Shown: in pieces, positions 1-64,000 of the stretch
Layout: the number at the start of each line of letters is the position of its first letter
Numbering within the stretch: position 1 is the first letter of the stretch
Virus record (IMG/VR): IMGVR_UViG_3300025012_000002
Span: 1 to 64,000 of that record
Direction: 5' to 3' (one strand)
DNA from: a virus
DNA: 64,000 nt
The notes under the pieces: model-generated
Told to the model about the DNA's origin: nothing
What the model saw: only the letters and a program-made list of their open reading frames with translations
The model's database searches: none
Position numbers and translations under genes: made by a program

Positions 1-796
1 CAGTTCCTGCACCGTAGGCACCTGGGACTGCAGTGCTCCAAGGATCACCGGCAGAGCTAGCCGAGTTCAGGGCTAATCCAGTTGATCCGGCTCCTAGATG
101 GTCAGCAATAGCTTCGTTCCAGACTGCATCAGCGATAGCACCTGTAGTGGGTACAGTAATGCTGCTTACAGCCGCATCTAGGTTAGTCTCTACAAGTAAT
201 CCATAGCTACCAGCTGTTCCATAAGTTGCTGTTGCAGCATTCCATACTGCTGTAGCCACATCAGTGGTACTTATATCGTTAAAGCCAGTAACTCCTGTTC
301 CTTTAGCCAAGGCTATGTTAGTGCCTGCCGTGAGCACTCTTGTTGCTGTGCTCCATGCTTTATCAGCTCCAGCTTGAGTAATACCAACATCATTAGTGAC
401 TGTGGTAACTGTAGGTATTGTGGCCCCAGTGTGAGCATTATTACTAAGTAGAACCTTATTGTCACTTCCTTGTACAATACTGTCTGCTTCATATGTTGTA
501 GCAATAAAGGTTAATAAGGTTACTATCTTGGTAATACCAGCTACCGTGACAGAAACTTTTAAAATAAATGTATCTCCATGTGTAAATCCATTTCCTACTG
601 TTAGGGGCAAAGTTATAACATAGTTTGACGTAGTTCCAGATCGCACCGCTATAGAATTACCGGACAAGGATAAGGGGGTACCTGAATCATTTTTGTATAC
701 AGAGTATGAAGGCGTAGAATCTGCTACTGTAGCTACCCCTGTTTTAGGGTGGTAAGTATTAAAATCTGGATAAATTGTTCTCCCTATAAGTGCCAT
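1..796 (-). CDS. Tail/baseplate adhesin-like protein, C-terminus cut by window edge
   Basis: Open from an ATG at 796 to the window edge, giving at least 265 residues with the end missing. It begins MALIGRTIYPDF and is rich in Thr, Ser, Ala, Gly and Val with no Cys, as expected of a beta-structured virion surface protein. Segments such as TAVWNAATATYGTAGSYG and AVWNEA repeat from about residue 170 and resemble a stretch in the neighbouring gene at 817-1593, suggesting related BppU-like baseplate subunits. It is the last gene seen in the minus-strand adhesin cluster. The tail role is inferred from composition and position; no enzymatic motif was found. Confidence 0.7.
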   Translation of the reverse strand, partial: MALIGRTIYPDFNTYHPKTGVATVADSTPSYSVYKNDSGTPLSLSGNSIAVRSGTTSNYVITLPLTVGNGFTHGDTFILKVSVTVAGITKIVTLLTFIATTYEADSIVQGSDNKVLLSNNAHTGATIPTVTTVTNDVGITQAGADKAWSTATRVLTAGTNIALAKGTGVTGFNDISTTDVATAVWNAATATYGTAGSYGLLVETNLDAAVSSITVPTTGAIADAVWNEAIADHLGAGSTGLALNSASSAGDPWSTAVPGAYGAGT

Positions 797-816
797 GTAT
801 TTCCCCTATGAAATAG

Positions 817-1593
817 TTACTCTAGTATGTTAAACATCTGATTGCCAGCAATTGTTCCTACAGCTATAATATCAACTGTGTCACCTACAGCCATAGTAAA
901 TATAGCAGGATCTTTTATCAATGTAATTGTTTTGGTGCTGCCAGTATATGCACCAATACTACCGACTGCTTTTTGTGTTGCTGTGGTGGCATCTGTAACG
1001 ATGATAGTAGCATCAATGTAAGCATTATTATCAGCACTACCACTGGTTAAGGTAAAACTAGTCTGGGAGGCTAGTGTGGCTATTGTTGTACTTATGAGTA
1101 CTTCTGGGTTTGTAGAAAGCTGAGTCTCAATTGCTGATAATCCATAGGTCCCGTTAGTAAGAACAGCATACCCATCACCTGTCTGAGCAATAGCTGTATA
1201 CATATCAAAAGATACAAGTTGTATTTCATAATCTGCATCGAGCAAGCTTGTGGCCCCCGTAACGCTGATTATCAGTCTCTTTGCGCTTGCCACACTGAAA
1301 CGAGCGTCTGCAAACTGGAACTCGTACAAGCCCTTGTGATTTGTAGCGTCTACCTCTTTAAATCTGCATTTTGTCGCTGTTGGAGCCGCAAAGGTGCCTA
1401 ATGTTGTGATGCTCTCAATAGTGGACCCAGCGACTGTATATGCTGTGGCCGTTGCCTCATTGTCGCATATGGTTGAGATAATCAGCCCGCTGGAGGCAGA
1501 GGATAACCCCGTGAGACCAACGCCGGTTGAGGAATTCTTGAGAGTGAACCTGAGAATATTGCTTGTAGATGAGTGTTTCCGTAAATCAGCCAT
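817..1593 (-). CDS. BppU-like baseplate/tail protein
   Basis: A 258-residue protein starting MADLRKHSSTSNI, preceded by a strong GAGGAGG site. The N-terminal ~130 residues look like the beta-sandwich domain found in many environmental phage baseplate proteins, in which lines such as LYEFQFADARF and LLDADYEIQLV recur; I recognise these from memory, not from a search. The C-terminal half is Thr/Ser/Ile rich. The start overlaps the stop of the upstream propeller-like gene by eight bases, so the two are translationally coupled. A structural role at the tail tip is likely and a specific receptor cannot be read from the sequence. Confidence 0.65.
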   Translation of the reverse strand: MADLRKHSSTSNILRFTLKNSSTGVGLTGLSSASSGLIISTICDNEATATAYTVAGSTIESITTLGTFAAPTATKCRFKEVDATNHKGLYEFQFADARFSVASAKRLIISVTGATSLLDADYEIQLVSFDMYTAIAQTGDGYAVLTNGTYGLSAIETQLSTNPEVLISTTIATLASQTSFTLTSGSADNNAYIDATIIVTDATTATQKAVGSIGAYTGSTKTITLIKDPAIFTMAVGDTVDIIAVGTIAGNQMFNILE

Positions 1594-3853
1594 TTATAAA
1601 TCCTCCTCTCATATTGCCGCTCACAGGACCACCCCCACCAGCTTCCGTTGCGAATGCCAGATATATTAATTGAGCCATTATTTTGCTTGTATCTGGAGTA
1701 AATGAACCTGGTGTTGCACCATTTACATATCCGATCAAACCCTGTGGTCTTGCTGCCAAAACATCCGCAGGGACTGACCCCTCGGCCATGCCCATGTTGT
1801 ACGCATACCCCCAAGAATTAGCAGCCCCAGGGACTGCAACAATGTCATAATAGGTGTTTGCGGATAGGGTAACGTCCCCGTCTATTGTCCCTCCAAATCT
1901 CTGACGACCAAAGGTATCGACCACTATATCTTTTATAAGGGATGCGCCATTGTATATTCTGTTGTTCCAAGTTGTCGCCGCCACAAATGTTGCCACTATG
2001 CTATGTCCGAAGTAAATAGTTGACTGTGGTAGATAGATTCTATTCCCTCGGTAATTTGCATTGTTAGCTATAGTTTCTGTGGCAACATAAGGCATACCAA
2101 TAATAGATGAATCATTAAATTTGATTACCATAGGGCTCAGTTGATTGGTAACTACTCCTAATGGATCGGTAGTAAATCCATCAGTAGTATACCCGGCCTG
2201 CATGGGGGATGTTGATGCGCTTGTGCTTGTAGTGTTATGCCCATCAACAGCCCCACGGTAACACCACGAGGCATAGTCCGTTGTAGGTGCCGCCGCTGTA
2301 TTGTATATTACTAAATAGTATTGCTGCCCCGCCACCAGAGTCACCCCTGTGAGAGCGAATTGAATCCATGATGATGCTGAAGGAACAACATCTGAAGCGG
2401 ATACAGCTAACTGTGCCCCTCCAGATTCAGGTCTGTCAGCATCATTCCCGGATGCTGGGCCATTACGAAGCTCCACTTTATACATAGGACTGCCTGCAAT
2501 AGCAGAACAGTAGGGATAGAACGTGAGGTTCCCACTAGTCTGAGATACAGGACTTAAGAATCGGCAGAAAACAGCTTCTCCACTGGTTCCGAAAGTATAG
2601 GTGGAATCGACCTGATAATTAGTCTGTGTGCCAGCATCAGAAGCAAGACCAAGGAGTAAGGATGTTAGCCCAGGGCTATTTGTAGGAACACTTGTATCAA
2701 TTACAGTAGTCAAGGAAGTAGAATAAATATCATAATTACTTCCATTTACCTGTGAGTAAATAATCCCGATTTTATTATTTGAGACACCGAAATAACCTGA
2801 GATGAAAGTTCTGGCTCCAGTTACTGTTTCTAATACAACCCAGCTACCCCAAGATGACCCATTCCATTTTGAATATCTGATAGTGTTGGCTGCATCAGAA
2901 TCAATAATGAATAACCAAACATTAGTACCATCTGAGGCCAAAAAAATTCCAGCATCATCCTTACTAGTTTGTGTGGTTATCGCTTGTCCAGTACTCCACG
3001 CAGAGCCGTCAAACCTAAAATGTTCGTATGTATCTGCTCCTGTACGCATAACAATATGCACGTCCGTAGCTGCTCTGGTAACCATTCCCCAATTATTGTG
3101 TAGTAATGGACTCCCAAAACTCGTACCTCTGACATTTGCAGGAGATGACCATGATGTCGTCCATTTGGCCCAGCGGAGATTGTCCCATCCAGCACCTGCT
3201 CCGGTACCATTTCCCCATACAACCAGCATATTTCCTGACCCAATATCAGCTAGAACCCTAGTACGAACATAACCTCCTGGGGTTGTCTCACGTCGTGTTG
3301 GTGTATCAAATCCCCCTGTCCACGATGACCCAGTATCTGCATTGGTTGACCTTGCATCTACTTCGCAATTCCAATCCCCAACATAATCCCAACCACAAGC
3401 ATGCCATATCTTGTTGTCTGAATCATATCCTAGATTTGGTCCATCTGGAGAAGCGTTGGAATCAGAGTCTGTGTTTGTACTGCCTACCTGAACCTCACTA
3501 CCAAAAGAGATAGTCGTGCCGGAAATAGTCGCTCTTGTATGGTAAGAGCGTCTGTCTGTGGTACTAAGTTGATATGAGAAAGCTATGTGAATAACATCAG
3601 TAGATGCTATATTCTTGTAGGCAACTGCAAAATTCAGCCCGACACTGTTATGATTCTGTGCAAGTGTTAAAGATGCTCCTGAAGACCACGACAGTAAATC
3701 AGTTGAATATCTGGTTTTGAGTGTAGCTCCGTCTGTGCTATCAATGTAAAATATCCACCAACGTGCTGAATTCACGGCATAGATAAGATGATTCTGCATC
3801 CCTCTACCAGTGGAATTCGTGACTGTCCCTGCACTGACTATGTTTGTTGCCAT
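1586..3853 (-). CDS. Large tail fibre/adhesin with sialidase-like propeller repeats
   Basis: A 755-residue protein without signal peptide. Residues ~25-400 contain recurring blade-like segments (WWIFYIDSTDG, IWHACGWDYVG, NVWLFIIDSD, KIGIIYSQVNG), which resemble BNR/exo-sialidase beta-propeller blades, although canonical Asp boxes are not obvious. The C-terminal ~300 residues form a different beta-rich part ending in a Gly-rich tail. This gene and its downstream neighbour are visibly richer in G/C than the head operon, which is common for exchanged host-range modules. A glycan-binding or glycan-cleaving tail fibre is the best guess; catalysis is not shown. Confidence 0.6.
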   Translation of the reverse strand: MATNIVSAGTVTNSTGRGMQNHLIYAVNSARWWIFYIDSTDGATLKTRYSTDLLSWSSGASLTLAQNHNSVGLNFAVAYKNIASTDVIHIAFSYQLSTTDRRSYHTRATISGTTISFGSEVQVGSTNTDSDSNASPDGPNLGYDSDNKIWHACGWDYVGDWNCEVDARSTNADTGSSWTGGFDTPTRRETTPGGYVRTRVLADIGSGNMLVVWGNGTGAGAGWDNLRWAKWTTSWSSPANVRGTSFGSPLLHNNWGMVTRAATDVHIVMRTGADTYEHFRFDGSAWSTGQAITTQTSKDDAGIFLASDGTNVWLFIIDSDAANTIRYSKWNGSSWGSWVVLETVTGARTFISGYFGVSNNKIGIIYSQVNGSNYDIYSTSLTTVIDTSVPTNSPGLTSLLLGLASDAGTQTNYQVDSTYTFGTSGEAVFCRFLSPVSQTSGNLTFYPYCSAIAGSPMYKVELRNGPASGNDADRPESGGAQLAVSASDVVPSASSWIQFALTGVTLVAGQQYYLVIYNTAAAPTTDYASWCYRGAVDGHNTTSTSASTSPMQAGYTTDGFTTDPLGVVTNQLSPMVIKFNDSSIIGMPYVATETIANNANYRGNRIYLPQSTIYFGHSIVATFVAATTWNNRIYNGASLIKDIVVDTFGRQRFGGTIDGDVTLSANTYYDIVAVPGAANSWGYAYNMGMAEGSVPADVLAARPQGLIGYVNGATPGSFTPDTSKIMAQLIYLAFATEAGGGGPVSGNMRGGFING

Positions 3854-3875
3854 GAATATCTCCCGTTAAGCACTA

Positions 3876-4547
3876 CTAAAAAAATCTTCGCATTTTACTA
3901 GAGGCGCCTCTACTTTTTCTTGAGGCGTTGTGTAGCACCATATTACCTCCAAATAAAGCAAAGTAACTCATACCCTTATTACTAGAAGGGTGTCCCCATG
4001 TTATGTTATAAGTACCCCCAGTAAATACTTCTCTATAGTTAGTGGCATGCTGATGATAATGCTCTTCGGTTGCAGAAGCAAAATTAGCCCCGTTTGTTAA
4101 TTCCCCTAGATCAACTAAATTACCATATAAGCCAAACAACAATGAATTATTCTTTGAAGTATTTATATTATTACTAGAGCTACTAACCCCAGCTGTATTA
4201 CTCGCAGTATACCCAGTCAAAGAATCTATCTGTAAAGTAGGACTAAATTCTAGTATAGAAAATCCCAAATCACTAATACCAGATAGAGTCACATTAATCT
4301 TATTACTACCACTATTAGAATTAATTACATAGAAAATTTGAGAACTGCTTATGTTAGTAGTATCTCTATATACGGGAACAGAATTAATAACATTACTATT
4401 AGTATCTGTCACTGTACAAGTAGTGATATTATCACCCCAAACTACCCCCACAACGATAAGACTACCTTGCTGATTTGCTAAATCGAATAACAACTCTGAG
4501 GACAGAACTGTCCCAGCATAAATAGATCTTTTCTGCAATAGAAACAT
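3876..4547 (-). CDS. Putative virion surface protein, Ser/Asn-rich
   Basis: A 223-residue protein starting MFLLQKRSIYAG, with no Cys beyond one in the N-terminal half and many Asn, Ser and Thr residues. Predicted by eye to be mainly beta strand, with a basic C-terminus (RKSRGASSKMRRFF). Its start codon overlaps the stop of the Fn3 gene at 4547, giving tight coupling. It sits between the large adhesin and secreted Fn3 genes. I do not recognise the family; a tail-tip or accessory adhesin is an inference from position. Confidence 0.5.
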   Translation of the reverse strand: MFLLQKRSIYAGTVLSSELLFDLANQQGSLIVVGVVWGDNITTCTVTDTNSNVINSVPVYRDTTNISSSQIFYVINSNSGSNKINVTLSGISDLGFSILEFSPTLQIDSLTGYTASNTAGVSSSSNNINTSKNNSLLFGLYGNLVDLGELTNGANFASATEEHYHQHATNYREVFTGGTYNITWGHPSSNKGMSYFALFGGNMVLHNASRKSRGASSKMRRFF

Positions 4548-5236
4548 TAAAACACTTCCAATGTTATTCCAAAATCTATGCTAGTGGATGTACTGACAGA
4601 GACACGCAGTTGTGTAGTTGGTGTGGTTTTTTCCCATTTAGTAAATAAAGTAGGAGATTTATACCCCTTAATACCGGGGGTTGCACTCCCTTTATATCTA
4701 GCTTTTGAATCCTCCACCCACACACCAGAACTGTAGCGCTCTACTAAAATAGTAATGTCTGTATTGGTGTCTGCCATTATACTAGGAGATAAATCTAAAA
4801 TCACATAGTAATTATCACTGCTATTATATGTTACACTTATACCAGAGGACACGTATGTTCCTGGTCCGTACGATGCCTTACTCTTTATAAGAGTACTTAT
4901 GCCAGAGGTTAATTTGCTTACTTCATTGGAGTAACCACTCTCAACACTAACTAAGTTAATTGCTGTTGCTGCAAAATAATAAGTAGTGTTAATAGGAAGA
5001 TCTATTACGTAATTGTTTATAACACCAATAGTAACACTATTAGTGTAGCTGCCTGAGGTGGTACCATAATAAATTTTAAACCCAGCTAAATCAGTTAATG
5101 GACTATTATCAGTATTAGTAGTAGGACTGTCCCACTGTAATCTTACAGGGGCTGCATTGGCTATTGGACTACCTAGTAGTAGACTAATAAAAAATAATTT
5201 TGTAAATAACTTACTCTTTATTATCCGCAACAACAT
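4547..5236 (-). CDS. Secreted fibronectin type III domain protein
   Basis: A 229-residue protein with a clear signal peptide: a basic start (MLLRIIKSK), a hydrophobic core and a likely signal peptidase cleavage after SPIANA. Residues ~30-108 form an Fn3 domain (LAGFKIYYGTTSG, TYYFAATAINL). The remaining ~110 residues are a separate beta-rich domain. The Fn3 domain is closely similar to that of the protein at 10159-10527, so the two are paralogues. A signal peptide on a phage protein means export from the infected cell, pointing to host-surface modification or superinfection exclusion rather than assembly. It overlaps the upstream membrane-protein gene by 26 bases. Confidence 0.65.
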   Translation of the reverse strand: MLLRIIKSKLFTKLFFISLLLGSPIANAAPVRLQWDSPTTNTDNSPLTDLAGFKIYYGTTSGSYTNSVTIGVINNYVIDLPINTTYYFAATAINLVSVESGYSNEVSKLTSGISTLIKSKASYGPGTYVSSGISVTYNSSDNYYVILDLSPSIMADTNTDITILVERYSSGVWVEDSKARYKGSATPGIKGYKSPTLFTKWEKTTPTTQLRVSVSTSTSIDFGITLEVF

Positions 5237-5456
5237 CAGTGCCCTTCCATGCTTTAATTAGAGCTATAAATAACGGTATTTTTTTTGAAAAATTATATGC
5301 TAAAAAAATCAAAATGGTATAGAAATGGTATACTTGTATATCCTGTGTCTTATACAGCCATGTATATACTGCAGGAACTAAAACAAGCCAAAAACCAACC
5401 CTTCCTAATGACGCCGATGAATCCTCTGCGATCAAACCTTTTATAAAATTAATCAT
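5211..5456 (-). CDS. Small two-span membrane protein, holin candidate
   Basis: An 81-residue protein with two hydrophobic segments, roughly residues 18-36 (VGFWLVLVPAVYTWLY) and 43-66 (FYTILIFLAYNF to LFIALI), and a charged C-terminus. Size and topology fit class II holins. It lies within a few kilobases of the M15 endolysin and overlaps both neighbours by a few bases. Holin function is inferred from topology and neighbourhood only; a superinfection-immunity membrane protein would look the same. Confidence 0.45.
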   Translation of the reverse strand: MINFIKGLIAEDSSASLGRVGFWLVLVPAVYTWLYKTQDIQVYHFYTILIFLAYNFSKKIPLFIALIKAWKGTDVVADNKE

Positions 5457-5884
5457 TCTACCCTCTTATTTAAAAATTTAATTTCTACGGATGACAAAAT
5501 ATAGGATTGTATTTCTTTTTTAGTTAGATTGTTTTTGGGTATCCCTCTATTAGTTCTTATTTGGAGGGCCTCCCCACCCAGAACTTTATGTATCTCTTCA
5601 AAAATTATATTAGAATTAACTGTTGTGCCGCATGTAGCTACATCAAGCATAGCATAACCATCTTCTGGCCAAGAATGTAAAGATAAATGAGACTCTGATA
5701 ATAAAACTAAAACTGTCACACCAAATGGAAAAAATTTATGACTTACTTGCCCCAAAACTCCAGCTTTGCCTTTTATTGCACTACTAATAAGGGTATCCAC
5801 TAATAATTCCTTATTATTTAATGTCTCATAATCACAATTATACAGCTCTACTAAAAAATGATTACCTCTAATGGTGCTGAACAA
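5453..5884 (-). CDS. speD: S-adenosylmethionine decarboxylase proenzyme (SpeD)
   Basis: AdoMet decarboxylase makes decarboxylated SAM, the aminopropyl donor for spermidine. The protein contains the family signature SESHLSLHSWPEDGYAMLDV followed by ATCG. Counted from my chosen start, the pyruvoyl-forming Ser is residue 65 (cleavage between Glu64 and Ser65), with His70 and Cys85. The +5 and +20 spacing matches Thermotoga AdoMetDC (Ser63, His68, Cys83). I chose a TTG start at 5884 because AGGAG lies just upstream and the 143-residue product fits prokaryotic SpeD. The longer ATG at 5959 would overlap the preceding gene. The flanking genes are unrelated, so it is an auxiliary metabolic gene; no SpeE is in the window. 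Confidence 0.85.
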   Translation of the reverse strand: MFSTIRGNHFLVELYNCDYETLNNKELLVDTLISSAIKGKAGVLGQVSHKFFPFGVTVLVLLSESHLSLHSWPEDGYAMLDVATCGTTVNSNIIFEEIHKVLGGEALQIRTNRGIPKNNLTKKEIQSYILSSVEIKFLNKRVE

Positions 5885-5900
5885 GGCTAGCTCCTGTTTC

Positions 5901-6803
5901 TTATTTTGGTGTTCCGAGTACCGGTGGATTAGGTATGCCCAATGAACCTTGGGGCCCAATTTGATTATTGCCGCTTCTTACCACGACGTTGTCCCACTTC
6001 ACCCATTGATTGAGGGTTTGAGCACAACCACCACTGTCATTACGACAGTCTTCACGATAGTCTGTGAGCCACACCATATTATATCCTGAGTTGTTGCCTG
6101 AACCGCGGATCAGTATATTGTTGTAAGACAACCTGAGGGTTTGCGATGTGATGGGCAGGCTGGCATCATCGACCCAGAACTTTACTATTCCATTCGCAAC
6201 CCCCGGATCGTTCAGTTTTACATAAAATTCGACAAGATACCATTTCCCGGGTTGAAAAGTAATATCATTCCCTTGATTCTGAAAAACAACCCCTGGATTT
6301 GCGAACGCATACGAACCAATAGCTGGCTTGCCTGACCCTGGGAAATATTCTGTCGCTGTCTCCCTCTCTCGGCTATATTCCAATCTTATCTTAACGCTAT
6401 CATCAGAGCTATTACGAAGGTATATTCCTTTATCCGTCATCGACCCCCAAGGGTAAGGATTTGAGAAATAGAGATACATCCGTAGATGAAGTTCAGTATA
6501 ACTTGAAGGAAACATATGGGTTCCATAGTGGTTGTCGTGTCCCCATGCATTATCAAAGTGCAAGTCTCCACTATATGCAGCGCATTTGTCTTGAAAACCA
6601 AAGCTATTGTTGGTGCACTTCACTGCTTCTCTTCCGTCTGGAGCATATCCGGCACTAGCGTCCCAGTCCGACCATGTTCCATCTTCAAAGTCATCGCACC
6701 AGACGACACCTGAAGCAGGACTGGCCCCACCGGGACAAATAGCTTCTATAGCAAAGACTGATGTCGGTAGAATAAAAAGTAATAATACTAAAAGTATTTT
6801 CAA
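5901..6803 (-). CDS. Secreted concanavalin-A-like (lectin/polysaccharide lyase fold) protein
   Basis: A 300-residue protein with a signal peptide (MKILLVLLLFILPTSVFA) and then a mature part starting near IEAICPGG. It has six or more Cys residues in the exported part. Aromatic-rich beta segments (LHLRMYLYFSNPYPW, GKWYLVEFYVKLNDP, VKFWVDDASLP, QWVKWDNVVV) are typical of concanavalin-A/LamG-like jelly rolls used by polysaccharide lyases and lectins. The gene is noticeably richer in G/C than its neighbours, a sign of separate origin. It could be a depolymerase released from the cell or a secreted surface-binding protein; no catalytic residue can be assigned. Confidence 0.55.
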   Translation of the reverse strand: MKILLVLLLFILPTSVFAIEAICPGGASPASGVVWCDDFEDGTWSDWDASAGYAPDGREAVKCTNNSFGFQDKCAAYSGDLHFDNAWGHDNHYGTHMFPSSYTELHLRMYLYFSNPYPWGSMTDKGIYLRNSSDDSVKIRLEYSRERETATEYFPGSGKPAIGSYAFANPGVVFQNQGNDITFQPGKWYLVEFYVKLNDPGVANGIVKFWVDDASLPITSQTLRLSYNNILIRGSGNNSGYNMVWLTDYREDCRNDSGGCAQTLNQWVKWDNVVVRSGNNQIGPQGSLGIPNPPVLGTPK

Positions 6804-6818
6804 GTAAGAATCCCTTCT

Positions 6819-7757
6819 TTAAAAATTATGTAATAGACCCATAGTAAATAAATTATCATTATTTGTAATTTCAAACTTATAACCAGGACCTATCTGTGCT
6901 TCTTGTATAAATGGAAGCAGTCTACCCAAATTCCACGTAATTGGTATAAAATATATACCAATATTTTCTCTATTCCCGCTTATACCTATATTCAAAAATC
7001 TGTACTCAGTATCTTTAGGGTGTAATGTTCTGCCATAGCTAAACAAAGAAACACCAACATTAGCATTAATGGTCTTATCATAATCAATCCCTATTAGAGA
7101 AGTCAAACTATATATGAATGTTTTATCTTTGTTAAGAGTTGTCCTAACTTCTGCGCTTTCAATAGAAAGCTCTTCCCCGGTGTCCATCCTAGTTAGGACT
7201 ATATAGTCATTAATTTTGAAACGCCCATCAGGCAACTCGGTCTGCACTATTAAAGCTCTTAATGGAATATTACTAAGTTTGATAGTGTATGCTGCTCCAG
7301 AAGTTAAGGTATCTACATTAAAATCCAAATACTTATCGCTAAAGGTATACATACGTGAAGTAACATCACCCGCTTCGGATCTTGTTTCTTTAATCTCACC
7401 TTCCCCTTCTCCTTTTTGATCTTTAAAATTAAACTTAGCATCTATTAGTCTACTTACTTGCTCACTATTATTTTTTATATATGCTCTTACTTCATCTGTC
7501 AGTAACTTATTCGTTTCTTTTTTTAGTTCTTCTGCTGACATAATAGTATGCTGCAACTGCACCATAGCTGTATCATTAAATCTTTTAAGCTCACTTACTT
7601 GCTGTTCTAATTCGCTTATTTTTGCCAAGTTAGTCTTACTAGTAGTATCAAAATAATTCTTGATGTTGTATTGTAGCCACAGTAACACCCCAACTGTTAC
7701 AAATATGACCACTAGAGAATTAATAATTTTGGTTAGTATGAGTTGTTTAGTATCCAT
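6819..7757 (-). CDS. Membrane-anchored coiled-coil protein with beta-rich C-terminal domain
   Basis: A 312-residue protein from the ATG at 7757, chosen because AAGGTG precedes it at good spacing; an ATG 15 bases earlier is less well placed. It has an N-terminal membrane segment (INSLVVIFVTVGVLLWLQY), a coiled coil with heptads (about residues 45-110), a charged linker and a C-terminal domain with alternating strand-like stretches ending GLLHNF. It lies between the secreted lectin-like gene and the endolysin. The arrangement could span the periplasm, possibly in lysis or envelope remodelling. No family recognised. Confidence 0.5.
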   Translation of the reverse strand: MDTKQLILTKIINSLVVIFVTVGVLLWLQYNIKNYFDTTSKTNLAKISELEQQVSELKRFNDTAMVQLQHTIMSAEELKKETNKLLTDEVRAYIKNNSEQVSRLIDAKFNFKDQKGEGEGEIKETRSEAGDVTSRMYTFSDKYLDFNVDTLTSGAAYTIKLSNIPLRALIVQTELPDGRFKINDYIVLTRMDTGEELSIESAEVRTTLNKDKTFIYSLTSLIGIDYDKTINANVGVSLFSYGRTLHPKDTEYRFLNIGISGNRENIGIYFIPITWNLGRLLPFIQEAQIGPGYKFEITNNDNLFTMGLLHNF

Positions 7758-7781
7758 GATCACCTTGTACATTTATCGGGA

Positions 7782-8258
7782 TTACTGATAGTGAGGAAAG
7801 TCTGGAGTGCCCCAGAACGCACCACAAGTAAGCCCTATCTCTCTGCCTATTTTAGCAAGTTCCATATAATCAGGCACATCATTTTTATTTACATTAACTT
7901 TGACATTCCAGAATATTTCTCTAGTACCAGGTTTTACTAAAGCTATATCGAAAGCACGAGCTTTATCATTAGTAATATCCTTGTCATCTAAATTTACTAT
8001 ATGCTCGGACGCTAACGTCCAAGTTATTTTTTTCTTATTCTCTATAGCTGTTATCACGGGAAGGTTAGCTATTTTTCGTAATTTATTTGTTTCTTCTAAT
8101 AACTGCCGTCCCTGGGCATATAGAGCTACCTGTTCTTTAAATGTTCTAGCAGTGCATGTTACAATAAAATCTAAACCTACTTTGTTAGCAGCTTCTTTCA
8201 ATAAGATACACTTACTTTGCAATTCCGGAGTTAAGTCCTCTAAATTTCTACTTGCCAT
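7782..8258 (-). CDS. M15-family peptidoglycan peptidase, endolysin
   Basis: A 158-residue peptidase like the L-alanyl-D-glutamate endopeptidases of phages T5 and A500, which cut the peptide stems of peptidoglycan. Signature features are the RTFKEQVALYAQGR segment near residues 38-51, putative zinc ligands His86 (SEH), Asp104 (AFD) and His156 (PHYQ), and Trp149. The usual compact SxHxxGxAxD motif is stretched by about ten residues between His86 and Asp104, which is a variant worth noting. No signal peptide is present, so release would need a holin. Confidence 0.82.
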   Translation of the reverse strand: MASRNLEDLTPELQSKCILLKEAANKVGLDFIVTCTARTFKEQVALYAQGRQLLEETNKLRKIANLPVITAIENKKKITWTLASEHIVNLDDKDITNDKARAFDIALVKPGTREIFWNVKVNVNKNDVPDYMELAKIGREIGLTCGAFWGTPDFPHYQ

Positions 8259-8294
8259 AGTATCCTCTTTTTAGTACTTTGGAGCCCACGCCTG

Positions 8295-8648
8295 TTATTT
8301 AATTTTTTTCTTAACAGCAGTAAATATTTTTCTAAATTCAGATACAAAAAATGGTTTAGGTAAGATATGTGTATTACGCATATCTGTTCTATGCTCTTCC
8401 ATATCCGCCATAATTATAAATTCTACTTTCGGATTAGCTTTTTTTATAATAGACATTAACTTCTTTCCATCTATAAATGGAAGAATTGTGTCTAATACTA
8501 CAACGTCCGGAAAAGCTCCCAGTTCTATTTTTTTTAACGCTTCTATTGGATTCAACTCTTCTGATTGTACATCAGGATAATCATCCAGTAATTTTTTATT
8601 ATAGCTTGAATAAAAATCATTTGATTCCAGAATCCACGTAGAACACAT
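8295..8648 (-). CDS. Stand-alone response regulator receiver domain
   Basis: A 117-residue single-domain protein with a CheY-like receiver fold. It shows the phosphoacceptor segment DVVVLDTILPFIDGKKL (Asp53), a hydrophobic beta-4 (FIIMA) and the conserved Lys in LPKPF (Lys98). The usual paired acids after strand beta-1 are replaced by ESND, and the switch Ser/Thr is Ala81, so signalling may be altered. No output domain is attached. The gene sits in the lysis/adhesin cluster. Phage receiver domains are uncommon; it may intercept a host phosphorelay (inference). Confidence 0.7.
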   Translation of the reverse strand: MCSTWILESNDFYSSYNKKLLDDYPDVQSEELNPIEALKKIELGAFPDVVVLDTILPFIDGKKLMSIIKKANPKVEFIIMADMEEHRTDMRNTHILPKPFFVSEFRKIFTAVKKKIK

Positions 8649-8649
8649 A

Positions 8650-9057
8650 TTACCCCATCCCTAATAATTTTAACAGTATAGCTTTAAGTGGTGCACTAAC
8701 AAATATATATGAGAAAATAAACACTAGTACTATCAATGTTATTTGCAAGGACTTAGCTGGATTGTCTTTGACAAATCGTATTAGATCTGAACTTTTTCTA
8801 TCCTGTTCACAATCATCCAACCTATCATCTGATAGTCTTAACTTAGCCTCAATTTCTTTAATCTGAACGGAGTAATCTGATATTTGGCTCATTACGCCTT
8901 TAAATTGTAGTATTACACTCCGTAAATCTTCTTTATATAAAGACAAGTCACTACTTATACTATCAAAATTTTTTTCCACCCTATCAATATCTTTTCTGAT
9001 ACCCTCTACAAGTACCTCTAGGACAGCAACTTTTTTAATTAACTCTGCCTCTGACAC
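8650..9057 (-). CDS. Coiled-coil protein with C-terminal membrane anchor
   Basis: A 135-residue protein with a long charged coiled coil (residues ~5-95, with heptads of Ile, Leu and Val) followed by one strongly hydrophobic segment (SLQITLIVLVFIFSYIFVSA) and a short tail. A C-terminal anchor places the coiled coil in the cytoplasm. It overlaps the NlpC/P60 gene start region by 23 bases, and together with the holin-like and endolysin genes suggests a lysis or lysis-control role. No sequence family recognised. Confidence 0.5.
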   Translation of the reverse strand: MSEAELIKKVAVLEVLVEGIRKDIDRVEKNFDSISSDLSLYKEDLRSVILQFKGVMSQISDYSVQIKEIEAKLRLSDDRLDDCEQDRKSSDLIRFVKDNPAKSLQITLIVLVFIFSYIFVSAPLKAILLKLLGMG

Positions 9058-9688
9058 GTTGCCCTCCTATGTTTAAGAATTTACCAGTACCATATATAAA
9101 TTTAAAATTATTATTTAAATTTACTGCACGTAAAAAATCTTGAGGGGTAACTAGCCCCTCATCTTTATGGAATTCATTTTCCACAATATTAAATCTTTTA
9201 TCTACTACAATAAGTCTTCTTAAGATAGCCGAACTACAAATGTCTGCTTTTTTAATATCAAAATAGTTCTCTATTTGATATCTAAAAATTTTTATAGAAG
9301 CCCAACAAAAACAAAAACCTATTATTTGTAATATATTGTAAACTGTTCCATTAGCCTTTAACATAAGTGACTGACATTTCTCCAGTTCTTGTGTTGTAAA
9401 ATTAGGTCTAATTATAGCTATTTGATGATTTTTGTTAAGATACTTTACAAAATTGTCAAACTTAGATATAGGAAACATCTGATCTAAACAAAGTCTTTTG
9501 TCATAGACCTGTACTACGTGGTTAGCATAAATAAAAAATTTGTCCCTGTCTAAGCTATGTTCATATTTTTGAATCATTATGGAAATAATGCTATTATCGG
9601 TATTGACAACGAGAATATCACCAGGTTGAATTACTTTAACTAGATGTATACTTTCTGCAAGAGTCACGCTATATGCCCCCCTAAACAT
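9035..9688 (-). CDS. Permuted NlpC/P60 (YiiX-like) cysteine peptidase/amidase
   Basis: A 217-residue protein with the circularly permuted papain-like layout of YiiX-type NlpC/P60 enzymes. The N-terminal part shows QPGDILVVNT, then YANHVVQVYD with the candidate catalytic His57. The candidate catalytic Cys151 follows in ADICSSAILRR, and a late VTPQDFLR motif fits the family ending. Such proteins hydrolyse peptidoglycan stems or lipid/peptide bonds. No signal peptide is present. It may be a second lysin or a virion-associated enzyme. Confidence 0.6.
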   Translation of the reverse strand: MFRGAYSVTLAESIHLVKVIQPGDILVVNTDNSIISIMIQKYEHSLDRDKFFIYANHVVQVYDKRLCLDQMFPISKFDNFVKYLNKNHQIAIIRPNFTTQELEKCQSLMLKANGTVYNILQIIGFCFCWASIKIFRYQIENYFDIKKADICSSAILRRLIVVDKRFNIVENEFHKDEGLVTPQDFLRAVNLNNNFKFIYGTGKFLNIGGQRVRGRVN

Positions 9689-9805
9689 ACACTTTAATAA
9701 TTTTATTATAATTGCTGTTTAAAAAACCATAAATAGGGAGAATTTTAAGTATAGATTTAGAAACATATTAGATATTTCATTACGTACTTATTCTGTAATG
9801 TTGCT

Positions 9806-10162
9806 TCAGCTAGATTTGGTGAATGACCAATATTTTTTTAAAAAACAAGCTTTCTCTGACATTCTAGTTTCAGAAAATTGATTATAAGCTATTACACCAC
9901 AGCACCATTGCCCATTATTAGGCAATGCTAACATGGATAAATAAATCTCTGTCACAGTACCCACTCCCGTAATTGTCACATTATTTTCATTAGTGCATAT
10001 AACTTTATACCCATCTATCTGTGCTAGAGAGCCATCGTCATTTTTAGTAAATGAATTCCATGATATCTTAGTTATGGTGCTGATAGTTGGGGAACTTGGT
10101 GGTGTATTACCCCCACAAGAATATAATACTATTAAGGATATAAATATACTAAGTATTTTCAT
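9806..10162 (-). CDS. Small Fn3-like lipoprotein
   Basis: A 118-residue protein with a lipoprotein signal (MKILSIFISLIVLYSCGG); the lipobox Cys is at residue 16. A single Fn3-like beta domain follows (TKISWNSFTKNDDGS, IDGYKVICTNENN). The start overlaps the stop of the secreted Fn3 gene upstream (ATGA-type overlap), so the two are co-translated. Phage lipoproteins often block superinfection by occupying receptors, as with T5 Llp, which is a plausible role here. It is weakly similar to the Fn3 domains at 4547-5236 and 10159-10527. Confidence 0.6.
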   Translation of the reverse strand: MKILSIFISLIVLYSCGGNTPPSSPTISTITKISWNSFTKNDDGSLAQIDGYKVICTNENNVTITGVGTVTEIYLSMLALPNNGQWCCGVIAYNQFSETRMSEKACFLKKYWSFTKSS

Positions 10163-10527
10163 AGAATGCTTACCCCTGTAACTACACCAACCAAATTAGA
10201 TGGGGGTGATGGAATAGATTCACCCACTACCTTGAGAACCTCATTAGAATAAACACTCTCATTTCCTGATGTGTTGTACGCAGTTACTGCAAAATAATAT
10301 GTTCCCTGTGATAGATTAAGTACGTATGATGTAACATTACCAACATTTACTACACTAGTATACTGTCCAGAACCGCTCCCATAATAAATTTTAAACCCGG
10401 CAAGATTGGTTAGGGGAAGTCCATCTGTGTTTGTAATTGGCGCGGTCCATGAGAGTGTAATTATTCCAGCGTAAGAGGTAGAAAGTAAAAATATAAAAAA
10501 AATAAACACTAAAAATAATTTTCTCAT
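10159..10527 (-). CDS. Secreted single-domain Fn3 protein
   Basis: A 122-residue protein with a signal peptide (MRKLFLVFIFFIFLLSTSYA) and one Fn3 domain (LAGFKIYYGSGSGQY, GTYYFAVTAYNTSGNES). The domain matches the one at 4547-5236 almost position for position, so the two arose by duplication. A short Pro/Ser-rich tail follows. It is paired with the lipoprotein downstream; the two could act together at the envelope. Confidence 0.65.
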   Translation of the reverse strand: MRKLFLVFIFFIFLLSTSYAGIITLSWTAPITNTDGLPLTNLAGFKIYYGSGSGQYTSVVNVGNVTSYVLNLSQGTYYFAVTAYNTSGNESVYSNEVLKVVGESIPSPPSNLVGVVTGVSIL

Positions 10528-10570
10528 TTATACCCTCATGAATTTAATTTATATTCGTTCACAATGCGTT

Positions 10571-11245
10571 CTATCCTTCTATTTTCTTAAATCTATCAAA
10601 ACCGTAAGCAATAACATTGAGAGCGTCCATACCTGTTAAATTATCTCGTATCTCTATAACCAATTTTTGTGTAGTTCCTGCATCTAACTTTACACCAAAT
10701 GGAGGAACCAGTTTACTTAATTCTATAACTGGCATGTATGACTCGCTTGTGCCTATAACATTTGTTACTTGAAAAGCATTAGACCCCGTACCAAATGCAG
10801 GTTGAAATAATGCAAACCTTAAAAATTCAAAATTAGTTTTTATTCCCTCATGTAATTCTACAATTCCTGAATTACGTTCATAATAAACTCTACATCCATT
10901 TGTTAATACTGGTAAAGAACCGAATTGACTTAATACTGCACCAGCGTCTGCTATTAGTACAGATAAGTTTGTTATATATCTATCATAATGCTCATGTGCT
11001 TTTATATAAAAAGATATGGGAGCTGCACCACTACCTACCACAACCATATTATTAGAACCGGATGGAGTTCCATCTGTAGTTAGATACTGGCGTAATGGTA
11101 AAATCTTTTGTTCTTTAAATGGTGGGTAAGGTAGAGCTACAACATGTAACGACTCCTCAGAAACTTTTACCTTTTCATTAGTACCTGTCCCATCACCTAT
11201 ATGACTAGTAAGCACTTTTAGGCACCTATTCTTCTGGATCTTCAA
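10571..11245 (-). CDS. Putative virion protein
   Basis: A 224-residue protein starting MKIQKNRCLKVLTSHIGDG. It is beta-rich with segments such as APISFYIKAHEHYDRYITNLS and GIKTNFEFLRFALFQ. It is followed by and coupled to similarly built neighbours at 11226-11795 and 11808-12365, and the three look like one structural set. No catalytic motif or transmembrane segment. Probably a baseplate or fibre-network subunit; family not recognised. Confidence 0.5.
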   Translation of the reverse strand: MKIQKNRCLKVLTSHIGDGTGTNEKVKVSEESLHVVALPYPPFKEQKILPLRQYLTTDGTPSGSNNMVVVGSGAAPISFYIKAHEHYDRYITNLSVLIADAGAVLSQFGSLPVLTNGCRVYYERNSGIVELHEGIKTNFEFLRFALFQPAFGTGSNAFQVTNVIGTSESYMPVIELSKLVPPFGVKLDAGTTQKLVIEIRDNLTGMDALNVIAYGFDRFKKIEG

Positions 11246-11795
11246 ACCATATAGTCATAGTCAATCCTACGGCTGCTGCTGCTGTTGGTTTACATTCTAT
11301 CGCTATAGAATTACCTGTCATAAGAGTTATGGCCCCATCATTAGGTAAGTGCAGGGCTGCATAAGCGGAAGTCGTATGCTGCCCTAGTAAACTTCCCCCT
11401 GTAATTGTTTGTGCGTCCGAGCCTTTTTTAATAGTTGCGATTGCTGTTTTGCCACTCGAGAAATTAGAATTTTCTGGTACTATATCTGTACCTCCAGAAA
11501 TTAGAGTTCCTCCGGTTGGATTTTTTAAAACCCTCCACTGAGCAGTGACAGAACTACTTTGTCTCCAAAAAGCCACATGCAACTGTTTACTAACATGTAT
11601 ATTTTTTAAATAAAAAATACCCGAGAAACTTGCTGTAGTAGTTAGACTAACAAAGTCTGTAGCTATCCAAAAAGCATCGCCCAATGTACCAAATTTTTCC
11701 ATAGGAGTTTCAATCAGAGCAAAAGTATATAATCTATTATTACGAACTTTCGCCGAACCTTCCTTACCAGTACCATCCTCTATAGTAAATCCCAT
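11226..11795 (-). CDS. Putative virion protein, paralogue-like to 11808-12365
   Basis: A 189-residue protein whose opening GFTIEDGTGKEGSAKVRNNRL parallels DIILDGRGKGNFRAGVNEEN at the start of the neighbouring 185-residue protein. Both continue with a beta domain containing FYLKNI/FLYIKN and NPTGGT-type stretches. This suggests tandem duplication of a jelly-roll-like virion domain. It overlaps the downstream gene by 20 bases. Exact role unknown. Confidence 0.5.
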   Translation of the reverse strand: MGFTIEDGTGKEGSAKVRNNRLYTFALIETPMEKFGTLGDAFWIATDFVSLTTTASFSGIFYLKNIHVSKQLHVAFWRQSSSVTAQWRVLKNPTGGTLISGGTDIVPENSNFSSGKTAIATIKKGSDAQTITGGSLLGQHTTSAYAALHLPNDGAITLMTGNSIAIECKPTAAAAVGLTMTIWFEDPEE

Positions 11796-11807
11796 ACTTA
11801 AAACTCC

Positions 11808-12365
11808 TTATAAGGGCAAATGAAAATCTAAAGTTATATCTATGTCTATCTGAATGCTACCGCTAACAGCATAATAGGCTATGGCAGTTCCTTGTGGTAT
11901 TATAATACCTGACATTAACTGAAATTCATGAGTCAAATTGTCTGCTGGGACTGAGTAACGTCTAATAAGAGTACCACTACTTGTGATACCTGTTAAAGCG
12001 TTAGCACTTAAGGTCGTAGCATCTGCAACGACACCACTCCCTATATACACATTAACAGGTGTTACAGTACTTCCGGATACAGTTCCTACTATTGGGCCGT
12101 GCATCTCTATTGTCTCTACTGAGTTTACCTTAAACCTAACTGACCAGATTGTCATATCATGTAAAACAGAATTATTTTTTATGTAAAGGAACGGTGTATT
12201 AGGGGCAGAAGGTGTCTGACGTACTATCGTAAAAAAAGTTCTTTTTCTATGAGCACTAAAATGTTGATGTGCTATTGTAGTGGAGAGTGTTAATAATTGA
12301 TTCTCTTCGTTAACCCCCGCCCTAAAATTCCCCTTTCCTCTACCATCTAGTATTATATCCGGCAT
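11808..12365 (-). CDS. Putative virion protein
   Basis: A 185-residue beta-rich protein starting MPDIILDGRGKGNFRAG. Strand-like segments include TPFLYIKNNSVLHDMTIWSV and QIDIDITLDFHLPL at the end. It is similar in layout to the protein at 11226-11795. It sits at the head of a three-gene set just after the interrupted gene at 12375-12956. No recognised family. Confidence 0.48.
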   Translation of the reverse strand: MPDIILDGRGKGNFRAGVNEENQLLTLSTTIAHQHFSAHRKRTFFTIVRQTPSAPNTPFLYIKNNSVLHDMTIWSVRFKVNSVETIEMHGPIVGTVSGSTVTPVNVYIGSGVVADATTLSANALTGITSSGTLIRRYSVPADNLTHEFQLMSGIIIPQGTAIAYYAVSGSIQIDIDITLDFHLPL

Positions 12366-12374
12366 ATTTTATCC

Positions 12375-12956
12375 TTATATTTCTGCATTGGTAACTATAT
12401 TATCCGTAATAAACGCTAATTGCAGATTAATTTTTTTAAGCTCTTTTAATATATCACTAAATAAAGCGAACAATTCTGTTGAAACAACATCTATATTCCC
12501 ATCTACAGTTGTTTTTATTTCTTTAGAAGTTTCTGTGTAGTCTGCACCATATATAGATATTTTATCCCCAATAGTAAGCTGTCTTATATCTGTAACTAAA
12601 CTCCCATCAGGATTGACTATTTTTAAGTAATTAGTTCCTGCTACACCAGAGGTTGTAGCTAACTTAGTTAGGTTAGTTCCATCATGACCAACATCTATAT
12701 TACTTATAGTTAGATTATCAACAGTAACAGATAATTCTGTATCTACTTTTAAAGCGTAGGATCCATCTATTCTTTATATAATATCTACAGCATTACCGTC
12801 GTCCCCCACAATACGAATACTGAGTGGTACTCCTATAGATGTGCCTTGCACAGGTAATGGTGATGTTTCGGTTACAGGAATCCAGTCATCATTACTATCT
12901 TGATAACAAATCTGTGCTATACTATTAGTCTTAGTTTGAAACTTATTTTCGGACAA
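12375..12956 (-). pseudogene. Virion protein gene interrupted by an in-frame TAA
   Basis: Translation starts at an ATG at 12956 (MSENKFQTKTNSI) and stops after 60 residues at a TAA at 12774-12776. The same frame then stays open for another 132 codons (RIDGSYALKVDTELSVTVDN onward) to a TAA at 12375-12377. The downstream part has no ATG, GTG or early TTG start, so it was once one protein of about 193 residues. A recent nonsense mutation, stop readthrough or a sequence error would all explain it. The downstream part ends in a helical stretch (LFSDILKELKKINLQL). Confidence 0.65.
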
Positions 12957-12966
12957 TTAACTTACC

Positions 12967-13605
12967 TTAAATTATGGAACTTAATGTTTGACTATTAACT
13001 GCAATATTATAGACTACTTTTTTATCTGCTTTATGCACAATCTTAACATAAATAGGATATTCAACTATAATACCCCCATGATCTTGAAATGCCCAATTAG
13101 AATTTTTTTGACTGGCTGGGAACGTTTGTATATTATCCGTGTAGGTGACCATTTCTTTCGCACTAGTTACTGCACCAGATTGCTGAGCTTCGTCTCCATA
13201 TAAAATACTATAACTGTACGTAGTTATATCCATCGGCTGAATTAATATTGATAAATTACTAAATGGACTAGAATGAAAATTATCTAGCTCCTTTACAGTA
13301 TCATATATAGAAAATGTTGCAGCATTTGCTATATCAACACCTACGTCCTCTATTGTAAATTCCCCAGTAGTAGCATTATAGCTTGTTATAGTACTACTTT
13401 TACCAACTAATCCAGATGCCCCAGGAGTAGATGTAAAGTATGCAGTGTCTCCTACGTAATAGTTGTCAACAGAATTAAATATACTGCCAGCCGTGGCTAC
13501 AGCAGTGAATGTGGTGTGTGGTGAAGACACGTCTCCAGTTACTACTACTGCATATGTAGTTTTTTGTAATACTCTTTTAACAGATTTGCTATTGTAATTG
13601 CTCAT
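12967..13605 (-). CDS. Putative virion protein
   Basis: A 212-residue protein starting MSNYNSKSVKRVLQKTTY. The middle has DNYYVGDTAYFTSTPGASG and TITSYNATTGEFTIEDVG, repeats of the type found in phage tail and fibre proteins with carbohydrate-binding beta sandwiches. It ends in NSQTLSSII. The first gene after the terminator/promoter pair at 13640-13746. Function not recognised. Confidence 0.5.
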   Translation of the reverse strand: MSNYNSKSVKRVLQKTTYAVVVTGDVSSPHTTFTAVATAGSIFNSVDNYYVGDTAYFTSTPGASGLVGKSSTITSYNATTGEFTIEDVGVDIANAATFSIYDTVKELDNFHSSPFSNLSILIQPMDITTYSYSILYGDEAQQSGAVTSAKEMVTYTDNIQTFPASQKNSNWAFQDHGGIIVEYPIYVKIVHKADKKVVYNIAVNSQTLSSII

Positions 13606-13639
13606 TATTTACCCTCATATTTTAATGGCTAAAATAAAA

Positions 13640-13685
13640 AAGGAAGAGTAGGAACCAACTATCAAAATTGTCCACGCTCTTCCTT
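13640..13685 (-). terminator. Rho-independent terminator-like hairpin
   Basis: A 9-bp stem (AAGGAAGAG at 13640-13648 pairing with CTCTTCCTT at 13677-13685) read on the minus strand is followed by a T-run (TTTTTTATTTTA). It would end transcripts arriving from the gene at 13750-14643. It also lies about ten bases downstream of the start point expected for the promoter at 13697-13746. Confidence 0.75.
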
Positions 13686-13696
13686 ATTTAGGAATT

Positions 13697-13746
13697 AATA
13701 ATATTATAACACAATAGTTTTTAAAAAATTTTCAAAAAGTGAAAAT
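13697..13746 (-). promoter_or_regulatory. Type A promoter (A/T-tract plus extended -10)
   Basis: On the minus strand an A/T-tract (CTTTTTGAAAATTTTTTAAA) is followed by TGT-TATAAT with the -10 at 13703-13708. This arrangement recurs at several other gaps in the window. The predicted transcript would run almost at once into the hairpin at 13640-13685, which could act as an attenuator or a 5' stabilising structure. Confidence 0.6.
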
Positions 13747-13749
13747 AAT

Positions 13750-14643
13750 TTATTTTTTGGTAGATTTCTTAGTTTTTATTTTCGGTCGGACTTTTTTATC
13801 TGAAATTTCTGAGACTACGATTGCTGCCTCTATTTCTGATTCCTCAAGTCCGTCAATCTGTTTTGCTAACACCCATTTCTTAATTATAGCATTACCACCA
13901 GAATGGGTTAAAATATAGTTAGACTCATCTTCTGTTGGGGCGAGTAGTTCCAATTCCTCTAGGGCTTCCATTGGATCGATAGGATTGTCTGAGTCTTTAC
14001 TTAATCTCTGACATAGGCCTATAATTCTTGGTCTGACAATTGAATCCATTTCTACCTTTTCCATAGCTTCCTTGGTACGCCGCATTTCTTCTAGTTCTTC
14101 TCCGGTAACTCTTTCAGCCTTAAGTTCTGCTGTAGTCATTCTTTGTGCTTTGTCCGTTTCTTCTTTTATCTTATCTAAAGACTTCTTTGATGAGGAGCTT
14201 CTCCTCAATAGGAATGCATCCCTATCTTCCTGATTCATGACACGAACCCATCCCTTAGAAATTACTCTCCTAAGATCAGTAAAATTCTTAAGCTCCTCGT
14301 ATGTGTACTCATCACTTATATTGACAGGGAGGGAGCCTTTTGGTACTCTGAATGGCTTAGGCTCTCCGTAGAGCGTCCTAAAGTGCATTGTTATTTGCCC
14401 ATCGGCTTTGAGATTCAAGAGGTAGATAGGTTCTTCGTTCTTAATTAAAGTCATTAAATTTCTTGGTTCCATTTTAAAAGTCTCCTTGATTGGAATAAAC
14501 GAAGCATATTTTAATAATTGAATAATGAACGGATTCCTAGAAACTACAACAGCATCTTTCTTGGCTAATAATTTCCTAGCCATCGCGGATGTAGTTTTGG
14601 AGATAATCTGATTATCATCATTTATTACTATAATTGTATTCAC
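13750..14643 (-). CDS. Protein with N-terminal PLMP/RRXRR-like domain and acidic coiled-coil body
   Basis: A 297-residue protein. The first ~45 residues (NDDNQIISKTTSAMARKLLA then VVVSRNPFIIQL) follow the pattern of the RRXRR/PLMP domain at the N-terminus of IscB-type nucleases. No RuvC or HNH motif follows. Instead there is a helical, charged middle (residues ~150-215) and a Lys-rich end (PKIKTKKSTKK). The fold assignment is a pattern match by eye. Its position beside virion genes suggests a structural or DNA/RNA-binding accessory role. Confidence 0.45.
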   Translation of the reverse strand: MNTIIVINDDNQIISKTTSAMARKLLAKKDAVVVSRNPFIIQLLKYASFIPIKETFKMEPRNLMTLIKNEEPIYLLNLKADGQITMHFRTLYGEPKPFRVPKGSLPVNISDEYTYEELKNFTDLRRVISKGWVRVMNQEDRDAFLLRRSSSSKKSLDKIKEETDKAQRMTTAELKAERVTGEELEEMRRTKEAMEKVEMDSIVRPRIIGLCQRLSKDSDNPIDPMEALEELELLAPTEDESNYILTHSGGNAIIKKWVLAKQIDGLEESEIEAAIVVSEISDKKVRPKIKTKKSTKK

Positions 14644-14670
14644 TTATTCTTTTGTTAATAAGTTAGGAGA

Positions 14671-14762
14671 TGTCATACTTATATGACAAGCTCTTGTGAC
14701 ACTATGTCACTAGGTACATCTAGCCAATACTTCTGTGCCTCATTATGCATGGTTACATAATG
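14671..14762. promoter_or_regulatory. Three consecutive inverted repeats, operator-like
   Basis: The 145-bp gap between two minus-strand genes holds three perfect inverted repeats: TGTCATA-CTTA-TATGACA (14671-14688), GTGACA-CTA-TGTCAC (14696-14710) and CATTATG-8bp-CATAATG (14741-14762). The first two share a TGTCA/TGACA half-site. None has a T-run, so they look like protein-binding operators or RNA hairpins rather than terminators. No gene is visible here. Confidence 0.5.
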
Positions 14763-14788
14763 GTGAAATTACTTCTGTACTATCTGCA

Positions 14789-15292
14789 TCACCTCCTATT
14801 ATTTAAAATTTGTCTATACTTACTTGGTAATTTGCAAGATTCTTTTTCTGTTATCATTTTCTTAAATTGTTCTGGCCAAGACAAATCGGGGATCCCTTCT
14901 TTAGACTTAACGTTCTCATAAAATTCTTTTATCTGCTCTTGCTCTAGTTTTTTTTCTTCTTCTGATTTAACTACTTCTACTTTTTCTGGATGTCTCTTTT
15001 TAAGCTCCCTAATAGCTTTGGGTATCATTTCATAAATTTTCGAACTATACGTTCCACCTGAATCATGCTCTTGCTCTCTCAGTCGTCTCTTTACTTCTTC
15101 TTCTAAATTTGGAAATGCTGACTCTTCGACTAATAGTAAGCTTTCTGTAAATTCAAGTAACTTATTATATTGGCTATCGGTGGGTAACTTATTGATTCTA
15201 TCTATGTAGTCTGGATGGACGGCTAATTTAGTTTTACTTGCTACCAATCTAATATAAGGTATGTCAAATATATCAAAAAATAACTTACTCAT
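14789..15292 (-). CDS. Hypothetical charged helical protein
   Basis: A 167-residue protein starting MSKLFFDIFDIPYIRLV. Highly charged and probably all helical; the middle has EEEVKRRLREQEHDSGGTYS and a Lys/Glu-rich stretch. No Cys pair, membrane segment or catalytic motif. Divergent from the promoter and small gene at 15305-15656. No family recognised. Confidence 0.5.
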   Translation of the reverse strand: MSKLFFDIFDIPYIRLVASKTKLAVHPDYIDRINKLPTDSQYNKLLEFTESLLLVEESAFPNLEEEVKRRLREQEHDSGGTYSSKIYEMIPKAIRELKKRHPEKVEVVKSEEEKKLEQEQIKEFYENVKSKEGIPDLSWPEQFKKMITEKESCKLPSKYRQILNNRR

Positions 15293-15304
15293 TTTGTATT
15301 TTCC

Positions 15305-15333
15305 TTGACTTTAAAATTTAAGTGTGTTAGTAT
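15305..15333 (+). promoter_or_regulatory. Type B promoter
   Basis: TTGACT at 15305-15310, a 17-base spacer ending TGT, and TAGTAT at 15328-15333. The same TTGACT-N17-extended -10 layout occurs at 27333, 34160 and 60298. It drives the plus-strand gene at 15354, opposite in direction to the surrounding operon. Confidence 0.75.
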
Positions 15334-15353
15334 TCCCTACATGGAGGACTACA

Positions 15354-15656
15354 ATGTTAAAATTAAAAAAAGATGAAATCATAAAATTTAATTTAGAGGG
15401 TAAAGAATATGAGTTACTCGAAGAATACAATAATTTTTTTAAAGGTGCTACTTATTCCTCTTTATCGGAGGAACTGGCACTGGTGTTACACACCAATACA
15501 TATAAATTATTGGTATGCAAAAATAAAAAAGATTATCTATCAGCTAAATCTGGAATAGATTTTCTTAGCTGCCCATATATTGTGGCATATCATGTGGAAC
15601 AGATTGTGTTAATTGTGCCATATTTTCCACTTCAACATAATACACAAGAGTCTTAG
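15354..15656 (+). CDS. Hypothetical small protein, moron-like
   Basis: A 100-residue protein starting MLKLKKDEIIKFNLEGKEYE. I chose the ATG at 15354 because GGAGG lies at 15343-15347; a GTG 30 bases upstream would fall inside the promoter. It is a lone plus-strand gene with its own type B promoter inside a minus-strand operon, which fits a moron. Its 3' end overlaps the opposing gene by about 90 bases. Predicted alpha/beta; no known family. Confidence 0.6.
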   Translation: MLKLKKDEIIKFNLEGKEYELLEEYNNFFKGATYSSLSEELALVLHTNTYKLLVCKNKKDYLSAKSGIDFLSCPYIVAYHVEQIVLIVPYFPLQHNTQES

Positions 15657-15972
15657 TTAGGATGTCATATATTCTGTCTTTTACTTTTGTAGAAAACTGC
15701 TCATTCCATCTATCTATTATATCTTCTATTGTTTCTACTGCATAGTATACATTCTGGCCGCGCTGTGTAAGTGCATGAATTAATTGATCAAATATACTTA
15801 TAAGATATTCTTCTTGTCCTATATTAATCTTATCAACAGGATTGTATTTAACAGAAATTTGCCAATAACCCTCCCCATCTACTTCTTGTGATAAAAGTTT
15901 ATAAGAAACTTCTAAGAGATTAAGTAAAATTAGATCTTCATCCTGTAGGGATAATTGCCGTTCGTAGTTCAT
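15565..15972 (-). CDS. Hypothetical protein, leaderless transcript likely
   Basis: A 135-residue protein starting MNYERQLSLQDEDLILLNLL; mixed helix and strand, no recognised motif. The ATG lies nine bases after the -10 of a type A promoter, so the mRNA would have an untranslated leader of three bases or fewer, and no Shine-Dalgarno is present. The 3' end overlaps the opposing small gene. Confidence 0.55.
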   Translation of the reverse strand: MNYERQLSLQDEDLILLNLLEVSYKLLSQEVDGEGYWQISVKYNPVDKINIGQEEYLISIFDQLIHALTQRGQNVYYAVETIEDIIDRWNEQFSTKVKDRIYDILTKTLVYYVEVENMAQLTQSVPHDMPQYMGS

Positions 15973-15981
15973 AATAAATAT

Positions 15982-16025
15982 ATTATATCACAATTAATTT
16001 TCAAAAATTTTTAAAAAATGAAAAA
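15982..16025 (-). promoter_or_regulatory. Type A promoter
   Basis: Minus-strand A/T-tract (TTTTTGAAAATTAATTG) followed by TGA-TATAAT with the -10 at 15982-15987. The start codon of the next gene (ATG at 15972) lies nine bases beyond the -10. Confidence 0.65.
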
Positions 16026-16027
16026 AA

Positions 16028-16315
16028 TTATAGTTGGGATTTGATTTTTGTTAATCTGAAACAGTCTTCAAATTGTAGGTCTTTATATAGTAATAATGCG
16101 TCAATAGCTTCATAAAATGAATCGTATCGGCACCAGGTAGAGTCTTTATCATACAATTTGATAAAAAATTTTTTATCTATATGAAGTTCTCTGCACGGAG
16201 GAAATAGAGAAAATTGTTTACTTGATAATAAATAAAATAATTGTTCAGATAGTATTCTCTCATGATAGTCTTTACACAATTCTTTGGGACATTTTTTACA
16301 ATCTTTATTTTTCAT
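16028..16315 (-). CDS. LTKIK-family small Cys-rich protein
   Basis: A 95-residue member of a family present in eight copies in this window. It has the N-terminal Cys cluster DCKKCPKELC, a central PPC, and a helical C-terminus (FYEAIDALLL then FRLTKIKSQL). The Cys pattern suggests metal binding. It is immediately upstream of a type A promoter. Function unknown; the repeated occurrence in intergenic positions suggests mobile or moron-like cassettes. Confidence 0.65.
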   Translation of the reverse strand: MKNKDCKKCPKELCKDYHERILSEQLFYLLSSKQFSLFPPCRELHIDKKFFIKLYDKDSTWCRYDSFYEAIDALLLYKDLQFEDCFRLTKIKSQL

Positions 16316-16373
16316 ATCACATACTCAAATACTAAATTTCCGCAATCACGTGTAATAATATAAACGAATTACT

Positions 16374-17288
16374 CTATATACTTGATGTGGCGTCTGTTCC
16401 CCATAATTTTTGATCTTCTTCAGTAAAAACGTCCATAACCACAGTACACAAGTTTTTTATGCTGTATAATTTTTCTATAATATTAGCAACCTCTAATGGT
16501 GATAATAAATTATATAGACTAACAGACGCCACCATACAGTTATCAATACTATCTATTACGCAAGATATTTTATTTTCTATAAGTAGGATAAAATTATTAT
16601 CCTTTTCCCAATAGGATGTACCAACAATATCGTCTTCTTCGGCTATTAAATTTAATATAACATTGCCCATATCAATAAAATCATTTTTTATATGAGGACT
16701 ATTCTTTATAAAGAATGGATTGTACATAACATCTATAACACCATCGGATTGCGCCTGCTTACTCAATGAGGCAAAACAGTCGTGCCTAACTTCTGTAGGA
16801 AAGGAATTGAGTATTTGCTCGACAGTAATGAGCCCACACCGATTAAAATCACCTAATAATATAGCATCTGGGTGGATAAATCCATGAGGAAATCCATTAC
16901 TAAAATCATCAATATATTTATTATCTTTAAATAAATAGGTTAATACTTCTTTTGTCGGTTGGATAAAGTACGGAAGTTCTATACAAGTAATATTATTATC
17001 TTTATAGATAATTCTCTTAAGTTCATCTCTATTAATTGTCTTTGCCTCAGTAAAATGACGCGGTCCTTGGTACTCAATAGCTAGCTTTTGCTTCGGTAAA
17101 TAATAATCCGGCCTAATAGTAAACCCAGATAATTTTAGGTTTTTATCGTGGATGATTTCTGTTTTAGGGAATAATATCGCCAGAATACTACCTAAATTAT
17201 TTTCTGTGCACCAGATTTCTTATCCTTTGGGTAGACTTCTTAAGTATTTGTCTTGCTCCTTACCAATATTTTCGATACTTATTTTCAT
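16374..17288 (-). pseudogene. PD-(D/E)XK nuclease-like gene with an in-frame TAA
   Basis: An AAAGGAG site and ATG at 17288 start MKISIENIGKEQDKYLRSLP, then a TAA at 17220-17222 interrupts. The frame reopens with EIWCTENNLG and continues about 280 codons to 16374, with no start codon except a late TTG at 16766. The reopened part has a nuclease-like core: FTIRPDYYLP (Asp), LAIEYQGPRHF (E-x-Q) and RDELKRIIYKDN (Lys), as in Vsr/PD-(D/E)XK-type endonucleases. Intact length would be about 304 residues. Decayed homing-type nuclease or stop readthrough are both possible. Confidence 0.65.
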
Positions 17289-17319
17289 ACATTCTCCTTT
17301 ACTTAAATTTTATAAGTAA

Positions 17320-17347
17320 AGTATAGCACAAATGCTTAATAAAAACA
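17320..17347 (-). promoter_or_regulatory. Promoter for the nuclease-like gene
   Basis: Minus-strand TTGTTT (17342-17347), a 16-base spacer and TGC-TATACT with the -10 at 17320-17325. The TTTGTGCTATACT end matches the type A -10 region though the long A/T-tract is missing. It lies just beyond the capsid-gene terminator. Confidence 0.55.
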
Positions 17348-17358
17348 AGTAAAAAAAT

Positions 17359-17387
17359 AGGGAAGTAGGCTTTTACACCATACTTCC
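17359..17387 (-). terminator. Terminator after the major capsid gene
   Basis: An 8-bp stem (GGGAAGTA at 17359-17366 with TACTTCCC at 17380-17387) is followed on the minus strand by TATTTTTTTAC. It lies 30 bases after the capsid gene stop, a usual position for ending a highly expressed structural transcript. Confidence 0.8.
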
Positions 17388-17419
17388 CTGATAATTAGTA
17401 TTAAAATATTGAGTAATTA

Positions 17420-18526
17420 CTACTGCTTAGAACCCTTAGCTATAGCGAAGGAATTTGGGAGCCCAATACCAATCTGCTCAATAAATGCCCAGCCTTTTCT
17501 TGTCTGACCAATAACATAGTTGTTAAATGGTTCGGAAAAGAGATCAATCCTTATTCCGAAGTCACCCAAATATTCAGGGGCAGTCACGGCATATACAACT
17601 CCTGCAGGAACTACTTCAAATGTATTGGTACCAGCAGAAGTGATTATCTGTGCATTGTATATATTACCGATGTAACCAGAAAGAATTAACTCCCTTTCGG
17701 TAACAGGGTCAACACCAGCTGACATTGTGGTCTGTATATCAACCAGCTCTGCCCTGCTGATAAGGAACTTGTCAACCATAAGCCTGTTCTTTTCTACCTG
17801 ATACATAATATCAGCGAAAGCAGTGAGGCCCAATGATGCGAAATAAGTAACATCATTGCTGGTTGCGGCGGCAGCTTCTAGAGCAGCTACAAGTGCCTTG
17901 TCTTCCTGACGCTCTATATCCTGGCGAGCAAAATCCTGCGCCCTATCAAGACCATCATACTGCATCTGATAGATATCAGTGATATCGATATCAACGAAGC
18001 TTGTGATCTTAAATTCGGCAGGCATTATATACTTACCAGTAACCTGACTAACTGGGGTCTGGCCGTCCTGACCAACCATCCACGCTGTAACCTGCTTAGC
18101 AACGTCCTTGGTGATCCTGAACTGTTCGCCCTGAGCAAGAGGCCTTACTCTGAGCAGCTTCCTTGACCATGACTCGTAGTCTATGATTTCCTTGACTGGA
18201 GCCAAGAGTTCAGAGCCGATCATCTTAAATCCCTCGGTATCATTAAGGGCAGCTTGAATAGCTTCTCTCTTAGCCTGCTTATCGAGTGCGCTTTCTTTCC
18301 TAATACCGCCCTTAGAAGCATCAGCTACTGCTGACTGATAAGCATTGATGGTCTGTGTGAGAGCATCTTTTTTATCATAGGCATTTACCTGACCATTACC
18401 ATCGAATGCCTTACCAGCACCCCTAGCAATAGACCCGTCTCCTTTTATCCCACCAAAAGCGGCTGGATTGTAAGCAGAACCATCCGCGGCTACATGTTTT
18501 GCTGTCTTTCTGTATGGATTAACCAT
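17420..18526 (-). CDS. Major capsid protein, HK97 fold
   Basis: A 368-residue protein. Residues 1-100 are a charged helical N-terminal region like an HK97 delta domain. From ~105 the protein shows HK97-fold features: an N-arm and spine region (LLAPVKEIIDYESWSRKLL), a long helix rich in Arg/Asp/Gln (RAQDFARQDIERQEDKALV) and the family-like region VDKFLISRAELVDIQ. GFKMIGS at residues 99-105 resembles the S-F-K-[IL]-x-[AS] motif repeated in other head proteins and sits where a delta domain would be cut. The gene is richer in G/C than its neighbours. It has its own terminator downstream. Confidence 0.85.
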   Translation of the reverse strand: MVNPYRKTAKHVAADGSAYNPAAFGGIKGDGSIARGAGKAFDGNGQVNAYDKKDALTQTINAYQSAVADASKGGIRKESALDKQAKREAIQAALNDTEGFKMIGSELLAPVKEIIDYESWSRKLLRVRPLAQGEQFRITKDVAKQVTAWMVGQDGQTPVSQVTGKYIMPAEFKITSFVDIDITDIYQMQYDGLDRAQDFARQDIERQEDKALVAALEAAAATSNDVTYFASLGLTAFADIMYQVEKNRLMVDKFLISRAELVDIQTTMSAGVDPVTERELILSGYIGNIYNAQIITSAGTNTFEVVPAGVVYAVTAPEYLGDFGIRIDLFSEPFNNYVIGQTRKGWAFIEQIGIGLPNSFAIAKGSKQ

Positions 18527-18559
18527 TTTTGTATCACTCCTTTCTTAATTAGTTTTAGA

Positions 18560-19255
18560 TTATGCTATGAAACTTCCTTCTACGCCAAGAAATGGATTAG
18601 ATGCCGTAGGAACATCTGCAACTCTTCCTGCCCTATTAGTAAGAACTTGTGACGTAAACTTTCCATTAGCGCCGACGTAAAGAGCAGCACCTAGTGTGTA
18701 GTTCTGTGCAGTATCGAACTGATCAGTGTAGATCCTCCAGTTGCCCTGGAACAGTGTTATCCTATTAGAACCTGCAGTGAAATCATTAGTATTGTAAAGA
18801 TTCTTACCATCCCTCTGAAGTTCTGCTTCGGTCTTCTGATAAGTATAAGTTACTGTAACAGTCTCGCCTGCGGCTATACCACTGCCTGTGCCACCATTGG
18901 TAAGCGTGCCATTCGTAGCATTAACTGTGACACCAGATGTTCTATCTGTAGAACCATCAGAATCTATTACTCTGACATTGGAAACATTAGCATGTGCTAG
19001 ATTCTCTACAGAATCTACTGCATCAAATGTCACGGTCTCACTGACTACCACCCCATAAAGAGTAGTTGCCTTGTCCCACTTAAAAATACCAGCAGCATTG
19101 CTTCCAGTGCCAGCTACAGTAACTGTGGTATTACCAGCACTGTCAGTTGTATAGGCAGCAATCTGCCCAGCCTGCCAGGATGAGTTAGCATCAACTACGT
19201 TGTTACCGTATTCAGCCCCGCCAAGATTTCTCACTTTTTTAAGATCTATTGCCAT
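18560..19255 (-). CDS. Probable head decoration/capsid-associated protein
   Basis: A 231-residue protein starting MAIDLKKVRNLGGAEYG, rich in Thr, Val, Gly, Asn and Ala with predicted beta structure (VTVNATNGTLTNGGTG, ITLFQGNWRIYTDQF, YTLGAALYVGANGK). Composition, size and position directly upstream of the capsid gene match phage decoration or stabilisation proteins. G/C content resembles the capsid gene, implying co-selected high expression. No motif fixes the role. Confidence 0.6.
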   Translation of the reverse strand: MAIDLKKVRNLGGAEYGNNVVDANSSWQAGQIAAYTTDSAGNTTVTVAGTGSNAAGIFKWDKATTLYGVVVSETVTFDAVDSVENLAHANVSNVRVIDSDGSTDRTSGVTVNATNGTLTNGGTGSGIAAGETVTVTYTYQKTEAELQRDGKNLYNTNDFTAGSNRITLFQGNWRIYTDQFDTAQNYTLGAALYVGANGKFTSQVLTNRAGRVADVPTASNPFLGVEGSFIA

Positions 19256-19279
19256 TTTGTATCACTCCTTTCTTCGTTT

Positions 19280-19561
19280 TTATGACTTCTGGACTCTTGA
19301 AAGTCTAGAAATTCTGTTAAATACCTTGTTAAAAAGTTTACTAACATTTCTGTCGGGAAGAGTTAAAGTACTTACTGCATATCCTGCGCCAGGAACATTG
19401 GTGCTATATACAAACTTCTCCAATCCAGAAAAATTAGTGCCTTCGTAACTACCGTTTTTAATTGCCTCTACAATATCAGAAAGCTCTTCTAATACTAATG
19501 TAACATTAGCTTCTGATACACTTGTTGCTGTAGCAATTGTAGTTATTAGTGATGTAGCCAT
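19280..19561 (-). CDS. HU/IHF-fold-like small protein of the head operon
   Basis: A 93-residue protein. Its layout matches HU/IHF: two helices (residues ~1-38, LVLEELSDIVEAIKNG), then GLEKFVYSTNVPGAGYA in place of the HU GFGTF and arm region, then LTLPDRNVSKLFNKVFNRIS as the end helix. The arm lacks the usual Arg/Lys residues, so DNA bending is doubtful and the fold may be used structurally. A second, canonical HU is at 60681-60953. Confidence 0.45.
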   Translation of the reverse strand: MATSLITTIATATSVSEANVTLVLEELSDIVEAIKNGSYEGTNFSGLEKFVYSTNVPGAGYAVSTLTLPDRNVSKLFNKVFNRISRLSRVQKS

Positions 19562-19609
19562 TTTACCTCCTATCTTAGAATTTTAGTTACTACCTAAATT
19601 TTGCTGTAA

Positions 19610-20269
19610 TCATTTGATGTACTTTTCTAAAGCACTTCTAAAACTTGGTACAGGAGTTTTTAATTGGTAATTAGATAATACTACCTTTAATCCTTTTCCA
19701 AGATAAAAAGTTAAGTTATGAACAAGACTATTATAATCATCTATCAAAAACTCTTCTAAAAGTTCTAATTTTTCTTCTTTAGTATAATCGGGATGGTTGT
19801 CCTCGATTTGTATGACATACTCTTCAACAGATGCTTCATCAAGATTCCACTCAAAATAACCAGTCCCATCCTCAAATTGATTGGTTACGTTTAAGGAGGC
19901 TATCTTTATCTTATTAGCTTCACACCACATAAGAAAGTCATCGATCTCATTAGTAACTTTGTGGCCATTCTTAATTGCTATTGACTTATCTCTAAAATAG
20001 GATTGTTTAACCTCTGTTATATAAGGTCCAGTTGTTTTAATATCAGCACCTTGTGCTTTAGCCTTACTGAGAGCACTATCATACTCTTCTTGTGTAATCC
20101 ATCGTGGTACAAGTGTTCTGGGTAGGATATTGACTGGAGCGAACGGATTATCATCTTTATAACGAATAGCTGGACCAGGGAGCCATTCTGAGCCGAAGTA
20201 CAAATTTTTATTCAAGCCGTTATCAGACCAAACTAAGTCAAACTTATCGTTAATGTGCACTCTATTCAT
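19610..20269 (-). CDS. Head-operon protein with DKSIA-NGHK domain
   Basis: A 219-residue protein starting MNRVHINDKFDLVWSDNG. The C-terminal half shares RDKSIAIKNGHKVTNEIDDF and FLMWCEANKI with the N-terminus of the protein at 45272-45688, so both carry the same ~100-residue domain. The N-terminal part (LVPRWITQEEYDSALSKAK) is unique. It ends two bases before the scaffold/protease gene region and belongs to the head operon. Function unknown. Confidence 0.55.
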   Translation of the reverse strand: MNRVHINDKFDLVWSDNGLNKNLYFGSEWLPGPAIRYKDDNPFAPVNILPRTLVPRWITQEEYDSALSKAKAQGADIKTTGPYITEVKQSYFRDKSIAIKNGHKVTNEIDDFLMWCEANKIKIASLNVTNQFEDGTGYFEWNLDEASVEEYVIQIEDNHPDYTKEEKLELLEEFLIDDYNSLVHNLTFYLGKGLKVVLSNYQLKTPVPSFRSALEKYIK

Positions 20270-20271
20270 GC

Positions 20272-23200
20272 TTAACTCCTAAATATTCCTTTTATGCTTG
20301 GAAACTTGCTCTTAGCTACTTCCGAAGAAGACTTAAATATAGGATTACCCTCTACTGCTTCTTTGGCTTTGGTATTAACAACAACCTCTTTCTTAGCATA
20401 AGAAGCTGTTACTGGTGCAACATTAAGCCCATTCAAATCATTCTCTACCTCAATAAGAGCATCCTCAGAAAGATTCATTGCTCTATCTGACTCTGCTAAA
20501 ATATTTGAGAAGAACTTCTTAGCACCTTTATTAAATGCTGCTTCGATAAGACAGTTTGCGTCCACACCTTCTAATGCAGGAACTACTTCACCAGTAGGAA
20601 GTTCAAACTCAGAAGTAAGTACATCGTACATTGCTGCCTTAAGCTCATTATCAATAAGATTAAGATTAGCCCTTCTTATTGATATATTGAGCGCCCTCTT
20701 TAGTCTTGCTTCATAAGATTTCTTAAATAAATCCATCTCCTGAGCAATTCTGGTTTCTGCTATTTCTGTTGCTGTCTTAGAGATTACTTCTTCGTACTCT
20801 TTGGAACCAACCTTAATAACTTCACCCTTGTCTTCTGCTATGTCGTCTTGTCCGCCACCATAAATATGGTCGGCGTTTGATTCTCTATCTACACCTTTGA
20901 TATCATCAATTCCATTCTCTACCACACCATCTTTAGCCTCATCTTTCTTGTCAGCTAAATCTGTGATGGGACTGTCAAGAATATTAGCTACCTTTTCTGC
21001 TACCATTTTAGCGTAAATATTTGAGGTGACGGTTTCTCCGCTACTAAGAGTTTCTGATATTGGGTGGGTTTCCGCCAAATCAAATGCAATTTTAATCGCT
21101 GATATAGCGTCCAGCATCTCTGGTGAGCTGGTTGACTTGCCTTCTGCTATCGCCTGGTCTGTCAGAGCTTTAATTATCATTCTAACATCTTCTGTGGAGG
21201 CCTTCTTAGATTCTTTTGGTTCCATTATATCAGTAATAGGAGCTTCTATTTCGGTTTCAATTTTATCTTCTTCTTTTTCTTTCTTCTCTTCTGTGGGATG
21301 CAAATATAGTTCTTTAATTACATCAACCAACTTATCCTGTTTTGGTGCTGAAAGTTTATCTTTTTCTATAAGATCCTCAGCTATCTGCATAACTTCATTA
21401 AATCTCTTAATGTCCGCAGTTTTGGTAGCTTTTAGATCATTAGTAGCACCCTCTGTTACACCACCCTCTTCTTTGATATCGCCTCGGTATACATCAGCTA
21501 CATCATCTGACCCGCCTTCTTCAACACCATTAGTGGGTTTCTTCTTCTCTTCTCCCCTAATATCATCTTCTGCCCCTTCTAAAATAGAAGCAGGCTCATT
21601 AGATGTCGCATCATAAAGAGAAACTCTGTATTCAGCCGCAGTCTTTTCAGCACCATCTTCTAAAAGTGACTTGCATATACTTTGACCAAATTCATCGCTC
21701 TCAAAAGCTTCTTTTGTAATATTAAAAGAATTATCTATAGCAAAAATATTCTTAGATCCTTCCTTAAAAATCCACTCATCTCCACAAAGAGCTATCTCTA
21801 AATCAGCCTTCTTAGTCTTTATCTTATTATCTATGTCAGACCAGAGCTTAGATTTTTGGTCCTTAGCTGCCTGTACTGAGTTGATCGCGTCACCAAGCTC
21901 TAGTACGTTATCTACTGCGATGGTGTCTATTCCAGCGGACTCCATTATCCCAGCAAACTTAGGCTCAATAGCTTTCATCTGCTCTACTGTGAGCTTACCT
22001 GCAAGCTTCTTCTTCTTAATGTCCTTGACAAGCTCCTCACCATAAGAACCCCAATACTTCTTCCAGTACTCTTCTGCTTTACTATCAAGAGCAAGCTTTT
22101 CTATGAAAGCCGCCTTCCAAAGAGAGGGAACCTTACCGCTACCCTTCCCAGGATTGCTCCATAATGATGGAACTTTTCCAGTTGATTTCCCTGGGCTCTT
22201 CCATGCCGAAGGTACTTTTCCTTCTGCAATCTTGACATAGGGATTTTTAGTAGCACTAACTGCTCCAAACTCATTGGCTGACATAGGCTTTAGCTCCTCT
22301 GTATTTGATTTTTCTATAAATTTATCTAAGTTAGTTTCAACTTCAGTTTCTGATTCCTGTTCTATATTAGTAATAGCAGAGTCTTCTACTTTCTTCTGCT
22401 TAAATTTAGTTTCAACTTTAAAGGCTTGTTTTTTTAAATCAGGAGTATCAGACGCGTACACCCATTCTGGATTATTTATTTTTAACCACCCTTTAGTAGG
22501 TACAAAATATTCTGTAGACAGTCTATTACCTTTAGCGTCAAGCTCGCCAGTTTCGTTCCAGGGGCGAAGTTCGGTATTAGGTATAGCATTATACTCCTCT
22601 TCAGTAAGCGCTCTATCAGATGCATTAACACTATAATTTTTTAGAATAGTAACGCCATTATTCTCTAATCTTATTTTTGTAAACACGTGCCAATTTGGAC
22701 CGTTGACATCATGAATAAGCCTCTCTTCATTTGCTTTTTTATTCATAGCCCCAAGTGACTCCTCAATTTTAGATAGTCTATTAGATAATATTAAAATAGA
22801 AGATTCATCTTCCATCTTATGCTTCTTTTCAGCTTCTTTTAATTTAGCATTAATACCTAATACTTCGCTAACTAATGCTTGAGGATCCGCTGGGTCGTCT
22901 ACCCAAGATTCTTCTTGAAAACAAACTTTATAACATTTTTCATAGGCTTTCTTGCCTTCAAATAATTTACCTTTTAATCCACCACGAATGTGATCTGGAC
23001 ATAGTTCATCAGAAGAAGATGCTATGTGCCCACATATGCTACAATGACATTCTTCGCTAAAACAACCCATTGACATACTATTAATATCACCCTTAAGTAT
23101 GCCTTCTGCAATCTTTCTATCTTTGGTCTTATCTACAGCAACAAGAATTTCTACAAACTTATTGTCGCTATCCATATCATTATAATGAGCATCTAATATA

Positions 23201-23571
23201 ACACCACGAGCTTGTGTTGGATCGTCTGCTCTATGGTTGATATGATTTGGTTTTAAATTAAACGTCTGGAATACTCTGCAACCATATTTAGGATCAAATC
23301 TTAAAAGTTCGTCTGCAGGAAATGCATCATTATTTTCGTTAGGTACATCTGCTGTAAGTGCTCTTGATATTACAAATATATAATCGTTAGGATTCTTGGA
23401 AATTTTATAGGTATCAGCCACATTCTCAATAGCAGCTTTGACGTCTACCTTAGTTCCGTTATTTTGGAAAAAGGATGATGTCTTTATTTGAGATGCATTT
23501 CTCGTAAAACCAGCTTCGGAGGTATTACGAAATGCTAATATGTCAGCCTTTGATGTTTTGTAAAATGACAA
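20272..23571 (-). CDS. Prohead protease fused to long scaffold
   Basis: A 1099-residue protein. Residues ~60-175 resemble prohead serine proteases: FQTFNLKPNHINHR (candidate catalytic His110 or His113) and GDINSMSMGC (candidate Ser165/167). A Cys/His insert follows (C170, C175, C177, C180, C191, H194), probably a zinc knuckle. The rest is long, acidic, Glu/Lys/Asp-rich and helical, as in scaffolds, with three GKVPS-W repeats near residues 450-490. A K-K-x-A-F-K-V segment (~378) matches the recurring cleavage-like motif, consistent with self-processing. Located between portal and capsid genes as expected. Confidence 0.75.
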   Translation of the reverse strand: MSFYKTSKADILAFRNTSEAGFTRNASQIKTSSFFQNNGTKVDVKAAIENVADTYKISKNPNDYIFVISRALTADVPNENNDAFPADELLRFDPKYGCRVFQTFNLKPNHINHRADDPTQARGVILDAHYNDMDSDNKFVEILVAVDKTKDRKIAEGILKGDINSMSMGCFSEECHCSICGHIASSSDELCPDHIRGGLKGKLFEGKKAYEKCYKVCFQEESWVDDPADPQALVSEVLGINAKLKEAEKKHKMEDESSILILSNRLSKIEESLGAMNKKANEERLIHDVNGPNWHVFTKIRLENNGVTILKNYSVNASDRALTEEEYNAIPNTELRPWNETGELDAKGNRLSTEYFVPTKGWLKINNPEWVYASDTPDLKKQAFKVETKFKQKKVEDSAITNIEQESETEVETNLDKFIEKSNTEELKPMSANEFGAVSATKNPYVKIAEGKVPSAWKSPGKSTGKVPSLWSNPGKGSGKVPSLWKAAFIEKLALDSKAEEYWKKYWGSYGEELVKDIKKKKLAGKLTVEQMKAIEPKFAGIMESAGIDTIAVDNVLELGDAINSVQAAKDQKSKLWSDIDNKIKTKKADLEIALCGDEWIFKEGSKNIFAIDNSFNITKEAFESDEFGQSICKSLLEDGAEKTAAEYRVSLYDATSNEPASILEGAEDDIRGEEKKKPTNGVEEGGSDDVADVYRGDIKEEGGVTEGATNDLKATKTADIKRFNEVMQIAEDLIEKDKLSAPKQDKLVDVIKELYLHPTEEKKEKEEDKIETEIEAPITDIMEPKESKKASTEDVRMIIKALTDQAIAEGKSTSSPEMLDAISAIKIAFDLAETHPISETLSSGETVTSNIYAKMVAEKVANILDSPITDLADKKDEAKDGVVENGIDDIKGVDRESNADHIYGGGQDDIAEDKGEVIKVGSKEYEEVISKTATEIAETRIAQEMDLFKKSYEARLKRALNISIRRANLNLIDNELKAAMYDVLTSEFELPTGEVVPALEGVDANCLIEAAFNKGAKKFFSNILAESDRAMNLSEDALIEVENDLNGLNVAPVTASYAKKEVVVNTKAKEAVEGNPIFKSSSEVAKSKFPSIKGIFRS

Positions 23572-23581
23572 AAGTTAGCTC

Positions 23582-23704
23582 CTACTTACTAGCATTAAAT
23601 TTAATAGAATGAAGCAAATCAGTATACATTGATACTGCTGTATCCTCTTCCATAATCGCATCTCTGATATCTTCTACAGTATTAAAAGTTTTTTTATTAG
23701 CCAA
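23582..23704 (-). CDS. Hypothetical 40-residue protein, TTG start
   Basis: From TTG at 23704 preceded by GAGG, the product is MANKKTFNTVEDIRDAIMEE plus DTAVSMYTDLLHSIKFNASK. It is an amphipathic two-helix peptide with acidic residues spaced like a ferritin-type helix. It follows the type A promoter at 23790 and precedes the protease/scaffold gene. Too short for family assignment. Confidence 0.5.
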   Translation of the reverse strand: MANKKTFNTVEDIRDAIMEEDTAVSMYTDLLHSIKFNASK

Positions 23705-23789
23705 AGTTATCCTCTAATTTATCGTATTTACTATGATTTTTAAAAAATTTAAGATAAAAAAGATAGAACTGATGATATAATCAGTATAC

Positions 23790-23836
23790 ATTATATCACA
23801 TTATTTTTTAAAAAATTTTCAAAAAATGAAAAAAAT
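23790..23836 (-). promoter_or_regulatory. Type A promoter
   Basis: Minus-strand CATTTTTTGAAAATTTTTTA tract, then TGA-TATAAT with the -10 at 23790-23795. It would transcribe the 40-residue gene and the protease/scaffold, decoration and capsid genes. Confidence 0.65.
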
Positions 23837-23896
23837 GCACTATAATATAATTTTTTTATTAGGAATAAATTTATATTGACTTTTATCAGGTACATT

Positions 23897-24727
23897 TTAG
23901 CGGGATTTGTACTTTTCATTTACATACCCCCCTAAAACATTAACGGAGCCTGAACGCTTGAGTTTCCCTAAGCTCTCCGTGCCCTTCAGTGCTATGTTTC
24001 TAGCAGCGTTTATGTCGGCGTGGTCGGCATGACCGCACTTAGTACAAACGAAGGAAACACCAGCACGACTTTGTTTGTCCACGTGTCCGCACTTGAAGCA
24101 AGTCTGAGAGGTGTATGCGGGGTTGACTTCCCATATAAAAACTCCCTGCTCTTTCCCAAGCACCTGACACCTGTTAGCAAAATAAGATCGGCCCCAACCG
24201 TGCAGCTTACCACTGCTCAGGTTTGCCAGAACCTTCGGGCTTTCTACAACCAGGTTAAGTTTAGCTTTCTGAGAACGTCTCACCGCTATCTTAGCCTCTA
24301 AATCCAACACCTGTTTAATCCTTGACTTTAAACCCAATGACTTCTTTACCTCCAAGCCATTCTTCTGTCTTGATGCCTGTTTCTGCCTCTCTGTTCTGAT
24401 TATTCGGCTTATGTTCCTGCCTATGTATCTGTCTGAACGGATGACGGAGTTTCTATAACCAACATCACAACCAAGAGAGACTTCTTTCTTTTCGGCTTTA
24501 CTTACCTCTTTTTGAACGAAGACTCTTGCATAGAACTTTCCGTTTTTGTCTTTGAAAAACTCAGCGGTATCATTTAGAACCCATCCATCACGCAGTGCCT
24601 GATTTAGCTTTTTGTGGGACTTACAGGGCAATTTAACACCCTTCTTTCTCTCGAATTGGTTCTCTATAGTTATCCAGTAATCAAATTCGATTGAATTCTG
24701 TATAATGAATAATGTGGAATATATCAC
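23897..24727 (-). CDS. TnpB (IS200/IS605-type) RNA-guided nuclease, N-terminally truncated
   Basis: The 276-residue reading frame keeps the TnpB C-terminal two thirds. It has a beta-barrel part (NGKFYARVFVQKEV), RuvC-I Asp (GCDVGYRNSVIRSD), RuvC-II Glu (LVVESPKVL), a zinc finger (TCFKCG, FVCTKCG) and RuvC-III Asp (DHADINAARN). The N-terminal ~100 residues expected of TnpB are absent, the apparent GTG start lies in sequence unlike the family, and a stop is five codons upstream. It is therefore a 5'-deleted element. The gene is richer in G/C than its surroundings. No TnpA is present. It interrupts an LTKIK-family cassette. Confidence 0.8.
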   Translation of the reverse strand: MIYSTLFIIQNSIEFDYWITIENQFERKKGVKLPCKSHKKLNQALRDGWVLNDTAEFFKDKNGKFYARVFVQKEVSKAEKKEVSLGCDVGYRNSVIRSDRYIGRNISRIIRTERQKQASRQKNGLEVKKSLGLKSRIKQVLDLEAKIAVRRSQKAKLNLVVESPKVLANLSSGKLHGWGRSYFANRCQVLGKEQGVFIWEVNPAYTSQTCFKCGHVDKQSRAGVSFVCTKCGHADHADINAARNIALKGTESLGKLKRSGSVNVLGGYVNEKYKSR

Positions 24728-24739
24728 GTTAGAACAACA

Positions 24740-24965
24740 TCACAGTATAGACAGCCTCCAAAGGTGGGGTGCTACCAGCAATGTGCACCCATTATTAATT
24801 ACTAATAAAATTATAGTCTATAAATGTTCAAAATTTATAATGCACAACAAATGTAAAATAACTACATCAGATACAATACAAGATCTAATAATTAAATCTG
24901 ATTTAGAATTAGAAGACGCTTTGCAATTAACTAAGCTTCAGACTCAGCTTGAACTGAAACTGTAG
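24740..24965 (+). pseudogene. LTKIK-family remnant truncated by the TnpB insertion
   Basis: The frame encodes ITNKIIVYKCSKFIMHNKC and ends ELEDALQLTKLQTQLELKL, matching the C-terminal half of the LTKIK family. The Cys-rich N-terminus is missing. A lone TTGACT at 23876-23881 on the other side of tnpB fits the -35 of the same cassette, so the element appears to have separated promoter from gene. The 3' end overlaps an opposing small gene. Confidence 0.55.
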
Positions 24966-25062
24966 GTGCTTCTTCTTTAATTTCATCAGATTTTTTTTCA
25001 GATAAATCTATCTGATCTTCTGATGTGGCTATGATTGGGCTGTTTCCTGTCCTAAAGAACAT
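24931..25062 (-). CDS. Hypothetical 43-residue acidic peptide after the portal gene
   Basis: ATG at 25062 preceded by TAGGAGA; the product starts MFFRTGNSPIIATSEDQIDL and is acidic with a disordered, Glu-rich end (VQAESEA). It starts ten bases after the portal stop, so it is probably coupled to it. No family recognised. Confidence 0.5.
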   Translation of the reverse strand: MFFRTGNSPIIATSEDQIDLSEKKSDEIKEEAPTVSVQAESEA

Positions 25063-25071
25063 TTTTATCTC

Positions 25072-27300
25072 CTATTTCTTCTTAGTCTTCCGATATTTCT
25101 TGATAGCTTTATCTGATAAATTCCCACCACTTCTTACAAGAAAATCATTATCAGAATATATATTACCTTCACCAGTTAAGAACGCATCATCTTGCTCTTT
25201 GACTTTTTCTTGTATCTTAGCTATCTTATCCTTAAATATATCACTAATAGTTTTATCAATTTTAGAATGTAGCTCCGCATCAGTGGCAGCAGCTAAATTT
25301 AAAGTTTCTACTGCATCTTCTAATTTATCATTTAATGAAGCTTCAATTATATGTTTTCTTACTAATGCTTTTCTTACATATTCTATTTCAGCATCACTAA
25401 AATTCTCATCTTCCATATATTCACTTATTCTATCCCAATTACAATTCTTAATAAACTCGTTATTACCTTCTCCCTTAGATTTAATATAAGACCAAATTTG
25501 GGATTCAGTATTACCAGTTTCCATTAAATCAATTAAATCATCTACATCGTTAGCAGTAACTTTAAAGCCTCTTTTAGAGGGAGCTTGCTTAGATGCTGGG
25601 GCCGGTGTAATTGGAGGAGCCCCGGGGGCCACCTCGGCAGCTTCTTCTGGAGTTGGTGCTTCTCCTTCTGGAGGTAATCCGACAGGTGCTGCTTCTGGTA
25701 AACTACCCTCTTCTACTGGTGTCATTGGTAGTTCTTCTGACATTGACAATGGCATCCCACCACCGGGAAGAATTTCTTGGGCTATATCTTCTGGACGTTT
25801 ATCCTTGACATCTTCAGGTAATATTTTCTTTCTAAGTTGCTTTTCTATCTTCTGCTCGGTAAGAGCATTAACAGTTTCTCCTTCAAAGTCAAGCCCCGCT
25901 GCAGCAAATGACGTGGTCTTGCTTGACTTAACACCAAGATCATTAAGGAGCCTAATTGCTTCTAACATATCCTTATCTACTACAGGCTCTAATAATTGTC
26001 TCCATTTAATCTTAGGTACTATGAGACGTTGTTCGTTGGCATTTTTCTTAATACGGACGCGATGGGAGATCTCCGAAGTTGATCTGTGGTGCCACTCATT
26101 TATCTCAGCCAATGGTTTGAAGAATTTATTATGAAACCACATAGATTCAAAGAACTTGCGCATACCTTTAAGTCTGAGTAGCAGAGTATTAAGATTGGTC
26201 TTGCTCGCTGCGAACGTTGACTCGCCGTGCATCATGCCTGCTGAAACGCCTAATGCAGTCATTTTTACGCGCTCTATAATATCATACTCTCTACTAATAC
26301 TCATCATCCTATCAGTAGTCCCAAACGCCTCAAACTGTATACCATAATTAGGCAGTACAATCATAGCATGTGGGTCTGATTCTGCTATAGTAAATTGTTG
26401 AACTATCTCATCAAAAAATTCTTTGGGTGGAATAAATTGATGCTCTGGGGAGCCGATTTTTACGATTTTAATAGGGCCGGAATGACGTTTTGCTGTTTGG
26501 ATACTAGCGTTCATGATTGAGGATTCGTACATCGAAATCTGCCACATTCTCGGCATAATACTTGTACCACGAACATCATACGGAAATAATTTTCTTGCTA
26601 AAAATGAAACATTAAATTTTGTATTTAGTGGTACATTTTGCCCAGACGCAATTGCCGAAACTATCTCTGCAGGTAATGTCTGTATATAATCCAATACTTG
26701 GGGGTGCTGTGATGTTATGAACTTACGTAAACCTTCATCTGGGCAGAACTCCAAGATAGTTGGAACGTTGAGAAATGAGGAACTCAACACATTTACTTGA
26801 TCCGGATTATGGAATATTAAATCGCTCCATACTCCCTTAGACTCATCAAATATTAAATGAGGAATCACTTCCCCCACTACTAAGAATTCTTTTATAAAGT
26901 ATTGAAATAGCGATACTATAGACGTATTATCTATAGCTTGCTCATACGCTCTCTTAACCTCTCCTGTAATTCCCTCTCCATATAAATCCATATCGGATGT
27001 AAGCATTTCAGAAAACATATCTATAACAGAACCCACAATGGGGTCGGTCCGATAAAATAATCTCCAATATCTATTGGCCTGGTGACGATCTATAGGGAAA
27101 TTTATCTTAGATGGGTCGCCGAATTCGGGCTGGTACGGGGTTGGTACACTAAAAAATACCCCGCCAGTATCTGCCGTCTTGTTCATTTCTTTTTGTAATT
27201 CAGATACAGCGGCAGCTTGCTTATTACCATGCACCATCTGAGGAGAGACAAAAGATGATAAATTTTTAATCGCTGCTTGATTTGCAACTTTTTTTGCCAT
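25072..27300 (-). CDS. Portal protein with processed C-terminal extension
   Basis: A 742-residue protein. Residues ~50-470 have portal features (HQANRYWRLFYRTDPIVGSV, QYFIKEFLVVGEVIPHLIF, then LNTLLLRLKGMRKFFESMW). The portal is the dodecameric DNA gate at the head vertex. A Pro/Glu/Ala-rich linker follows, then SKRGFKVTAND near residue 575, a match to the recurring S-F-K-[ILV]-x-A motif, then ~160 helical residues. Cleavage there would release a C-terminal fragment. It sits between terminase-side genes and protease/scaffold, the usual head order. Confidence 0.8.
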   Translation of the reverse strand: MAKKVANQAAIKNLSSFVSPQMVHGNKQAAAVSELQKEMNKTADTGGVFFSVPTPYQPEFGDPSKINFPIDRHQANRYWRLFYRTDPIVGSVIDMFSEMLTSDMDLYGEGITGEVKRAYEQAIDNTSIVSLFQYFIKEFLVVGEVIPHLIFDESKGVWSDLIFHNPDQVNVLSSSFLNVPTILEFCPDEGLRKFITSQHPQVLDYIQTLPAEIVSAIASGQNVPLNTKFNVSFLARKLFPYDVRGTSIMPRMWQISMYESSIMNASIQTAKRHSGPIKIVKIGSPEHQFIPPKEFFDEIVQQFTIAESDPHAMIVLPNYGIQFEAFGTTDRMMSISREYDIIERVKMTALGVSAGMMHGESTFAASKTNLNTLLLRLKGMRKFFESMWFHNKFFKPLAEINEWHHRSTSEISHRVRIKKNANEQRLIVPKIKWRQLLEPVVDKDMLEAIRLLNDLGVKSSKTTSFAAAGLDFEGETVNALTEQKIEKQLRKKILPEDVKDKRPEDIAQEILPGGGMPLSMSEELPMTPVEEGSLPEAAPVGLPPEGEAPTPEEAAEVAPGAPPITPAPASKQAPSKRGFKVTANDVDDLIDLMETGNTESQIWSYIKSKGEGNNEFIKNCNWDRISEYMEDENFSDAEIEYVRKALVRKHIIEASLNDKLEDAVETLNLAAATDAELHSKIDKTISDIFKDKIAKIQEKVKEQDDAFLTGEGNIYSDNDFLVRSGGNLSDKAIKKYRKTKKK

Positions 27301-27332
27301 TAAGTTTTCCTTTAACTACAATTAAATTAATA

Positions 27333-27361
27333 TTGACTTACTTAAAGATTTATGTTAATAT
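27333..27361 (+). promoter_or_regulatory. Type B promoter, leaderless
   Basis: TTGACT (27333-27338), 17-base spacer ending TGT, TAATAT (27356-27361). Exactly six bases separate the -10 from the GTG start of the next gene, so transcription is expected to begin at the start codon. Confidence 0.8.
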
Positions 27362-27367
27362 TTATTC

Positions 27368-27643
27368 GTGAAGTATAAAGATTGTAAAAAATGTCCTAAA
27401 GAATTATGTGCTGGTTCCAATAAACCTATTATATACGAAAAAAATAATAACTATGACTATATTTACATATATGGACCTTGTAAAAAAACCCAAAAAAGAT
27501 TCAAAGTCTACTTATATAATGAGATAAAACACTTTTGTACTTTATCAGACTCATTAGCTTATATAATAAACACTGTGGATTGGGGGCTAGAGCACACACT
27601 GAAACTTACTAAAATTAAATCACAAATTACTGCCGTGCCCTAG
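27368..27643 (+). CDS. LTKIK-family small Cys-rich protein, leaderless
   Basis: A 91-residue protein from GTG at 27368. It carries DCKKCPKELC at the N-terminus, a central GPC, and the C-terminal LAYIINTVDWGLEHTLKLTK motif ending KIKSQ. It lies on the plus strand between two minus-strand genes and has its own type B promoter. The start codon coincides with the predicted transcription start. The 3' end overlaps the opposing zinc-ribbon gene by 17 bases. Confidence 0.7.
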   Translation: MKYKDCKKCPKELCAGSNKPIIYEKNNNYDYIYIYGPCKKTQKRFKVYLYNEIKHFCTLSDSLAYIINTVDWGLEHTLKLTKIKSQITAVP

Positions 27644-27806
27644 CTAAATCTGTTCCATTAAATCCAAATGGTTTTGTTGGAACTTCTAATTTCTTAGCTA
27701 ATTCCCCACACTTCTCACATTTCATTTCAGTGGGATATTTAAATGTTAGATGCAACTCACAAAATTCATTCCCACATTTTTCACAGTGATACTCTATAAA
27801 TGGCAT
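27627..27806 (-). CDS. FmdB-like zinc-ribbon protein
   Basis: A 59-residue protein (MPFIEYHCEKCGNEFCELHL start) with two CxxC knuckles (CEKCG near residues 8-12 and 33-37), the pattern of FmdB/CxxC-CxxC small regulatory proteins. A strong AGGAGG precedes the ATG at 27806. It is transcribed from the type A promoter at 27838, just upstream of the portal gene. Confidence 0.65.
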   Translation of the reverse strand: MPFIEYHCEKCGNEFCELHLTFKYPTEMKCEKCGELAKKLEVPTKPFGFNGTDLARARQ

Positions 27807-27837
27807 ACCTAAAACCTCCTGTATTAATAATACAGTT

Positions 27838-27885
27838 AGTATATCATATTTAACTTTTTAAAAATTTTCAAAAAATGAAAAAAAT
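27838..27885 (-). promoter_or_regulatory. Type A promoter
   Basis: Minus-strand CATTTTTTGAAAATTTTTAA tract, then TGA-TATACT with the -10 at 27838-27843. It leads into the zinc-ribbon and portal genes. Confidence 0.6.
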
Positions 27886-27887
27886 AA

Positions 27888-28565
27888 TTATTTTATTTTT
27901 ATAGGGTAGGCAGCTGGATTTTGGTAAGGTTCTTCTGATAATCCCCAATCACTAAAAGCTGCCATTATAAACTGCTTGGTCCCGATTTCCCCAGATGTGC
28001 TTGGGTCGCCATAGTTATCGCCAGCAAACACGTATTGGTCTCTTATTTCCCACGGCTCAATGTAACGTCCTTCTGTAACATTACCATCACGATCTCTGTA
28101 TGTTACTTTTAGTAATAATTGTTTTTTGGCAGCTTCTTTAATTGCTGATAATATATCAGATATGTCTGCTTCTTCTTTCTCATCTATCTCCTCTTCATCC
28201 TCTACAGGTTCCTCTTCTACTTCGTCAATAGGCTCTTCTTTGATTGGGACAGAAATACCTACATCTGAAATAGAGATCTCTTCATCTTTATTTTCTTTAA
28301 AACGTTCTACTAATTCGTTATATTTATCTTTATTAATTTCCAGGAATTGAACATTTGGATTATCTTTTTGCCAATGTTTTTGTGCTCTCTCAAATTCTCT
28401 CTTATTTAATTGTTCTGTATGAAATATTTTGGCATTATCAATTAAAGCATAATATGCGGCATCTATTATAAAAAATGATTTTTTAATAATATCCATACTC
28501 ATAAGGTCTGTTAGTTTAAATGATTTTTTTATATCACCTAACTCAGATAGTTTAAAAATTTTCAT
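27888..28565 (-). CDS. Minor head protein candidate with WYL-like C-terminal domain
   Basis: A 225-residue protein. Near the N-terminus it has two copies of the recurring motif (KKSFKLTD, residues 13-20, and KKSFFIID, residues 28-35). The middle is very acidic (EEEPVEDEEEIDEKEEADI). The last ~85 residues (VTYRDRDGNVTEGRYIEPWE) resemble a WYL domain, which binds nucleic acid or nucleotides in bacterial regulators. It overlaps the preceding gene by four bases. If the motif is cut, the WYL-like part would be a separate virion peptide. Confidence 0.5.
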   Translation of the reverse strand: MKIFKLSELGDIKKSFKLTDLMSMDIIKKSFFIIDAAYYALIDNAKIFHTEQLNKREFERAQKHWQKDNPNVQFLEINKDKYNELVERFKENKDEEISISDVGISVPIKEEPIDEVEEEPVEDEEEIDEKEEADISDILSAIKEAAKKQLLLKVTYRDRDGNVTEGRYIEPWEIRDQYVFAGDNYGDPSTSGEIGTKQFIMAAFSDWGLSEEPYQNPAAYPIKIK

Positions 28566-31144
28566 ATTTCCGTGCCTATAAACTCTTCTAATAATTTTTT
28601 AGCATCTGCAAGATTATCACTTTCTATATAGTCATACATCTTTACTACGGACTCATCATCCGCTTCTCTGAAAAATTGCTGTAATTCTTCGAAGCCTTCT
28701 TCACCAGGCAGCACGAATACATACTTAGCATTTACAAAACTTTTTTTTGATTTCATTTTTTCAATCCTTTTATCTATGTAAGATTGCTGCTCTGGGCTAA
28801 TATCTTGGTATTTCGCTATCATTTTTAAATTATCATATTTATGCTTAGATCTTCTTATTGCTAAATTAATTTGTTCGGGAGATAATTTATATGTTCTTAA
28901 AATAAAATGATAACCTTTTCCCTCTCTCAGTGCTTTACTAAACACACTAGTCTTTTGTTCTTCACTTAAATCTTCTTTGCGCAGTAAATATATTAATGCT
29001 ATTCCTTTTTCTATACATTTATTAATAACAACTTTCTTTTGTTCGGGAGTTAAGCTAATATATTTAAGTAGATCTAATAAACCTAATCCAGTCTCTATTG
29101 CTTTTTTAACAGCGTAATCCTGCTGCTCCGGGGTAAGTAATCTATTCTTAAATAAGAAATGTAACCCAACACCTTCTTCTAATGCCTTTTGAACTAATAC
29201 AGTTTTTCTTTCTGCAGGTAGATCAAAATTTCTAAGAATATATATTAAATTAGTACCATCATCCATTGCTTTTTTATACAATGAATTGATAAGATGCTTA
29301 TATTGAGCATCTGATAAACTTTCTTTTTCATTCTCATATAAATATATAAGTGCAACACTCTTCTCAATAGCTCTATTAACTGCTCTCTGCTTCTGAGTGT
29401 CAGACATTTTCTGATATTTTAATAAAATGGATAAATCTTTCCCTTTATCAATAGCGTCTTCAATTTGTTCGGCTGCTAATTGATAATTTTTAAATACGTA
29501 AGACTTCTCAGTAAATGCATCGTATGCCTCTTGAGAAACTGCTGGCTTATCTTCTTCGTCCTGTGCTACTACTTTGAATGATTTATTTTTACTACCGATA
29601 GATTGTGTTGGCAGAATCTTTGATACTCTAACTTCTCTCGTTACTGTTTCAAATGGCTCTATAAATGTAGAAGAGGGTAAACCTACGCCTGTGCCTCTAT
29701 ATGGATAAATATTAGAGTCCCCGTAATAAGGTTTAGGATTTAGACCATCCGCGCGTGATTCGTCTTTTTCTATACCATCGGTTCTTTTTCTAAACTCTTC
29801 ATATGCCCCATATAATTCTGTAGCATATGAATTATATATAGCAATAAATTCAGACTTATTTACTTTATCTAATTTATCTGATAATTCATCCCATTTAGTT
29901 ATTATAGCTTCTCTACTTATTCCTTTTTTCTGCCATACTTCTACTGCCATATTGATTAACTTTTCCTTATATTCAGAAGTAAGTTCGCTAAGATACTTAT
30001 TTTGTAAACTGCTCCCCCAGTTTAATTTAATAGACATAATATTAAATGATTTTTTATCTCCAGATAGTACGATATTTTCGTACTTTTCGGAGGAGGTTTT
30101 TACTTTCTTAACATCATATATATATTTTCTTCTTGGCTTAAATACCTTTGTTTCAAAAAATGGCCTGGGAGATAAATCCTCTACTGGGATTTTAGATAAG
30201 TTTTCTCCCGGTTCCTTGCCACGCATGAATGGTAGATGGCCTTCTCCTGGCTGAGTTACTGGGCGTTTATGAAATCCATCAGGAAAGTCTCTCCTGGGCA
30301 TTAATTGATAACCTTCTTCCATAACATCTCTATTTTGAGTTTCAAAGGAGTTTAGATTAAATGATTTTTTAGATTGCATATCATACTGCTGTAAAATACT
30401 TTCAGCCCAATCCAATACTTCTTTTTCTTGATTAGGAGTAAAGAATCTTGAGAATTGTTCTGGGTGGGCGATTCTATATAATTTAACAGATGCTGCTGCT
30501 AAAACATCGTCGCCTCCCCATTGTCTTATAAACCCACCAAAATCTCTTCTGTTCCCCATAAAGTATGTTTTTATATCAGATTTTGTTAGTGCTAATAAGT
30601 CATCTAAGTGCAGATTATATTTTTTTATTTTTTCTGATAAGATGTCTTGTATTCTATAAGCTACTCTGCACCAATCGGGTAATATGCTGCTTAATTTATC
30701 CAACCACTCTACATTATTCTCGCGTACAGTATGTTGTGGTTTACGCACAGGAATAGGCTTAGCTTTATTTTCGTTATTTGTTTCTATCCCACTACTTCCT
30801 GGTCCTAACATACTGTGACCACTATCAGATGGATTCTCTGTAATAAATTTTAAACGTTTTTTGGTAGGTAACACTCCTAATTCTTTATATGATTTTTCTT
30901 TCTTTTTAGATTTATTCGGTAATTTATTTTTAATTCTAGAGTCGTCATTTACCATAATATCATCTGTTTGCTCTCTTCTCATGATAGGGGATAATGTTCT
31001 TTCCGATTGATTTTTAGGCTCTAAATTCCAACCATCGGATGGGGCGGGCATACGGATAGGATTCTGCAATCCTATAGATGGAGATTTACGATCCTCAAAA
31101 TACATATCAGTAAAAACACTATTTAAATTAAATGATTTTTTCAT
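28562..31144 (-). CDS. Polyprotein-like minor head protein with motif-separated modules and helical repeats
   Basis: An 860-residue protein with five copies of the recurring motif: KKSFNLNS (2-9), KKSFNLNS (259-266), KKSFNIMS (364-371), NKSFKVVA (520-527) and KKSFVNA (800-806). The third module holds a helical domain with KWDELSDKLDKV. Residues ~550-795 are tandem ~36-residue helical repeats with the pattern LLK..LTPEQ...I.KAIE.G..L, about seven copies, like a TPR/solenoid. The final 55 residues form a small acidic domain. I infer prohead-protease processing into about five peptides. No enzyme motif seen. Confidence 0.55.
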   Translation of the reverse strand: MKKSFNLNSVFTDMYFEDRKSPSIGLQNPIRMPAPSDGWNLEPKNQSERTLSPIMRREQTDDIMVNDDSRIKNKLPNKSKKKEKSYKELGVLPTKKRLKFITENPSDSGHSMLGPGSSGIETNNENKAKPIPVRKPQHTVRENNVEWLDKLSSILPDWCRVAYRIQDILSEKIKKYNLHLDDLLALTKSDIKTYFMGNRRDFGGFIRQWGGDDVLAAASVKLYRIAHPEQFSRFFTPNQEKEVLDWAESILQQYDMQSKKSFNLNSFETQNRDVMEEGYQLMPRRDFPDGFHKRPVTQPGEGHLPFMRGKEPGENLSKIPVEDLSPRPFFETKVFKPRRKYIYDVKKVKTSSEKYENIVLSGDKKSFNIMSIKLNWGSSLQNKYLSELTSEYKEKLINMAVEVWQKKGISREAIITKWDELSDKLDKVNKSEFIAIYNSYATELYGAYEEFRKRTDGIEKDESRADGLNPKPYYGDSNIYPYRGTGVGLPSSTFIEPFETVTREVRVSKILPTQSIGSKNKSFKVVAQDEEDKPAVSQEAYDAFTEKSYVFKNYQLAAEQIEDAIDKGKDLSILLKYQKMSDTQKQRAVNRAIEKSVALIYLYENEKESLSDAQYKHLINSLYKKAMDDGTNLIYILRNFDLPAERKTVLVQKALEEGVGLHFLFKNRLLTPEQQDYAVKKAIETGLGLLDLLKYISLTPEQKKVVINKCIEKGIALIYLLRKEDLSEEQKTSVFSKALREGKGYHFILRTYKLSPEQINLAIRRSKHKYDNLKMIAKYQDISPEQQSYIDKRIEKMKSKKSFVNAKYVFVLPGEEGFEELQQFFREADDESVVKMYDYIESDNLADAKKLLEEFIGTEI

Positions 31145-31146
31145 AA

Positions 31147-32961
31147 TTATTTATTTTTAAAAACTACATAGGCCTCATACTTACCATCTTCTATTTTTTT
31201 AAACCCCTCTATAATGGGAGTAGCATTTTTAAATTGTATGGATAAGCGGCTAATTTTATCGTTTAAAACATCTTTAAAAATAGAAGTGGCATCTTTTTCA
31301 GAAATTTTCCAAAATATAAATACTAATCTGACTTTGTTCTCTTCTGAAAAATAACTGGTATCTACTCTCCCAATTTCATCGGAAATATCTGAATCGGGTA
31401 ACTGCCCGAAGTTACTATCTTTACGTATTCCAAAAATATCCTTAATTACTTCAGGTGGATGGTAGACCCCTCGCATTATTTTAATAACTCTCTCTTTGAT
31501 ATCTTGAGATGAGGCGGCTAAAATATCCTGCGCTGACACTCCTAATAAACCGGCTATTAAGGTAATCATTAACCATACCTTAGCTCTATCAAATATACCA
31601 GATGTTTTATTCTTTGGTTTGTATTCCTCAATAGCTTTTATAACATTATCCCAACTACCTCCAAATACTGTATTTAGTAAGTTTAATATTTGATCCTTAA
31701 TAGCAGTATGTTTATCAAAACTAGTCTTGGTTTTCCAAACAGTCTCAGTCTTAGTGGGCGTTTTAACTTCTACTTTTTCTTCAGAAACATTAAGAACTTC
31801 CCCAGTTTCTCCCCCGTCTAACTGAACTTTATCTCCAGGTTTAGCTTGGTCTAGCCATGACTCTGCCTTGTGTAATAACATTTTTTCTTTAGGAAGAACA
31901 TCATAAATATTTAAGTGGGCTTCCGGGCCTATTAATCTTACTGAGTCCCCATCTTGTATTGTATTAGGCTCTACTGAATCCCCTTCTTCGTTGAGCAAGA
32001 TCTTACCATCCCATATAAAAGTAGATGCTACTTTTCTACTAATGGCTTCTATATTACTTTCTGCACCTGTTATATTGATTTCTGATAAATTAACTTCCAT
32101 TTCCCAATAATGCCCATATTGTTTTTGAAATTCTTCTTCTACCTCTTCCTTAGTATAATACAATTTACCATTTGGGGCCTTAAACATATGAATATCATCT
32201 ATGTCAAATTGTGCAATTATTGGATTTTCTTTTGTAATAATACCAAATGCAGTAGTTGGGATGGCTACATTAAATTCATTAAATTTTATAACAGTATCAT
32301 TTTTAAGTTGTATTTCTTTTCCCACAAGAGTAGCAGCCTGTTTCTGTAAATACGGATTATTATTAGATTTTTTTATATGTTTGAATGTTTCTATTTCTTT
32401 TAGACGATTTTTAGCATCTTTCATAGAATCATATGTACCCATATTCTTACCTGATTCAGAGTATACTCTCCATTTTTCTTTATCTTTTAATTTCTTAATA
32501 TAAGATACTTTTGAAAAATCTATTTCGGGAATATCAGAGAAGTCTATATTTTCTTTACTTGCTACCCTATCATAAATATTAGGGTATGCTGCTCTGACCC
32601 ACTTAGCAAAAGCACGTTCAAATTCTTCTTGATTCTGATATTTGCCTTTCCCGAATAAAGGCGCTATTTGAGATTCCATCTCACGATACTTTTTGCCTAT
32701 AGTGGTATATATATCATCTGAAATCTCACCTTCCTCATATAACTCATTTATTCCAGAACCAATATAAGCTGTCTTAAAAAATGTATTCTCAATATCACAT
32801 ATAACAGATTCATTGGGAGAAAATTCTTTTTTAATTTCTTTAATAATAGTAGTCTGATCTTTTCCTTCCTCTATCTTCTTCTGAACTACTTCATAAAGAT
32901 AGTTCTTAGCTTCTGCTAATTTATCTGCAATTTTAAGATATGCTTGGTTTACTTTTGGCAT
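31147..32961 (-). CDS. Minor head protein candidate, multidomain
   Basis: A 604-residue protein starting MPKVNQAYLKIADKLAEAKN. It is mixed: a helical N-terminal half (residues ~1-200), beta-rich middle with a KOW/SH3-like stretch (AKPGDKVQLDGGETGEVLNV), a hydrophobic helix (VWLMITLIAGLLGVSAQDIL, ~465-485), and a small alpha/beta end domain. The exact K-K-S-F-K motif is absent, although similar basic junctions (LQKQAATLVG, SRKVAST) occur. Two bases separate it from the next gene. Family not recognised. Confidence 0.5.
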   Translation of the reverse strand: MPKVNQAYLKIADKLAEAKNYLYEVVQKKIEEGKDQTTIIKEIKKEFSPNESVICDIENTFFKTAYIGSGINELYEEGEISDDIYTTIGKKYREMESQIAPLFGKGKYQNQEEFERAFAKWVRAAYPNIYDRVASKENIDFSDIPEIDFSKVSYIKKLKDKEKWRVYSESGKNMGTYDSMKDAKNRLKEIETFKHIKKSNNNPYLQKQAATLVGKEIQLKNDTVIKFNEFNVAIPTTAFGIITKENPIIAQFDIDDIHMFKAPNGKLYYTKEEVEEEFQKQYGHYWEMEVNLSEINITGAESNIEAISRKVASTFIWDGKILLNEEGDSVEPNTIQDGDSVRLIGPEAHLNIYDVLPKEKMLLHKAESWLDQAKPGDKVQLDGGETGEVLNVSEEKVEVKTPTKTETVWKTKTSFDKHTAIKDQILNLLNTVFGGSWDNVIKAIEEYKPKNKTSGIFDRAKVWLMITLIAGLLGVSAQDILAASSQDIKERVIKIMRGVYHPPEVIKDIFGIRKDSNFGQLPDSDISDEIGRVDTSYFSEENKVRLVFIFWKISEKDATSIFKDVLNDKISRLSIQFKNATPIIEGFKKIEDGKYEAYVVFKNK

Positions 32962-32963
32962 AG

Positions 32964-33722
32964 TTACTCCTTGACTAAACTTAATAAAATATTCTTTACA
33001 TGAATATTGCTTTTTGGAAAATCCACAAATTTATCATTATATATCTTTTCTAAAGCAGAGTGACAGGCTGCTGATCTGCTCTGCCCTCTTTCACAGTTAA
33101 TATACACATAGCTGATTGGTAAATTACTATCTACAAAAGATAATATATCTTTAGCTTGATTTTTAGTAAATGCTCTAAATTTACCAAAATCTTTTTGTAT
33201 ATCACTAAATCTGATTCGTAGAATGTCTTTATATAAACTGTCATCTACATTAGCAAAATCAGAAGCTGTTCCTGTGATAGAAATAAGTATTGAATTATCT
33301 TCTGGGATGAGTTGTTCAATATCATTTTTAGAATAATGTGCAAATTTTATATTGGAGTATCTCTCCCTTCTATCTGTTCTATTTTTATATATAGGCAGAT
33401 CAGCCAATCCTTTCAAGTGCCTAAATTTGTCTAAACTTTTTCGGAAAAATAGTTCTCTATTTTTAGGTAGAGTGACCACATCAACTGGGATAGACGTGTA
33501 ACCAAAATCTTTGGCAGCTTTAGCTCTATTATTGCCATCAACAATAATATATTCGTCGTCTATTAAAACAACTTTTACGTAGGGAAGAGTTTCACCTTTT
33601 TTAAGTTTATTATATAGAGGTAAATACGATGTATATACGACTGATGGCTCAGAGGGAACCAGTTCATCAATACTAATGGTCGCTACTTCTGATATTTTAC
33701 TTATGTGGCTTACCTTTAACAT
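32964..33722 (-). CDS. ParB-like nuclease domain fused to a Cx5R phosphatase-like domain
   Basis: A 252-residue protein. Residues ~12-85 form a ParB/Srx-like domain with the signature VDGNNRAKAAKDFGYTSIPV (DGNNR 62-66). Residues ~125-250 resemble dual-specificity phosphatases: an IPEDNSILISITG region and the P-loop INCERGQSRSAAC with Cys210 and Arg216. Cys-protein-tyrosine phosphatases use that Cys as nucleophile. The combination in one phage polypeptide is unusual. It lies between HNH/terminase and head genes. Confidence 0.6.
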   Translation of the reverse strand: MLKVSHISKISEVATISIDELVPSEPSVVYTSYLPLYNKLKKGETLPYVKVVLIDDEYIIVDGNNRAKAAKDFGYTSIPVDVVTLPKNRELFFRKSLDKFRHLKGLADLPIYKNRTDRRERYSNIKFAHYSKNDIEQLIPEDNSILISITGTASDFANVDDSLYKDILRIRFSDIQKDFGKFRAFTKNQAKDILSFVDSNLPISYVYINCERGQSRSAACHSALEKIYNDKFVDFPKSNIHVKNILLSLVKE

Positions 33723-33731
33723 CCATACCTC

Positions 33732-34100
33732 TTATCTACTATGTGTTTTCTTTTTGTGGCACTTTAAACATAACGTCTGAAAATTATCTAATCCACATCC
33801 ACCACCACCATCTCTAATTTCTACGATGTGATCAGCTTGCCAGCTGGATAGTTTCTTCTTGCAATTATTACATACACCATCGTCTCTTTGTTGTAATAAT
33901 TTTCTTATAGTCGGTACATCGCCACGAATAACAAAATAATTATTAAGAGCATTAGTGTAACATTCTGTACTATGCCATATTCTACGTGGAGGTTCTATTT
34001 TTTTACCACAACCACATCTACAAGTACCATCTGTTTTAGCTGGGTACATTTCACTCATTACTAATTTTGTTTGATATCTACTGAACTTGTCAATCGGCAT
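33732..34100 (-). CDS. HNH endonuclease near terminase
   Basis: A 122-residue protein with an N-terminal Cys pair region (CRCGCGKKI) and an HNH core: CNNCKKKL, ADHIVEIRDGGG, DNFQTLCLKCHKKKTH. Two CxxC pairs would bind zinc. Small HNH proteins next to terminases assist DNA packaging in several phages, and this gene lies just downstream of the terminase in transcription order. The ATG lies five bases after a type A -10, giving a leaderless mRNA. Confidence 0.75.
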   Translation of the reverse strand: MPIDKFSRYQTKLVMSEMYPAKTDGTCRCGCGKKIEPPRRIWHSTECYTNALNNYFVIRGDVPTIRKLLQQRDDGVCNNCKKKLSSWQADHIVEIRDGGGGCGLDNFQTLCLKCHKKKTHSR

Positions 34101-34105
34101 TTTAT

Positions 34106-34138
34106 ATTATATCACAAATATTTTTAAAAAATTTTTAA
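34106..34138 (-). promoter_or_regulatory. Type A promoter, leaderless
   Basis: Minus-strand TTTAAAAATTTTTTAAAAAT tract, then TGA-TATAAT with the -10 at 34106-34111. Only five bases separate the -10 from the HNH start codon at 34100. Confidence 0.65.
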
Positions 34139-34159
34139 ATAATAATAATTAAATTATAA

Positions 34160-34188
34160 TTGACTTACTTTTAAATTTATGTTAACAT
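34160..34188 (+). promoter_or_regulatory. Type B promoter, leaderless
   Basis: TTGACT (34160-34165), 17-base spacer ending TGT, TAACAT (34183-34188). Six bases then lead to the ATG at 34195, the same geometry as at 27333-27370. Confidence 0.75.
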
Positions 34189-34194
34189 CTATTT

Positions 34195-34481
34195 ATGGAA
34201 TATGAAGACTGTAAAAATGTCCAGAAAAACTATGCAAAGTATCTGCGACAAATATATTTAATGATGGTAAGTATTGCATAGTGCCTCCGTGTACTACATT
34301 TTTCGAAGAAATTTGTAGTGGTGCATATTTTATAGTCGGGAGGTGCAATACTCTACTAAGTGATGCTAAAAAACTAAACAATTTTGCAGAGTCGATTAAA
34401 TATCTACTAAATGAATGTAACATATCTTTAGAAAGTGCCATATATCTTACCAAGCTATCGCCAGAATCCTACTCTAGCTGA
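34195..34481 (+). pseudogene. LTKIK-family gene broken by a frameshift
   Basis: ATG at 34195 reads MEYEDCKNVQKN. Adding one A to the A-run near 34213-34217 gives MEYEDCKKCPEKLCKVSATN and joins in frame to IVPPCTTFFEEICSG and the C-terminal NISLESAIYLTKLS. The one-base loss in a homopolymer is either a real decay event or a sequencing error. The 3' end runs 27 bases into the antisense of the terminase gene. Confidence 0.65.
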
Positions 34482-37400
34482 GGTTGGCATTAGCCCACTT
34501 TGTACTGCTACACTCATTGCATTTTTAAAATTCTTAGACTTGCCTGTAGTGGATACCTGTTCTTGTACATTCTTGTGCACCATTACAGCCACTGCAGCGC
34601 AGTCATTATGCTCATTTGATCTGTGATCGACTGTCTTTAAATCTGCACTTCTTTCTAAATTTAATAATTCATGCACAAGTCTTCCATAATCTGACATACC
34701 TTTAACTGGTGCGTACGGGTCTAGATATTCATCTTCAGCTACAGGGGGTATTAACTGAACTTTACTTTCATACGCATCTATAACAAATCTCATATAATCT
34801 TCAGCTTTGACATTATATGTTGCTGTCTCGATTTGCATGTTGCTTAGATCTTGTAAAATACTTTCTGATTGCCAATGGTCAAATGCAACTGATTGTATTT
34901 TTTGTCTTTGCTTAATTCTATTTAATATGTCTACAATACAATCATAATAAATAGTTTTACGTGGTTTGACAGATGGTCTTATCGTAACGCACCAATCCAT
35001 TATGGTGCACCATTTCTTTTCTATTCCGTTTGGCGTGTGAACATCTTTATACTCACCATGACCGCAAGCTAAAGCAAAACTATCCTTGGATTTACCTGCG
35101 TCACCAGCTATATAATATGATGTTAATCTATCAAAATCAGCATGCTTTAGTATTTTACCTGCATACATTCTCCCCATACCATCCACAGGAGTAGTGTCTT
35201 CAAATGTTGCTTTTGGTTTTAGATTTGGATTAATACATTTTCTAAAACGTTCTTCATCTGTAATAAGAGGCATTTCTGCATTGGGTGGATTTGCGCCAAA
35301 GTCTCTCTCTGCTCCAATAGGGTCTCTCTGAAATCTTGATTCTAAACTTTCTCTTGTAATCTTAGGATTAAATTTCCAAGTAGGGTAATGTACAGCAAAA
35401 ACATTTTTATCTTTTTTAGCAGTCTTAAGAAGTTTCATTGTCATATCATTGTTATGAATGGGTGAACTTACTGCGTTCATCATTCCAAAAATATATGGCA
35501 ATTGTCTTCTATCGGTTTCTCCTCTTACAGTAGCTAAACCATTATCAATAACATTATAAACTTCTTTTGCCCCCCTACGACTTTCTCCTACTGAAGTTTC
35601 AAATCTGCTTAGCTCGTCTACTACGGCCCAAACACGTGTTCTACCAGCTAGCCCTCCGGAATTGGAATTATAGGTACCTATATTACCTACTATATAAGAG
35701 TGGTCATTTGAAACTGTTAGATTATATACAGGATCAGAATTAATTATCTTTTTAATACTTTTAATTGGGAAGTAAATATAATCGTCGTCTACTTTACATA
35801 AATTTTTAATAGGGCTTATTTTTACATCAATAAATTTATTATTCGCGCCCCAGATTTCTTCGGCTAACTTAAATGTTTGATTACCCCCCATATTAACATA
35901 GTAGCCAATAGATTTACCATTCTTATTAAATTTAGTAATTCTATATTTATGCTCTACAATTCCAGAATAATAACCTAGTTGGCATAAAATCATTTGTACC
36001 TGTTGAGCTAAGATTTTTGAAGCCGTGTTATATGTGATATTAGGGCATCTTTGTTTTTTTAAATGATGAGTACCATCACCCCTAAATAGCCCTCTGATAA
36101 GTTCCATTTTAAGATTTAATGGCCATCTCATCACATCCTCAGAGAGTTTCTTTGTTTTTGAAAAGACGCCGCCGTTTGTCTCCAACCATTCTGCTGTCTC
36201 AATTGCATTTTTTCCAGATGTAAAAGTTACACACGCCTTAGCGTCTTTTCTTAAATATGTATTGTAGTGAATTTTATATTTATCACAAATATAGTATATA
36301 TCTTTAACCCATGTATGTAGTTCATCTTTATGGAATGTGAACTCCGATCCCAACCTTTTATAGCCAGATTTGTACGTAGTTCTATTACTACAGCCCTCGG
36401 CGATGTAATAACCTAATAATCTAGCTTGCTCTGGGGAGACGTCTGTCTTGATCTCTTCAAATTTTCTAGGCATAAATAAGTAATCGTTTACACCGAGATC
36501 TTCCGCTATAACGTCTTGTAGTGGGTTATATTCCAGAGGAAGTCTTCTTACGTGCCCTCCGCTACCCTCTGCTATACGCATCTTAAATTTTCTACCATTA
36601 CCTTGATGCCCCTTTATAAAAGAGCGCCCTGTATCGAGCTCAGCCCCACATCCACAGTAACATTTCTTGGGCCACACATATGCTGGAAATCTATGGTTAT
36701 TGGTACATTTAAATTTAGTACCACCATAAACTGTTATTTCTAAAATTTCTTTGGGTGCGCCCTCACACCAAACACTCTCTACTTTTTGTGTGTAGCCTTT
36801 TCTATCTAGTACTTGATCACCAATCTGTATGTCTTCTATATTCTTATATGTGTAGTTGCTTAATAAAATTTGTGTACCTTTGGTAAAGCAATGCAAGGAA
36901 TTGAATTCTGTATTTAGTTCTTTGTAATATATGGTTTTATTTGTTTCGTTATATAGTGTTTGCTTAAATAACCCTCTTCTTGTTTCTTCCTGTTTCAAAT
37001 GTTCTATATAAGCTTGTATCCAAGGGGACTGTTCTCGTGCCGCTCTAAAATATGCATAAATGGTTCCTTCCGATTGAACCTCTGTGGTTGCTGTAAATGC
37101 CACCTCAAATGGCTGCCCAGGAAAAACATCAAAGTAAGATGAGGGGTTACCTAATGTTATTATTAAATGTTCTATGTAGGTGCCTAAATAAGCCCCTGCC
37201 ATGACACTTTTACCAGAACGCATACCAACGCATGCCACAAAAGTATTATAACGTTTAAAGATACCATCTGTTTCAAATTCTCTTCTTGTAGTATTGCAAG
37301 ATGGGCAAACATCGTCATGGTGCTTTGGGGACCATGCTAATAAATTCTCTGATTCTAAATATTCTCTTCCTTTATCCCAACAATCTATAGACTGTCTATC

Positions 37401-37721
37401 TAATTTATTGCATAATGGGCATCTTAATTGAAACAAATCTCGTATTGTTTGATACTGTCTTTTATAATCAAACAAAGATGGTTGATTTAAGAACTTCTCA
37501 CTAGTGCTCCATTCTATAATATTAGGAGCTTGTATGGAAAAGTCTATAGCATATTTGTCTACTGCTTGTGTAGATTCGCCTACGCTATCTTTATTCCAAT
37601 CAATTTTTTCTCCGCCAATAATATGCTTATCAAATAATCCTGATATCTCAGAACCAATATCATCTAATGATATATTTGACCGCATGTCTACTGTGGGAGA
37701 ATCTTTTTTAGGACGTGCCAT
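34455..37721 (-). CDS. terL: Terminase large subunit, intein-containing
   Basis: A 1088-residue precursor; the mature terminase is about 680 residues. It packages DNA into proheads as ATPase and nuclease. A zinc-ribbon-like pair (CPLC at 101-104, CPSC at 139-142) precedes Walker A GMRSGKS (166-172). After an intein (278-685) come Walker B (VWAVVDELSRF, Asp702/Glu703) and the nuclease domain beginning YYIAGDAGKSKDSFALACGH (Asp874) with a later AFDHWQS. The intein lies between the ATPase motifs, a typical insertion at a conserved site. It follows the small-terminase candidate by three bases. Confidence 0.9.
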   Translation of the reverse strand: MARPKKDSPTVDMRSNISLDDIGSEISGLFDKHIIGGEKIDWNKDSVGESTQAVDKYAIDFSIQAPNIIEWSTSEKFLNQPSLFDYKRQYQTIRDLFQLRCPLCNKLDRQSIDCWDKGREYLESENLLAWSPKHHDDVCPSCNTTRREFETDGIFKRYNTFVACVGMRSGKSVMAGAYLGTYIEHLIITLGNPSSYFDVFPGQPFEVAFTATTEVQSEGTIYAYFRAAREQSPWIQAYIEHLKQEETRRGLFKQTLYNETNKTIYYKELNTEFNSLHCFTKGTQILLSNYTYKNIEDIQIGDQVLDRKGYTQKVESVWCEGAPKEILEITVYGGTKFKCTNNHRFPAYVWPKKCYCGCGAELDTGRSFIKGHQGNGRKFKMRIAEGSGGHVRRLPLEYNPLQDVIAEDLGVNDYLFMPRKFEEIKTDVSPEQARLLGYYIAEGCSNRTTYKSGYKRLGSEFTFHKDELHTWVKDIYYICDKYKIHYNTYLRKDAKACVTFTSGKNAIETAEWLETNGGVFSKTKKLSEDVMRWPLNLKMELIRGLFRGDGTHHLKKQRCPNITYNTASKILAQQVQMILCQLGYYSGIVEHKYRITKFNKNGKSIGYYVNMGGNQTFKLAEEIWGANNKFIDVKISPIKNLCKVDDDYIYFPIKSIKKIINSDPVYNLTVSNDHSYIVGNIGTYNSNSGGLAGRTRVWAVVDELSRFETSVGESRRGAKEVYNVIDNGLATVRGETDRRQLPYIFGMMNAVSSPIHNNDMTMKLLKTAKKDKNVFAVHYPTWKFNPKITRESLESRFQRDPIGAERDFGANPPNAEMPLITDEERFRKCINPNLKPKATFEDTTPVDGMGRMYAGKILKHADFDRLTSYYIAGDAGKSKDSFALACGHGEYKDVHTPNGIEKKWCTIMDWCVTIRPSVKPRKTIYYDCIVDILNRIKQRQKIQSVAFDHWQSESILQDLSNMQIETATYNVKAEDYMRFVIDAYESKVQLIPPVAEDEYLDPYAPVKGMSDYGRLVHELLNLERSADLKTVDHRSNEHNDCAAVAVMVHKNVQEQVSTTGKSKNFKNAMSVAVQSGLMPTSARVGFWR
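35667..36890 (-). other. Intein with LAGLIDADG homing endonuclease in terL
   Basis: Residues 278-685 of the terminase. It starts CFTKGTQILLSNYTYKNIED (Cys1 nucleophile, block A), has a block B-like NNHRF, two LAGLIDADG helices (LLGYYIAEGC and LIRGLFRGDG), block F VYNLTVSNDHSYIVGN, and ends GTYN before Ser686. The penultimate residue is Tyr rather than the usual His, known in some active inteins but able to slow C-terminal cleavage. Confidence 0.85.
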
Positions 37722-37724
37722 ATT

Positions 37725-38486
37725 TTATTTTAAGTTAAACTGTGTTTCTGTTTTCTTTATAACTTCGTTAAATCCTTTTTTCAAATGTGTTCCTATATTA
37801 CATTGCAATTCCTCTATTAAATCTTCTACAATTAAACCATCTTTAATATGCGTAGCTAAATTCTTTTTCATCATTTCTGATTCTCTCATAATAGTTTCTA
37901 TAGTTAGCATAGTATATTCTTTTAATGCAAAATTAAATATATTCTTAGCTAACTGCTCTGTTTGTCTCATCTTATTTAATTCTGATAAGACATCTTTAAG
38001 AACTTTTGATAATGCTGTATAACCTTCTAAATTTCCTTTTTCCCCAGGCAATCCTAAATTAATCATCTTGCCTTGGGATTCATCAAAAGCTTCGAATCTA
38101 GCTTTCATTGTATTATACAGTAAAGTTAAATCATCATATAAACTAAATCTTTCTTTTTCTATCTTTTTTAGATCAGCAGATACCTCTGGGATGTCTAGTA
38201 ATTCTTTTTTTGCATTCTCCATCAAAGCCGGCATAAGAGCTTGCGTCTTATATTTAGCTTTTAATCTAGGAGAAGTATGTCTTCTAAAATGATAAGATAT
38301 TGCTACGTAAGAAGGTGGGTCCATATTCTTTATTTTTTCATTCTCACTAGTGGCTATAATCTCTTTAACTTTTTCTTCCATAGAACGCAATGTTACATCT
38401 TCTCTAAATCTAAGATTATGTATTTTTAATAATATACTCTTATCTTCTAATCCTAATTTACATAACTTACAACGATGCTCTAACAT
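37725..38486 (-). CDS. Terminase small subunit candidate
   Basis: A 253-residue mainly helical protein directly upstream of terL, the normal place for TerS. It starts MLEHRCKLCKLGLEDKSILL with an H-x-C-x2-C zinc-like site, then a basic DNA-binding-like stretch (SYHFRRHTSPRLKAKYKTQ) and long coiled-coil helices (about 90-215). No direct TerS sequence signature is evident, so the call rests on position, size and helical DNA-binding character. Confidence 0.5.
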   Translation of the reverse strand: MLEHRCKLCKLGLEDKSILLKIHNLRFREDVTLRSMEEKVKEIIATSENEKIKNMDPPSYVAISYHFRRHTSPRLKAKYKTQALMPALMENAKKELLDIPEVSADLKKIEKERFSLYDDLTLLYNTMKARFEAFDESQGKMINLGLPGEKGNLEGYTALSKVLKDVLSELNKMRQTEQLAKNIFNFALKEYTMLTIETIMRESEMMKKNLATHIKDGLIVEDLIEELQCNIGTHLKKGFNEVIKKTETQFNLK

Positions 38487-38506
38487 ACATACCCTTTATA
38501 AATATT

Positions 38507-39151
38507 TTATTCTTCTGTTTCAGAGCTTACCAGAGCAGCCCAATTTATTCTATCAAAAGTCTGATCCAGATCATCATAGCCTTTAATCTGAACATCGTTT
38601 TCACTTATTTTATTAGTAGCTACCTGTTTAGCAAAATTCTTAGCTAATTTAATCTTTTCATCTTCTGAGATGCTCATCTTCTTAATATTTTCTATCTCAG
38701 TTTCATATTCTAAATCAGTAATATCCACCCATACTCGTATAAAAGCATTTGCATCGAATGCAATATCTTCTTGTTTAGCTAATTTTAGTAAAGAGGCCAT
38801 TTTTATCTCCTCTTTGTGTCGGTCGAGATTATCTGTGATAGAGTTGTCCATCTGTAATCTTTCATTAATAGTCAAATACTCACTTTCGTCATCGTAAGCG
38901 CTGCCCCAAAAAAGTTTATAAAATAGATTGTTTATAAAAAGTCCTTTTTCTCTCCATTCCACTTTAGTCAAATAATCAACTGTAGTTATACCTTCTTCCG
39001 ATAGGCCACCTGCTATGAACTTAGCGGCGTCTTTTATAGAAATGAACGCTATAGGCACTTCGACACCTTTAAACTGTAGATATAATTTTAAGGTATCCTC
39101 TATGGCTAGCTTTAGTAACGAGGTCATCTTTAGTTCTTCTTTATTTAGCAT
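38507..39151 (-). CDS. Hypothetical head-operon protein with internal duplication
   Basis: A 214-residue protein from the ATG at 39151, which follows TAGGAGAG; an earlier ATG at 39172 would overlap the preceding gene. It contains two copies of a KEE[LI]KM[TA]SLLKLA segment, near residues 4-16 and ~114-126. The second copy is preceded by GAGGAG and could serve as an internal start. The halves may be fused paralogues. No other motif. Confidence 0.5.
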   Translation of the reverse strand: MLNKEELKMTSLLKLAIEDTLKLYLQFKGVEVPIAFISIKDAAKFIAGGLSEEGITTVDYLTKVEWREKGLFINNLFYKLFWGSAYDDESEYLTINERLQMDNSITDNLDRHKEEIKMASLLKLAKQEDIAFDANAFIRVWVDITDLEYETEIENIKKMSISEDEKIKLAKNFAKQVATNKISENDVQIKGYDDLDQTFDRINWAALVSSETEE

Positions 39152-39159
39152 AATCTCTC

Positions 39160-42100
39160 CTACCATTTCCAAGTTTTTTCAAAACCTTTTTTATTTTTTA
39201 CTTTATTCCAAAATTTTTCTGCTTCCTTTTCAGATATTATATTAGTATCAAAACGTATGGCCTGAAGAGCTTTATTTTTTTCTTTAATTAAATCTCCGAC
39301 TAAGAATGTAATCCCAGCTGGGGCTTTTACTCCAGCCCACTCTGACCAGCGCCTAAATGAGTCTTTATCAAAGGCTTTAGGATCTACAAGTCTATGCCTG
39401 CCTTCTCCTCCGCCTTCTGGATTGAGTAAAATCGGGCTGTTGGGATCGTAGAATCCTGCATATAATCTAAAACTCTTAATTGGGTTTAGTACTTTTTGAG
39501 TATTTTCTATGTCATCCGTATCAAATTTTTTATCATTGCCTATAGCTTTTTCAATAGATTTTAACAACCCGACATAGCCGAATCTTTGTAAAAATTTAAA
39601 TAAAATATTTCCTTCACTATCCCAAGCATAATCTTCGTGGCGCTTATCACTAATACTTTGCTCTACTTTAAGTAAATCTACAATATTATTATCTATTTCT
39701 TCTATCTTGGTATTTAACTTCTCTACAAATAACCCTTTTTGTTCTTCGGATAAGTAGTCAATCAAATCCTGAATCATCTCTGCATCTGTGACATCTCGTT
39801 TTAATTCACCTATTTGAATGTCTAATTCTTTTGCAATCTCTTTAGCTCTATTAATAATTTCAGGATATATTTTCTCTATATCAAAATCCACAGTAATAAC
39901 TTTAGGTTCTTTTATCCAAGTATTATTTAATAAATCGTAAACACCATCTGAAGGTGCTACGGATAAATCTTCTGGTATTTCAAAATAGAACTCTAATGGG
40001 TGCTGCGTTCCTTCTATAGTCTCTGATTCGGCTTTATTTAATGTCTTACGCCAACTTTTATCTATTAATTCTATGAGGTCGGCTTCATTGCCCTGAAATA
40101 TTCCTAACATATTTTGGAGATTCAAATAACAGTGAACGTCCAAATCTGTATTTCTATTATACTGGTATGAAGTTAAACTTCCCACTACATAAATTTTAGT
40201 TATAATTTCTTTAGCACTATATCCTTGCGATTCTATAAATTTGTTAAGTTTATTGAGTATTTGTGATTTTACATTCTCATTTATGGTACCATCAAAATTC
40301 CATACTTTAGGTTCTAATCCAGGCTTAGGATAATCTAATATAGAAGAATTTATTTTAAATGATTTTTTAGCTATCCTGTTGATTCCAATTTTATGGCTTT
40401 TAAAAAACCTAACTTCTTTATACTTATCATGATAACCTATCTTATCCATTAACCTATTTGATTTATCTAGGGCTTCTTCTACATACCCAGCTTCAGGATA
40501 AATCATTATATTAAGTATACCATCTCTTATAATGTACGAACCTCTGGTAATCTTATCAAAAATATTTGGGGATACTGGAAATCCTATATTGGTAAACCAT
40601 TCTATGTGAGTAATATCTCCAGTAGCGGCATCTACTATATCATCATATATAGCCCAAGGACCATATATAATATCTTCGGCATTAATTTTAAATGATTTTT
40701 TACTTGCACTCAACTTCTCTAAAACTTTTTTTATAGTAGCATCTTTCTTTTCAAAAGTGTCTAAAGATTTAATATCCACAGGAACTGCTACTAATCCTGT
40801 GGTCTTATTTAAAGAATACGCTGTGCGCAAAGAGCCTCGTCTTTTTAATAAAGTGGTATCTAAACGTAACATATCATTTTCTCGCACTATACCCAACTTT
40901 ATTTTATCAGATTCTAATGATTTAAGCAAGCGTTTTGTATACTCTCTTGCTCTATCAACTTCCCATAATTCCCTAAGTTTTGCTATACAGTGGAATCCTC
41001 TGTTCCCGCTATAGTGGATTTTTACATGCTTTACATTGGAGTCCTTGTTAAAAATATTATATATCTTTTTAGTTATTTCTTTTGTATCTTTCCAAGGGAA
41101 ATTTTCTTTGGGGTCTACATCACAAAAAATAATATCAGTAAGACAAGTATCCCTTTTTTCTTGACATATTTCAGAGTGTATCTCAATCATTCTACCATTA
41201 TTAATACGGTTAAAATCATTATAATTATCTACCTTGACTATACCATCATGTTTACGTTTTAATATATCACCATTAACTCTGAGATATAATAAAACATTCT
41301 TACCGCGAGTTTGTTGTAATATTTTGTCTTTTACTTTATCATAAAATTCCCACACATCTTTTTCTCTAAGATCATATCTTAAAAATTCTCCTTTAGAAAA
41401 AATTACTGTATTAGGGTGATTTGGGTAATAAGCTTCTAGTTTAAATGATTTTTTATCAAATAATTTTATTTCTCCAGATGGCTTGATAATACTTATCTTA
41501 TCATACCCTATAGCCTTAACTTTATCCATGTCAGCAATTAATTGAGACAAGTTAGTAATTCTATCGGAGTACTTATTTAAATTAAAATCAAATCTATCTA
41601 ATCTAGTAGAATGTATTTTTGTATCATTGAATGCTATATCTAGTGGCTGACCTTCGTAAAATCTTTGCATATACACATACTCATACTTAGGTAGTTCACC
41701 ATACTCTGACAAAAACCAATCATCATAAGATTTAAGATCAGCATTTATTTTAAAACTTTTTTTAGTCAATTCTTTTTCTAAATCAGGAATCTGAATAAGT
41801 CTGAGATCGGTCTCTGTTACTTTTTTATCCTCGCGTAATCTAATAAATCTGGGTTTGATTAGTGTAGCAGCTAATCTTTCTTCTTCTAATTGTCCCCATT
41901 CGCCATTAATGAATTTAAAACTTTCTGTTTCTTTTACAATAGGGCGTTCATAGTCTACTTCTACAATTCTTGGATTTTTATTTATATCAATCCATAAAAG
42001 CTCATCATGATTAGGAGCTAGGGCTTTATTTTCGTTTGCATAATTTAACCACTCCACTCTGTCTTCGTCTGTCAATCCTGTACCAACAAATGAAGTACTT

Positions 42101-42795
42101 CTGAATATGCCGTCCTTATCCATCAATGCTAAAAATAAAGAACTAGCAAAGCCTTTTTCTAAATTAGGCTTAACCGCAATAACTAAACAATCTATAGTTT
42201 TGGTAGGCTTAATCTTAATAGTATTACCTTCTATATGTAAAACTACACCTTCGTGCCCTTCTCTTAAAACTTCCTCTTCCCACATTTTTTTAATAGCAGA
42301 AGATCCGTCTTCATTTTTTGCATATACAGGATGAACATACTTACCGTCTTCAAATAATTCTTGTACTAACAGCAATCTCTTCCAGTAGTCGTTCTCCTCT
42401 ACTAATTTTCCATCATATTTATAAATATCAAATATGCCAAATTTAATTCTATGCTCATCTTCTGGTGATTTTGGTTTTCTTGTGATTGATATTGTCTCAT
42501 TTAACGGTAGTTCTCTACCGTCAGCATCTATACCATACAATTCACCAAATAAAATTGTTTCTTGTTTATCATTTAACATCTTAGAAATCTCAGTCAATAC
42601 AGGTAGTTCTTCTGTAATACGCCCCTCGCGAGTAGCAAGGTAAGTCTTACCATCAAGATATTTTGCTATATGCAAAATCCCATCTATTTTAGTTGAAACG
42701 ACAAGAGGCTTATCACCAACAAAAGCCTCTATCTCCTCATAATTTTTTGATTTAAAATCTAGTTGTTCCTTGTACTTATCTAACAATAAGACCAA
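39160..42795 (-). CDS. Polyprotein: ATP-dependent DNA ligase + archaeo-eukaryotic primase + nucleotidyltransferase
   Basis: A 1211-residue protein cut into modules by five motif copies: KKSFKINA (345-352), KKSFKLEA (448-455), KKSFKINA (699-706), KKSFKINS (810-817) and KSFRLYA (1107-1113). Module 1 is an ATP-dependent ligase: KIDG (Lys36), FGELYG, FGIFDIYKYDG, EGVVLH, KIKP, then an OB domain. Module 3 is a LigD-polymerase/PriS-like primase: FCDVDP (Asp559, Asp561), YSGNRGFH (596-602), RLDT (Asp646), RGSLRTAYS. Module 5 has a nucleotidyltransferase core: VVGSLTS and TDLDVH (Asp884, Asp886). Modules 2, 4 and 6 are small and unknown. It resembles a split LigD, located among head genes. Confidence 0.8.
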   Translation of the reverse strand: MVLLLDKYKEQLDFKSKNYEEIEAFVGDKPLVVSTKIDGILHIAKYLDGKTYLATREGRITEELPVLTEISKMLNDKQETILFGELYGIDADGRELPLNETISITRKPKSPEDEHRIKFGIFDIYKYDGKLVEENDYWKRLLLVQELFEDGKYVHPVYAKNEDGSSAIKKMWEEEVLREGHEGVVLHIEGNTIKIKPTKTIDCLVIAVKPNLEKGFASSLFLALMDKDGIFRSTSFVGTGLTDEDRVEWLNYANENKALAPNHDELLWIDINKNPRIVEVDYERPIVKETESFKFINGEWGQLEEERLAATLIKPRFIRLREDKKVTETDLRLIQIPDLEKELTKKSFKINADLKSYDDWFLSEYGELPKYEYVYMQRFYEGQPLDIAFNDTKIHSTRLDRFDFNLNKYSDRITNLSQLIADMDKVKAIGYDKISIIKPSGEIKLFDKKSFKLEAYYPNHPNTVIFSKGEFLRYDLREKDVWEFYDKVKDKILQQTRGKNVLLYLRVNGDILKRKHDGIVKVDNYNDFNRINNGRMIEIHSEICQEKRDTCLTDIIFCDVDPKENFPWKDTKEITKKIYNIFNKDSNVKHVKIHYSGNRGFHCIAKLRELWEVDRAREYTKRLLKSLESDKIKLGIVRENDMLRLDTTLLKRRGSLRTAYSLNKTTGLVAVPVDIKSLDTFEKKDATIKKVLEKLSASKKSFKINAEDIIYGPWAIYDDIVDAATGDITHIEWFTNIGFPVSPNIFDKITRGSYIIRDGILNIMIYPEAGYVEEALDKSNRLMDKIGYHDKYKEVRFFKSHKIGINRIAKKSFKINSSILDYPKPGLEPKVWNFDGTINENVKSQILNKLNKFIESQGYSAKEIITKIYVVGSLTSYQYNRNTDLDVHCYLNLQNMLGIFQGNEADLIELIDKSWRKTLNKAESETIEGTQHPLEFYFEIPEDLSVAPSDGVYDLLNNTWIKEPKVITVDFDIEKIYPEIINRAKEIAKELDIQIGELKRDVTDAEMIQDLIDYLSEEQKGLFVEKLNTKIEEIDNNIVDLLKVEQSISDKRHEDYAWDSEGNILFKFLQRFGYVGLLKSIEKAIGNDKKFDTDDIENTQKVLNPIKSFRLYAGFYDPNSPILLNPEGGGEGRHRLVDPKAFDKDSFRRWSEWAGVKAPAGITFLVGDLIKEKNKALQAIRFDTNIISEKEAEKFWNKVKNKKGFEKTWKW

Positions 42796-42848
42796 ATCAT
42801 CATTTTTATCAAAATACTGTTTTATTTTTTACCCCACAATTACAACTC

Positions 42849-44246
42849 TCAGATTGAAAACAAATTTCTTTTTATTTTAGGAACGACTCTATCTTTGAAT
42901 GTATCCAAAATTTTCCTGTCCATCGGCTGGGAAGATGCCCTGGGATTAACTGTGGTGTAAAATGTCCCACTTTTGGTTAGATCGTCTATTGCGGATTGGG
43001 ATATGATATAAGATTTGCCATCTACAGTCATAGTGGAGGGCTCTATGAAACTACCCTCTTTAATAGGCATTGATATATCAATATACTTGTGCACATTTGA
43101 TAGTGTCTTGAATCCCAATGTCAAATGTACTTCCCCATTTAGCATATTATTACTTGTGGATGCATTTTTCATAGCATTAAATTTAATAGTTGGTGCTAAT
43201 GGGAATCTATAATTTGATAAAAATTTACGTGCAAATGTAACTGCCCGTTGAGAAACATTATTTGGGTTAAGCTTATAATTGCTACTCCCGATTGTGTTAA
43301 CAAAAGATGCTGCAGTTTTGTTAGCTTTCTTTTGTTTTAGATTTTTAGCTTCTCTGCTAGATTCTTTATAAACCATTAGAATAGGTGCAGCTAAATCTTT
43401 ATGATAACCAACTTCATCTATATAAAGATGTGATGGTAGCATAAATACTGCTCTATCTAAAAATGAATTTTCTTCTGTATCTGGATTATCTAATATTTTG
43501 TCATTTAATTTTAGAGAACTAACATCTACCTTTTCCTGAGTTTCATAGTTTACTAAATCCGAACCGTTCCATTCATAACGTGCCGCCTCTACCTCTACTA
43601 TAGCCACCTTTTCTTCGACACTCAACTTAAAAGACTTGGTCGCGATAATAGACTCTCTGTATTCCTCCCTTTCGGTTCTATCTATTAATCCGCCACCTAA
43701 ATCACCCCTTGATGTATCTGTATAACTTGTTTTACCTGACTTAGCATCCTGAAGCATGTTATATGCTTGGTTATGCTCTATCCCATAACTATCTGATAAT
43801 TTATTTATTATAGTGGGGTCATCTAAACCGTATGCAACTGCTTTGCTTATATAATCCTCTGGTGTGTTTACTTCGTAATTCATTGCTTCCTTTTTAGAGG
43901 CTGTCATAGGTATAACTGTTATAAATTCTCTAAATTTAGGATTTACTACATACTTATTATAACCATGATCTAAATAGCCCTCTTTTGTAAGCTTCTGTAT
44001 CTTGCTATCAAAATTAATAGTCTGACCTTGCTCATTACGTGATTTGAAAAACTGCTTGATATGTGAATCAGTTCTTGGTGTATTGCATATTGCTAGTATC
44101 ATTTTTTCATAATCATCTAAACCTTTGAATTTATTCTTACGTTCAGTTTTGTCTTCTGCTGTTTTTTCTATAGATATGCCAGTGCCAGATTTTTTTGTAA
44201 TAAGACTTTCTGCTACTCTATCAAATAAAGATTTTTTATTTATCAT
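42849..44246 (-). CDS. Minor head protein candidate with winged-helix-like N-terminus
   Basis: A 465-residue protein starting MINKKSLFDRVAESLITKKS. Residues ~40-110 (LDDYEKMILAICNTPRTDSH, then KLTKEGYLDHGYNKYVV) look like a winged helix. TKSFKLSVE near residue 200 matches the recurring motif and separates a second beta-rich half. The C-terminus has MDRKILDTFKDRVVPKIKRN. Located directly upstream of the ligase-primase gene in transcription order. No enzyme motif identified. Confidence 0.5.
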   Translation of the reverse strand: MINKKSLFDRVAESLITKKSGTGISIEKTAEDKTERKNKFKGLDDYEKMILAICNTPRTDSHIKQFFKSRNEQGQTINFDSKIQKLTKEGYLDHGYNKYVVNPKFREFITVIPMTASKKEAMNYEVNTPEDYISKAVAYGLDDPTIINKLSDSYGIEHNQAYNMLQDAKSGKTSYTDTSRGDLGGGLIDRTEREEYRESIIATKSFKLSVEEKVAIVEVEAARYEWNGSDLVNYETQEKVDVSSLKLNDKILDNPDTEENSFLDRAVFMLPSHLYIDEVGYHKDLAAPILMVYKESSREAKNLKQKKANKTAASFVNTIGSSNYKLNPNNVSQRAVTFARKFLSNYRFPLAPTIKFNAMKNASTSNNMLNGEVHLTLGFKTLSNVHKYIDISMPIKEGSFIEPSTMTVDGKSYIISQSAIDDLTKSGTFYTTVNPRASSQPMDRKILDTFKDRVVPKIKRNLFSI

Positions 44247-44268
44247 TTTTAACCCCTTAAATTATTAA

Positions 44269-45270
44269 TTAGATAGCCCACATATCAGGGAGTACATTAA
44301 CATCGTTCTTAAGACCCTCAATTGTAGTATACTTATCCAACAGTATAGCATCAGAAGAACCATGCTTAGATGAATATAAATTAAATCCACCAAACATATC
44401 TTTTCTTACTATATAAGTATTGCTTGTTTTGGTATCAAACAAATGCACTATATCATTCTGAGCTAAAGCATCTTCTAATGATAATTTAGAGTTATCCTGA
44501 TAATCTAACATAGCCCCCTCAAATTGTGCACTATTAGCTTTCTTTTCTTGTATTATTGTTTTCCAATCCTCGTTAAAAACAGCCTTAATAGTATCTGTAT
44601 TAAATTCTCCTTTGCCTTTAAGAGATTCTATTGTGCGTTTAACTTTCTCAGATGATTTGAAATTATTTGTAGTAAGTTCGCTTCCTGAATTGGTATTGAC
44701 CTTATATGCTATGTACTCTCTTATTTGTTCCATATCAGGCCTATCTAATGAAAAACCATTTGCTTCCATAGCAATATCAAATTGATCCTGAGAAGTGATC
44801 TCTGATGCTATTTTATCGAGCTTTCTAAAATCAAATCTATTTTTTATAGATGATGTAATCATATCACTAATAGCATCATGCACTAAAGAGGATGACTTAG
44901 CAAATAATCTTTTTGGAAGAATCCTGTCGGCATACTTTCTAATATCTTCTATATGTGCCATAGTAAGATAGCCATTAGGGTCACTCTCATACTTAGATTT
45001 AAAATGAAAGGCTAAATTTAATATTCCTTTATTCTCTGGGTGCTCATTGGCTACCTCTGCTATCTTCTCATAAGCATCTTTAGTTGCTACCACTATAGTA
45101 GACTTATCCAATTCCATAACAGTAGAGGCTTGCTTTTTAACTTTATCAAAAGCCCCTCTTGCTAGAGAATATGATTCCTTTTTTGTAACTTCTTTTGCTT
45201 CAAATTTATCTAACAGATTATCAAACATATTAGATAGACTTTTATTTTTATATAAACTTTGTATTTTCAT
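44269..45270 (-). CDS. Hypothetical head-operon protein
   Basis: A 333-residue mainly helical, charged protein starting MKIQSLYKNKSLSNMFDNLL. It contains KSTIVVATKDAYEKIAEVAN and a C-terminal alpha/beta part (NTYIVRKDMFGGFNLYSSKH). Two bases separate it from the upstream gene, implying co-translation. No recognised family or motif; it may be another internal head protein. Confidence 0.5.
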   Translation of the reverse strand: MKIQSLYKNKSLSNMFDNLLDKFEAKEVTKKESYSLARGAFDKVKKQASTVMELDKSTIVVATKDAYEKIAEVANEHPENKGILNLAFHFKSKYESDPNGYLTMAHIEDIRKYADRILPKRLFAKSSSLVHDAISDMITSSIKNRFDFRKLDKIASEITSQDQFDIAMEANGFSLDRPDMEQIREYIAYKVNTNSGSELTTNNFKSSEKVKRTIESLKGKGEFNTDTIKAVFNEDWKTIIQEKKANSAQFEGAMLDYQDNSKLSLEDALAQNDIVHLFDTKTSNTYIVRKDMFGGFNLYSSKHGSSDAILLDKYTTIEGLKNDVNVLPDMWAI

Positions 45271-45271
45271 T

Positions 45272-45688
45272 TTATTCTCCTTTATACTTATTATCTAAAT
45301 ATTTTTCAATATCTTTATCTGCTTGCCTAAACTCCACATAAGCTGTTGTATGATAGGAGCCATCTTTGGCATAAGATTCGTATGCATATTCTACAGCCTG
45401 AGCTTTAGAAAATATGTAATCCCTAATTTTTTTAATTGCGGCTGATTTATTCGATAAAAAATCTTCTTTGGTAGGAATTATTTCTTCGGGTATGGTAAAA
45501 TATGTAATCGAAGTCCCCCCCATAGATAAAACAATCCTATTGTCTATATCCTCCATATACGCATGTCTAAATGTAAGCTTATTAGCTGCGCACCACATAA
45601 AAAAGTCATCAAGTTCATTAGATACTTTGTGGCCATTCTTAACTGCTATTGACTTATCTTTGAGATATGTTAGCTTAGTATTTTCCAT
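45272..45688 (-). CDS. Hypothetical protein with DKSIA-NGHK domain
   Basis: A 138-residue protein whose first ~35 residues (KDKSIAVKNGHKVSNELDDF then FMWCAANKL) match the C-terminal half of the protein at 19610-20269, so the two genes share a duplicated domain 25 kb apart. The rest is alpha/beta with a helical Lys-rich end. No catalytic motif. Confidence 0.55.
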   Translation of the reverse strand: MENTKLTYLKDKSIAVKNGHKVSNELDDFFMWCAANKLTFRHAYMEDIDNRIVLSMGGTSITYFTIPEEIIPTKEDFLSNKSAAIKKIRDYIFSKAQAVEYAYESYAKDGSYHTTAYVEFRQADKDIEKYLDNKYKGE

Positions 45689-45705
45689 TTTATTTATCCT
45701 CTAAA

Positions 45706-47400
45706 TTATATTTTATATTTATCAAGAATATTTTCTATATTTTTCTTATATTCACTATCTAATTCATTTGATGCTATGAATTCCTTAATAGCTTCATTTT
45801 TAGTAAATCCCATATTAATCAGTAATGATATACCTTTAATAATGGCTTCGTCTGAGAATACTTTTTTAGATTCTTCTATTTCTGCTTGTCTAAACTTGGA
45901 TAAAACTAGATCTTCTCCAGATATCCCATATTGTGGAATAAATCCCGTGTCAAACTTTACTTTGTATGATGGGGGGACATACCCTTCATAATCTGAGTGC
46001 TGTTGAACTTCAAGCACAATTCCTTTGTGTCCAATTAATTCTGGAAAGTGTGGGTCTCCTCTATCAAAAGGGTCGTAGACAACATTGTCACCGACTTTAT
46101 ATTTATTTAGTGCTGTCTTATTAGCTTCTACAATTATACCATAATCGCTAGCAATAGTTTTAAATGTATCCAAGTCTTTATCCTCTACCTCAAAATCAGT
46201 AATAAGTTTGCCGGATTCTGTGTCGGTTCTTTGGCTTCCTTTTTGATAATATACTCCACTTTGATTAAGATCATTTGAAAAATCATCTAATGGCATATCT
46301 GATTTTGTAGTAAGCCTAGAGGAGATCTTATCATTATCAATTATTCTAACTTGAGCATAGCCAGGGGCTTCATCAAAAGTTTCTCCAATAATATCAGGGT
46401 AATGTGTTTGATTAAATTCAGAATCCACAACTAAAAATTTTCTTGAGATTTTGGCTATTTTTGTAATATATCTACTTTGTATAAGATTGGATAGGGTGGT
46501 ATCCATAATAGGAACTTCTCTACCCAACATATTCTGAATTATGGATGTTTGATATTTATCAGATGATACTGAAGTTTTGAAAGTTTCTATTTCTTCATCG
46601 GGAGAAAAAACCACATCCTCAAATCCTGGAATGGTGAACTCCTGCTCTACTTTAAAAATGGTAGCTGATTTTCTGAATGAATTTTTTACGCCTTTGTCTT
46701 TATAAAAATAATAATATTCTTTAATAGCATCAAAATATACATTATAAATGTCTGGGTAGAGTTCAGCAACTCTAGCTAAACTTATATCGCCTTCCTCAAT
46801 ATTAATTTTATAGTAGTCTTTATCAAAAGACTCTGTCCCATGATAAGGAACTTTATTGTGTATAAACCATCTTAAAGCACTTAAATTTGTAGCTTTAATA
46901 AACTGCTCAAAAGATAATTTAGCAGTCTTTGTTTCTTTTGCTTTTCTTATAGTTTCTTCATCAGCAGTTCTTTCTATGACATAACCTTCCCCATCCCGTG
47001 ATAATTGCCACAGGTGATGTTTTGCATCGCGGTATATTCCCGGGGCTACAGATGTATATCCTAATTTAGGTAATTCTTGTTTGGATGAAATTTTAATAGA
47101 AGCTTCATTTGCCTCAGATAATAATTCGGTGTGCTCTACAGGGTAACTTCTGCCGACAGAATCATCATCCCAAATTCTTACTTCTCCTTCATCCTCTGGA
47201 TAAAGCCATGCTGGTTTGGATTCGATTATCTCGTGCCCATTAAATATATGACCTTTAAATATACCCTTTGTCACACGATATTTTCCAGTAGGAATTCCGG
47301 CTATGATTTCTTTATCTGATTTTTTATAGAATTTACTAACAAATTCATCAGAAAGTGCTAGACAGTCCCCATAAACAGTTTGATTTTTTCCATGCAGCAT
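45706..47400 (-). CDS. Minor head protein candidate with SH3-like and UBA-like modules
   Basis: A 564-residue protein. It opens with MLHGKNQTVYGDCLALSDEF and contains beta-barrel-like stretches (GKYRVTKGIFKGHIFNGHEI; YKVGDNVVYDPFDRGDPHFP) reminiscent of SH3/KOW folds. The final ~45 residues (SLLINMGFTKNEAIKEFIAS) resemble a UBA/TS-N three-helix module. A KSATIFKVEQ segment near residue 246 loosely resembles the cleavage-like motif. First gene after the promoter at 47437. Specific role unknown. Confidence 0.5.
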   Translation of the reverse strand: MLHGKNQTVYGDCLALSDEFVSKFYKKSDKEIIAGIPTGKYRVTKGIFKGHIFNGHEIIESKPAWLYPEDEGEVRIWDDDSVGRSYPVEHTELLSEANEASIKISSKQELPKLGYTSVAPGIYRDAKHHLWQLSRDGEGYVIERTADEETIRKAKETKTAKLSFEQFIKATNLSALRWFIHNKVPYHGTESFDKDYYKINIEEGDISLARVAELYPDIYNVYFDAIKEYYYFYKDKGVKNSFRKSATIFKVEQEFTIPGFEDVVFSPDEEIETFKTSVSSDKYQTSIIQNMLGREVPIMDTTLSNLIQSRYITKIAKISRKFLVVDSEFNQTHYPDIIGETFDEAPGYAQVRIIDNDKISSRLTTKSDMPLDDFSNDLNQSGVYYQKGSQRTDTESGKLITDFEVEDKDLDTFKTIASDYGIIVEANKTALNKYKVGDNVVYDPFDRGDPHFPELIGHKGIVLEVQQHSDYEGYVPPSYKVKFDTGFIPQYGISGEDLVLSKFRQAEIEESKKVFSDEAIIKGISLLINMGFTKNEAIKEFIASNELDSEYKKNIENILDKYKI

Positions 47401-47436
47401 AATGTGTCTCCTATATAATTATAAAATTACTCATAT

Positions 47437-47480
47437 AGTATACCACATATATTTTTAAAAAATTTTTAAAAAATGAAAAA
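47437..47480 (-). promoter_or_regulatory. Type A promoter for the head operon
   Basis: Minus-strand TTTTTTAAAAATTTTTTAAA tract, then TGG-TATACT with the -10 at 47437-47442. It precedes the gene at 45706-47400 and probably starts the long head-gene transcript. Confidence 0.65.
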
Positions 47481-47482
47481 AA

Positions 47483-47998
47483 TTATGCCTCCCTCAAAAT
47501 TTTCTCTACTACGGCTATATCATTATCATTTTTAATTAATATATTAAGTGATATACCATCTTTACTTAAACAATTACATACTTTTTTACTTTTAATTTTG
47601 TCCGAAAGATAGTATTTATTCTTTACATGGGATACGTCTACTTTTTCACATACTTCTACTTTACAATAATTAATACGCTTAAAATCATCCCACTCAAGCC
47701 CATAGTATTTTTTAATCATATATCTAATAATAGGAATTTGTGATTCAAAATAATCAGCTATTGCTGACATTGATTTGTAATTAAACATTTGTGCAGTTAA
47801 TATGATGAGCTCTTTTATGGGCCTATTATGCTGTGTTTGTAATTCTAAAACTGTAGTATCGTGCTCTATTAGGCAGTCTGCACAATATTTCTTTTTTCTA
47901 TTTCGACTATCTGTATAGCTTGATACTTGATTAGTACACCATGGTGTACTGCAGTTTGTCAACCGACATTTTCTGTGTTCGTGCTTTTTTCTTATCAT
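47483..47998 (-). CDS. Putative zinc-finger DNA-binding protein
   Basis: A 171-residue protein with a basic N-terminus (MIRKKHEHRKCRLTNC) and Cys pairs at ~11/16/21 and ~39/42 (YCADC), consistent with a zinc finger. Residues ~60-105 look like a helix-turn-helix (MSAIADYFESQIPIIRYMIK). A phage transcription regulator or homing-type specificity protein is possible. It is followed by the type A promoter. Confidence 0.5.
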   Translation of the reverse strand: MIRKKHEHRKCRLTNCSTPWCTNQVSSYTDSRNRKKKYCADCLIEHDTTVLELQTQHNRPIKELIILTAQMFNYKSMSAIADYFESQIPIIRYMIKKYYGLEWDDFKRINYCKVEVCEKVDVSHVKNKYYLSDKIKSKKVCNCLSKDGISLNILIKNDNDIAVVEKILREA

Positions 47999-48033
47999 CT
48001 CACCACCCTATACATATAATTCTTGATTTCGTC

Positions 48034-48975
48034 TTAACATATTCTTAGCTTATTTAGTAACCCACTAATTTTATTATACTCCTTCTTGTTTTTTAGTATT
48101 TCGCCTAGTTTATCTATATTCGTGTTAGGATCACCTTCTACTAATTCACAGATATAAACTTTTTTGTATCCATATAACTTATCCGCTAATTCGTATGCAT
48201 ATTTAGTAGCATCACTGTCTAGCATTATAATTATACTATTAGCTTTTAACTTTTTAATTTTATGTATCTGCTCATCAGATGCAATCTTTCCAAATAAAGC
48301 TACACCATCAGTGGACATAGCATCAAATGGTCCTTCATTCACAATTACTTCGTCTTTGTTTATATTATTGTTTATATTAAATAATATCTCTGATTTTCCT
48401 GTTCCAGTTAACTCTTTAGATGGATTTAATATTTTCTTATCAACATTAGCAAAATAGCTACGGGCCACAAAAAATATTAATTCATTTTTATAATCGTATA
48501 CCGGAATGATTATTCTACCACTATAATAGCCAGATACACAAAATCCTAATCTGTATCTTTCTATTTTGTCGTATGATATATTTCTATTTAATAAGTAATC
48601 TAAAACTTGTTTACCCGTAATTGACGTAGTACCCCTATGAAGTGGTATATAATCTTGTGGTAACTCAATATTTTTAATTTTTTTTATTTTACTTAATTCA
48701 TCGTATAGGTTAATATCTAAATCATAGTCTGAATCTTCGTATAGTACCTCGTCTTCTACAGAAATTCCTAATAATTTTAATAACTTATTAATTCTACCAG
48801 CGGCACCACATCTCCAGCAATGATACACTGGCTTTGATATACTTACCCATAGGTTATAGCCGGTATCAGTGGTGTGACCACTATCTACACAACATGGGCA
48901 ATTAATACCAATATTATCAGATGATACTAATTTTGTTTTATATTTCTGTTGTATGTTAATTATGTAATTATTCAT
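48034..48975 (-). CDS. DnaG-type DNA primase
   Basis: A 313-residue primase that would make RNA primers for lagging-strand synthesis. The N-terminal CHC2-type zinc motif has C26-P-C28-C29, His34 and CWRC (53-56). The catalytic Toprim core follows with VIVNEGPFDAMS (Glu) and IIMLDSDATKYA (DxD), and an RNAP-like basic region precedes it (YYSGRIIIPVYDYKNE). The helicase-interaction domain is short. Partner DnaB-type helicase is at 54414-55760. Confidence 0.85.
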   Translation of the reverse strand: MNNYIINIQQKYKTKLVSSDNIGINCPCCVDSGHTTDTGYNLWVSISKPVYHCWRCGAAGRINKLLKLLGISVEDEVLYEDSDYDLDINLYDELSKIKKIKNIELPQDYIPLHRGTTSITGKQVLDYLLNRNISYDKIERYRLGFCVSGYYSGRIIIPVYDYKNELIFFVARSYFANVDKKILNPSKELTGTGKSEILFNINNNINKDEVIVNEGPFDAMSTDGVALFGKIASDEQIHKIKKLKANSIIIMLDSDATKYAYELADKLYGYKKVYICELVEGDPNTNIDKLGEILKNKKEYNKISGLLNKLRIC

Positions 48976-49066
48976 TTAATAAATCAGGATTTTCATAAAA
49001 ATTTATATTTGTTTATAATACCATTTCTTTTTTATCTAAATACCATCCATGAAACTCTATATAAAC

Positions 49067-49282
49067 CTATTCATTTTGGAATCCTTCATTTTTAATTTTG
49101 GTTAGTTTAAGGGTACTTTCTAAAGATAAATCACTACACGTTAATAAGTAGTCTACACCGTCTTCTGGTGTCTTAAAATACATACTATGCTCCCTTCCTA
49201 ATAAAACTGTAGAAAAATCTACAAATTTTAGTTCTTCGCGGAAAGAATATAATCTATACTTACCATCATCTATTATTATCAT
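49067..49282 (-). CDS. LTKIK-family short member lacking the Cys cluster
   Basis: A 71-residue protein starting MIIIDDGKYRLYSFREELKF and ending DLSLESTLKLTKIKNEGFQN. It has the C-terminal LTKIK half of the family but not the N-terminal DCKKC part. Tandem with the member at 49266-49514, which it overlaps by 17 bases. Confidence 0.6.
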   Translation of the reverse strand: MIIIDDGKYRLYSFREELKFVDFSTVLLGREHSMYFKTPEDGVDYLLTCSDLSLESTLKLTKIKNEGFQNE

Positions 49283-49514
49283 AATGAATTTTTAATTTAG
49301 TAAGTTGTATAACATCCTCAAGAGACATAGGGCAATCGAATAAATAATCGATGGCTTCGTATATGTTAAAGTACTCATTTACCCAATTATACCACTTATC
49401 TCTTACTTTATAGTAAGTGACATATTTACTATCTAGTAAAGCTCGACTATGCTCGGTTATTTCATACCTCCCGGTATGAAATAAAACATACTTATTCATT
49501 CCAAAACCTTCCAC
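49266..49514 (-). CDS. LTKIK-family short member lacking the Cys cluster
   Basis: An 82-residue protein containing NIYEAIDYLFDCPMSLEDVI followed by QLTKLK, the family C-terminal signature. The N-terminal half (MNKYVLFHTGRYEITEHSR after a possible earlier start) is unlike the Cys-rich members. It overlaps the helicase gene stop by 19 bases. An ATG at residue 6 is an alternative start. Confidence 0.6.
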   Translation of the reverse strand: MEGFGMNKYVLFHTGRYEITEHSRALLDSKYVTYYKVRDKWYNWVNEYFNIYEAIDYLFDCPMSLEDVIQLTKLKIHYDNNR

Positions 49515-51037
49515 TTAATTTTGTTATCTTTATACACCCGCAACCTCTGATCTGAGTGGTCTTTGAGATACTTATGTATATTATCACTAAAATCAAATAT
49601 AATGGCTTCTGTCTTGCCTTCTGCTAGTCTAAGCACCCTTCCTATTCTTTGAAGTAATCTACGCCCAGATAAGCCTCCTTTTTCTCCTCCGGCCAATACT
49701 AAAACACTAACAGATGGTAAATTTTCCCCCTCATCAAATACAGATGATGCTACTAAAATTTTACAGTTACCATTTTCTACATCATTTTTAATTCTTATAC
49801 GCTCCTCTGTTTTAGTATTCTGATAGATGAACTCGTGCCGAAGCTTCATCTTCTTCAACATACTACATAATAGTATACCATGTTTTATGTAACGAAACAA
49901 TATTAAAGTTGGTTTATCTTTTTTATAGTATAGTTTTGCTAATTTTACAATCTGTTCATTTCTATAAGTATTATTAATAATACCGATATCATATACATCT
50001 TTATAATTCTGTTTAAATACTTTAGGTTTGTCTATATTTATAATTTTAACTGAGAATGGTGATATGTGTTTGTTTTTCTCAAGATAATCTAAATTAATAC
50101 TATATAAGATAGGGCCAGTATACGCTTCCAATAGCATGCCATTATCTGATAAGTCTACCGTCCCGCTTAATCCAAATCTATAGGGGGCATCTAAACGTCT
50201 GCATACGTTAACCCAAGTATTACTAGAGAGATGGTGAACTTCGTCACATATCATTACTTTAAATTGTTTAAGCCATTCTAAATCTTTTTCTGATTCTATA
50301 TGACTAATTATAGTTTGTATACTAGCAACTGTAATAGGCTTTACATTAAATTTATTGTCACCAACAATACCAACCTCGCAATTTAATAAATTCTCAAATC
50401 TTTCTTTTGTCTGGTGTAGAAGTCCTTTTAGATGTGTTAAAAATATGGTAGGCTGCCCTATATCAGCAATTATCATTGCAGCAATATTAGTCTTTCCCCC
50501 AGATGTTGCTACTGAGAAGATACCGTTCTTTTTTTCTATACCAATCTTAAGAGCTTTTGTCTGATGTTCCCATGCTGTAAAATCTTCTGATAGTTTAAAT
50601 GTGTCTTTCTTAGCAAATGATCTATTATCCTCTATTATATATTTTATATTATTTAGATCAAAAAACTGCTTTACTTTTGAAAGTAATCCTGTTGGAAATT
50701 TATTTTTGGTTAATAAGGATATCTTTCCGTCCCATTGTCTCTTTCTGTATTTGCATTCATCTTTAGAATTACATCTTCGTACTTGATGCTTACACGATTT
50801 GGTATCTTTACATAATGTTATCTTTTTTTTATTTTTATACCTAATTATTTTATCTACACAGGTAGAATAAAATATGCAATTACATAATAAACTATCACAT
50901 TTTCTATTTGCTATACATAACCCTTTATACTTAGGGCTAAATTTATAGCCCGGTGAGAAAAATGATAAATGCTCTTTTAGTGAGGAGGGAAATACCCCAT
51001 CTATTTCTGAGTAGATTGGGTTAACTATTATATTCAT
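49496..51037 (-). CDS. SF2 DNA/RNA helicase (UvsW/RadD-like)
   Basis: A 513-residue helicase. After an unusual N-terminal Cys-rich region (about 12 Cys in residues 41-95) come Walker A ATSGGKT (177-183), Walker B DEVH (265-268), motif III SGT (291-293) and motif VI QRIGRVLR (463-470). Related phage helicases unwind recombination intermediates and R-loops, as T4 UvsW does. The Cys region may bind zinc or an Fe-S cluster. It is followed by two LTKIK-family genes. Confidence 0.85.
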   Translation of the reverse strand: MNIIVNPIYSEIDGVFPSSLKEHLSFFSPGYKFSPKYKGLCIANRKCDSLLCNCIFYSTCVDKIIRYKNKKKITLCKDTKSCKHQVRRCNSKDECKYRKRQWDGKISLLTKNKFPTGLLSKVKQFFDLNNIKYIIEDNRSFAKKDTFKLSEDFTAWEHQTKALKIGIEKKNGIFSVATSGGKTNIAAMIIADIGQPTIFLTHLKGLLHQTKERFENLLNCEVGIVGDNKFNVKPITVASIQTIISHIESEKDLEWLKQFKVMICDEVHHLSSNTWVNVCRRLDAPYRFGLSGTVDLSDNGMLLEAYTGPILYSINLDYLEKNKHISPFSVKIINIDKPKVFKQNYKDVYDIGIINNTYRNEQIVKLAKLYYKKDKPTLILFRYIKHGILLCSMLKKMKLRHEFIYQNTKTEERIRIKNDVENGNCKILVASSVFDEGENLPSVSVLVLAGGEKGGLSGRRLLQRIGRVLRLAEGKTEAIIFDFSDNIHKYLKDHSDQRLRVYKDNKIKWKVLE

Positions 51038-51329
51038 TTATCTCATTCTTAATTTTAGTATAATATAGTAAGTTTTCAAAGGATAGTTCTACGTTTTCTA
51101 CTAAATAAATCAGAGCTTCTTGTAGAGAATTAAATTTTTGCTCTCTGTCTGTTTTAGATATAAACCAATAATCGATTCTAAAATGGTCTTTAAGTAAACA
51201 GATAGGTCTGATAGAGACCTCTGGAGTTTTTAGTATGTTACCTCGTGTAAAAATTTCCTTTGTTCTGTTATAAATACCAGAATCACAAACAAACTTAGGA
51301 CACTCTTTACAATCTCCCCATTCCATCAT
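51021..51329 (-). CDS. LTKIK-family small Cys-rich protein
   Basis: A 102-residue protein with GDCKECPKFVC at the N-terminus, a central PIC, and the C-terminal LQEALIYLVENVELSFENLL before YYTKIKNE. It is a full-length family member inside the first minus-strand operon, overlapping the helicase start by 17 bases and the preceding gene by four. Confidence 0.65.
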   Translation of the reverse strand: MMEWGDCKECPKFVCDSGIYNRTKEIFTRGNILKTPEVSIRPICLLKDHFRIDYWFISKTDREQKFNSLQEALIYLVENVELSFENLLYYTKIKNEINEYNS

Positions 51330-51649
51330 ATGGCCTTATTAATTTGTTCGGTAACTTCTATAGATTCTTCTAATCCTAAGTCATCACAATCATTTAGTAA
51401 AGCTTGTAATACACTTCTGGCAAATTTATTATTTTTAGTAGTAACAACAATCTGCCATGTTCCGTCTGAATCTTTACTAATTGTAAATGGTGGCTTATAA
51501 ATTGTAAATGGTGGCTTATAAGTTGAATAACCATGGTAAGGGCTAGCCACGCTAGATGGTATAGTAGATGTAGATATGGATGTTGTTATACTGAGTGCAG
51601 ATAAATCCATAGCAGGACATGTAAAATTATCCCTTGAAACTTTCATCAT
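51326..51649 (-). CDS. Hypothetical protein with 7-residue tandem repeat
   Basis: A 107-residue protein; ATGATG after AAGGAG is the start. It is Ser/Thr-rich with two adjacent YKPPFTI units encoded by an exact 21-bp tandem duplication (51480-51521). The C-terminal half (WQIVVTTKNNKFARSVLQAL) looks alpha/beta. First gene of the leftward operon. Function unknown. Confidence 0.55.
   Translation of the reverse strand: MMKVSRDNFTCPAMDLSALSITTSISTSTIPSSVASPYHGYSTYKPPFTIYKPPFTISKDSDGTWQIVVTTKNNKFARSVLQALLNDCDDLGLEESIEVTEQINKAI
51480..51521. repeat. 21-bp perfect tandem duplication
   Basis: Two adjacent copies of a 21-base unit (51480-51500 and 51501-51521) keep the reading frame and add seven residues to the protein. 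Looks like a recent slippage or duplication event. Confidence 0.9.
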
Positions 51650-51702
51650 TGACTTCTCCTTTATTCTGTGCTATGCTTATAGCATTAAAAATTTATATTA
51701 TA

Positions 51703-51731
51703 ATAATAACATATATTTAGTCTATAGTCAA
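51703..51731 (-). promoter_or_regulatory. Type B promoter for the leftward operon
   Basis: Minus-strand TTGACT (51726-51731), 17-base spacer ending TGT, TATTAT (51703-51708). It starts the leftward helicase/primase transcript about 50 bases before the first gene. Confidence 0.75.
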
Positions 51732-51734
51732 GAA

Positions 51735-51818
51735 TTATTTTCATAATTTGAAAATTTTTTAAAAATATTTGTGGTATACTATTTCTTTGTTGACAATTGA
51801 AATATTTTCTGATAAAGT
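51735..51818 (+). promoter_or_regulatory. Tandem type A and type B promoters for the rightward operon
   Basis: A plus-strand type A promoter (TTTGAAAATTTTTTAAAAAT tract, TGG-TATACT, -10 at 51775-51780) is followed by TTGACA (51790-51795), a 17-base spacer ending TGA, and TAAAGT (51813-51818). With the leftward promoter this forms a divergent control region between the two halves of the window. Confidence 0.65.
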
Positions 51819-51868
51819 GTTTAAATAGAAAACTAATTGGATAAGTAAAAACATGCTAGGTACTGAAT

Positions 51869-52267
51869 ATGAATTGGGGTGGGCTAAGTGGGTGTGGATT
51901 TACATATAATAAAAAGAAAAAATACTATAAAGCTAAAAAAATTGTTATAGAAACTCCTATACAAGGTAAGAATAATAAGGAGTTGAGGTCTTGTAGTAAG
52001 TATAAATATTGGAGAGATTTTTGCTTAATTAGGGATAATAATTGTTGTGTAAAATGCAATTCCAAAATTCGTGTAGAAGTACATCATATTGTACCATGGG
52101 CTAGTTATAAAAAAGAAAGATTTAGTTTAGACAATGGGCAAACTCTGTGTCACGCTTGTCATTCAGAAATTCATCCTTGGTTGCAGAGTAAAAAAGAAAA
52201 TATTAGTAGCACGAAGAAAGTAATAGTTAGAAAAGCAAATACCCTAAATTGCCGGGGAAATTTATGA
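51869..52267 (+). CDS. HNH endonuclease
   Basis: A 132-residue protein with a classic HNH/zinc core: CVKCNSKIRVEVHHIVPWA, then DNGQTLCHACHSEIH, with two CxxC pairs. The N-terminal 50 residues are Lys-rich and probably bind DNA. Such free-standing HNH genes are often homing endonucleases. A structured non-coding stretch follows at once. The Shine-Dalgarno is weak and the start uncertain. Confidence 0.75.
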   Translation: MNWGGLSGCGFTYNKKKKYYKAKKIVIETPIQGKNNKELRSCSKYKYWRDFCLIRDNNCCVKCNSKIRVEVHHIVPWASYKKERFSLDNGQTLCHACHSEIHPWLQSKKENISSTKKVIVRKANTLNCRGNL

Positions 52268-52446
52268 CAGTTGAAAGTGGGCCAGCTACTTTATGATACT
52301 GTAATAGGGCGAGGGATACAGAGTGACTCAGTTCCAGGTTGACACCATTACCTAGGATGTAGAGCGGAAGCGGCCAGCGCTTCTAATATCTACTGTAACG
52401 CTGAAGAAAGCATTTTGTTGACATATTAGGTAGGATAGGAGAAGTA
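52268..52446. other. GC-richer structured intergenic region
   Basis: A 179-base gap between two nuclease genes, richer in G/C than its surroundings and without a reading frame of note. It holds a clear hairpin at 52359-52393: outer GTAGA/TCTAC and inner GAAGCG/CGCTTC around GCCAG. A non-coding RNA, a regulatory leader or the end of a degenerate intron are possible; I could not match it to a known class. Confidence 0.4.
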
Positions 52447-53139
52447 ATGCTAAGTATCGACGGGCATAAATTTCTATCATTAGCTGCGTATGAACGTTAT
52501 ATTGCAAATCGGCAAGGGACTAAAAAAGCTAGTGCAGCTAAGAAAGAAGCAGATGCAGATCGAACAGTTAAAAAGCAGAAAGAACTTTTTGATTGGCTAG
52601 AGAGGAAGGCAAAAAAGATGCGTACTTCTCCTACAGAAGCTGAGCTTCGACTCAAGCAACTACTAGATAAAGAAAATATAATGTATCATTTTCAAAAACC
52701 TATAGCTTATAGAAAAAAAGAAAATAATGCATTGGTTTTGAAGGGTTATATAATAGATTTTTATCTAGTAAAAGAGCAAATAATTATCGAAGTTGACGGG
52801 GGTTATCATACTGATTTAGCCCAACAAGCTTATGATAAAGCTAGATATAAACGCCTTTTAAATATCTTACCTAAACATGTAGTACGCTTAAAAAATGAAG
52901 AAATCATGAGTGATTTTTTTAACATTTTTGACGTGCTTATAAGGTGCAAGTCGGGGTTAGTTACAAATTTAAATGAAATAGATAATAATAAAACTCTTAA
53001 TAAGAAGCCTATAGATAGTAAGACCTTAAAGAGAAAGAAGAAAAGAAAAAAAGATAAAGTAATTACACAAGTTAAACAAAAAAGTTTTACTGAACAAATA
53101 CTTTCCTCTGGTCCGATTGTACGTAAACGTAAATATTAG
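52447..53139 (+). CDS. DUF559/Vsr-like endonuclease
   Basis: A 230-residue protein. The core (MRTSPTEAELRLKQLLDKEN, then YIIDFYLVKEQIIIEVDGGY) is the DUF559 variant of the Vsr-like PD-(D/E)XK fold, with Asp in IDF, E-x-D in EVDGG and a later LKNEEI. It has an N-terminal charged helix and a Lys-rich tail. Strong AGGAG precedes the ATG. Probably a homing-type or DNA-processing nuclease; adjacent to an HNH gene. Confidence 0.75.
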   Translation: MLSIDGHKFLSLAAYERYIANRQGTKKASAAKKEADADRTVKKQKELFDWLERKAKKMRTSPTEAELRLKQLLDKENIMYHFQKPIAYRKKENNALVLKGYIIDFYLVKEQIIIEVDGGYHTDLAQQAYDKARYKRLLNILPKHVVRLKNEEIMSDFFNIFDVLIRCKSGLVTNLNEIDNNKTLNKKPIDSKTLKRKKKRKKDKVITQVKQKSFTEQILSSGPIVRKRKY

Positions 53140-53219
53140 TAACGAAACGAAGCGTAGCTGAGTTTCTAAAGATCTTGCTCTTGACTTTGGTTTGTTTTTA
53201 TTAACTAAAAGGATCTGTG

Positions 53220-53975
53220 ATGAATAATGAATTTATAAAATCTGTTTCGTTGATCTATGACGATTATACAGAGCAAATAATAAAGAGAGTTAATCACTCA
53301 CTACCAGAGCTTACTACTATAGAAAAAGGGACTAATTATACTAAATTTAAGAATTTATGTACATTCCTGCAAGAATTAAACCTACTAGAATTAAATCAAG
53401 TAAAGCTATATCTGCGTATACAACATGAAACTGTCTGGAGATCTCCTATATATAAGAAGTGGAAGAATAAACCACTACCAGTAACTCTTTTTTATAATAA
53501 AAAATCTATAGATAGATTTACTAGATTTATAGAAGACCTACAATATAAAGTAGGAAAACCTAAAATAGAAGAATATCTAGACCACTACATAAACCTACCC
53601 TTAGTACCGGACGAAAATATATTATCTCTCAGCGATGATATAAATCTTGTAGTTCAAAACCTAAAGAGAGTTCAAAAGACTACAAGTCCTCTAACTACCG
53701 AGGACTTGACTTCTATTATTTTGTCTATTGAAGAGAGAAAAATACCTACTATTAACCAGAACTCAGTATGCCCTGCTTATTTGTACCTAAATAAAAACCT
53801 GAACAGAGAGGATCCAAGATTAAATATATTTAAACCTAAAATAGAGAAAATGAATAAGTCTCTTTATAATAGAGGACCTGCTTATATAGAAAAGCTTCAA
53901 TTAAAAAAAGAAGAAGTAATTAAAACAATCAAACTTACTACGCAGGAAAAAGAAACAATCCTCCCTTATGTGTAA
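53220..53975 (+). CDS. Hypothetical helical protein of the replication operon
   Basis: A 251-residue protein from the ATG at 53220, chosen because AAAAGGA lies six bases upstream. Mostly helical, with LNQVKLYLRIQHETVWRSPI and DDINLVVQNLKRVQKTTSPL. No Cys pairs or catalytic motifs are obvious. Position before the DnaB-type helicase makes a replication accessory role possible, but nothing in the sequence proves it. Confidence 0.5.
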   Translation: MNNEFIKSVSLIYDDYTEQIIKRVNHSLPELTTIEKGTNYTKFKNLCTFLQELNLLELNQVKLYLRIQHETVWRSPIYKKWKNKPLPVTLFYNKKSIDRFTRFIEDLQYKVGKPKIEEYLDHYINLPLVPDENILSLSDDINLVVQNLKRVQKTTSPLTTEDLTSIILSIEERKIPTINQNSVCPAYLYLNKNLNREDPRLNIFKPKIEKMNKSLYNRGPAYIEKLQLKKEEVIKTIKLTTQEKETILPYV

Positions 53976-54090
53976 ACCTGTACACCACCAGATCATTTAT
54001 CAGTGACTACATTTTTAAACAAAGTGAGTGGTTTTGAAAATGATTTTCGATTTCATTATCTAGTAAATTTTAAGTAACGAAAGATTTTAC

Positions 54091-54119
54091 TTGCATTTAT
54101 TAAATGTTTGGTATATAGT
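54091..54119 (+). promoter_or_regulatory. Type B-like promoter, near-leaderless
   Basis: TTGCAT (54091-54096), 17-base spacer, TATAGT (54114-54119); seven bases then lead to the ATG at 54127. It repeats the geometry seen at 27333 and 34160. Confidence 0.6.
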
Positions 54120-54126
54120 AATTTTT

Positions 54127-54369
54127 ATGATGAGGACGATAAATTATTTAATAAGTTCTGGAGAAGAGCTGGAGATTATTAAAAAGTACCCACACCCATC
54201 ACAAAACCGATGTACAGTCCGTTTACTAAAGACAGGTAAGGTTATAGACGATGTAGATTATATGCAGATAGGCGTGGGGCAAATACCTGATGGTTTATCC
54301 GCGCATAATTTAACTTTTTGTGATAATTTTCCAGATTACCTAGGTTTAGGTATAGGAAAGAATAGATAA
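54127..54369 (+). CDS. Hypothetical small beta-rich protein
   Basis: About 80 residues from ATGATG at 54127-54132, MMRTINYLISSGEELEIIKK onward. The section RCTVRLLKTGKVIDDVDYMQ is a small beta-barrel pattern seen in phage proteins, sometimes attached to homing endonucleases. No Shine-Dalgarno is visible and the -10 is seven bases before the start, so the transcript is nearly leaderless. Confidence 0.55.
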   Translation: MMRTINYLISSGEELEIIKKYPHPSQNRCTVRLLKTGKVIDDVDYMQIGVGQIPDGLSAHNLTFCDNFPDYLGLGIGKNR

Positions 54370-54413
54370 CAAAATTGAAAATTGTAATATACACCTAATA
54401 AGGGCGCTAAAAA

Positions 54414-55760
54414 ATGTCTAATGAATATACAGATAAATACAGTCCACAGTTTCAAACTAAGATATTAGCTCTCTTAGTTAGAGATAAGGATTTTTTGGTC
54501 AGGTATGACGATATAATTCAATTATCATACTTTACCCTAGCTGAACATAAAACTGTATGTAAGATTATAAAGGATTATTTTTATAAGTATAAATCAGTTC
54601 CTACATTTACAGTAGTAACTCAGGAATTAGAAAAGAAAATTGATAAGCTAACTAAACTAAAACCCAACGCTGATTGGAGTGATACTGTTGATCTAGTTCA
54701 GCAGATATTTACAATGGATGTTGAAGACTTAGAGTACATAAGAGACGAGGCTAAATTCTTTGCTCAAAGACAAGCTGTATTTGAGGCTATGACTGCTGGT
54801 ATAGATGTCTTTAATACAGGGGGTAACTATGAGATTATTAAAAAGAAATTAGAAGAAGCTTTAAAAATAGGGGTTGATAAAAATGATTTAGGTAGTTTTT
54901 ATATCAAAGACTATAGGCAGAGATTAGAAGATAGATTACATAAAGTGGAAAATTCAGATAAGATTAGATTTGTATTTAGCCCAACACTAACAGAATTGTG
55001 TAACGGTGGAATGGGGAAAGGTGAGCTATGGGTAGTGCTAGCCCCAGTTAATAGAGGCAAAACATCATTCTTGCTAAATATCGGTGTATCTGGATTATTG
55101 CAGGATAAAAAAGGAATATTCTATTCTATAGACGATCCAAAGGAACTTATAGAAAATAGATTAGATGCAGTAATGACTAATATAGGAATGAGGGAAGTAA
55201 ATATATCATTTGAGGCAGTAGAAAATAAGATGAAAGGCCACAGTATTAAATATAAAAATTCAGATTTGCTTATAAAAGAGTACCACGCTAAAAGTATATC
55301 CGTTAATACCATTATATCCCATTTATCATTATTGGAAGGATATCATAATTTTGTTCCTGATTTTATAATAATAGATTACGCTGATATAATGAAACCGGTT
55401 GATAACTATGAATTAAAAAGAGACCAGCAATCTGAAATATATAGGGATCTAAAAAGGTTAGCACAAATATATAAAATACCAGTAATAACCGCATGTCAGT
55501 CTAATTCAGAAGGATTTAATAAGGAAGTTGTTGACTTGACTAATGCTGGTGAGAGCAGGGAGAAAACTCATATAGCACATGGTGTACTTTCTCTGAACGA
55601 AGATAAAGAAGCTCTTGACAATAACAAACTTATAGTTTATACAGCCAAAAACAAAGAAGGCAAGAAGTGGGATAAAATTTCCCTCACATTCGATAGATCT
55701 AAGGCGTACATAAATGAAGAGATGGATGATATAGAAACAAATCGATTGTTATTTATTTAA
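54414..55760 (+). CDS. DnaB-type replicative helicase
   Basis: A 448-residue RecA-fold helicase. The N-terminal ~130 residues are helical as in DnaB. Walker A is APVNRGKTS (210-218, with Ala instead of the first Gly), Walker B FIIIDYAD (317-324), and the motif-3 Gln lies in TACQSN (~362). It would unwind the fork with the DnaG-type primase encoded on the other strand at 48034-48975. Confidence 0.85.
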   Translation: MSNEYTDKYSPQFQTKILALLVRDKDFLVRYDDIIQLSYFTLAEHKTVCKIIKDYFYKYKSVPTFTVVTQELEKKIDKLTKLKPNADWSDTVDLVQQIFTMDVEDLEYIRDEAKFFAQRQAVFEAMTAGIDVFNTGGNYEIIKKKLEEALKIGVDKNDLGSFYIKDYRQRLEDRLHKVENSDKIRFVFSPTLTELCNGGMGKGELWVVLAPVNRGKTSFLLNIGVSGLLQDKKGIFYSIDDPKELIENRLDAVMTNIGMREVNISFEAVENKMKGHSIKYKNSDLLIKEYHAKSISVNTIISHLSLLEGYHNFVPDFIIIDYADIMKPVDNYELKRDQQSEIYRDLKRLAQIYKIPVITACQSNSEGFNKEVVDLTNAGESREKTHIAHGVLSLNEDKEALDNNKLIVYTAKNKEGKKWDKISLTFDRSKAYINEEMDDIETNRLLFI

Positions 55761-55761
55761 T

Positions 55762-55811
55762 TTTTTTAAAAATTTTTTAAATTTATTTAAGGAATATTCT
55801 ATTCTTATAAT
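55762..55811 (+). promoter_or_regulatory. Possible type A-like promoter
   Basis: A T/A-tract (TTTTTTTAAAAATTTTTTAA) is followed by candidate -10s, ATATTCT near 55795 and TATAAT at 55806-55811, ahead of the GTG start at 55842. It is weaker than the other type A sites. Confidence 0.4.
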
Positions 55812-55841
55812 ATAAATTATAACTAAAATTAGGAGTATGCT

Positions 55842-56156
55842 GTGATAGTAGATGCAGAAAAGATTATAAAAAATAAACCAAAAGATTGCATACTTTGCCC
55901 TAAATCTTTATGTGAAGCTGCAAGTACAACTAAGGTATTACAAATATACTATAATAATTCTACTCATGCAGCTATATATCCACCTTGTGTTTTTGGTGGC
56001 TTTACTTTAGTCGGTGCATATAGTAATATTTCATCTGCTAAAAAATACCCATCCTTAAGAGAGGCTATAGATGATATGTTAACCGTACCAAATTGTGAAT
56101 TAGAAGAAGCATTACAATTAACTAAGATAAAGAATATGATAGATAATGGTGTATAA
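55842..56156 (+). CDS. LTKIK-family small Cys-rich protein
   Basis: A 104-residue protein from GTG after AGGAG. It has KDCILCPKSLC, a central PPC and the C-terminal LREAIDDMLT then LEEALQLTKIKNM. It is the only full family member within the rightward operon. It may be carried with the next two small genes. Confidence 0.68.
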   Translation: MIVDAEKIIKNKPKDCILCPKSLCEAASTTKVLQIYYNNSTHAAIYPPCVFGGFTLVGAYSNISSAKKYPSLREAIDDMLTVPNCELEEALQLTKIKNMIDNGV

Positions 56157-56158
56157 AG

Positions 56159-56383
56159 ATGTATGATAATGAAGAAGAATTATTAATATTTAGGCAATCT
56201 ATTAATAGTATTAAAGCTTTAGCTAACAGATTAGAAATGGCAGAAAAACAGAATGATCAACTTATGCTGCTAATAACAGCAATGATGGATACGTTGTTTA
56301 TGAAAAAAATAGTCACACCAATAGAATTAGAACAAGCTATAAGTAAAATTGTTAACAAAGATGGTAATACAACAGTACATTAA
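56159..56383 (+). CDS. Hypothetical small helical protein
   Basis: A 74-residue coiled-coil-like protein (FRQSINSIKALANRLEMAEK). It starts two bases after the LTKIK-family gene, so the two are coupled. No motif recognised. Confidence 0.5.
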   Translation: MYDNEEELLIFRQSINSIKALANRLEMAEKQNDQLMLLITAMMDTLFMKKIVTPIELEQAISKIVNKDGNTTVH

Positions 56384-56401
56384 TGCATTTAGGAGGAAAA
56401 T

Positions 56402-56689
56402 ATGGAAAAGTCTACGCAAAAGGTAGCAAAAATAAATGTTGACTTAGCATATGAATTGCATTATAATAAACAATTGCTAATGAAATTATTGGCTCATGTA
56501 ATAGCTGAAAGGGCGCATTATGGATTGCATGATGATGTACCTCAAGATGAATCAAAGACAGAATGGGTAGGTAGAACTGCTAAGGAACTACTTAAAGAAT
56601 TAAATGAGCATTACGCAAAAGTACATTTAACACAAGATGAGATAAGTGATATTAAAGATATTATAGAAGAAAGTAAAAAATTTATATAA
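56402..56689 (+). CDS. Hypothetical small helical protein
   Basis: A 95-residue charged helical protein after a strong AGGAGG. It includes NKQLLMKLLAHVIAERAHYG and a Lys/Glu-rich end. Immediately upstream of the ribonucleotide reductase remnant. Function unknown. Confidence 0.55.
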   Translation: MEKSTQKVAKINVDLAYELHYNKQLLMKLLAHVIAERAHYGLHDDVPQDESKTEWVGRTAKELLKELNEHYAKVHLTQDEISDIKDIIEESKKFI

Positions 56690-56700
56690 AGGGGAACAAC

Positions 56701-56848
56701 ATGCAGTTAACGCCGCACGCAGAAAAACTTATTGAAAAAATCTTATTATCTTAAAGATAAAGATGGTAATGTTATTGAGGATTGGGAGGGTTTATGTAGG
56801 CGTGTAGCCAATCATTTGGCTAAAGGTGATTATTGTAAGGAATTATAG
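56701..56848 (+). pseudogene. N-terminal remnant of a NrdJ-type class II ribonucleotide reductase
   Basis: ATG at 56701 reads MQLTPHAEKLIEK. Removing one A from the A6 run at 56735-56740 continues as SYYLKDKDGNVIEDWEGLCR and RVANHLAKGD, then a TAG at 56846. The YxLKDxDGNxxExxxxxxRRVA pattern is the N-terminus of NrdJ-type reductases and is absent from the intact reductase downstream. It is a frameshifted, truncated scar. Confidence 0.6.
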
Positions 56849-56932
56849 GCTTAAAAATATTATATGAATTTTAGGATTTTAAAATAAAAATGGTGTAAAA
56901 TTGATGTAAGATTAATGTCATGGAGATGTACT

Positions 56933-57061
56933 ATGAAAAGAACACAAGTCTGTTTAACAGAAAACCAGTATGCTTTATTAAAAAATAATTCTGAAAAATT
57001 AGGAATTTCCATAGCAGAGCTATTGAGGCGCATTTTAGATACATACTATAAAAATAATTAA
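56933..57061 (+). CDS. Ribbon-helix-helix (CopG/Arc-like) DNA-binding protein
   Basis: A 42-residue protein, MKRTQVCLTENQYALLKNNS then EKLGISIAELLRRILDTYYK. One strand followed by two helices with alternating residues RTQVCL fits the RHH fold. The upstream stretch holds near-repeats (TTGATGTAA, TTAATGTCA) that could be its operator. It lies just before the reductase gene, so autoregulation or reductase control is plausible. Confidence 0.65.
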   Translation: MKRTQVCLTENQYALLKNNSEKLGISIAELLRRILDTYYKNN

Positions 57062-57074
57062 AGAGGAGATTCTG

Positions 57075-60000
57075 ATGAATTTGTACCAAGAAATTATTTA
57101 TAAATCAAAATATGCAAAGTGGGTAGATTCAGAAGGTAGGCGAGAGAATTGGGAGGAAACGGTAGATAGGTATATTGGATTTTTTAAAAATAGATACTCT
57201 GATAAAGATATTCCTTGGCAGGAATTAAGAGATGCTGTGTATAAGCAAGAAATAATGCCTTCAATGAGGGCTTTAATGACTGCTGGAAAAGCACTAGAAA
57301 AAGACAACATCGCTGCCTTTAACTGTAGTTACTCACCAATTGACTCACCTAAAGTTTTTGATGAGGCCATGTATATTCTTATGTGTGGTGCAGGAATTGG
57401 GTTCAGTGTAGAAAGACAGTACATTAACCAACTGCCAGAAATAGCTGAAACTTTTAGTGATACTGATACAATTATTATTATTAAGGATTCCAAAATAGGG
57501 TGGGCAACTGCTTTTAGGGAGTTACTTTCTTTACTATGGAATGGACAAGTGCCTAAATGGGATATGTCTAAAATTAGACCTAAAGGGGCAAAACTGAAAA
57601 CTTTTGGTGGTCGAGCTTCTGGAAAAGAACCTTTGGAAGCATTATTTAAATTTGCTGTTCAGATTTTTAAAGGGGCTTCTGGTCGAAAGTTGACTTCTAT
57701 TGAATGTCATGATTTGATGTGCAAAGTAGCTGAAGTTGTAGTATCTGGTGGAGTTCGTAGATGTTTACCTGAAAATTCTATGATAAGTACACGAAAAGGA
57801 TTGAAAAAAATAAAAGATATCACTATAGATGATGAAGTAGCTACAGGGAAAGATAAATATTCTAAAGTTATTGCTGTTGAGAATACAGGTTTAAAAAATA
57901 TGATAGCTATTAAAACACAGTTGGGGGTATTTGAGAGTAGTTATGAGCATAGATGGGCAGTATTGTCAGATTTAGAGGGGGGTGTTTCTTATAAAGAGGC
58001 TAAAGATTTAGCAGAGACTGATACTTTAGTGTTTATTCCAGAAACCACTGAGGGCACTAAAACTCAATTACCTTCATGGTTGTACAATAAACCTAAAATG
58101 TCCTCAACTTGTAAAGATATTACCATTCCTGAATTAGATGAAGAATTAGCTTGGTTTTTTGGACAGCTACATGGGGATGGTTATGTAGGAACATTTGATA
58201 GGAAGATAAATGATTGTTCAGATAAAGTCACAATAGCATGTGCTAATACTCTACCAGAGCAGCATAAGAGAGTCATGAGACAATTAGAACGCTTTGGTAT
58301 AAAAATAAATCCTAAACATATGACTACTGAAAATTGTTCTAAACCAGAAGTTGCCTCTAAACAATTAGCGGAATATCTTTCTCAATTTAAAAAACCTAAA
58401 ATAAGTATTGATATTCCTACCTTTATATTAGAAGGAACATCTGAAATACGGGCTGCATATATAGCAGGACTTTTTGATGCTGATGGAAGTCTAAGAAATA
58501 GACCCATTTGTGTTGCTTCTTCAGTGTACCCTGAATATCTAAAGCAGGTACAGGGATTATTAGCATCTTTAGGAATCCCTTCCTGTTTAAAATTGGATAG
58601 AAAAGAAAATTATAAGCCTAATTGGAAAAGTTTATATAGATTAAATCTTATAGGACAATTCATAGTTAAAGATTTTGGACAGAAGATAGGTAAATACTCT
58701 TCTAAATGGGAAAAAGACTCTTCTTTTGTAGAAAAAAGAGCTGAACGAGGATATGTTGTCCCCGAAAATCTATTAAAAAAATCCTCTTATAAAAAATTGT
58801 TTTCATCTTCCTACTGTAGTTGTAGAAGAAAATCAGCTATATACTTAAGTTTTCATAAATTCATTAAAACTACTAATAAAGAATTTACTTACCTACCAAT
58901 TAAAGTTGTAGGTGTTGAAAAGACAGAAATAGAAAAAAATACTTATGATATTCAGGTGGAGAATGATGCCTGTTTCTTAGTAAGTGGGATTCTCACCCAT
59001 AATTCATCATTGATAAGTTTATCAAATGTTTCTGATGATAGAATGCGTGTTGCAAAAAATGGGCAGTGGTGGATAGAAAATCCACAAAGACAGCTTGCCA
59101 ATAACTCAGCAGTTTATACAGAGCGTCCAGATACAGGTATTTTTATACAGGAATGGTTATCTCTTTATAATAGTAAAAGTGGGGAACGAGGGATTATTAA
59201 TAGAAAAGCACTACAAGCACAGGCAGAAAAAACAGGTAGGAGGGATAGTGGTAGAGATTTTGGAATGAACCCCTGCGCTGAGATAATTTTACGACCAAAT
59301 CAAGTATGTAATCTTTCAGAGGTCATTATACGAGATTTTGATACTATAGAGGCTATTCAAACTAAAGTAAAATTAGCAACTATTTTAGGGACGCTACAGG
59401 CAACACTGTCTGATTTTAGATATTTACGAAAGATATGGACAGATAATACAAAAGAAGAGGCATTACTAGGTGTCTCTTTGACAGGTATTATGGATAACAT
59501 AAATTTTTCAATATTATCAAATATGGAAAAACTTCCAAGTCTACTAGACTCTCTAAAAAATATAGCTATTACAACTAACAAGGAATATGCTGAGATATTG
59601 GGAATAAATTCTGCTATGGCTATAACAGCAGTTAAGCCTTCTGGTACAGTTTCACAGTTAGTTAATTCTTCGTCAGGCATTCATCCAAGGTTTTCAAAGT
59701 TCTTTATAAGAAGGATTAGATTAGATAAAAAAGATCCAATATCTTCTGTTCTTATTGAACATAAAATTCCATATGAGGAAGACCTCCTAAACACTTCTTT
59801 GTATATATTTAGTTTCCCCCAAAAAAGTCCAGATTCTGCTATATGTGTAGAGGATATTAATGCTATTAAACAATTAGAGCATTGGCTACATTATCGAGAA
59901 AGTTGGTGTGAGCATAATCCTTCCATAACTGTATACGTTAAAGAAGAAGAATGGTTAGATGTGGGAGCATGGGTTTACAAGCATTTTGATTCAATAGGTG

Positions 60001-60197
60001 GGGTTTCTTTTTTACCTTTAGCAGAGCATACATATAAACAACAACCTTATGAAAGTATCTCAGAAAAAGAATATCTTTCTTTAATAGAAGATATGCCTGT
60101 TAAAATTGATTGGGATTTACTGAAAATATATGAACAGGAGGATAAGACTATTGGTAGTCAGGAATTAGCCTGTACTTCTGGTAGTTGTGAACTTTAA
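57075..60197 (+). CDS. nrdJ: B12-dependent ribonucleoside-triphosphate reductase (RTPR type), intein-containing
   Basis: A 1040-residue precursor; without the intein the enzyme has 626 residues, shorter than Lactobacillus RTPR. It reduces ribonucleotides to deoxyribonucleotides using adenosylcobalamin and no oxygen. Features are FNCSYSPID (Cys84), the thiyl-radical segment GMNPCAEI (~732), AVKPSGTVSQL, and the C-terminal redox pair CTSGSC (Cys1033, Cys1038). The intein lies at 230-643 after SGGVRR. The start is set by AGAGGAGA before the ATG. Traces of an older NrdJ-type reductase lie on both sides. Confidence 0.88.
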   Translation: MNLYQEIIYKSKYAKWVDSEGRRENWEETVDRYIGFFKNRYSDKDIPWQELRDAVYKQEIMPSMRALMTAGKALEKDNIAAFNCSYSPIDSPKVFDEAMYILMCGAGIGFSVERQYINQLPEIAETFSDTDTIIIIKDSKIGWATAFRELLSLLWNGQVPKWDMSKIRPKGAKLKTFGGRASGKEPLEALFKFAVQIFKGASGRKLTSIECHDLMCKVAEVVVSGGVRRCLPENSMISTRKGLKKIKDITIDDEVATGKDKYSKVIAVENTGLKNMIAIKTQLGVFESSYEHRWAVLSDLEGGVSYKEAKDLAETDTLVFIPETTEGTKTQLPSWLYNKPKMSSTCKDITIPELDEELAWFFGQLHGDGYVGTFDRKINDCSDKVTIACANTLPEQHKRVMRQLERFGIKINPKHMTTENCSKPEVASKQLAEYLSQFKKPKISIDIPTFILEGTSEIRAAYIAGLFDADGSLRNRPICVASSVYPEYLKQVQGLLASLGIPSCLKLDRKENYKPNWKSLYRLNLIGQFIVKDFGQKIGKYSSKWEKDSSFVEKRAERGYVVPENLLKKSSYKKLFSSSYCSCRRKSAIYLSFHKFIKTTNKEFTYLPIKVVGVEKTEIEKNTYDIQVENDACFLVSGILTHNSSLISLSNVSDDRMRVAKNGQWWIENPQRQLANNSAVYTERPDTGIFIQEWLSLYNSKSGERGIINRKALQAQAEKTGRRDSGRDFGMNPCAEIILRPNQVCNLSEVIIRDFDTIEAIQTKVKLATILGTLQATLSDFRYLRKIWTDNTKEEALLGVSLTGIMDNINFSILSNMEKLPSLLDSLKNIAITTNKEYAEILGINSAMAITAVKPSGTVSQLVNSSSGIHPRFSKFFIRRIRLDKKDPISSVLIEHKIPYEEDLLNTSLYIFSFPQKSPDSAICVEDINAIKQLEHWLHYRESWCEHNPSITVYVKEEEWLDVGAWVYKHFDSIGGVSFLPLAEHTYKQQPYESISEKEYLSLIEDMPVKIDWDLLKIYEQEDKTIGSQELACTSGSCEL
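57762..59003 (+). other. Intein with LAGLIDADG homing endonuclease in the reductase
   Basis: Residues 230-643: starts CLPENSMISTRKGLKKIKDI (Cys1), block B-like YEHRW, LAGLIDADG helices FFGQLHGDGYVG and YIAGLFDADGSL, block F NTYDIQVENDACFLVSGILT and ends HN before Ser644. All key splicing residues are present, so it should be active. Confidence 0.9.
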
Positions 60198-60205
60198 ATA
60201 AAAAC

Positions 60206-60289
60206 ACCTGCCCTAATTGCGGCGATGCTTTAGTGTTTCAAGAAGGCTGTAGAAAATGTCTATCTTGTAATTACAATAAATGCGGATAA
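60206..60289 (+). pseudogene. C-terminal zinc-ribbon remnant of a NrdJ-type reductase
   Basis: In a different frame from the intact reductase and with no start codon, this reads TCPNCGDALVFQEGCRKCLS then CNYNKCG and stop at 60287-60289. The CPxCG...EGCxxCxxC...C pattern is the zinc-ribbon tail of NrdJ reductases. Together with the N-terminal remnant at 56701 it indicates that the present gene replaced the middle of an older one. Confidence 0.6.
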
Positions 60290-60297
60290 GATTTTTC

Positions 60298-60326
60298 TTG
60301 ACTTTGCACTAAATTCATGGTAATAT
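60298..60326 (+). promoter_or_regulatory. Type B promoter
   Basis: TTGACT (60298-60303), 17-base spacer ending TGG, TAATAT (60321-60326), followed by CTATTTAT as at 34189. The predicted start near 60333 leaves a ~135-base untranslated leader before the gene at 60468, with a small hairpin (TCGG/CCGA around 60360-60376). Confidence 0.75.
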
Positions 60327-60467
60327 CTATTTATAAAGATTGCTAATGTGTCACATACTGTCGGTGATTCGCCGAAAGACATGAGAAGAAAAGTAATTCT
60401 ACCAAAACTAGACATTGGGACATAGCGAGAGCGAGCAGAAAAAAATTAAAGAAAGGAGGTTAAAAAA

Positions 60468-60647
60468 ATGGCCAGCTTAAAAAAGAATGAATGGTTTGTG
60501 GCAGTAGATAAGATAGGAAATCTGGTAAAATGTGTGAATAGCGATCTTGCTGTAATGGCAAAGCGCAAAAGCACTGTGGAGAAGGAAGTAGCTTCTATGA
60601 CTCTTAATCAGATTAAGAGTACTTATATTAAGAAAATTATATTTTAA
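60468..60647 (+). CDS. Hypothetical 59-residue basic protein
   Basis: ATG at 60468 after AAAGGAGGT. The product is MASLKKNEWFVAVDKIGNLV onward, basic and alpha/beta. The excellent ribosome site and dedicated type B promoter suggest high expression, together with the HU gene just downstream. No family recognised. Confidence 0.6.
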   Translation: MASLKKNEWFVAVDKIGNLVKCVNSDLAVMAKRKSTVEKEVASMTLNQIKSTYIKKIIF

Positions 60648-60680
60648 TAAAAAATTAAATTAAAAAAAATGGAGACTAGA

Positions 60681-60953
60681 ATGAACACAGCAGAATTAGT
60701 AGAGACGCTAGCAAGTGAGCTTGATATTTCAAAGAAAGCAGCGGCAGGTACACTTGAAGTAATCTCAAATGCAATCAGGGAGACACTTGAAAATGGGGAT
60801 GAATTCCTTATAAAGGGTGTAGGTAAGTTGGTTGTGCAGCAGAAGGCAGCACGCAATGGCAGGAACCCTAAGACAGGGGAGGCACTTAAGATCCCAGCAA
60901 AGAAAGTAGTTAAGTTTAAGACAGCAACAGCATTATCGGAGGTACTTAACTAA
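60681..60953 (+). CDS. hup: HU family DNA-binding protein
   Basis: A 90-residue HU protein from the ATG at 60681, chosen because GGAG precedes it; the ATG 12 bases earlier overlaps that site. It has the canonical layout: helices TAELVETLASELDISKKAAA, then GVGKLVVQQKAARNGRNPKT (arm with RNGRNP) and KKVVKFKTATALSEVLN. HU bends and compacts DNA and would help replication or packaging. Codon use is richer in G/C than neighbours, as for a highly expressed gene. Confidence 0.92.
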   Translation: MNTAELVETLASELDISKKAAAGTLEVISNAIRETLENGDEFLIKGVGKLVVQQKAARNGRNPKTGEALKIPAKKVVKFKTATALSEVLN

Positions 60954-61141
60954 GTAATATTAGTTATGGGGGGGTGCGACATCCACAACAAACACGCATA
61001 TTTATAGCCTTGTCTAAACCATACTTTAGTACATTTCTAAAATTAAATTTTTCTATTCTCACGACAGAGCACTATTTTAATTTTGTACTAAATATAGTAA
61101 GTTTATTAGCAACAAACTTTTTTGGTCAAGAAAAATAGACC

Positions 61142-61240
61142 ATGCTGGTATCACTTTGGAAATATTCTTTTTTGGAATATATTTCATATTTTATATTGAT
61201 GATACTTGTCATTGGGATTATGATAATGATTGCTATGTAG
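61142..61240 (+). CDS. Putative 32-residue single-span membrane peptide
   Basis: ATG at 61142: MLVSLWKYSFLEYISYFILM then ILVIGIMIMIAM. Almost the whole peptide is a hydrophobic span. The Shine-Dalgarno is weak. The preceding gap (60954-61141) holds a run of seven G residues near 60968 and nothing else I can name. Confidence 0.35.
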   Translation: MLVSLWKYSFLEYISYFILMILVIGIMIMIAM

Positions 61241-61250
61241 GAGATACATA

Positions 61251-61580
61251 ATGTCTGAAAATAACTCAAATTTAACTTGTGAAGATCTAGAAATTGCTGT
61301 ACGAGACTTACAGAATTTTTTTGAAGAGCAGAAGAAGTTGGATTTGCTCCTAAAAGCGATCTCTCCGTCTAATACTGGCGTAGTAGAGTTTGGTAATTAT
61401 TTCATAGATGCTTATATTAACGTATTAGAAAAATCATTTGGTGATAATTTTAATTGGATAAGTTGGTTTGTGTTTGAGAATGACTTTGGTAAAAAGGGGA
61501 TGCAAGCCAAAGCCTCCCCAGATAAGAAATTAGTTAAGATAAAAACCGTAAAACAATTGTATAGGATAATAAATGCGTGA
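61251..61580 (+). CDS. Hypothetical protein
   Basis: A 109-residue protein from the ATG at 61251 after TAGGAG. The N-terminal third is an acidic helix (EDLEIAVRDLQNFFEEQKK); then ISWFVFENDFGKKGMQAKA and a Lys-rich end. The arrangement WFVFENDFG is common in small phage proteins of unknown role. It overlaps the next tiny gene by eight bases. Confidence 0.55.
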   Translation: MSENNSNLTCEDLEIAVRDLQNFFEEQKKLDLLLKAISPSNTGVVEFGNYFIDAYINVLEKSFGDNFNWISWFVFENDFGKKGMQAKASPDKKLVKIKTVKQLYRIINA

Positions 61581-61656
61581 TATGCGTGATTTTTTCGGTG
61601 GGTTTTTCTTAGGAGCATGGATTATGTTTGTCATAATAATGTCTTTACTCCAGTAA
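61573..61656 (+). CDS. Putative 27-residue membrane peptide
   Basis: ATG overlapping the previous stop: MRDMRDFFGGFFLGAWIMFV then IIMSLLQ. One hydrophobic span with a charged start. The overlap supports coupled translation; function unknown. Confidence 0.4.
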   Translation: MRDMRDFFGGFFLGAWIMFVIIMSLLQ

Positions 61657-61754
61657 AAAGTTAATAACACTAAATTTAGTATACCTAATACGTATAAATA
61701 ATAACCAAAATAAGTAGGAATAATCCGAACAGGCGGTTATCAAGGAGAAATACT

Positions 61755-64000
61755 ATGGCGGCATTACCTAAGTTGGTTAAAACCAGCAGAAAAAAAGTTT
61801 ATGATTGCAGTACCTGTAAATTAGATCAGAATAAAATACCAGTATTTGGTGACATAGATACATCAGAAATACTAATAGTAAGAAATTTCCCATCTTTAGT
61901 GGAACTAAAGTATAAAAGCCCATTCGCCTCCCAAGAAGGTCGTTTTCTAAAACAATCCTTAATTGATGCAAATATAGCAACAGAAAATTGTGTAGTAACA
62001 TATTCGTTATTATGCAATCTTCCTAAATTACCATTCACACTCCCCATTGATCAAGTTAAATCCTGTGGGATAAATCTAATAGCTTTAATAGAGCAAATGC
62101 CCAATCTTAAACTTATAATTGCTATAGGAGATTATCCTCAGAAATTTTTCTTAGGAAAAGCTCAGCCCAAAAAGACCAGAGGGGAATTATTTAAGAAAAA
62201 TAATCTGAATATTTTTCCTATATATGATATTGAATACGTTCTTAATAATAAGAATGAAATAGAAATATTTAATAATGATTTAATAAAAGCACGTAAAATA
62301 GTTAATAATGAGATAAAATCAGGGCAGGATATTAAATTTTTGCTATGTAAAACTATAGAAGATTTAGAATATGCTAAACAAAAATTAAATGAAGCAGAAT
62401 ACTATTCATTTGACATAGAGACTATAGGAGGAGATTATGGGTTAGATGCTTTTTCTCCACATAATAAGATTATGACGATAGGATTTACTACAGATAAATT
62501 AGAGAGTTTTTGTATTCCAGTGGATCATCCAGAAACAATAGCAGACTATACAAAAGATATGGTAGTAAAATATTTAGATGAGATATTACATAATAATTCT
62601 AAGCGTTTAGGCCACAATATTAAATTTGATATTAAAAATACCATGCAATTATTGGGATTGTCTAATATAGATGCTTATGCTGATACTATGCTAGCCAATT
62701 CCCTGCTCGCACAAGGGGATGGTAGCTCTAATAATCTTAAACGTTTAGCAGTAGAATTATTAGGATACACAGAAAATTATTCTGTACTAAAAGACGGTGT
62801 GGAGAATGATAAGATTCCATTAAATGATTTAGCACGATATAATTGTGAAGACACGCACAATACAATGCTAGTCTATAGTATACTAATGGAAAAACTTAAG
62901 CAAGAAGAACTATACGATTTATTTTTTAGTGTAGTTATGCCCGGTAATGAAGTTCTTACCGAAATAGAATTAACTGGATCTAAAATAGATGTAGCGCAAG
63001 GTGTTAAATTACTCAAGCAGTATGAAGATAGTAAAAATCAGCTACTAGGAAACTTATACGAACCGGGAAGATTTAGGGCAATTAAAAAATTAGGCGCAGA
63101 GCTATACCCAGAAAAAGAAAATGAAATACAAAGATGGACATATAATGAGTATATAAATGGGCAGAATTCTTTTATTAAGTCGGTTAAGCTACTAACTGAA
63201 TTTGAAAAAATGAAAGCAGAGGACTTTTTTAATATTAATTCTAGTAATGATATAGCTAATTTTATATATGATGAGTTAAAATTAAAATGCCCAAAATTAA
63301 CTGATACAGGTAAAAGATCTGTTGACGTTGATTCTCTTAAGAAGTTAGAAAATCAAAGTTCATTTGTAGCAGACTTATTGGCATATAGAAAATACGAGAA
63401 GGCTATAGGAACGTATATAACACCATTAACACAAGATCATTTAAAAAATGATGGTAAAATACATTGTAATTATAATCAAGCTGTAACAGCTACAGGCCGC
63501 AGCTCATCCAGCACACCAAATCTTCAAAACGTACCCTCTAGGGGGGATATGGGAAAAGAAATTAAGAAAATGTTTGTTCCCTCTCATCCTGATTGGTATA
63601 TATTACAGGCCGATTATTCTCAGATAGAATTAAGAATAGCTGCTATAATAGCTAATGAGACAAATATGCTGCAGGCTTATATTGAAGACAAAGATATTCA
63701 TAAAATAACACCGGCAACTATTTTTAATAAAAGAATAGAGGATATCACAAAAAAAGAAAGGCAGGCTGGGAAGTCAATAAATTTTGGACTAATTTATGGT
63801 ATGTCCGCTCAAGGTCTTGTAATATATGCGAAAAAAGGGTATGATACTGATTTTACATTAGAGCAAGCGGAAGAGATAAGAAATAAGTATTTTAAACTCT
63901 ATTCGGGCTTACCTGGATGGTATGGTAAGCTTTTGTCGGGTATACGTAAAACAGGGTATGTTAAGAATTTATTTGGCAGAAAACGTAAGATAGAGAATAT
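61755..64000 (+). CDS. polA: Family A DNA polymerase with inactive UDG-like N-terminus, 3' end outside window
   Basis: ATG at 61755 after AAGGAG; at least 748 residues before the window edge. Residues ~15-170 resemble family 4/5 uracil-DNA glycosylase (CSTCKLDQNK, SPFASQEGRFL), but the GEAPG motif is RNFPS, so glycosylase activity is unlikely. The 3'-5' exonuclease follows: YSFDIETIG, LGHNIKFDIKN, ARYNCEDTHN. Polymerase motif A is QADYSQIELRIAA and motif B ERQAGKSINFGLIYG (Phe at the nucleotide-selectivity position). This is the replicative polymerase of the phage. Confidence 0.92.
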   Translation, partial: MAALPKLVKTSRKKVYDCSTCKLDQNKIPVFGDIDTSEILIVRNFPSLVELKYKSPFASQEGRFLKQSLIDANIATENCVVTYSLLCNLPKLPFTLPIDQVKSCGINLIALIEQMPNLKLIIAIGDYPQKFFLGKAQPKKTRGELFKKNNLNIFPIYDIEYVLNNKNEIEIFNNDLIKARKIVNNEIKSGQDIKFLLCKTIEDLEYAKQKLNEAEYYSFDIETIGGDYGLDAFSPHNKIMTIGFTTDKLESFCIPVDHPETIADYTKDMVVKYLDEILHNNSKRLGHNIKFDIKNTMQLLGLSNIDAYADTMLANSLLAQGDGSSNNLKRLAVELLGYTENYSVLKDGVENDKIPLNDLARYNCEDTHNTMLVYSILMEKLKQEELYDLFFSVVMPGNEVLTEIELTGSKIDVAQGVKLLKQYEDSKNQLLGNLYEPGRFRAIKKLGAELYPEKENEIQRWTYNEYINGQNSFIKSVKLLTEFEKMKAEDFFNINSSNDIANFIYDELKLKCPKLTDTGKRSVDVDSLKKLENQSSFVADLLAYRKYEKAIGTYITPLTQDHLKNDGKIHCNYNQAVTATGRSSSSTPNLQNVPSRGDMGKEIKKMFVPSHPDWYILQADYSQIELRIAAIIANETNMLQAYIEDKDIHKITPATIFNKRIEDITKKERQAGKSINFGLIYGMSAQGLVIYAKKGYDTDFTLEQAEEIRNKYFKLYSGLPGWYGKLLSGIRKTGYVKNLFGRKRKIEN

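Follow-up and report, generated by a model that had tools for sequence, protein, structure and literature searches.

The window analysed here, a stretch of DNA 64,000 nucleotides in length, comes from a virus record of 194,269 bases that has 30 bases in common between its two ends. On the minus strand, at 39160-42795, lies a single open frame encoding 1211 amino acids without interruption. This bears out the 1211-residue frame described in an earlier note on this DNA, though the frame runs on the minus strand and starts at TTG. No strong ribosome site is present upstream of the TTG and a TAA closes the frame only 11 codons further up, so the start must be considered uncertain. The operon around this gene encodes the large terminase, portal, protease and capsid proteins, in support of the head-operon location proposed for it earlier. 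The closest relative with a name is Virus Rctr197k (capsid 54%, portal 44%), and several hundred environmental relatives exist. The main features of the operon are as follows.

43617..43640, minus strand: tag TKSFKLSV in the protein encoded at 42849-44246
39160..42795, minus strand: predicted multi-enzyme (polyvalent) protein, 1211 aa, TTG start uncertain
34455..37721, minus strand: large terminase with an intein-like insertion (flanking part aligned)
28562..31144, minus strand: 860-aa head-operon protein in which tags flank a helical repeat region
27888..28565, minus strand: 225-aa head-operon protein with tag-like IKKSFKLTD and IKKSFFIIDA near its N-terminus
25072..27300, minus strand: portal protein (phrog_16240, E 9e-76)
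25552..25575, minus strand: tag KRGFKVTA in the portal, between the portal core and the C-terminal region
20272..23571, minus strand: head maturation protease with a long scaffold-like region fused to it (phrog_18299, E 1e-39)
17420..18526, minus strand: major capsid protein with an N-terminal extension of ~75 aa that is absent from phage G gp27

Within the 1211-residue protein, modules alternate with short repeated tags, listed here from the N-terminus.

41761..42795, minus strand: module 1, ATP-dependent DNA ligase core with a probable OB fold, residues 1-345 (Pfam, PDB 2CFM)
41740..41763, minus strand: tag 1, KKSFKINA, residues 345-352
41455..41739, minus strand: module 2, ~95 aa, no relatives found
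41431..41454, minus strand: tag 2, KKSFKLEA, residues 448-455
40702..41430, minus strand: module 3, LigD/PriS-type primase-polymerase (D559/D561, H602 and D646 present)
40678..40701, minus strand: tag 3, KKSFKINA, residues 699-706
40369..40677, minus strand: module 4, ~103 aa, no relatives found
40345..40368, minus strand: tag 4, KKSFKINS, residues 810-817
39481..40344, minus strand: module 5, Pol-beta-fold nucleotidyltransferase with a long helical C-terminal half (alignment, model and fold matches)
39457..39480, minus strand: tag 5, IKSFRLYA, residues 1106-1113
39163..39456, minus strand: module 6, ~98 aa, no relatives found

Every enzyme motif named in the earlier note was found in the protein, and the identities it gave to the ligase, the primase-polymerase and the nucleotidyltransferase are supported by Pfam, PDB alignment and fold matches. 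Module 1, which no tag precedes, contains the nucleotidyl site K36 (within KIDG, 36) together with the further signatures EGVVLH (182) and KIKP (194). Pfam DNA_ligase_A_M matches residues 22-186 (E 3e-11), and the core plus OB region aligns with the Pyrococcus DNA ligase 2CFM over residues 43-340 (E 1e-7). In module 3, where FCDVDP lies at 557, SGNRGFH at 596 and RLDT at 644, the Pfam families LigD_Prim-Pol (514-699, E 5e-13) and DNA_primase_S (563-675, E 4e-7) overlap. Its predicted structure is of low confidence (pLDDT 57), and the top PDB match of that model, a LigD PolDom, is supportive only; a scan of cellular genomes produced no relative of this primase-polymerase. Module 5 carries GSLTS (872) and DLDVH (884), and was modelled from 19 aligned sequences at a pLDDT of 85. 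The best fold matches of the model are the AadA/AAD(9), CdnE and MNT adenylyltransferases, matches that are weak, have low TM-scores and speak to the superfamily only. The model places module 5 in the Pol-beta superfamily, a membership that does not in itself make it a DNA repair enzyme, and gives it the look of an adenylyltransferase. Searches for relatives of modules 2, 4 and 6 returned none.

Taken whole, the protein has DNA ligase D (TIGR02776) as its best NCBIfam match, in two stretches (E 7e-17), with a score of 61.5 bits that falls far below the equivalog cut-off of 373.2. PHROGs and PADLOC gave no match, nor did anti-defence and defence families or a whole-protein search of IMG/VR with back-translated patterns. 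Among 50,697 phage records, matches came only through the nucleotidyltransferase part, and the fusion of ligase, polymerase and nucleotidyltransferase was seen in one genome only.

The tags that separate the modules are far more frequent than composition would predict. The strict form K[SG]F[KNR][ILV]x[AS] occurs at 5 sites in the 1211-aa protein, against a shuffled mean of 0.0035, and at 4 sites in the 860-aa protein; none of 20,000 shuffles reached these numbers in either protein. Across all ORFs, 9 strict tags fall within the 9,450 aa of the head operon, compared with 0 in the remaining 49,517 aa of the contig. It had been proposed that five SF[KR]xx[AS] sites separate the modules. Their position at module joints holds, whereas the count becomes six, the additional site (SFRRWS, 1146) being without the K-S-F-K context. 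Two of the three module boundaries set by homology fall <=8 residues from a tag (random p 0.011), while the ligase end misses by 9. In the 860-aa protein the tag begins the sequence (MKKSFNLNS), recurs as KKSFNLNS (259), KKSFNIMS (364) and NKSFKVVA (520), and is followed by another KKSF near the C-terminus. A copy at the N-terminus of a head-operon protein, as in the T4 type of tag, is therefore present in the window, the others being internal. A weight matrix located looser copies in the portal and in the proteins encoded at 27888-28565 and 42849-44246, and its 12 best matches all lie in the head operon, a ranking that is partly circular as the matrix was built from these sites. An exact-pattern scan for a tag-encoding sequence gave no match.

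Among relatives, the terminase-portal slot is a hot spot where enzyme modules have been exchanged. It holds a ferritin and an inorganic pyrophosphatase within a large protein in G014, a 2H phosphoesterase with a HAD-like stretch in G017, a NUDIX module as well as a nucleotidyltransferase with a 2H phosphoesterase in G002, and a GNAT in Rctr197k. The distant phage G053 (capsid 23%, portal 26%) presents homologous modules as separate genes. There, a gene for a HAD phosphatase and a primase-polymerase, 34% identical to module 3, starts three bases behind the portal gene; against the 50,697 phage records it was matched through its HAD part only. A nucleotidyltransferase 41% identical to module 5 is encoded between the capsid and protease genes and begins with MSFVNFKRLSS; three other genes in the vicinity begin with MSSFINFKKLAS, MSFINFKKMTK and MSFVNFKRIAA. 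A copy of this tag is also found inside the nucleotidyltransferase protein, ahead of its Gly-rich/ferritin-like part, so that F[VI]NFK is seen 5 times in G053 (four N-terminal, one internal) against 0.02 expected. The G053 tag is similar in kind to that of the window, F-K-x-x-[AS], and its placement at the N-termini of separate head genes therefore resembles the inter-module joint of the 1211-aa protein. The ligase of G053 is located elsewhere, apart from these modules. The search of related phages for the same gene order, which the earlier note had suggested, was thus successful for homologous modules as separate head-operon genes but not for the triple fusion. In L136, the nucleotidyltransferase is part of a 1277-aa protein, downstream of a terminase gene, that also holds DarA_C.

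Multi-enzyme proteins that are injected into the cell are a known class, the polyvalent proteins of phages and conjugative elements (Iyer et al. 2017, PMC5512222). The 1211-aa protein shares two of the features of this class: unrelated enzyme activities, two or more, stand in one polypeptide, and its gene adjoins the portal-terminase packaging genes of a mobile element. Moreover, the pyrophosphatase, 2H phosphoesterase and GNAT modules of the relatives are on the list given there. It differs in its repeated inter-module tags, which do not appear in the passages of PMC5512222 consulted. That survey assigns primpol and Pol-beta nucleotidyltransferase modules only to polyvalent proteins of conjugative elements, and text searches of it gave no mention of LigD, DNA ligase or end-joining; it is for this reason that sequence comparison marks the protein as a new variant within the polyvalent class, with a possible function in end repair. 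The earlier view that no virion-delivered system of this make-up had been described consequently stands for the make-up but not for the class.

The resemblance to bacterial LigD, which likewise brings an ATP ligase together with a LigD/PriS (PolDom)-type polymerase, is remote. Here the two modules are ~110 aa apart with tags between them, no 3'-phosphoesterase domain (LigD_N in G000) was found, and a search for Ku returned none in the 194-kb contig and none in the relatives searched, although a host may supply one. The 3'-phosphoesterase domain is optional in LigD. Together, the lack of this domain and of Ku mean that this is not a canonical LigD system, which corrects the parallel to LigD drawn earlier. 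Mycobacteriophages Omega and Corndog, as quoted in PMC7719229, encode Ku and borrow the LigD of the host; the parallel lies in a phage applying NHEJ to its own genome, and the difference in that the present phage has LigD-like modules and no Ku. A search for NHEJ parts in ~3,000 actinobacteriophages found none (PMC7719229). The internal proteins of T4 that bear a capsid-targeting sequence (PMC3012670) are similar as diverse head cargo having only a short tag in common, and differ both in the sequence of the tag and in its location, as most tags here are internal, between modules. In P1, the internal head protein DarA is cut at its N-terminus by the head protease and exits together with the DNA (PMC12810830). 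P1 DarA/DdrB (PMC12810830, PMC5512222) are comparable in being multidomain and packaged, and one homologue of module 5 carries a fused DarA_C; they differ in their enzymes, and no DarA domain was found in the 1211-aa protein.

These comparisons enable us to propose a model, in which we infer packaging, cleavage, injection and a role in end repair. A polyvalent cargo protein would be made late, together with the head proteins, and the K-K-S-F-K-x-x-[AS] tags ahead of its modules would serve as signals for capsid targeting and possibly for processing, comparable to the single targeting sequence of each T4 internal protein. The modules would be packed into the head and enter the cell alongside the DNA, where the ligase and primase-polymerase may fill and seal gaps, nicks or ends in the newly arrived genome ahead of phage gene expression, a LigD-like task performed without Ku. 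The nucleotidyltransferase would probably adenylylate a host protein, an RNA or a small molecule. Overall, we regard this reading, of head cargo with targeting and possibly processing tags whose injected ligase and primase-polymerase mend incoming DNA, as evenly poised between right and wrong, and the sequence suggests a DNA end-repair kit carried in the phage head and delivered with the genome. If true, the phage would carry enzymes for DNA repair into the cell within its head, the genome could be mended or closed before its genes are read, and DNA repair would join the known tasks of phage proteins that are injected. Modules of the primpol and Pol-beta nucleotidyltransferase types, which PMC5512222 reports only in conjugative elements, would then also belong to phage cargo. 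A tag common to modules and head genes would further provide a testable handle on the loading of diverse cargo in a large, mostly uncultured group of phages.

Whether the tags are cut is a separate matter. A prohead-protease site should be present in the capsid protein and the protease of the same phage, and the tag was found in neither: the capsid protein has GIRKESALDK and the protease SFYKTS/GFTRNAS, in which the F-to-[AS] spacing alone is partly shared with the tag. Since the tag is missing from both, the prohead-protease cleavage that had been proposed for it is unproven, and the sequence data fit a capsid-targeting tag equally well, whether or not it is cleaved. It is quite conceivable, if a little short of even, that the protein is packaged cargo whose uncut tags dock it to the scaffold or shell, and that it is injected whole or retained in the head. 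The absence of tags from the capsid protein and protease would be expected in that case, as would tags at the extreme N-terminus, both in the window (MKKSFNLNS) and in G053 (MSFVNFKR), and N4 virion RNA polymerase provides a precedent for a multidomain protein that is injected unprocessed (PMC5512222). Processing, on the other hand, fits the sites of the same spacing in relatives: their proteases carry F-x-K-x-[AS] close to the N-terminus, and in many capsid relatives F-x-[KR]-x-[AS] lies close to where the N-terminal extension ends. The capsid extension ends near the point at which the phage G capsid protein, itself without an extension, starts. T4 capsid tags, moreover, both target and are cleaved. 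We tested the tag as a family-wide protease site on alignments of the capsid protein and the protease, and do not claim identity between the F-x-[KR]-x-[AS] of the relatives and the F-K-[ILV]-x-[AS] of the window. The segment EGFKMIGS in the capsid protein was likewise set aside as a look-alike, being conserved in capsid relatives whatever their tag.

The target of the enzymes may also differ from that in our model. A tentative possibility, which extends the injected-cargo reading and is not exclusive of it, is that the modules are counter-defence effectors: the nucleotidyltransferase would modify a host factor, and damage from restriction or other nucleases, in place of natural ends, would be mended by the ligase and primase-polymerase. 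Polyvalent proteins are mainly conflict effectors (PMC5512222), the fold of module 5 is like that of the MNT and AadA enzymes and the homologue in L136 is fused to DarA_C; against such a role, no known anti-defence or defence family was matched. As its fold is adenylyltransferase-like and its homologues stand alone in many phages, module 5 need not be part of end repair, contrary to the earlier assumption. The strictest form of the injected-cargo model, a virion-delivered, Ku-less end-joining kit in which ligase and primase-polymerase are cut apart and injected, repair or close the genome before expression and are accompanied by a co-injected adenylyltransferase, seems doubtful to us.

It is unlikely that the protein is an intracellular replication or repair enzyme, merely co-transcribed with the head genes and unpackaged. 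Ligase and primase are classic replication functions, and the ligase of G065, which has a LigD-type N-terminal domain, resembles the gp30 DNA ligases of Campylobacter phages. However, the present genome already holds a stand-alone DNA ligase, which makes that of the 1211-aa protein an extra one, and also encodes a DnaG-type primase, RecA and SbcC/D-like proteins, so that replication and recombination are already served and an extra, early role is favoured. The tags common to the portal and other head-operon proteins also argue against a purely intracellular enzyme, as do the unrelated enzymes (ferritin, pyrophosphatase, 2H, NUDIX) in the equivalent slot of relatives. The PE-plus-ligase gene of G065, near a nucleotidyltransferase gene, was examined as a second LigD-type head cluster and rejected, and it does not form part of the main evidence because the ligase is like ordinary Campylobacter phage ligases. 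Very improbable is an RNA-repair device with an RNA ligase. In its favour, RNA could be a substrate of the nucleotidyltransferase family, and in G002 a homologue is joined to a 2H phosphoesterase; against it, the ligase matches DNA ligase families, its C-terminal OB region included, and a Pnkp-type pair for RNA repair is encoded separately by the phage.

Homologues of the nucleotidyltransferase module of the 1211-residue head-operon protein are found in other phages, in one case joined to DarA_C, a domain of the P1 internal head protein, and in phages of 630 kb as stand-alone genes.

L136 9974-13807, 1277-residue protein with nucleotidyltransferase and DarA_C, downstream of a terminase gene
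L002 14941 and L003 14938, stand-alone nucleotidyltransferase genes of the 630-kb phages

The N-terminal starts of the stand-alone proteins from L002 and L003 (MKLNKFYEFVQSDLE / IMLSKFYEFKEVDLE) resemble the capsid-targeting sequence with which T4 internal proteins begin.

Three further genes stand out in the compared phages, the first within the head operon and the second near head genes; ligases similar to the third, that of G065 with its LigD-type domain, are present in Campylobacter phages.

L108 13783-16368 (G014), ferritin/rubrerythrin domain and inorganic pyrophosphatase in one head-operon protein
G002 33630-34571, FtsZ/tubulin-like ORF near head genes (by eye)
L228 2657-4042 (G065), phage ligase that also has a 3'-phosphoesterase domain of LigD type

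Elsewhere on the 194-kb contig of the phage under study (G000), a Pnkp-type RNA repair pair is split between a kinase-phosphatase protein and a PNKP ligase-domain protein, and a second DNA ligase is encoded.

G000 136297-137670 and 140261-141352 (L009, L010), Pnkp-type RNA repair pair, two genes
G000 131577-132707 (L009), stand-alone ATP-dependent DNA ligase

Inteins or intein-like insertions occur in several genes of this phage, and the one in the window's terminase is matched by an inserted stretch in relatives' portal (the G002 portal).

Window 34455-37721, terminase with intein-like insertion (by eye)
Window 57075-60197, ribonucleotide reductase with intein-like insertion (by eye)
G000 71569-73884, RecA with intein (Pfam)

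Two further ORFs were recognized by eye among the window's head and tail genes.

Window 23897-24727, TnpB/OrfB-like transposase-type ORF in the protease-portal interval of the head operon
Window 5453-5959, S-adenosylmethionine decarboxylase-like ORF close to tail/particle genes
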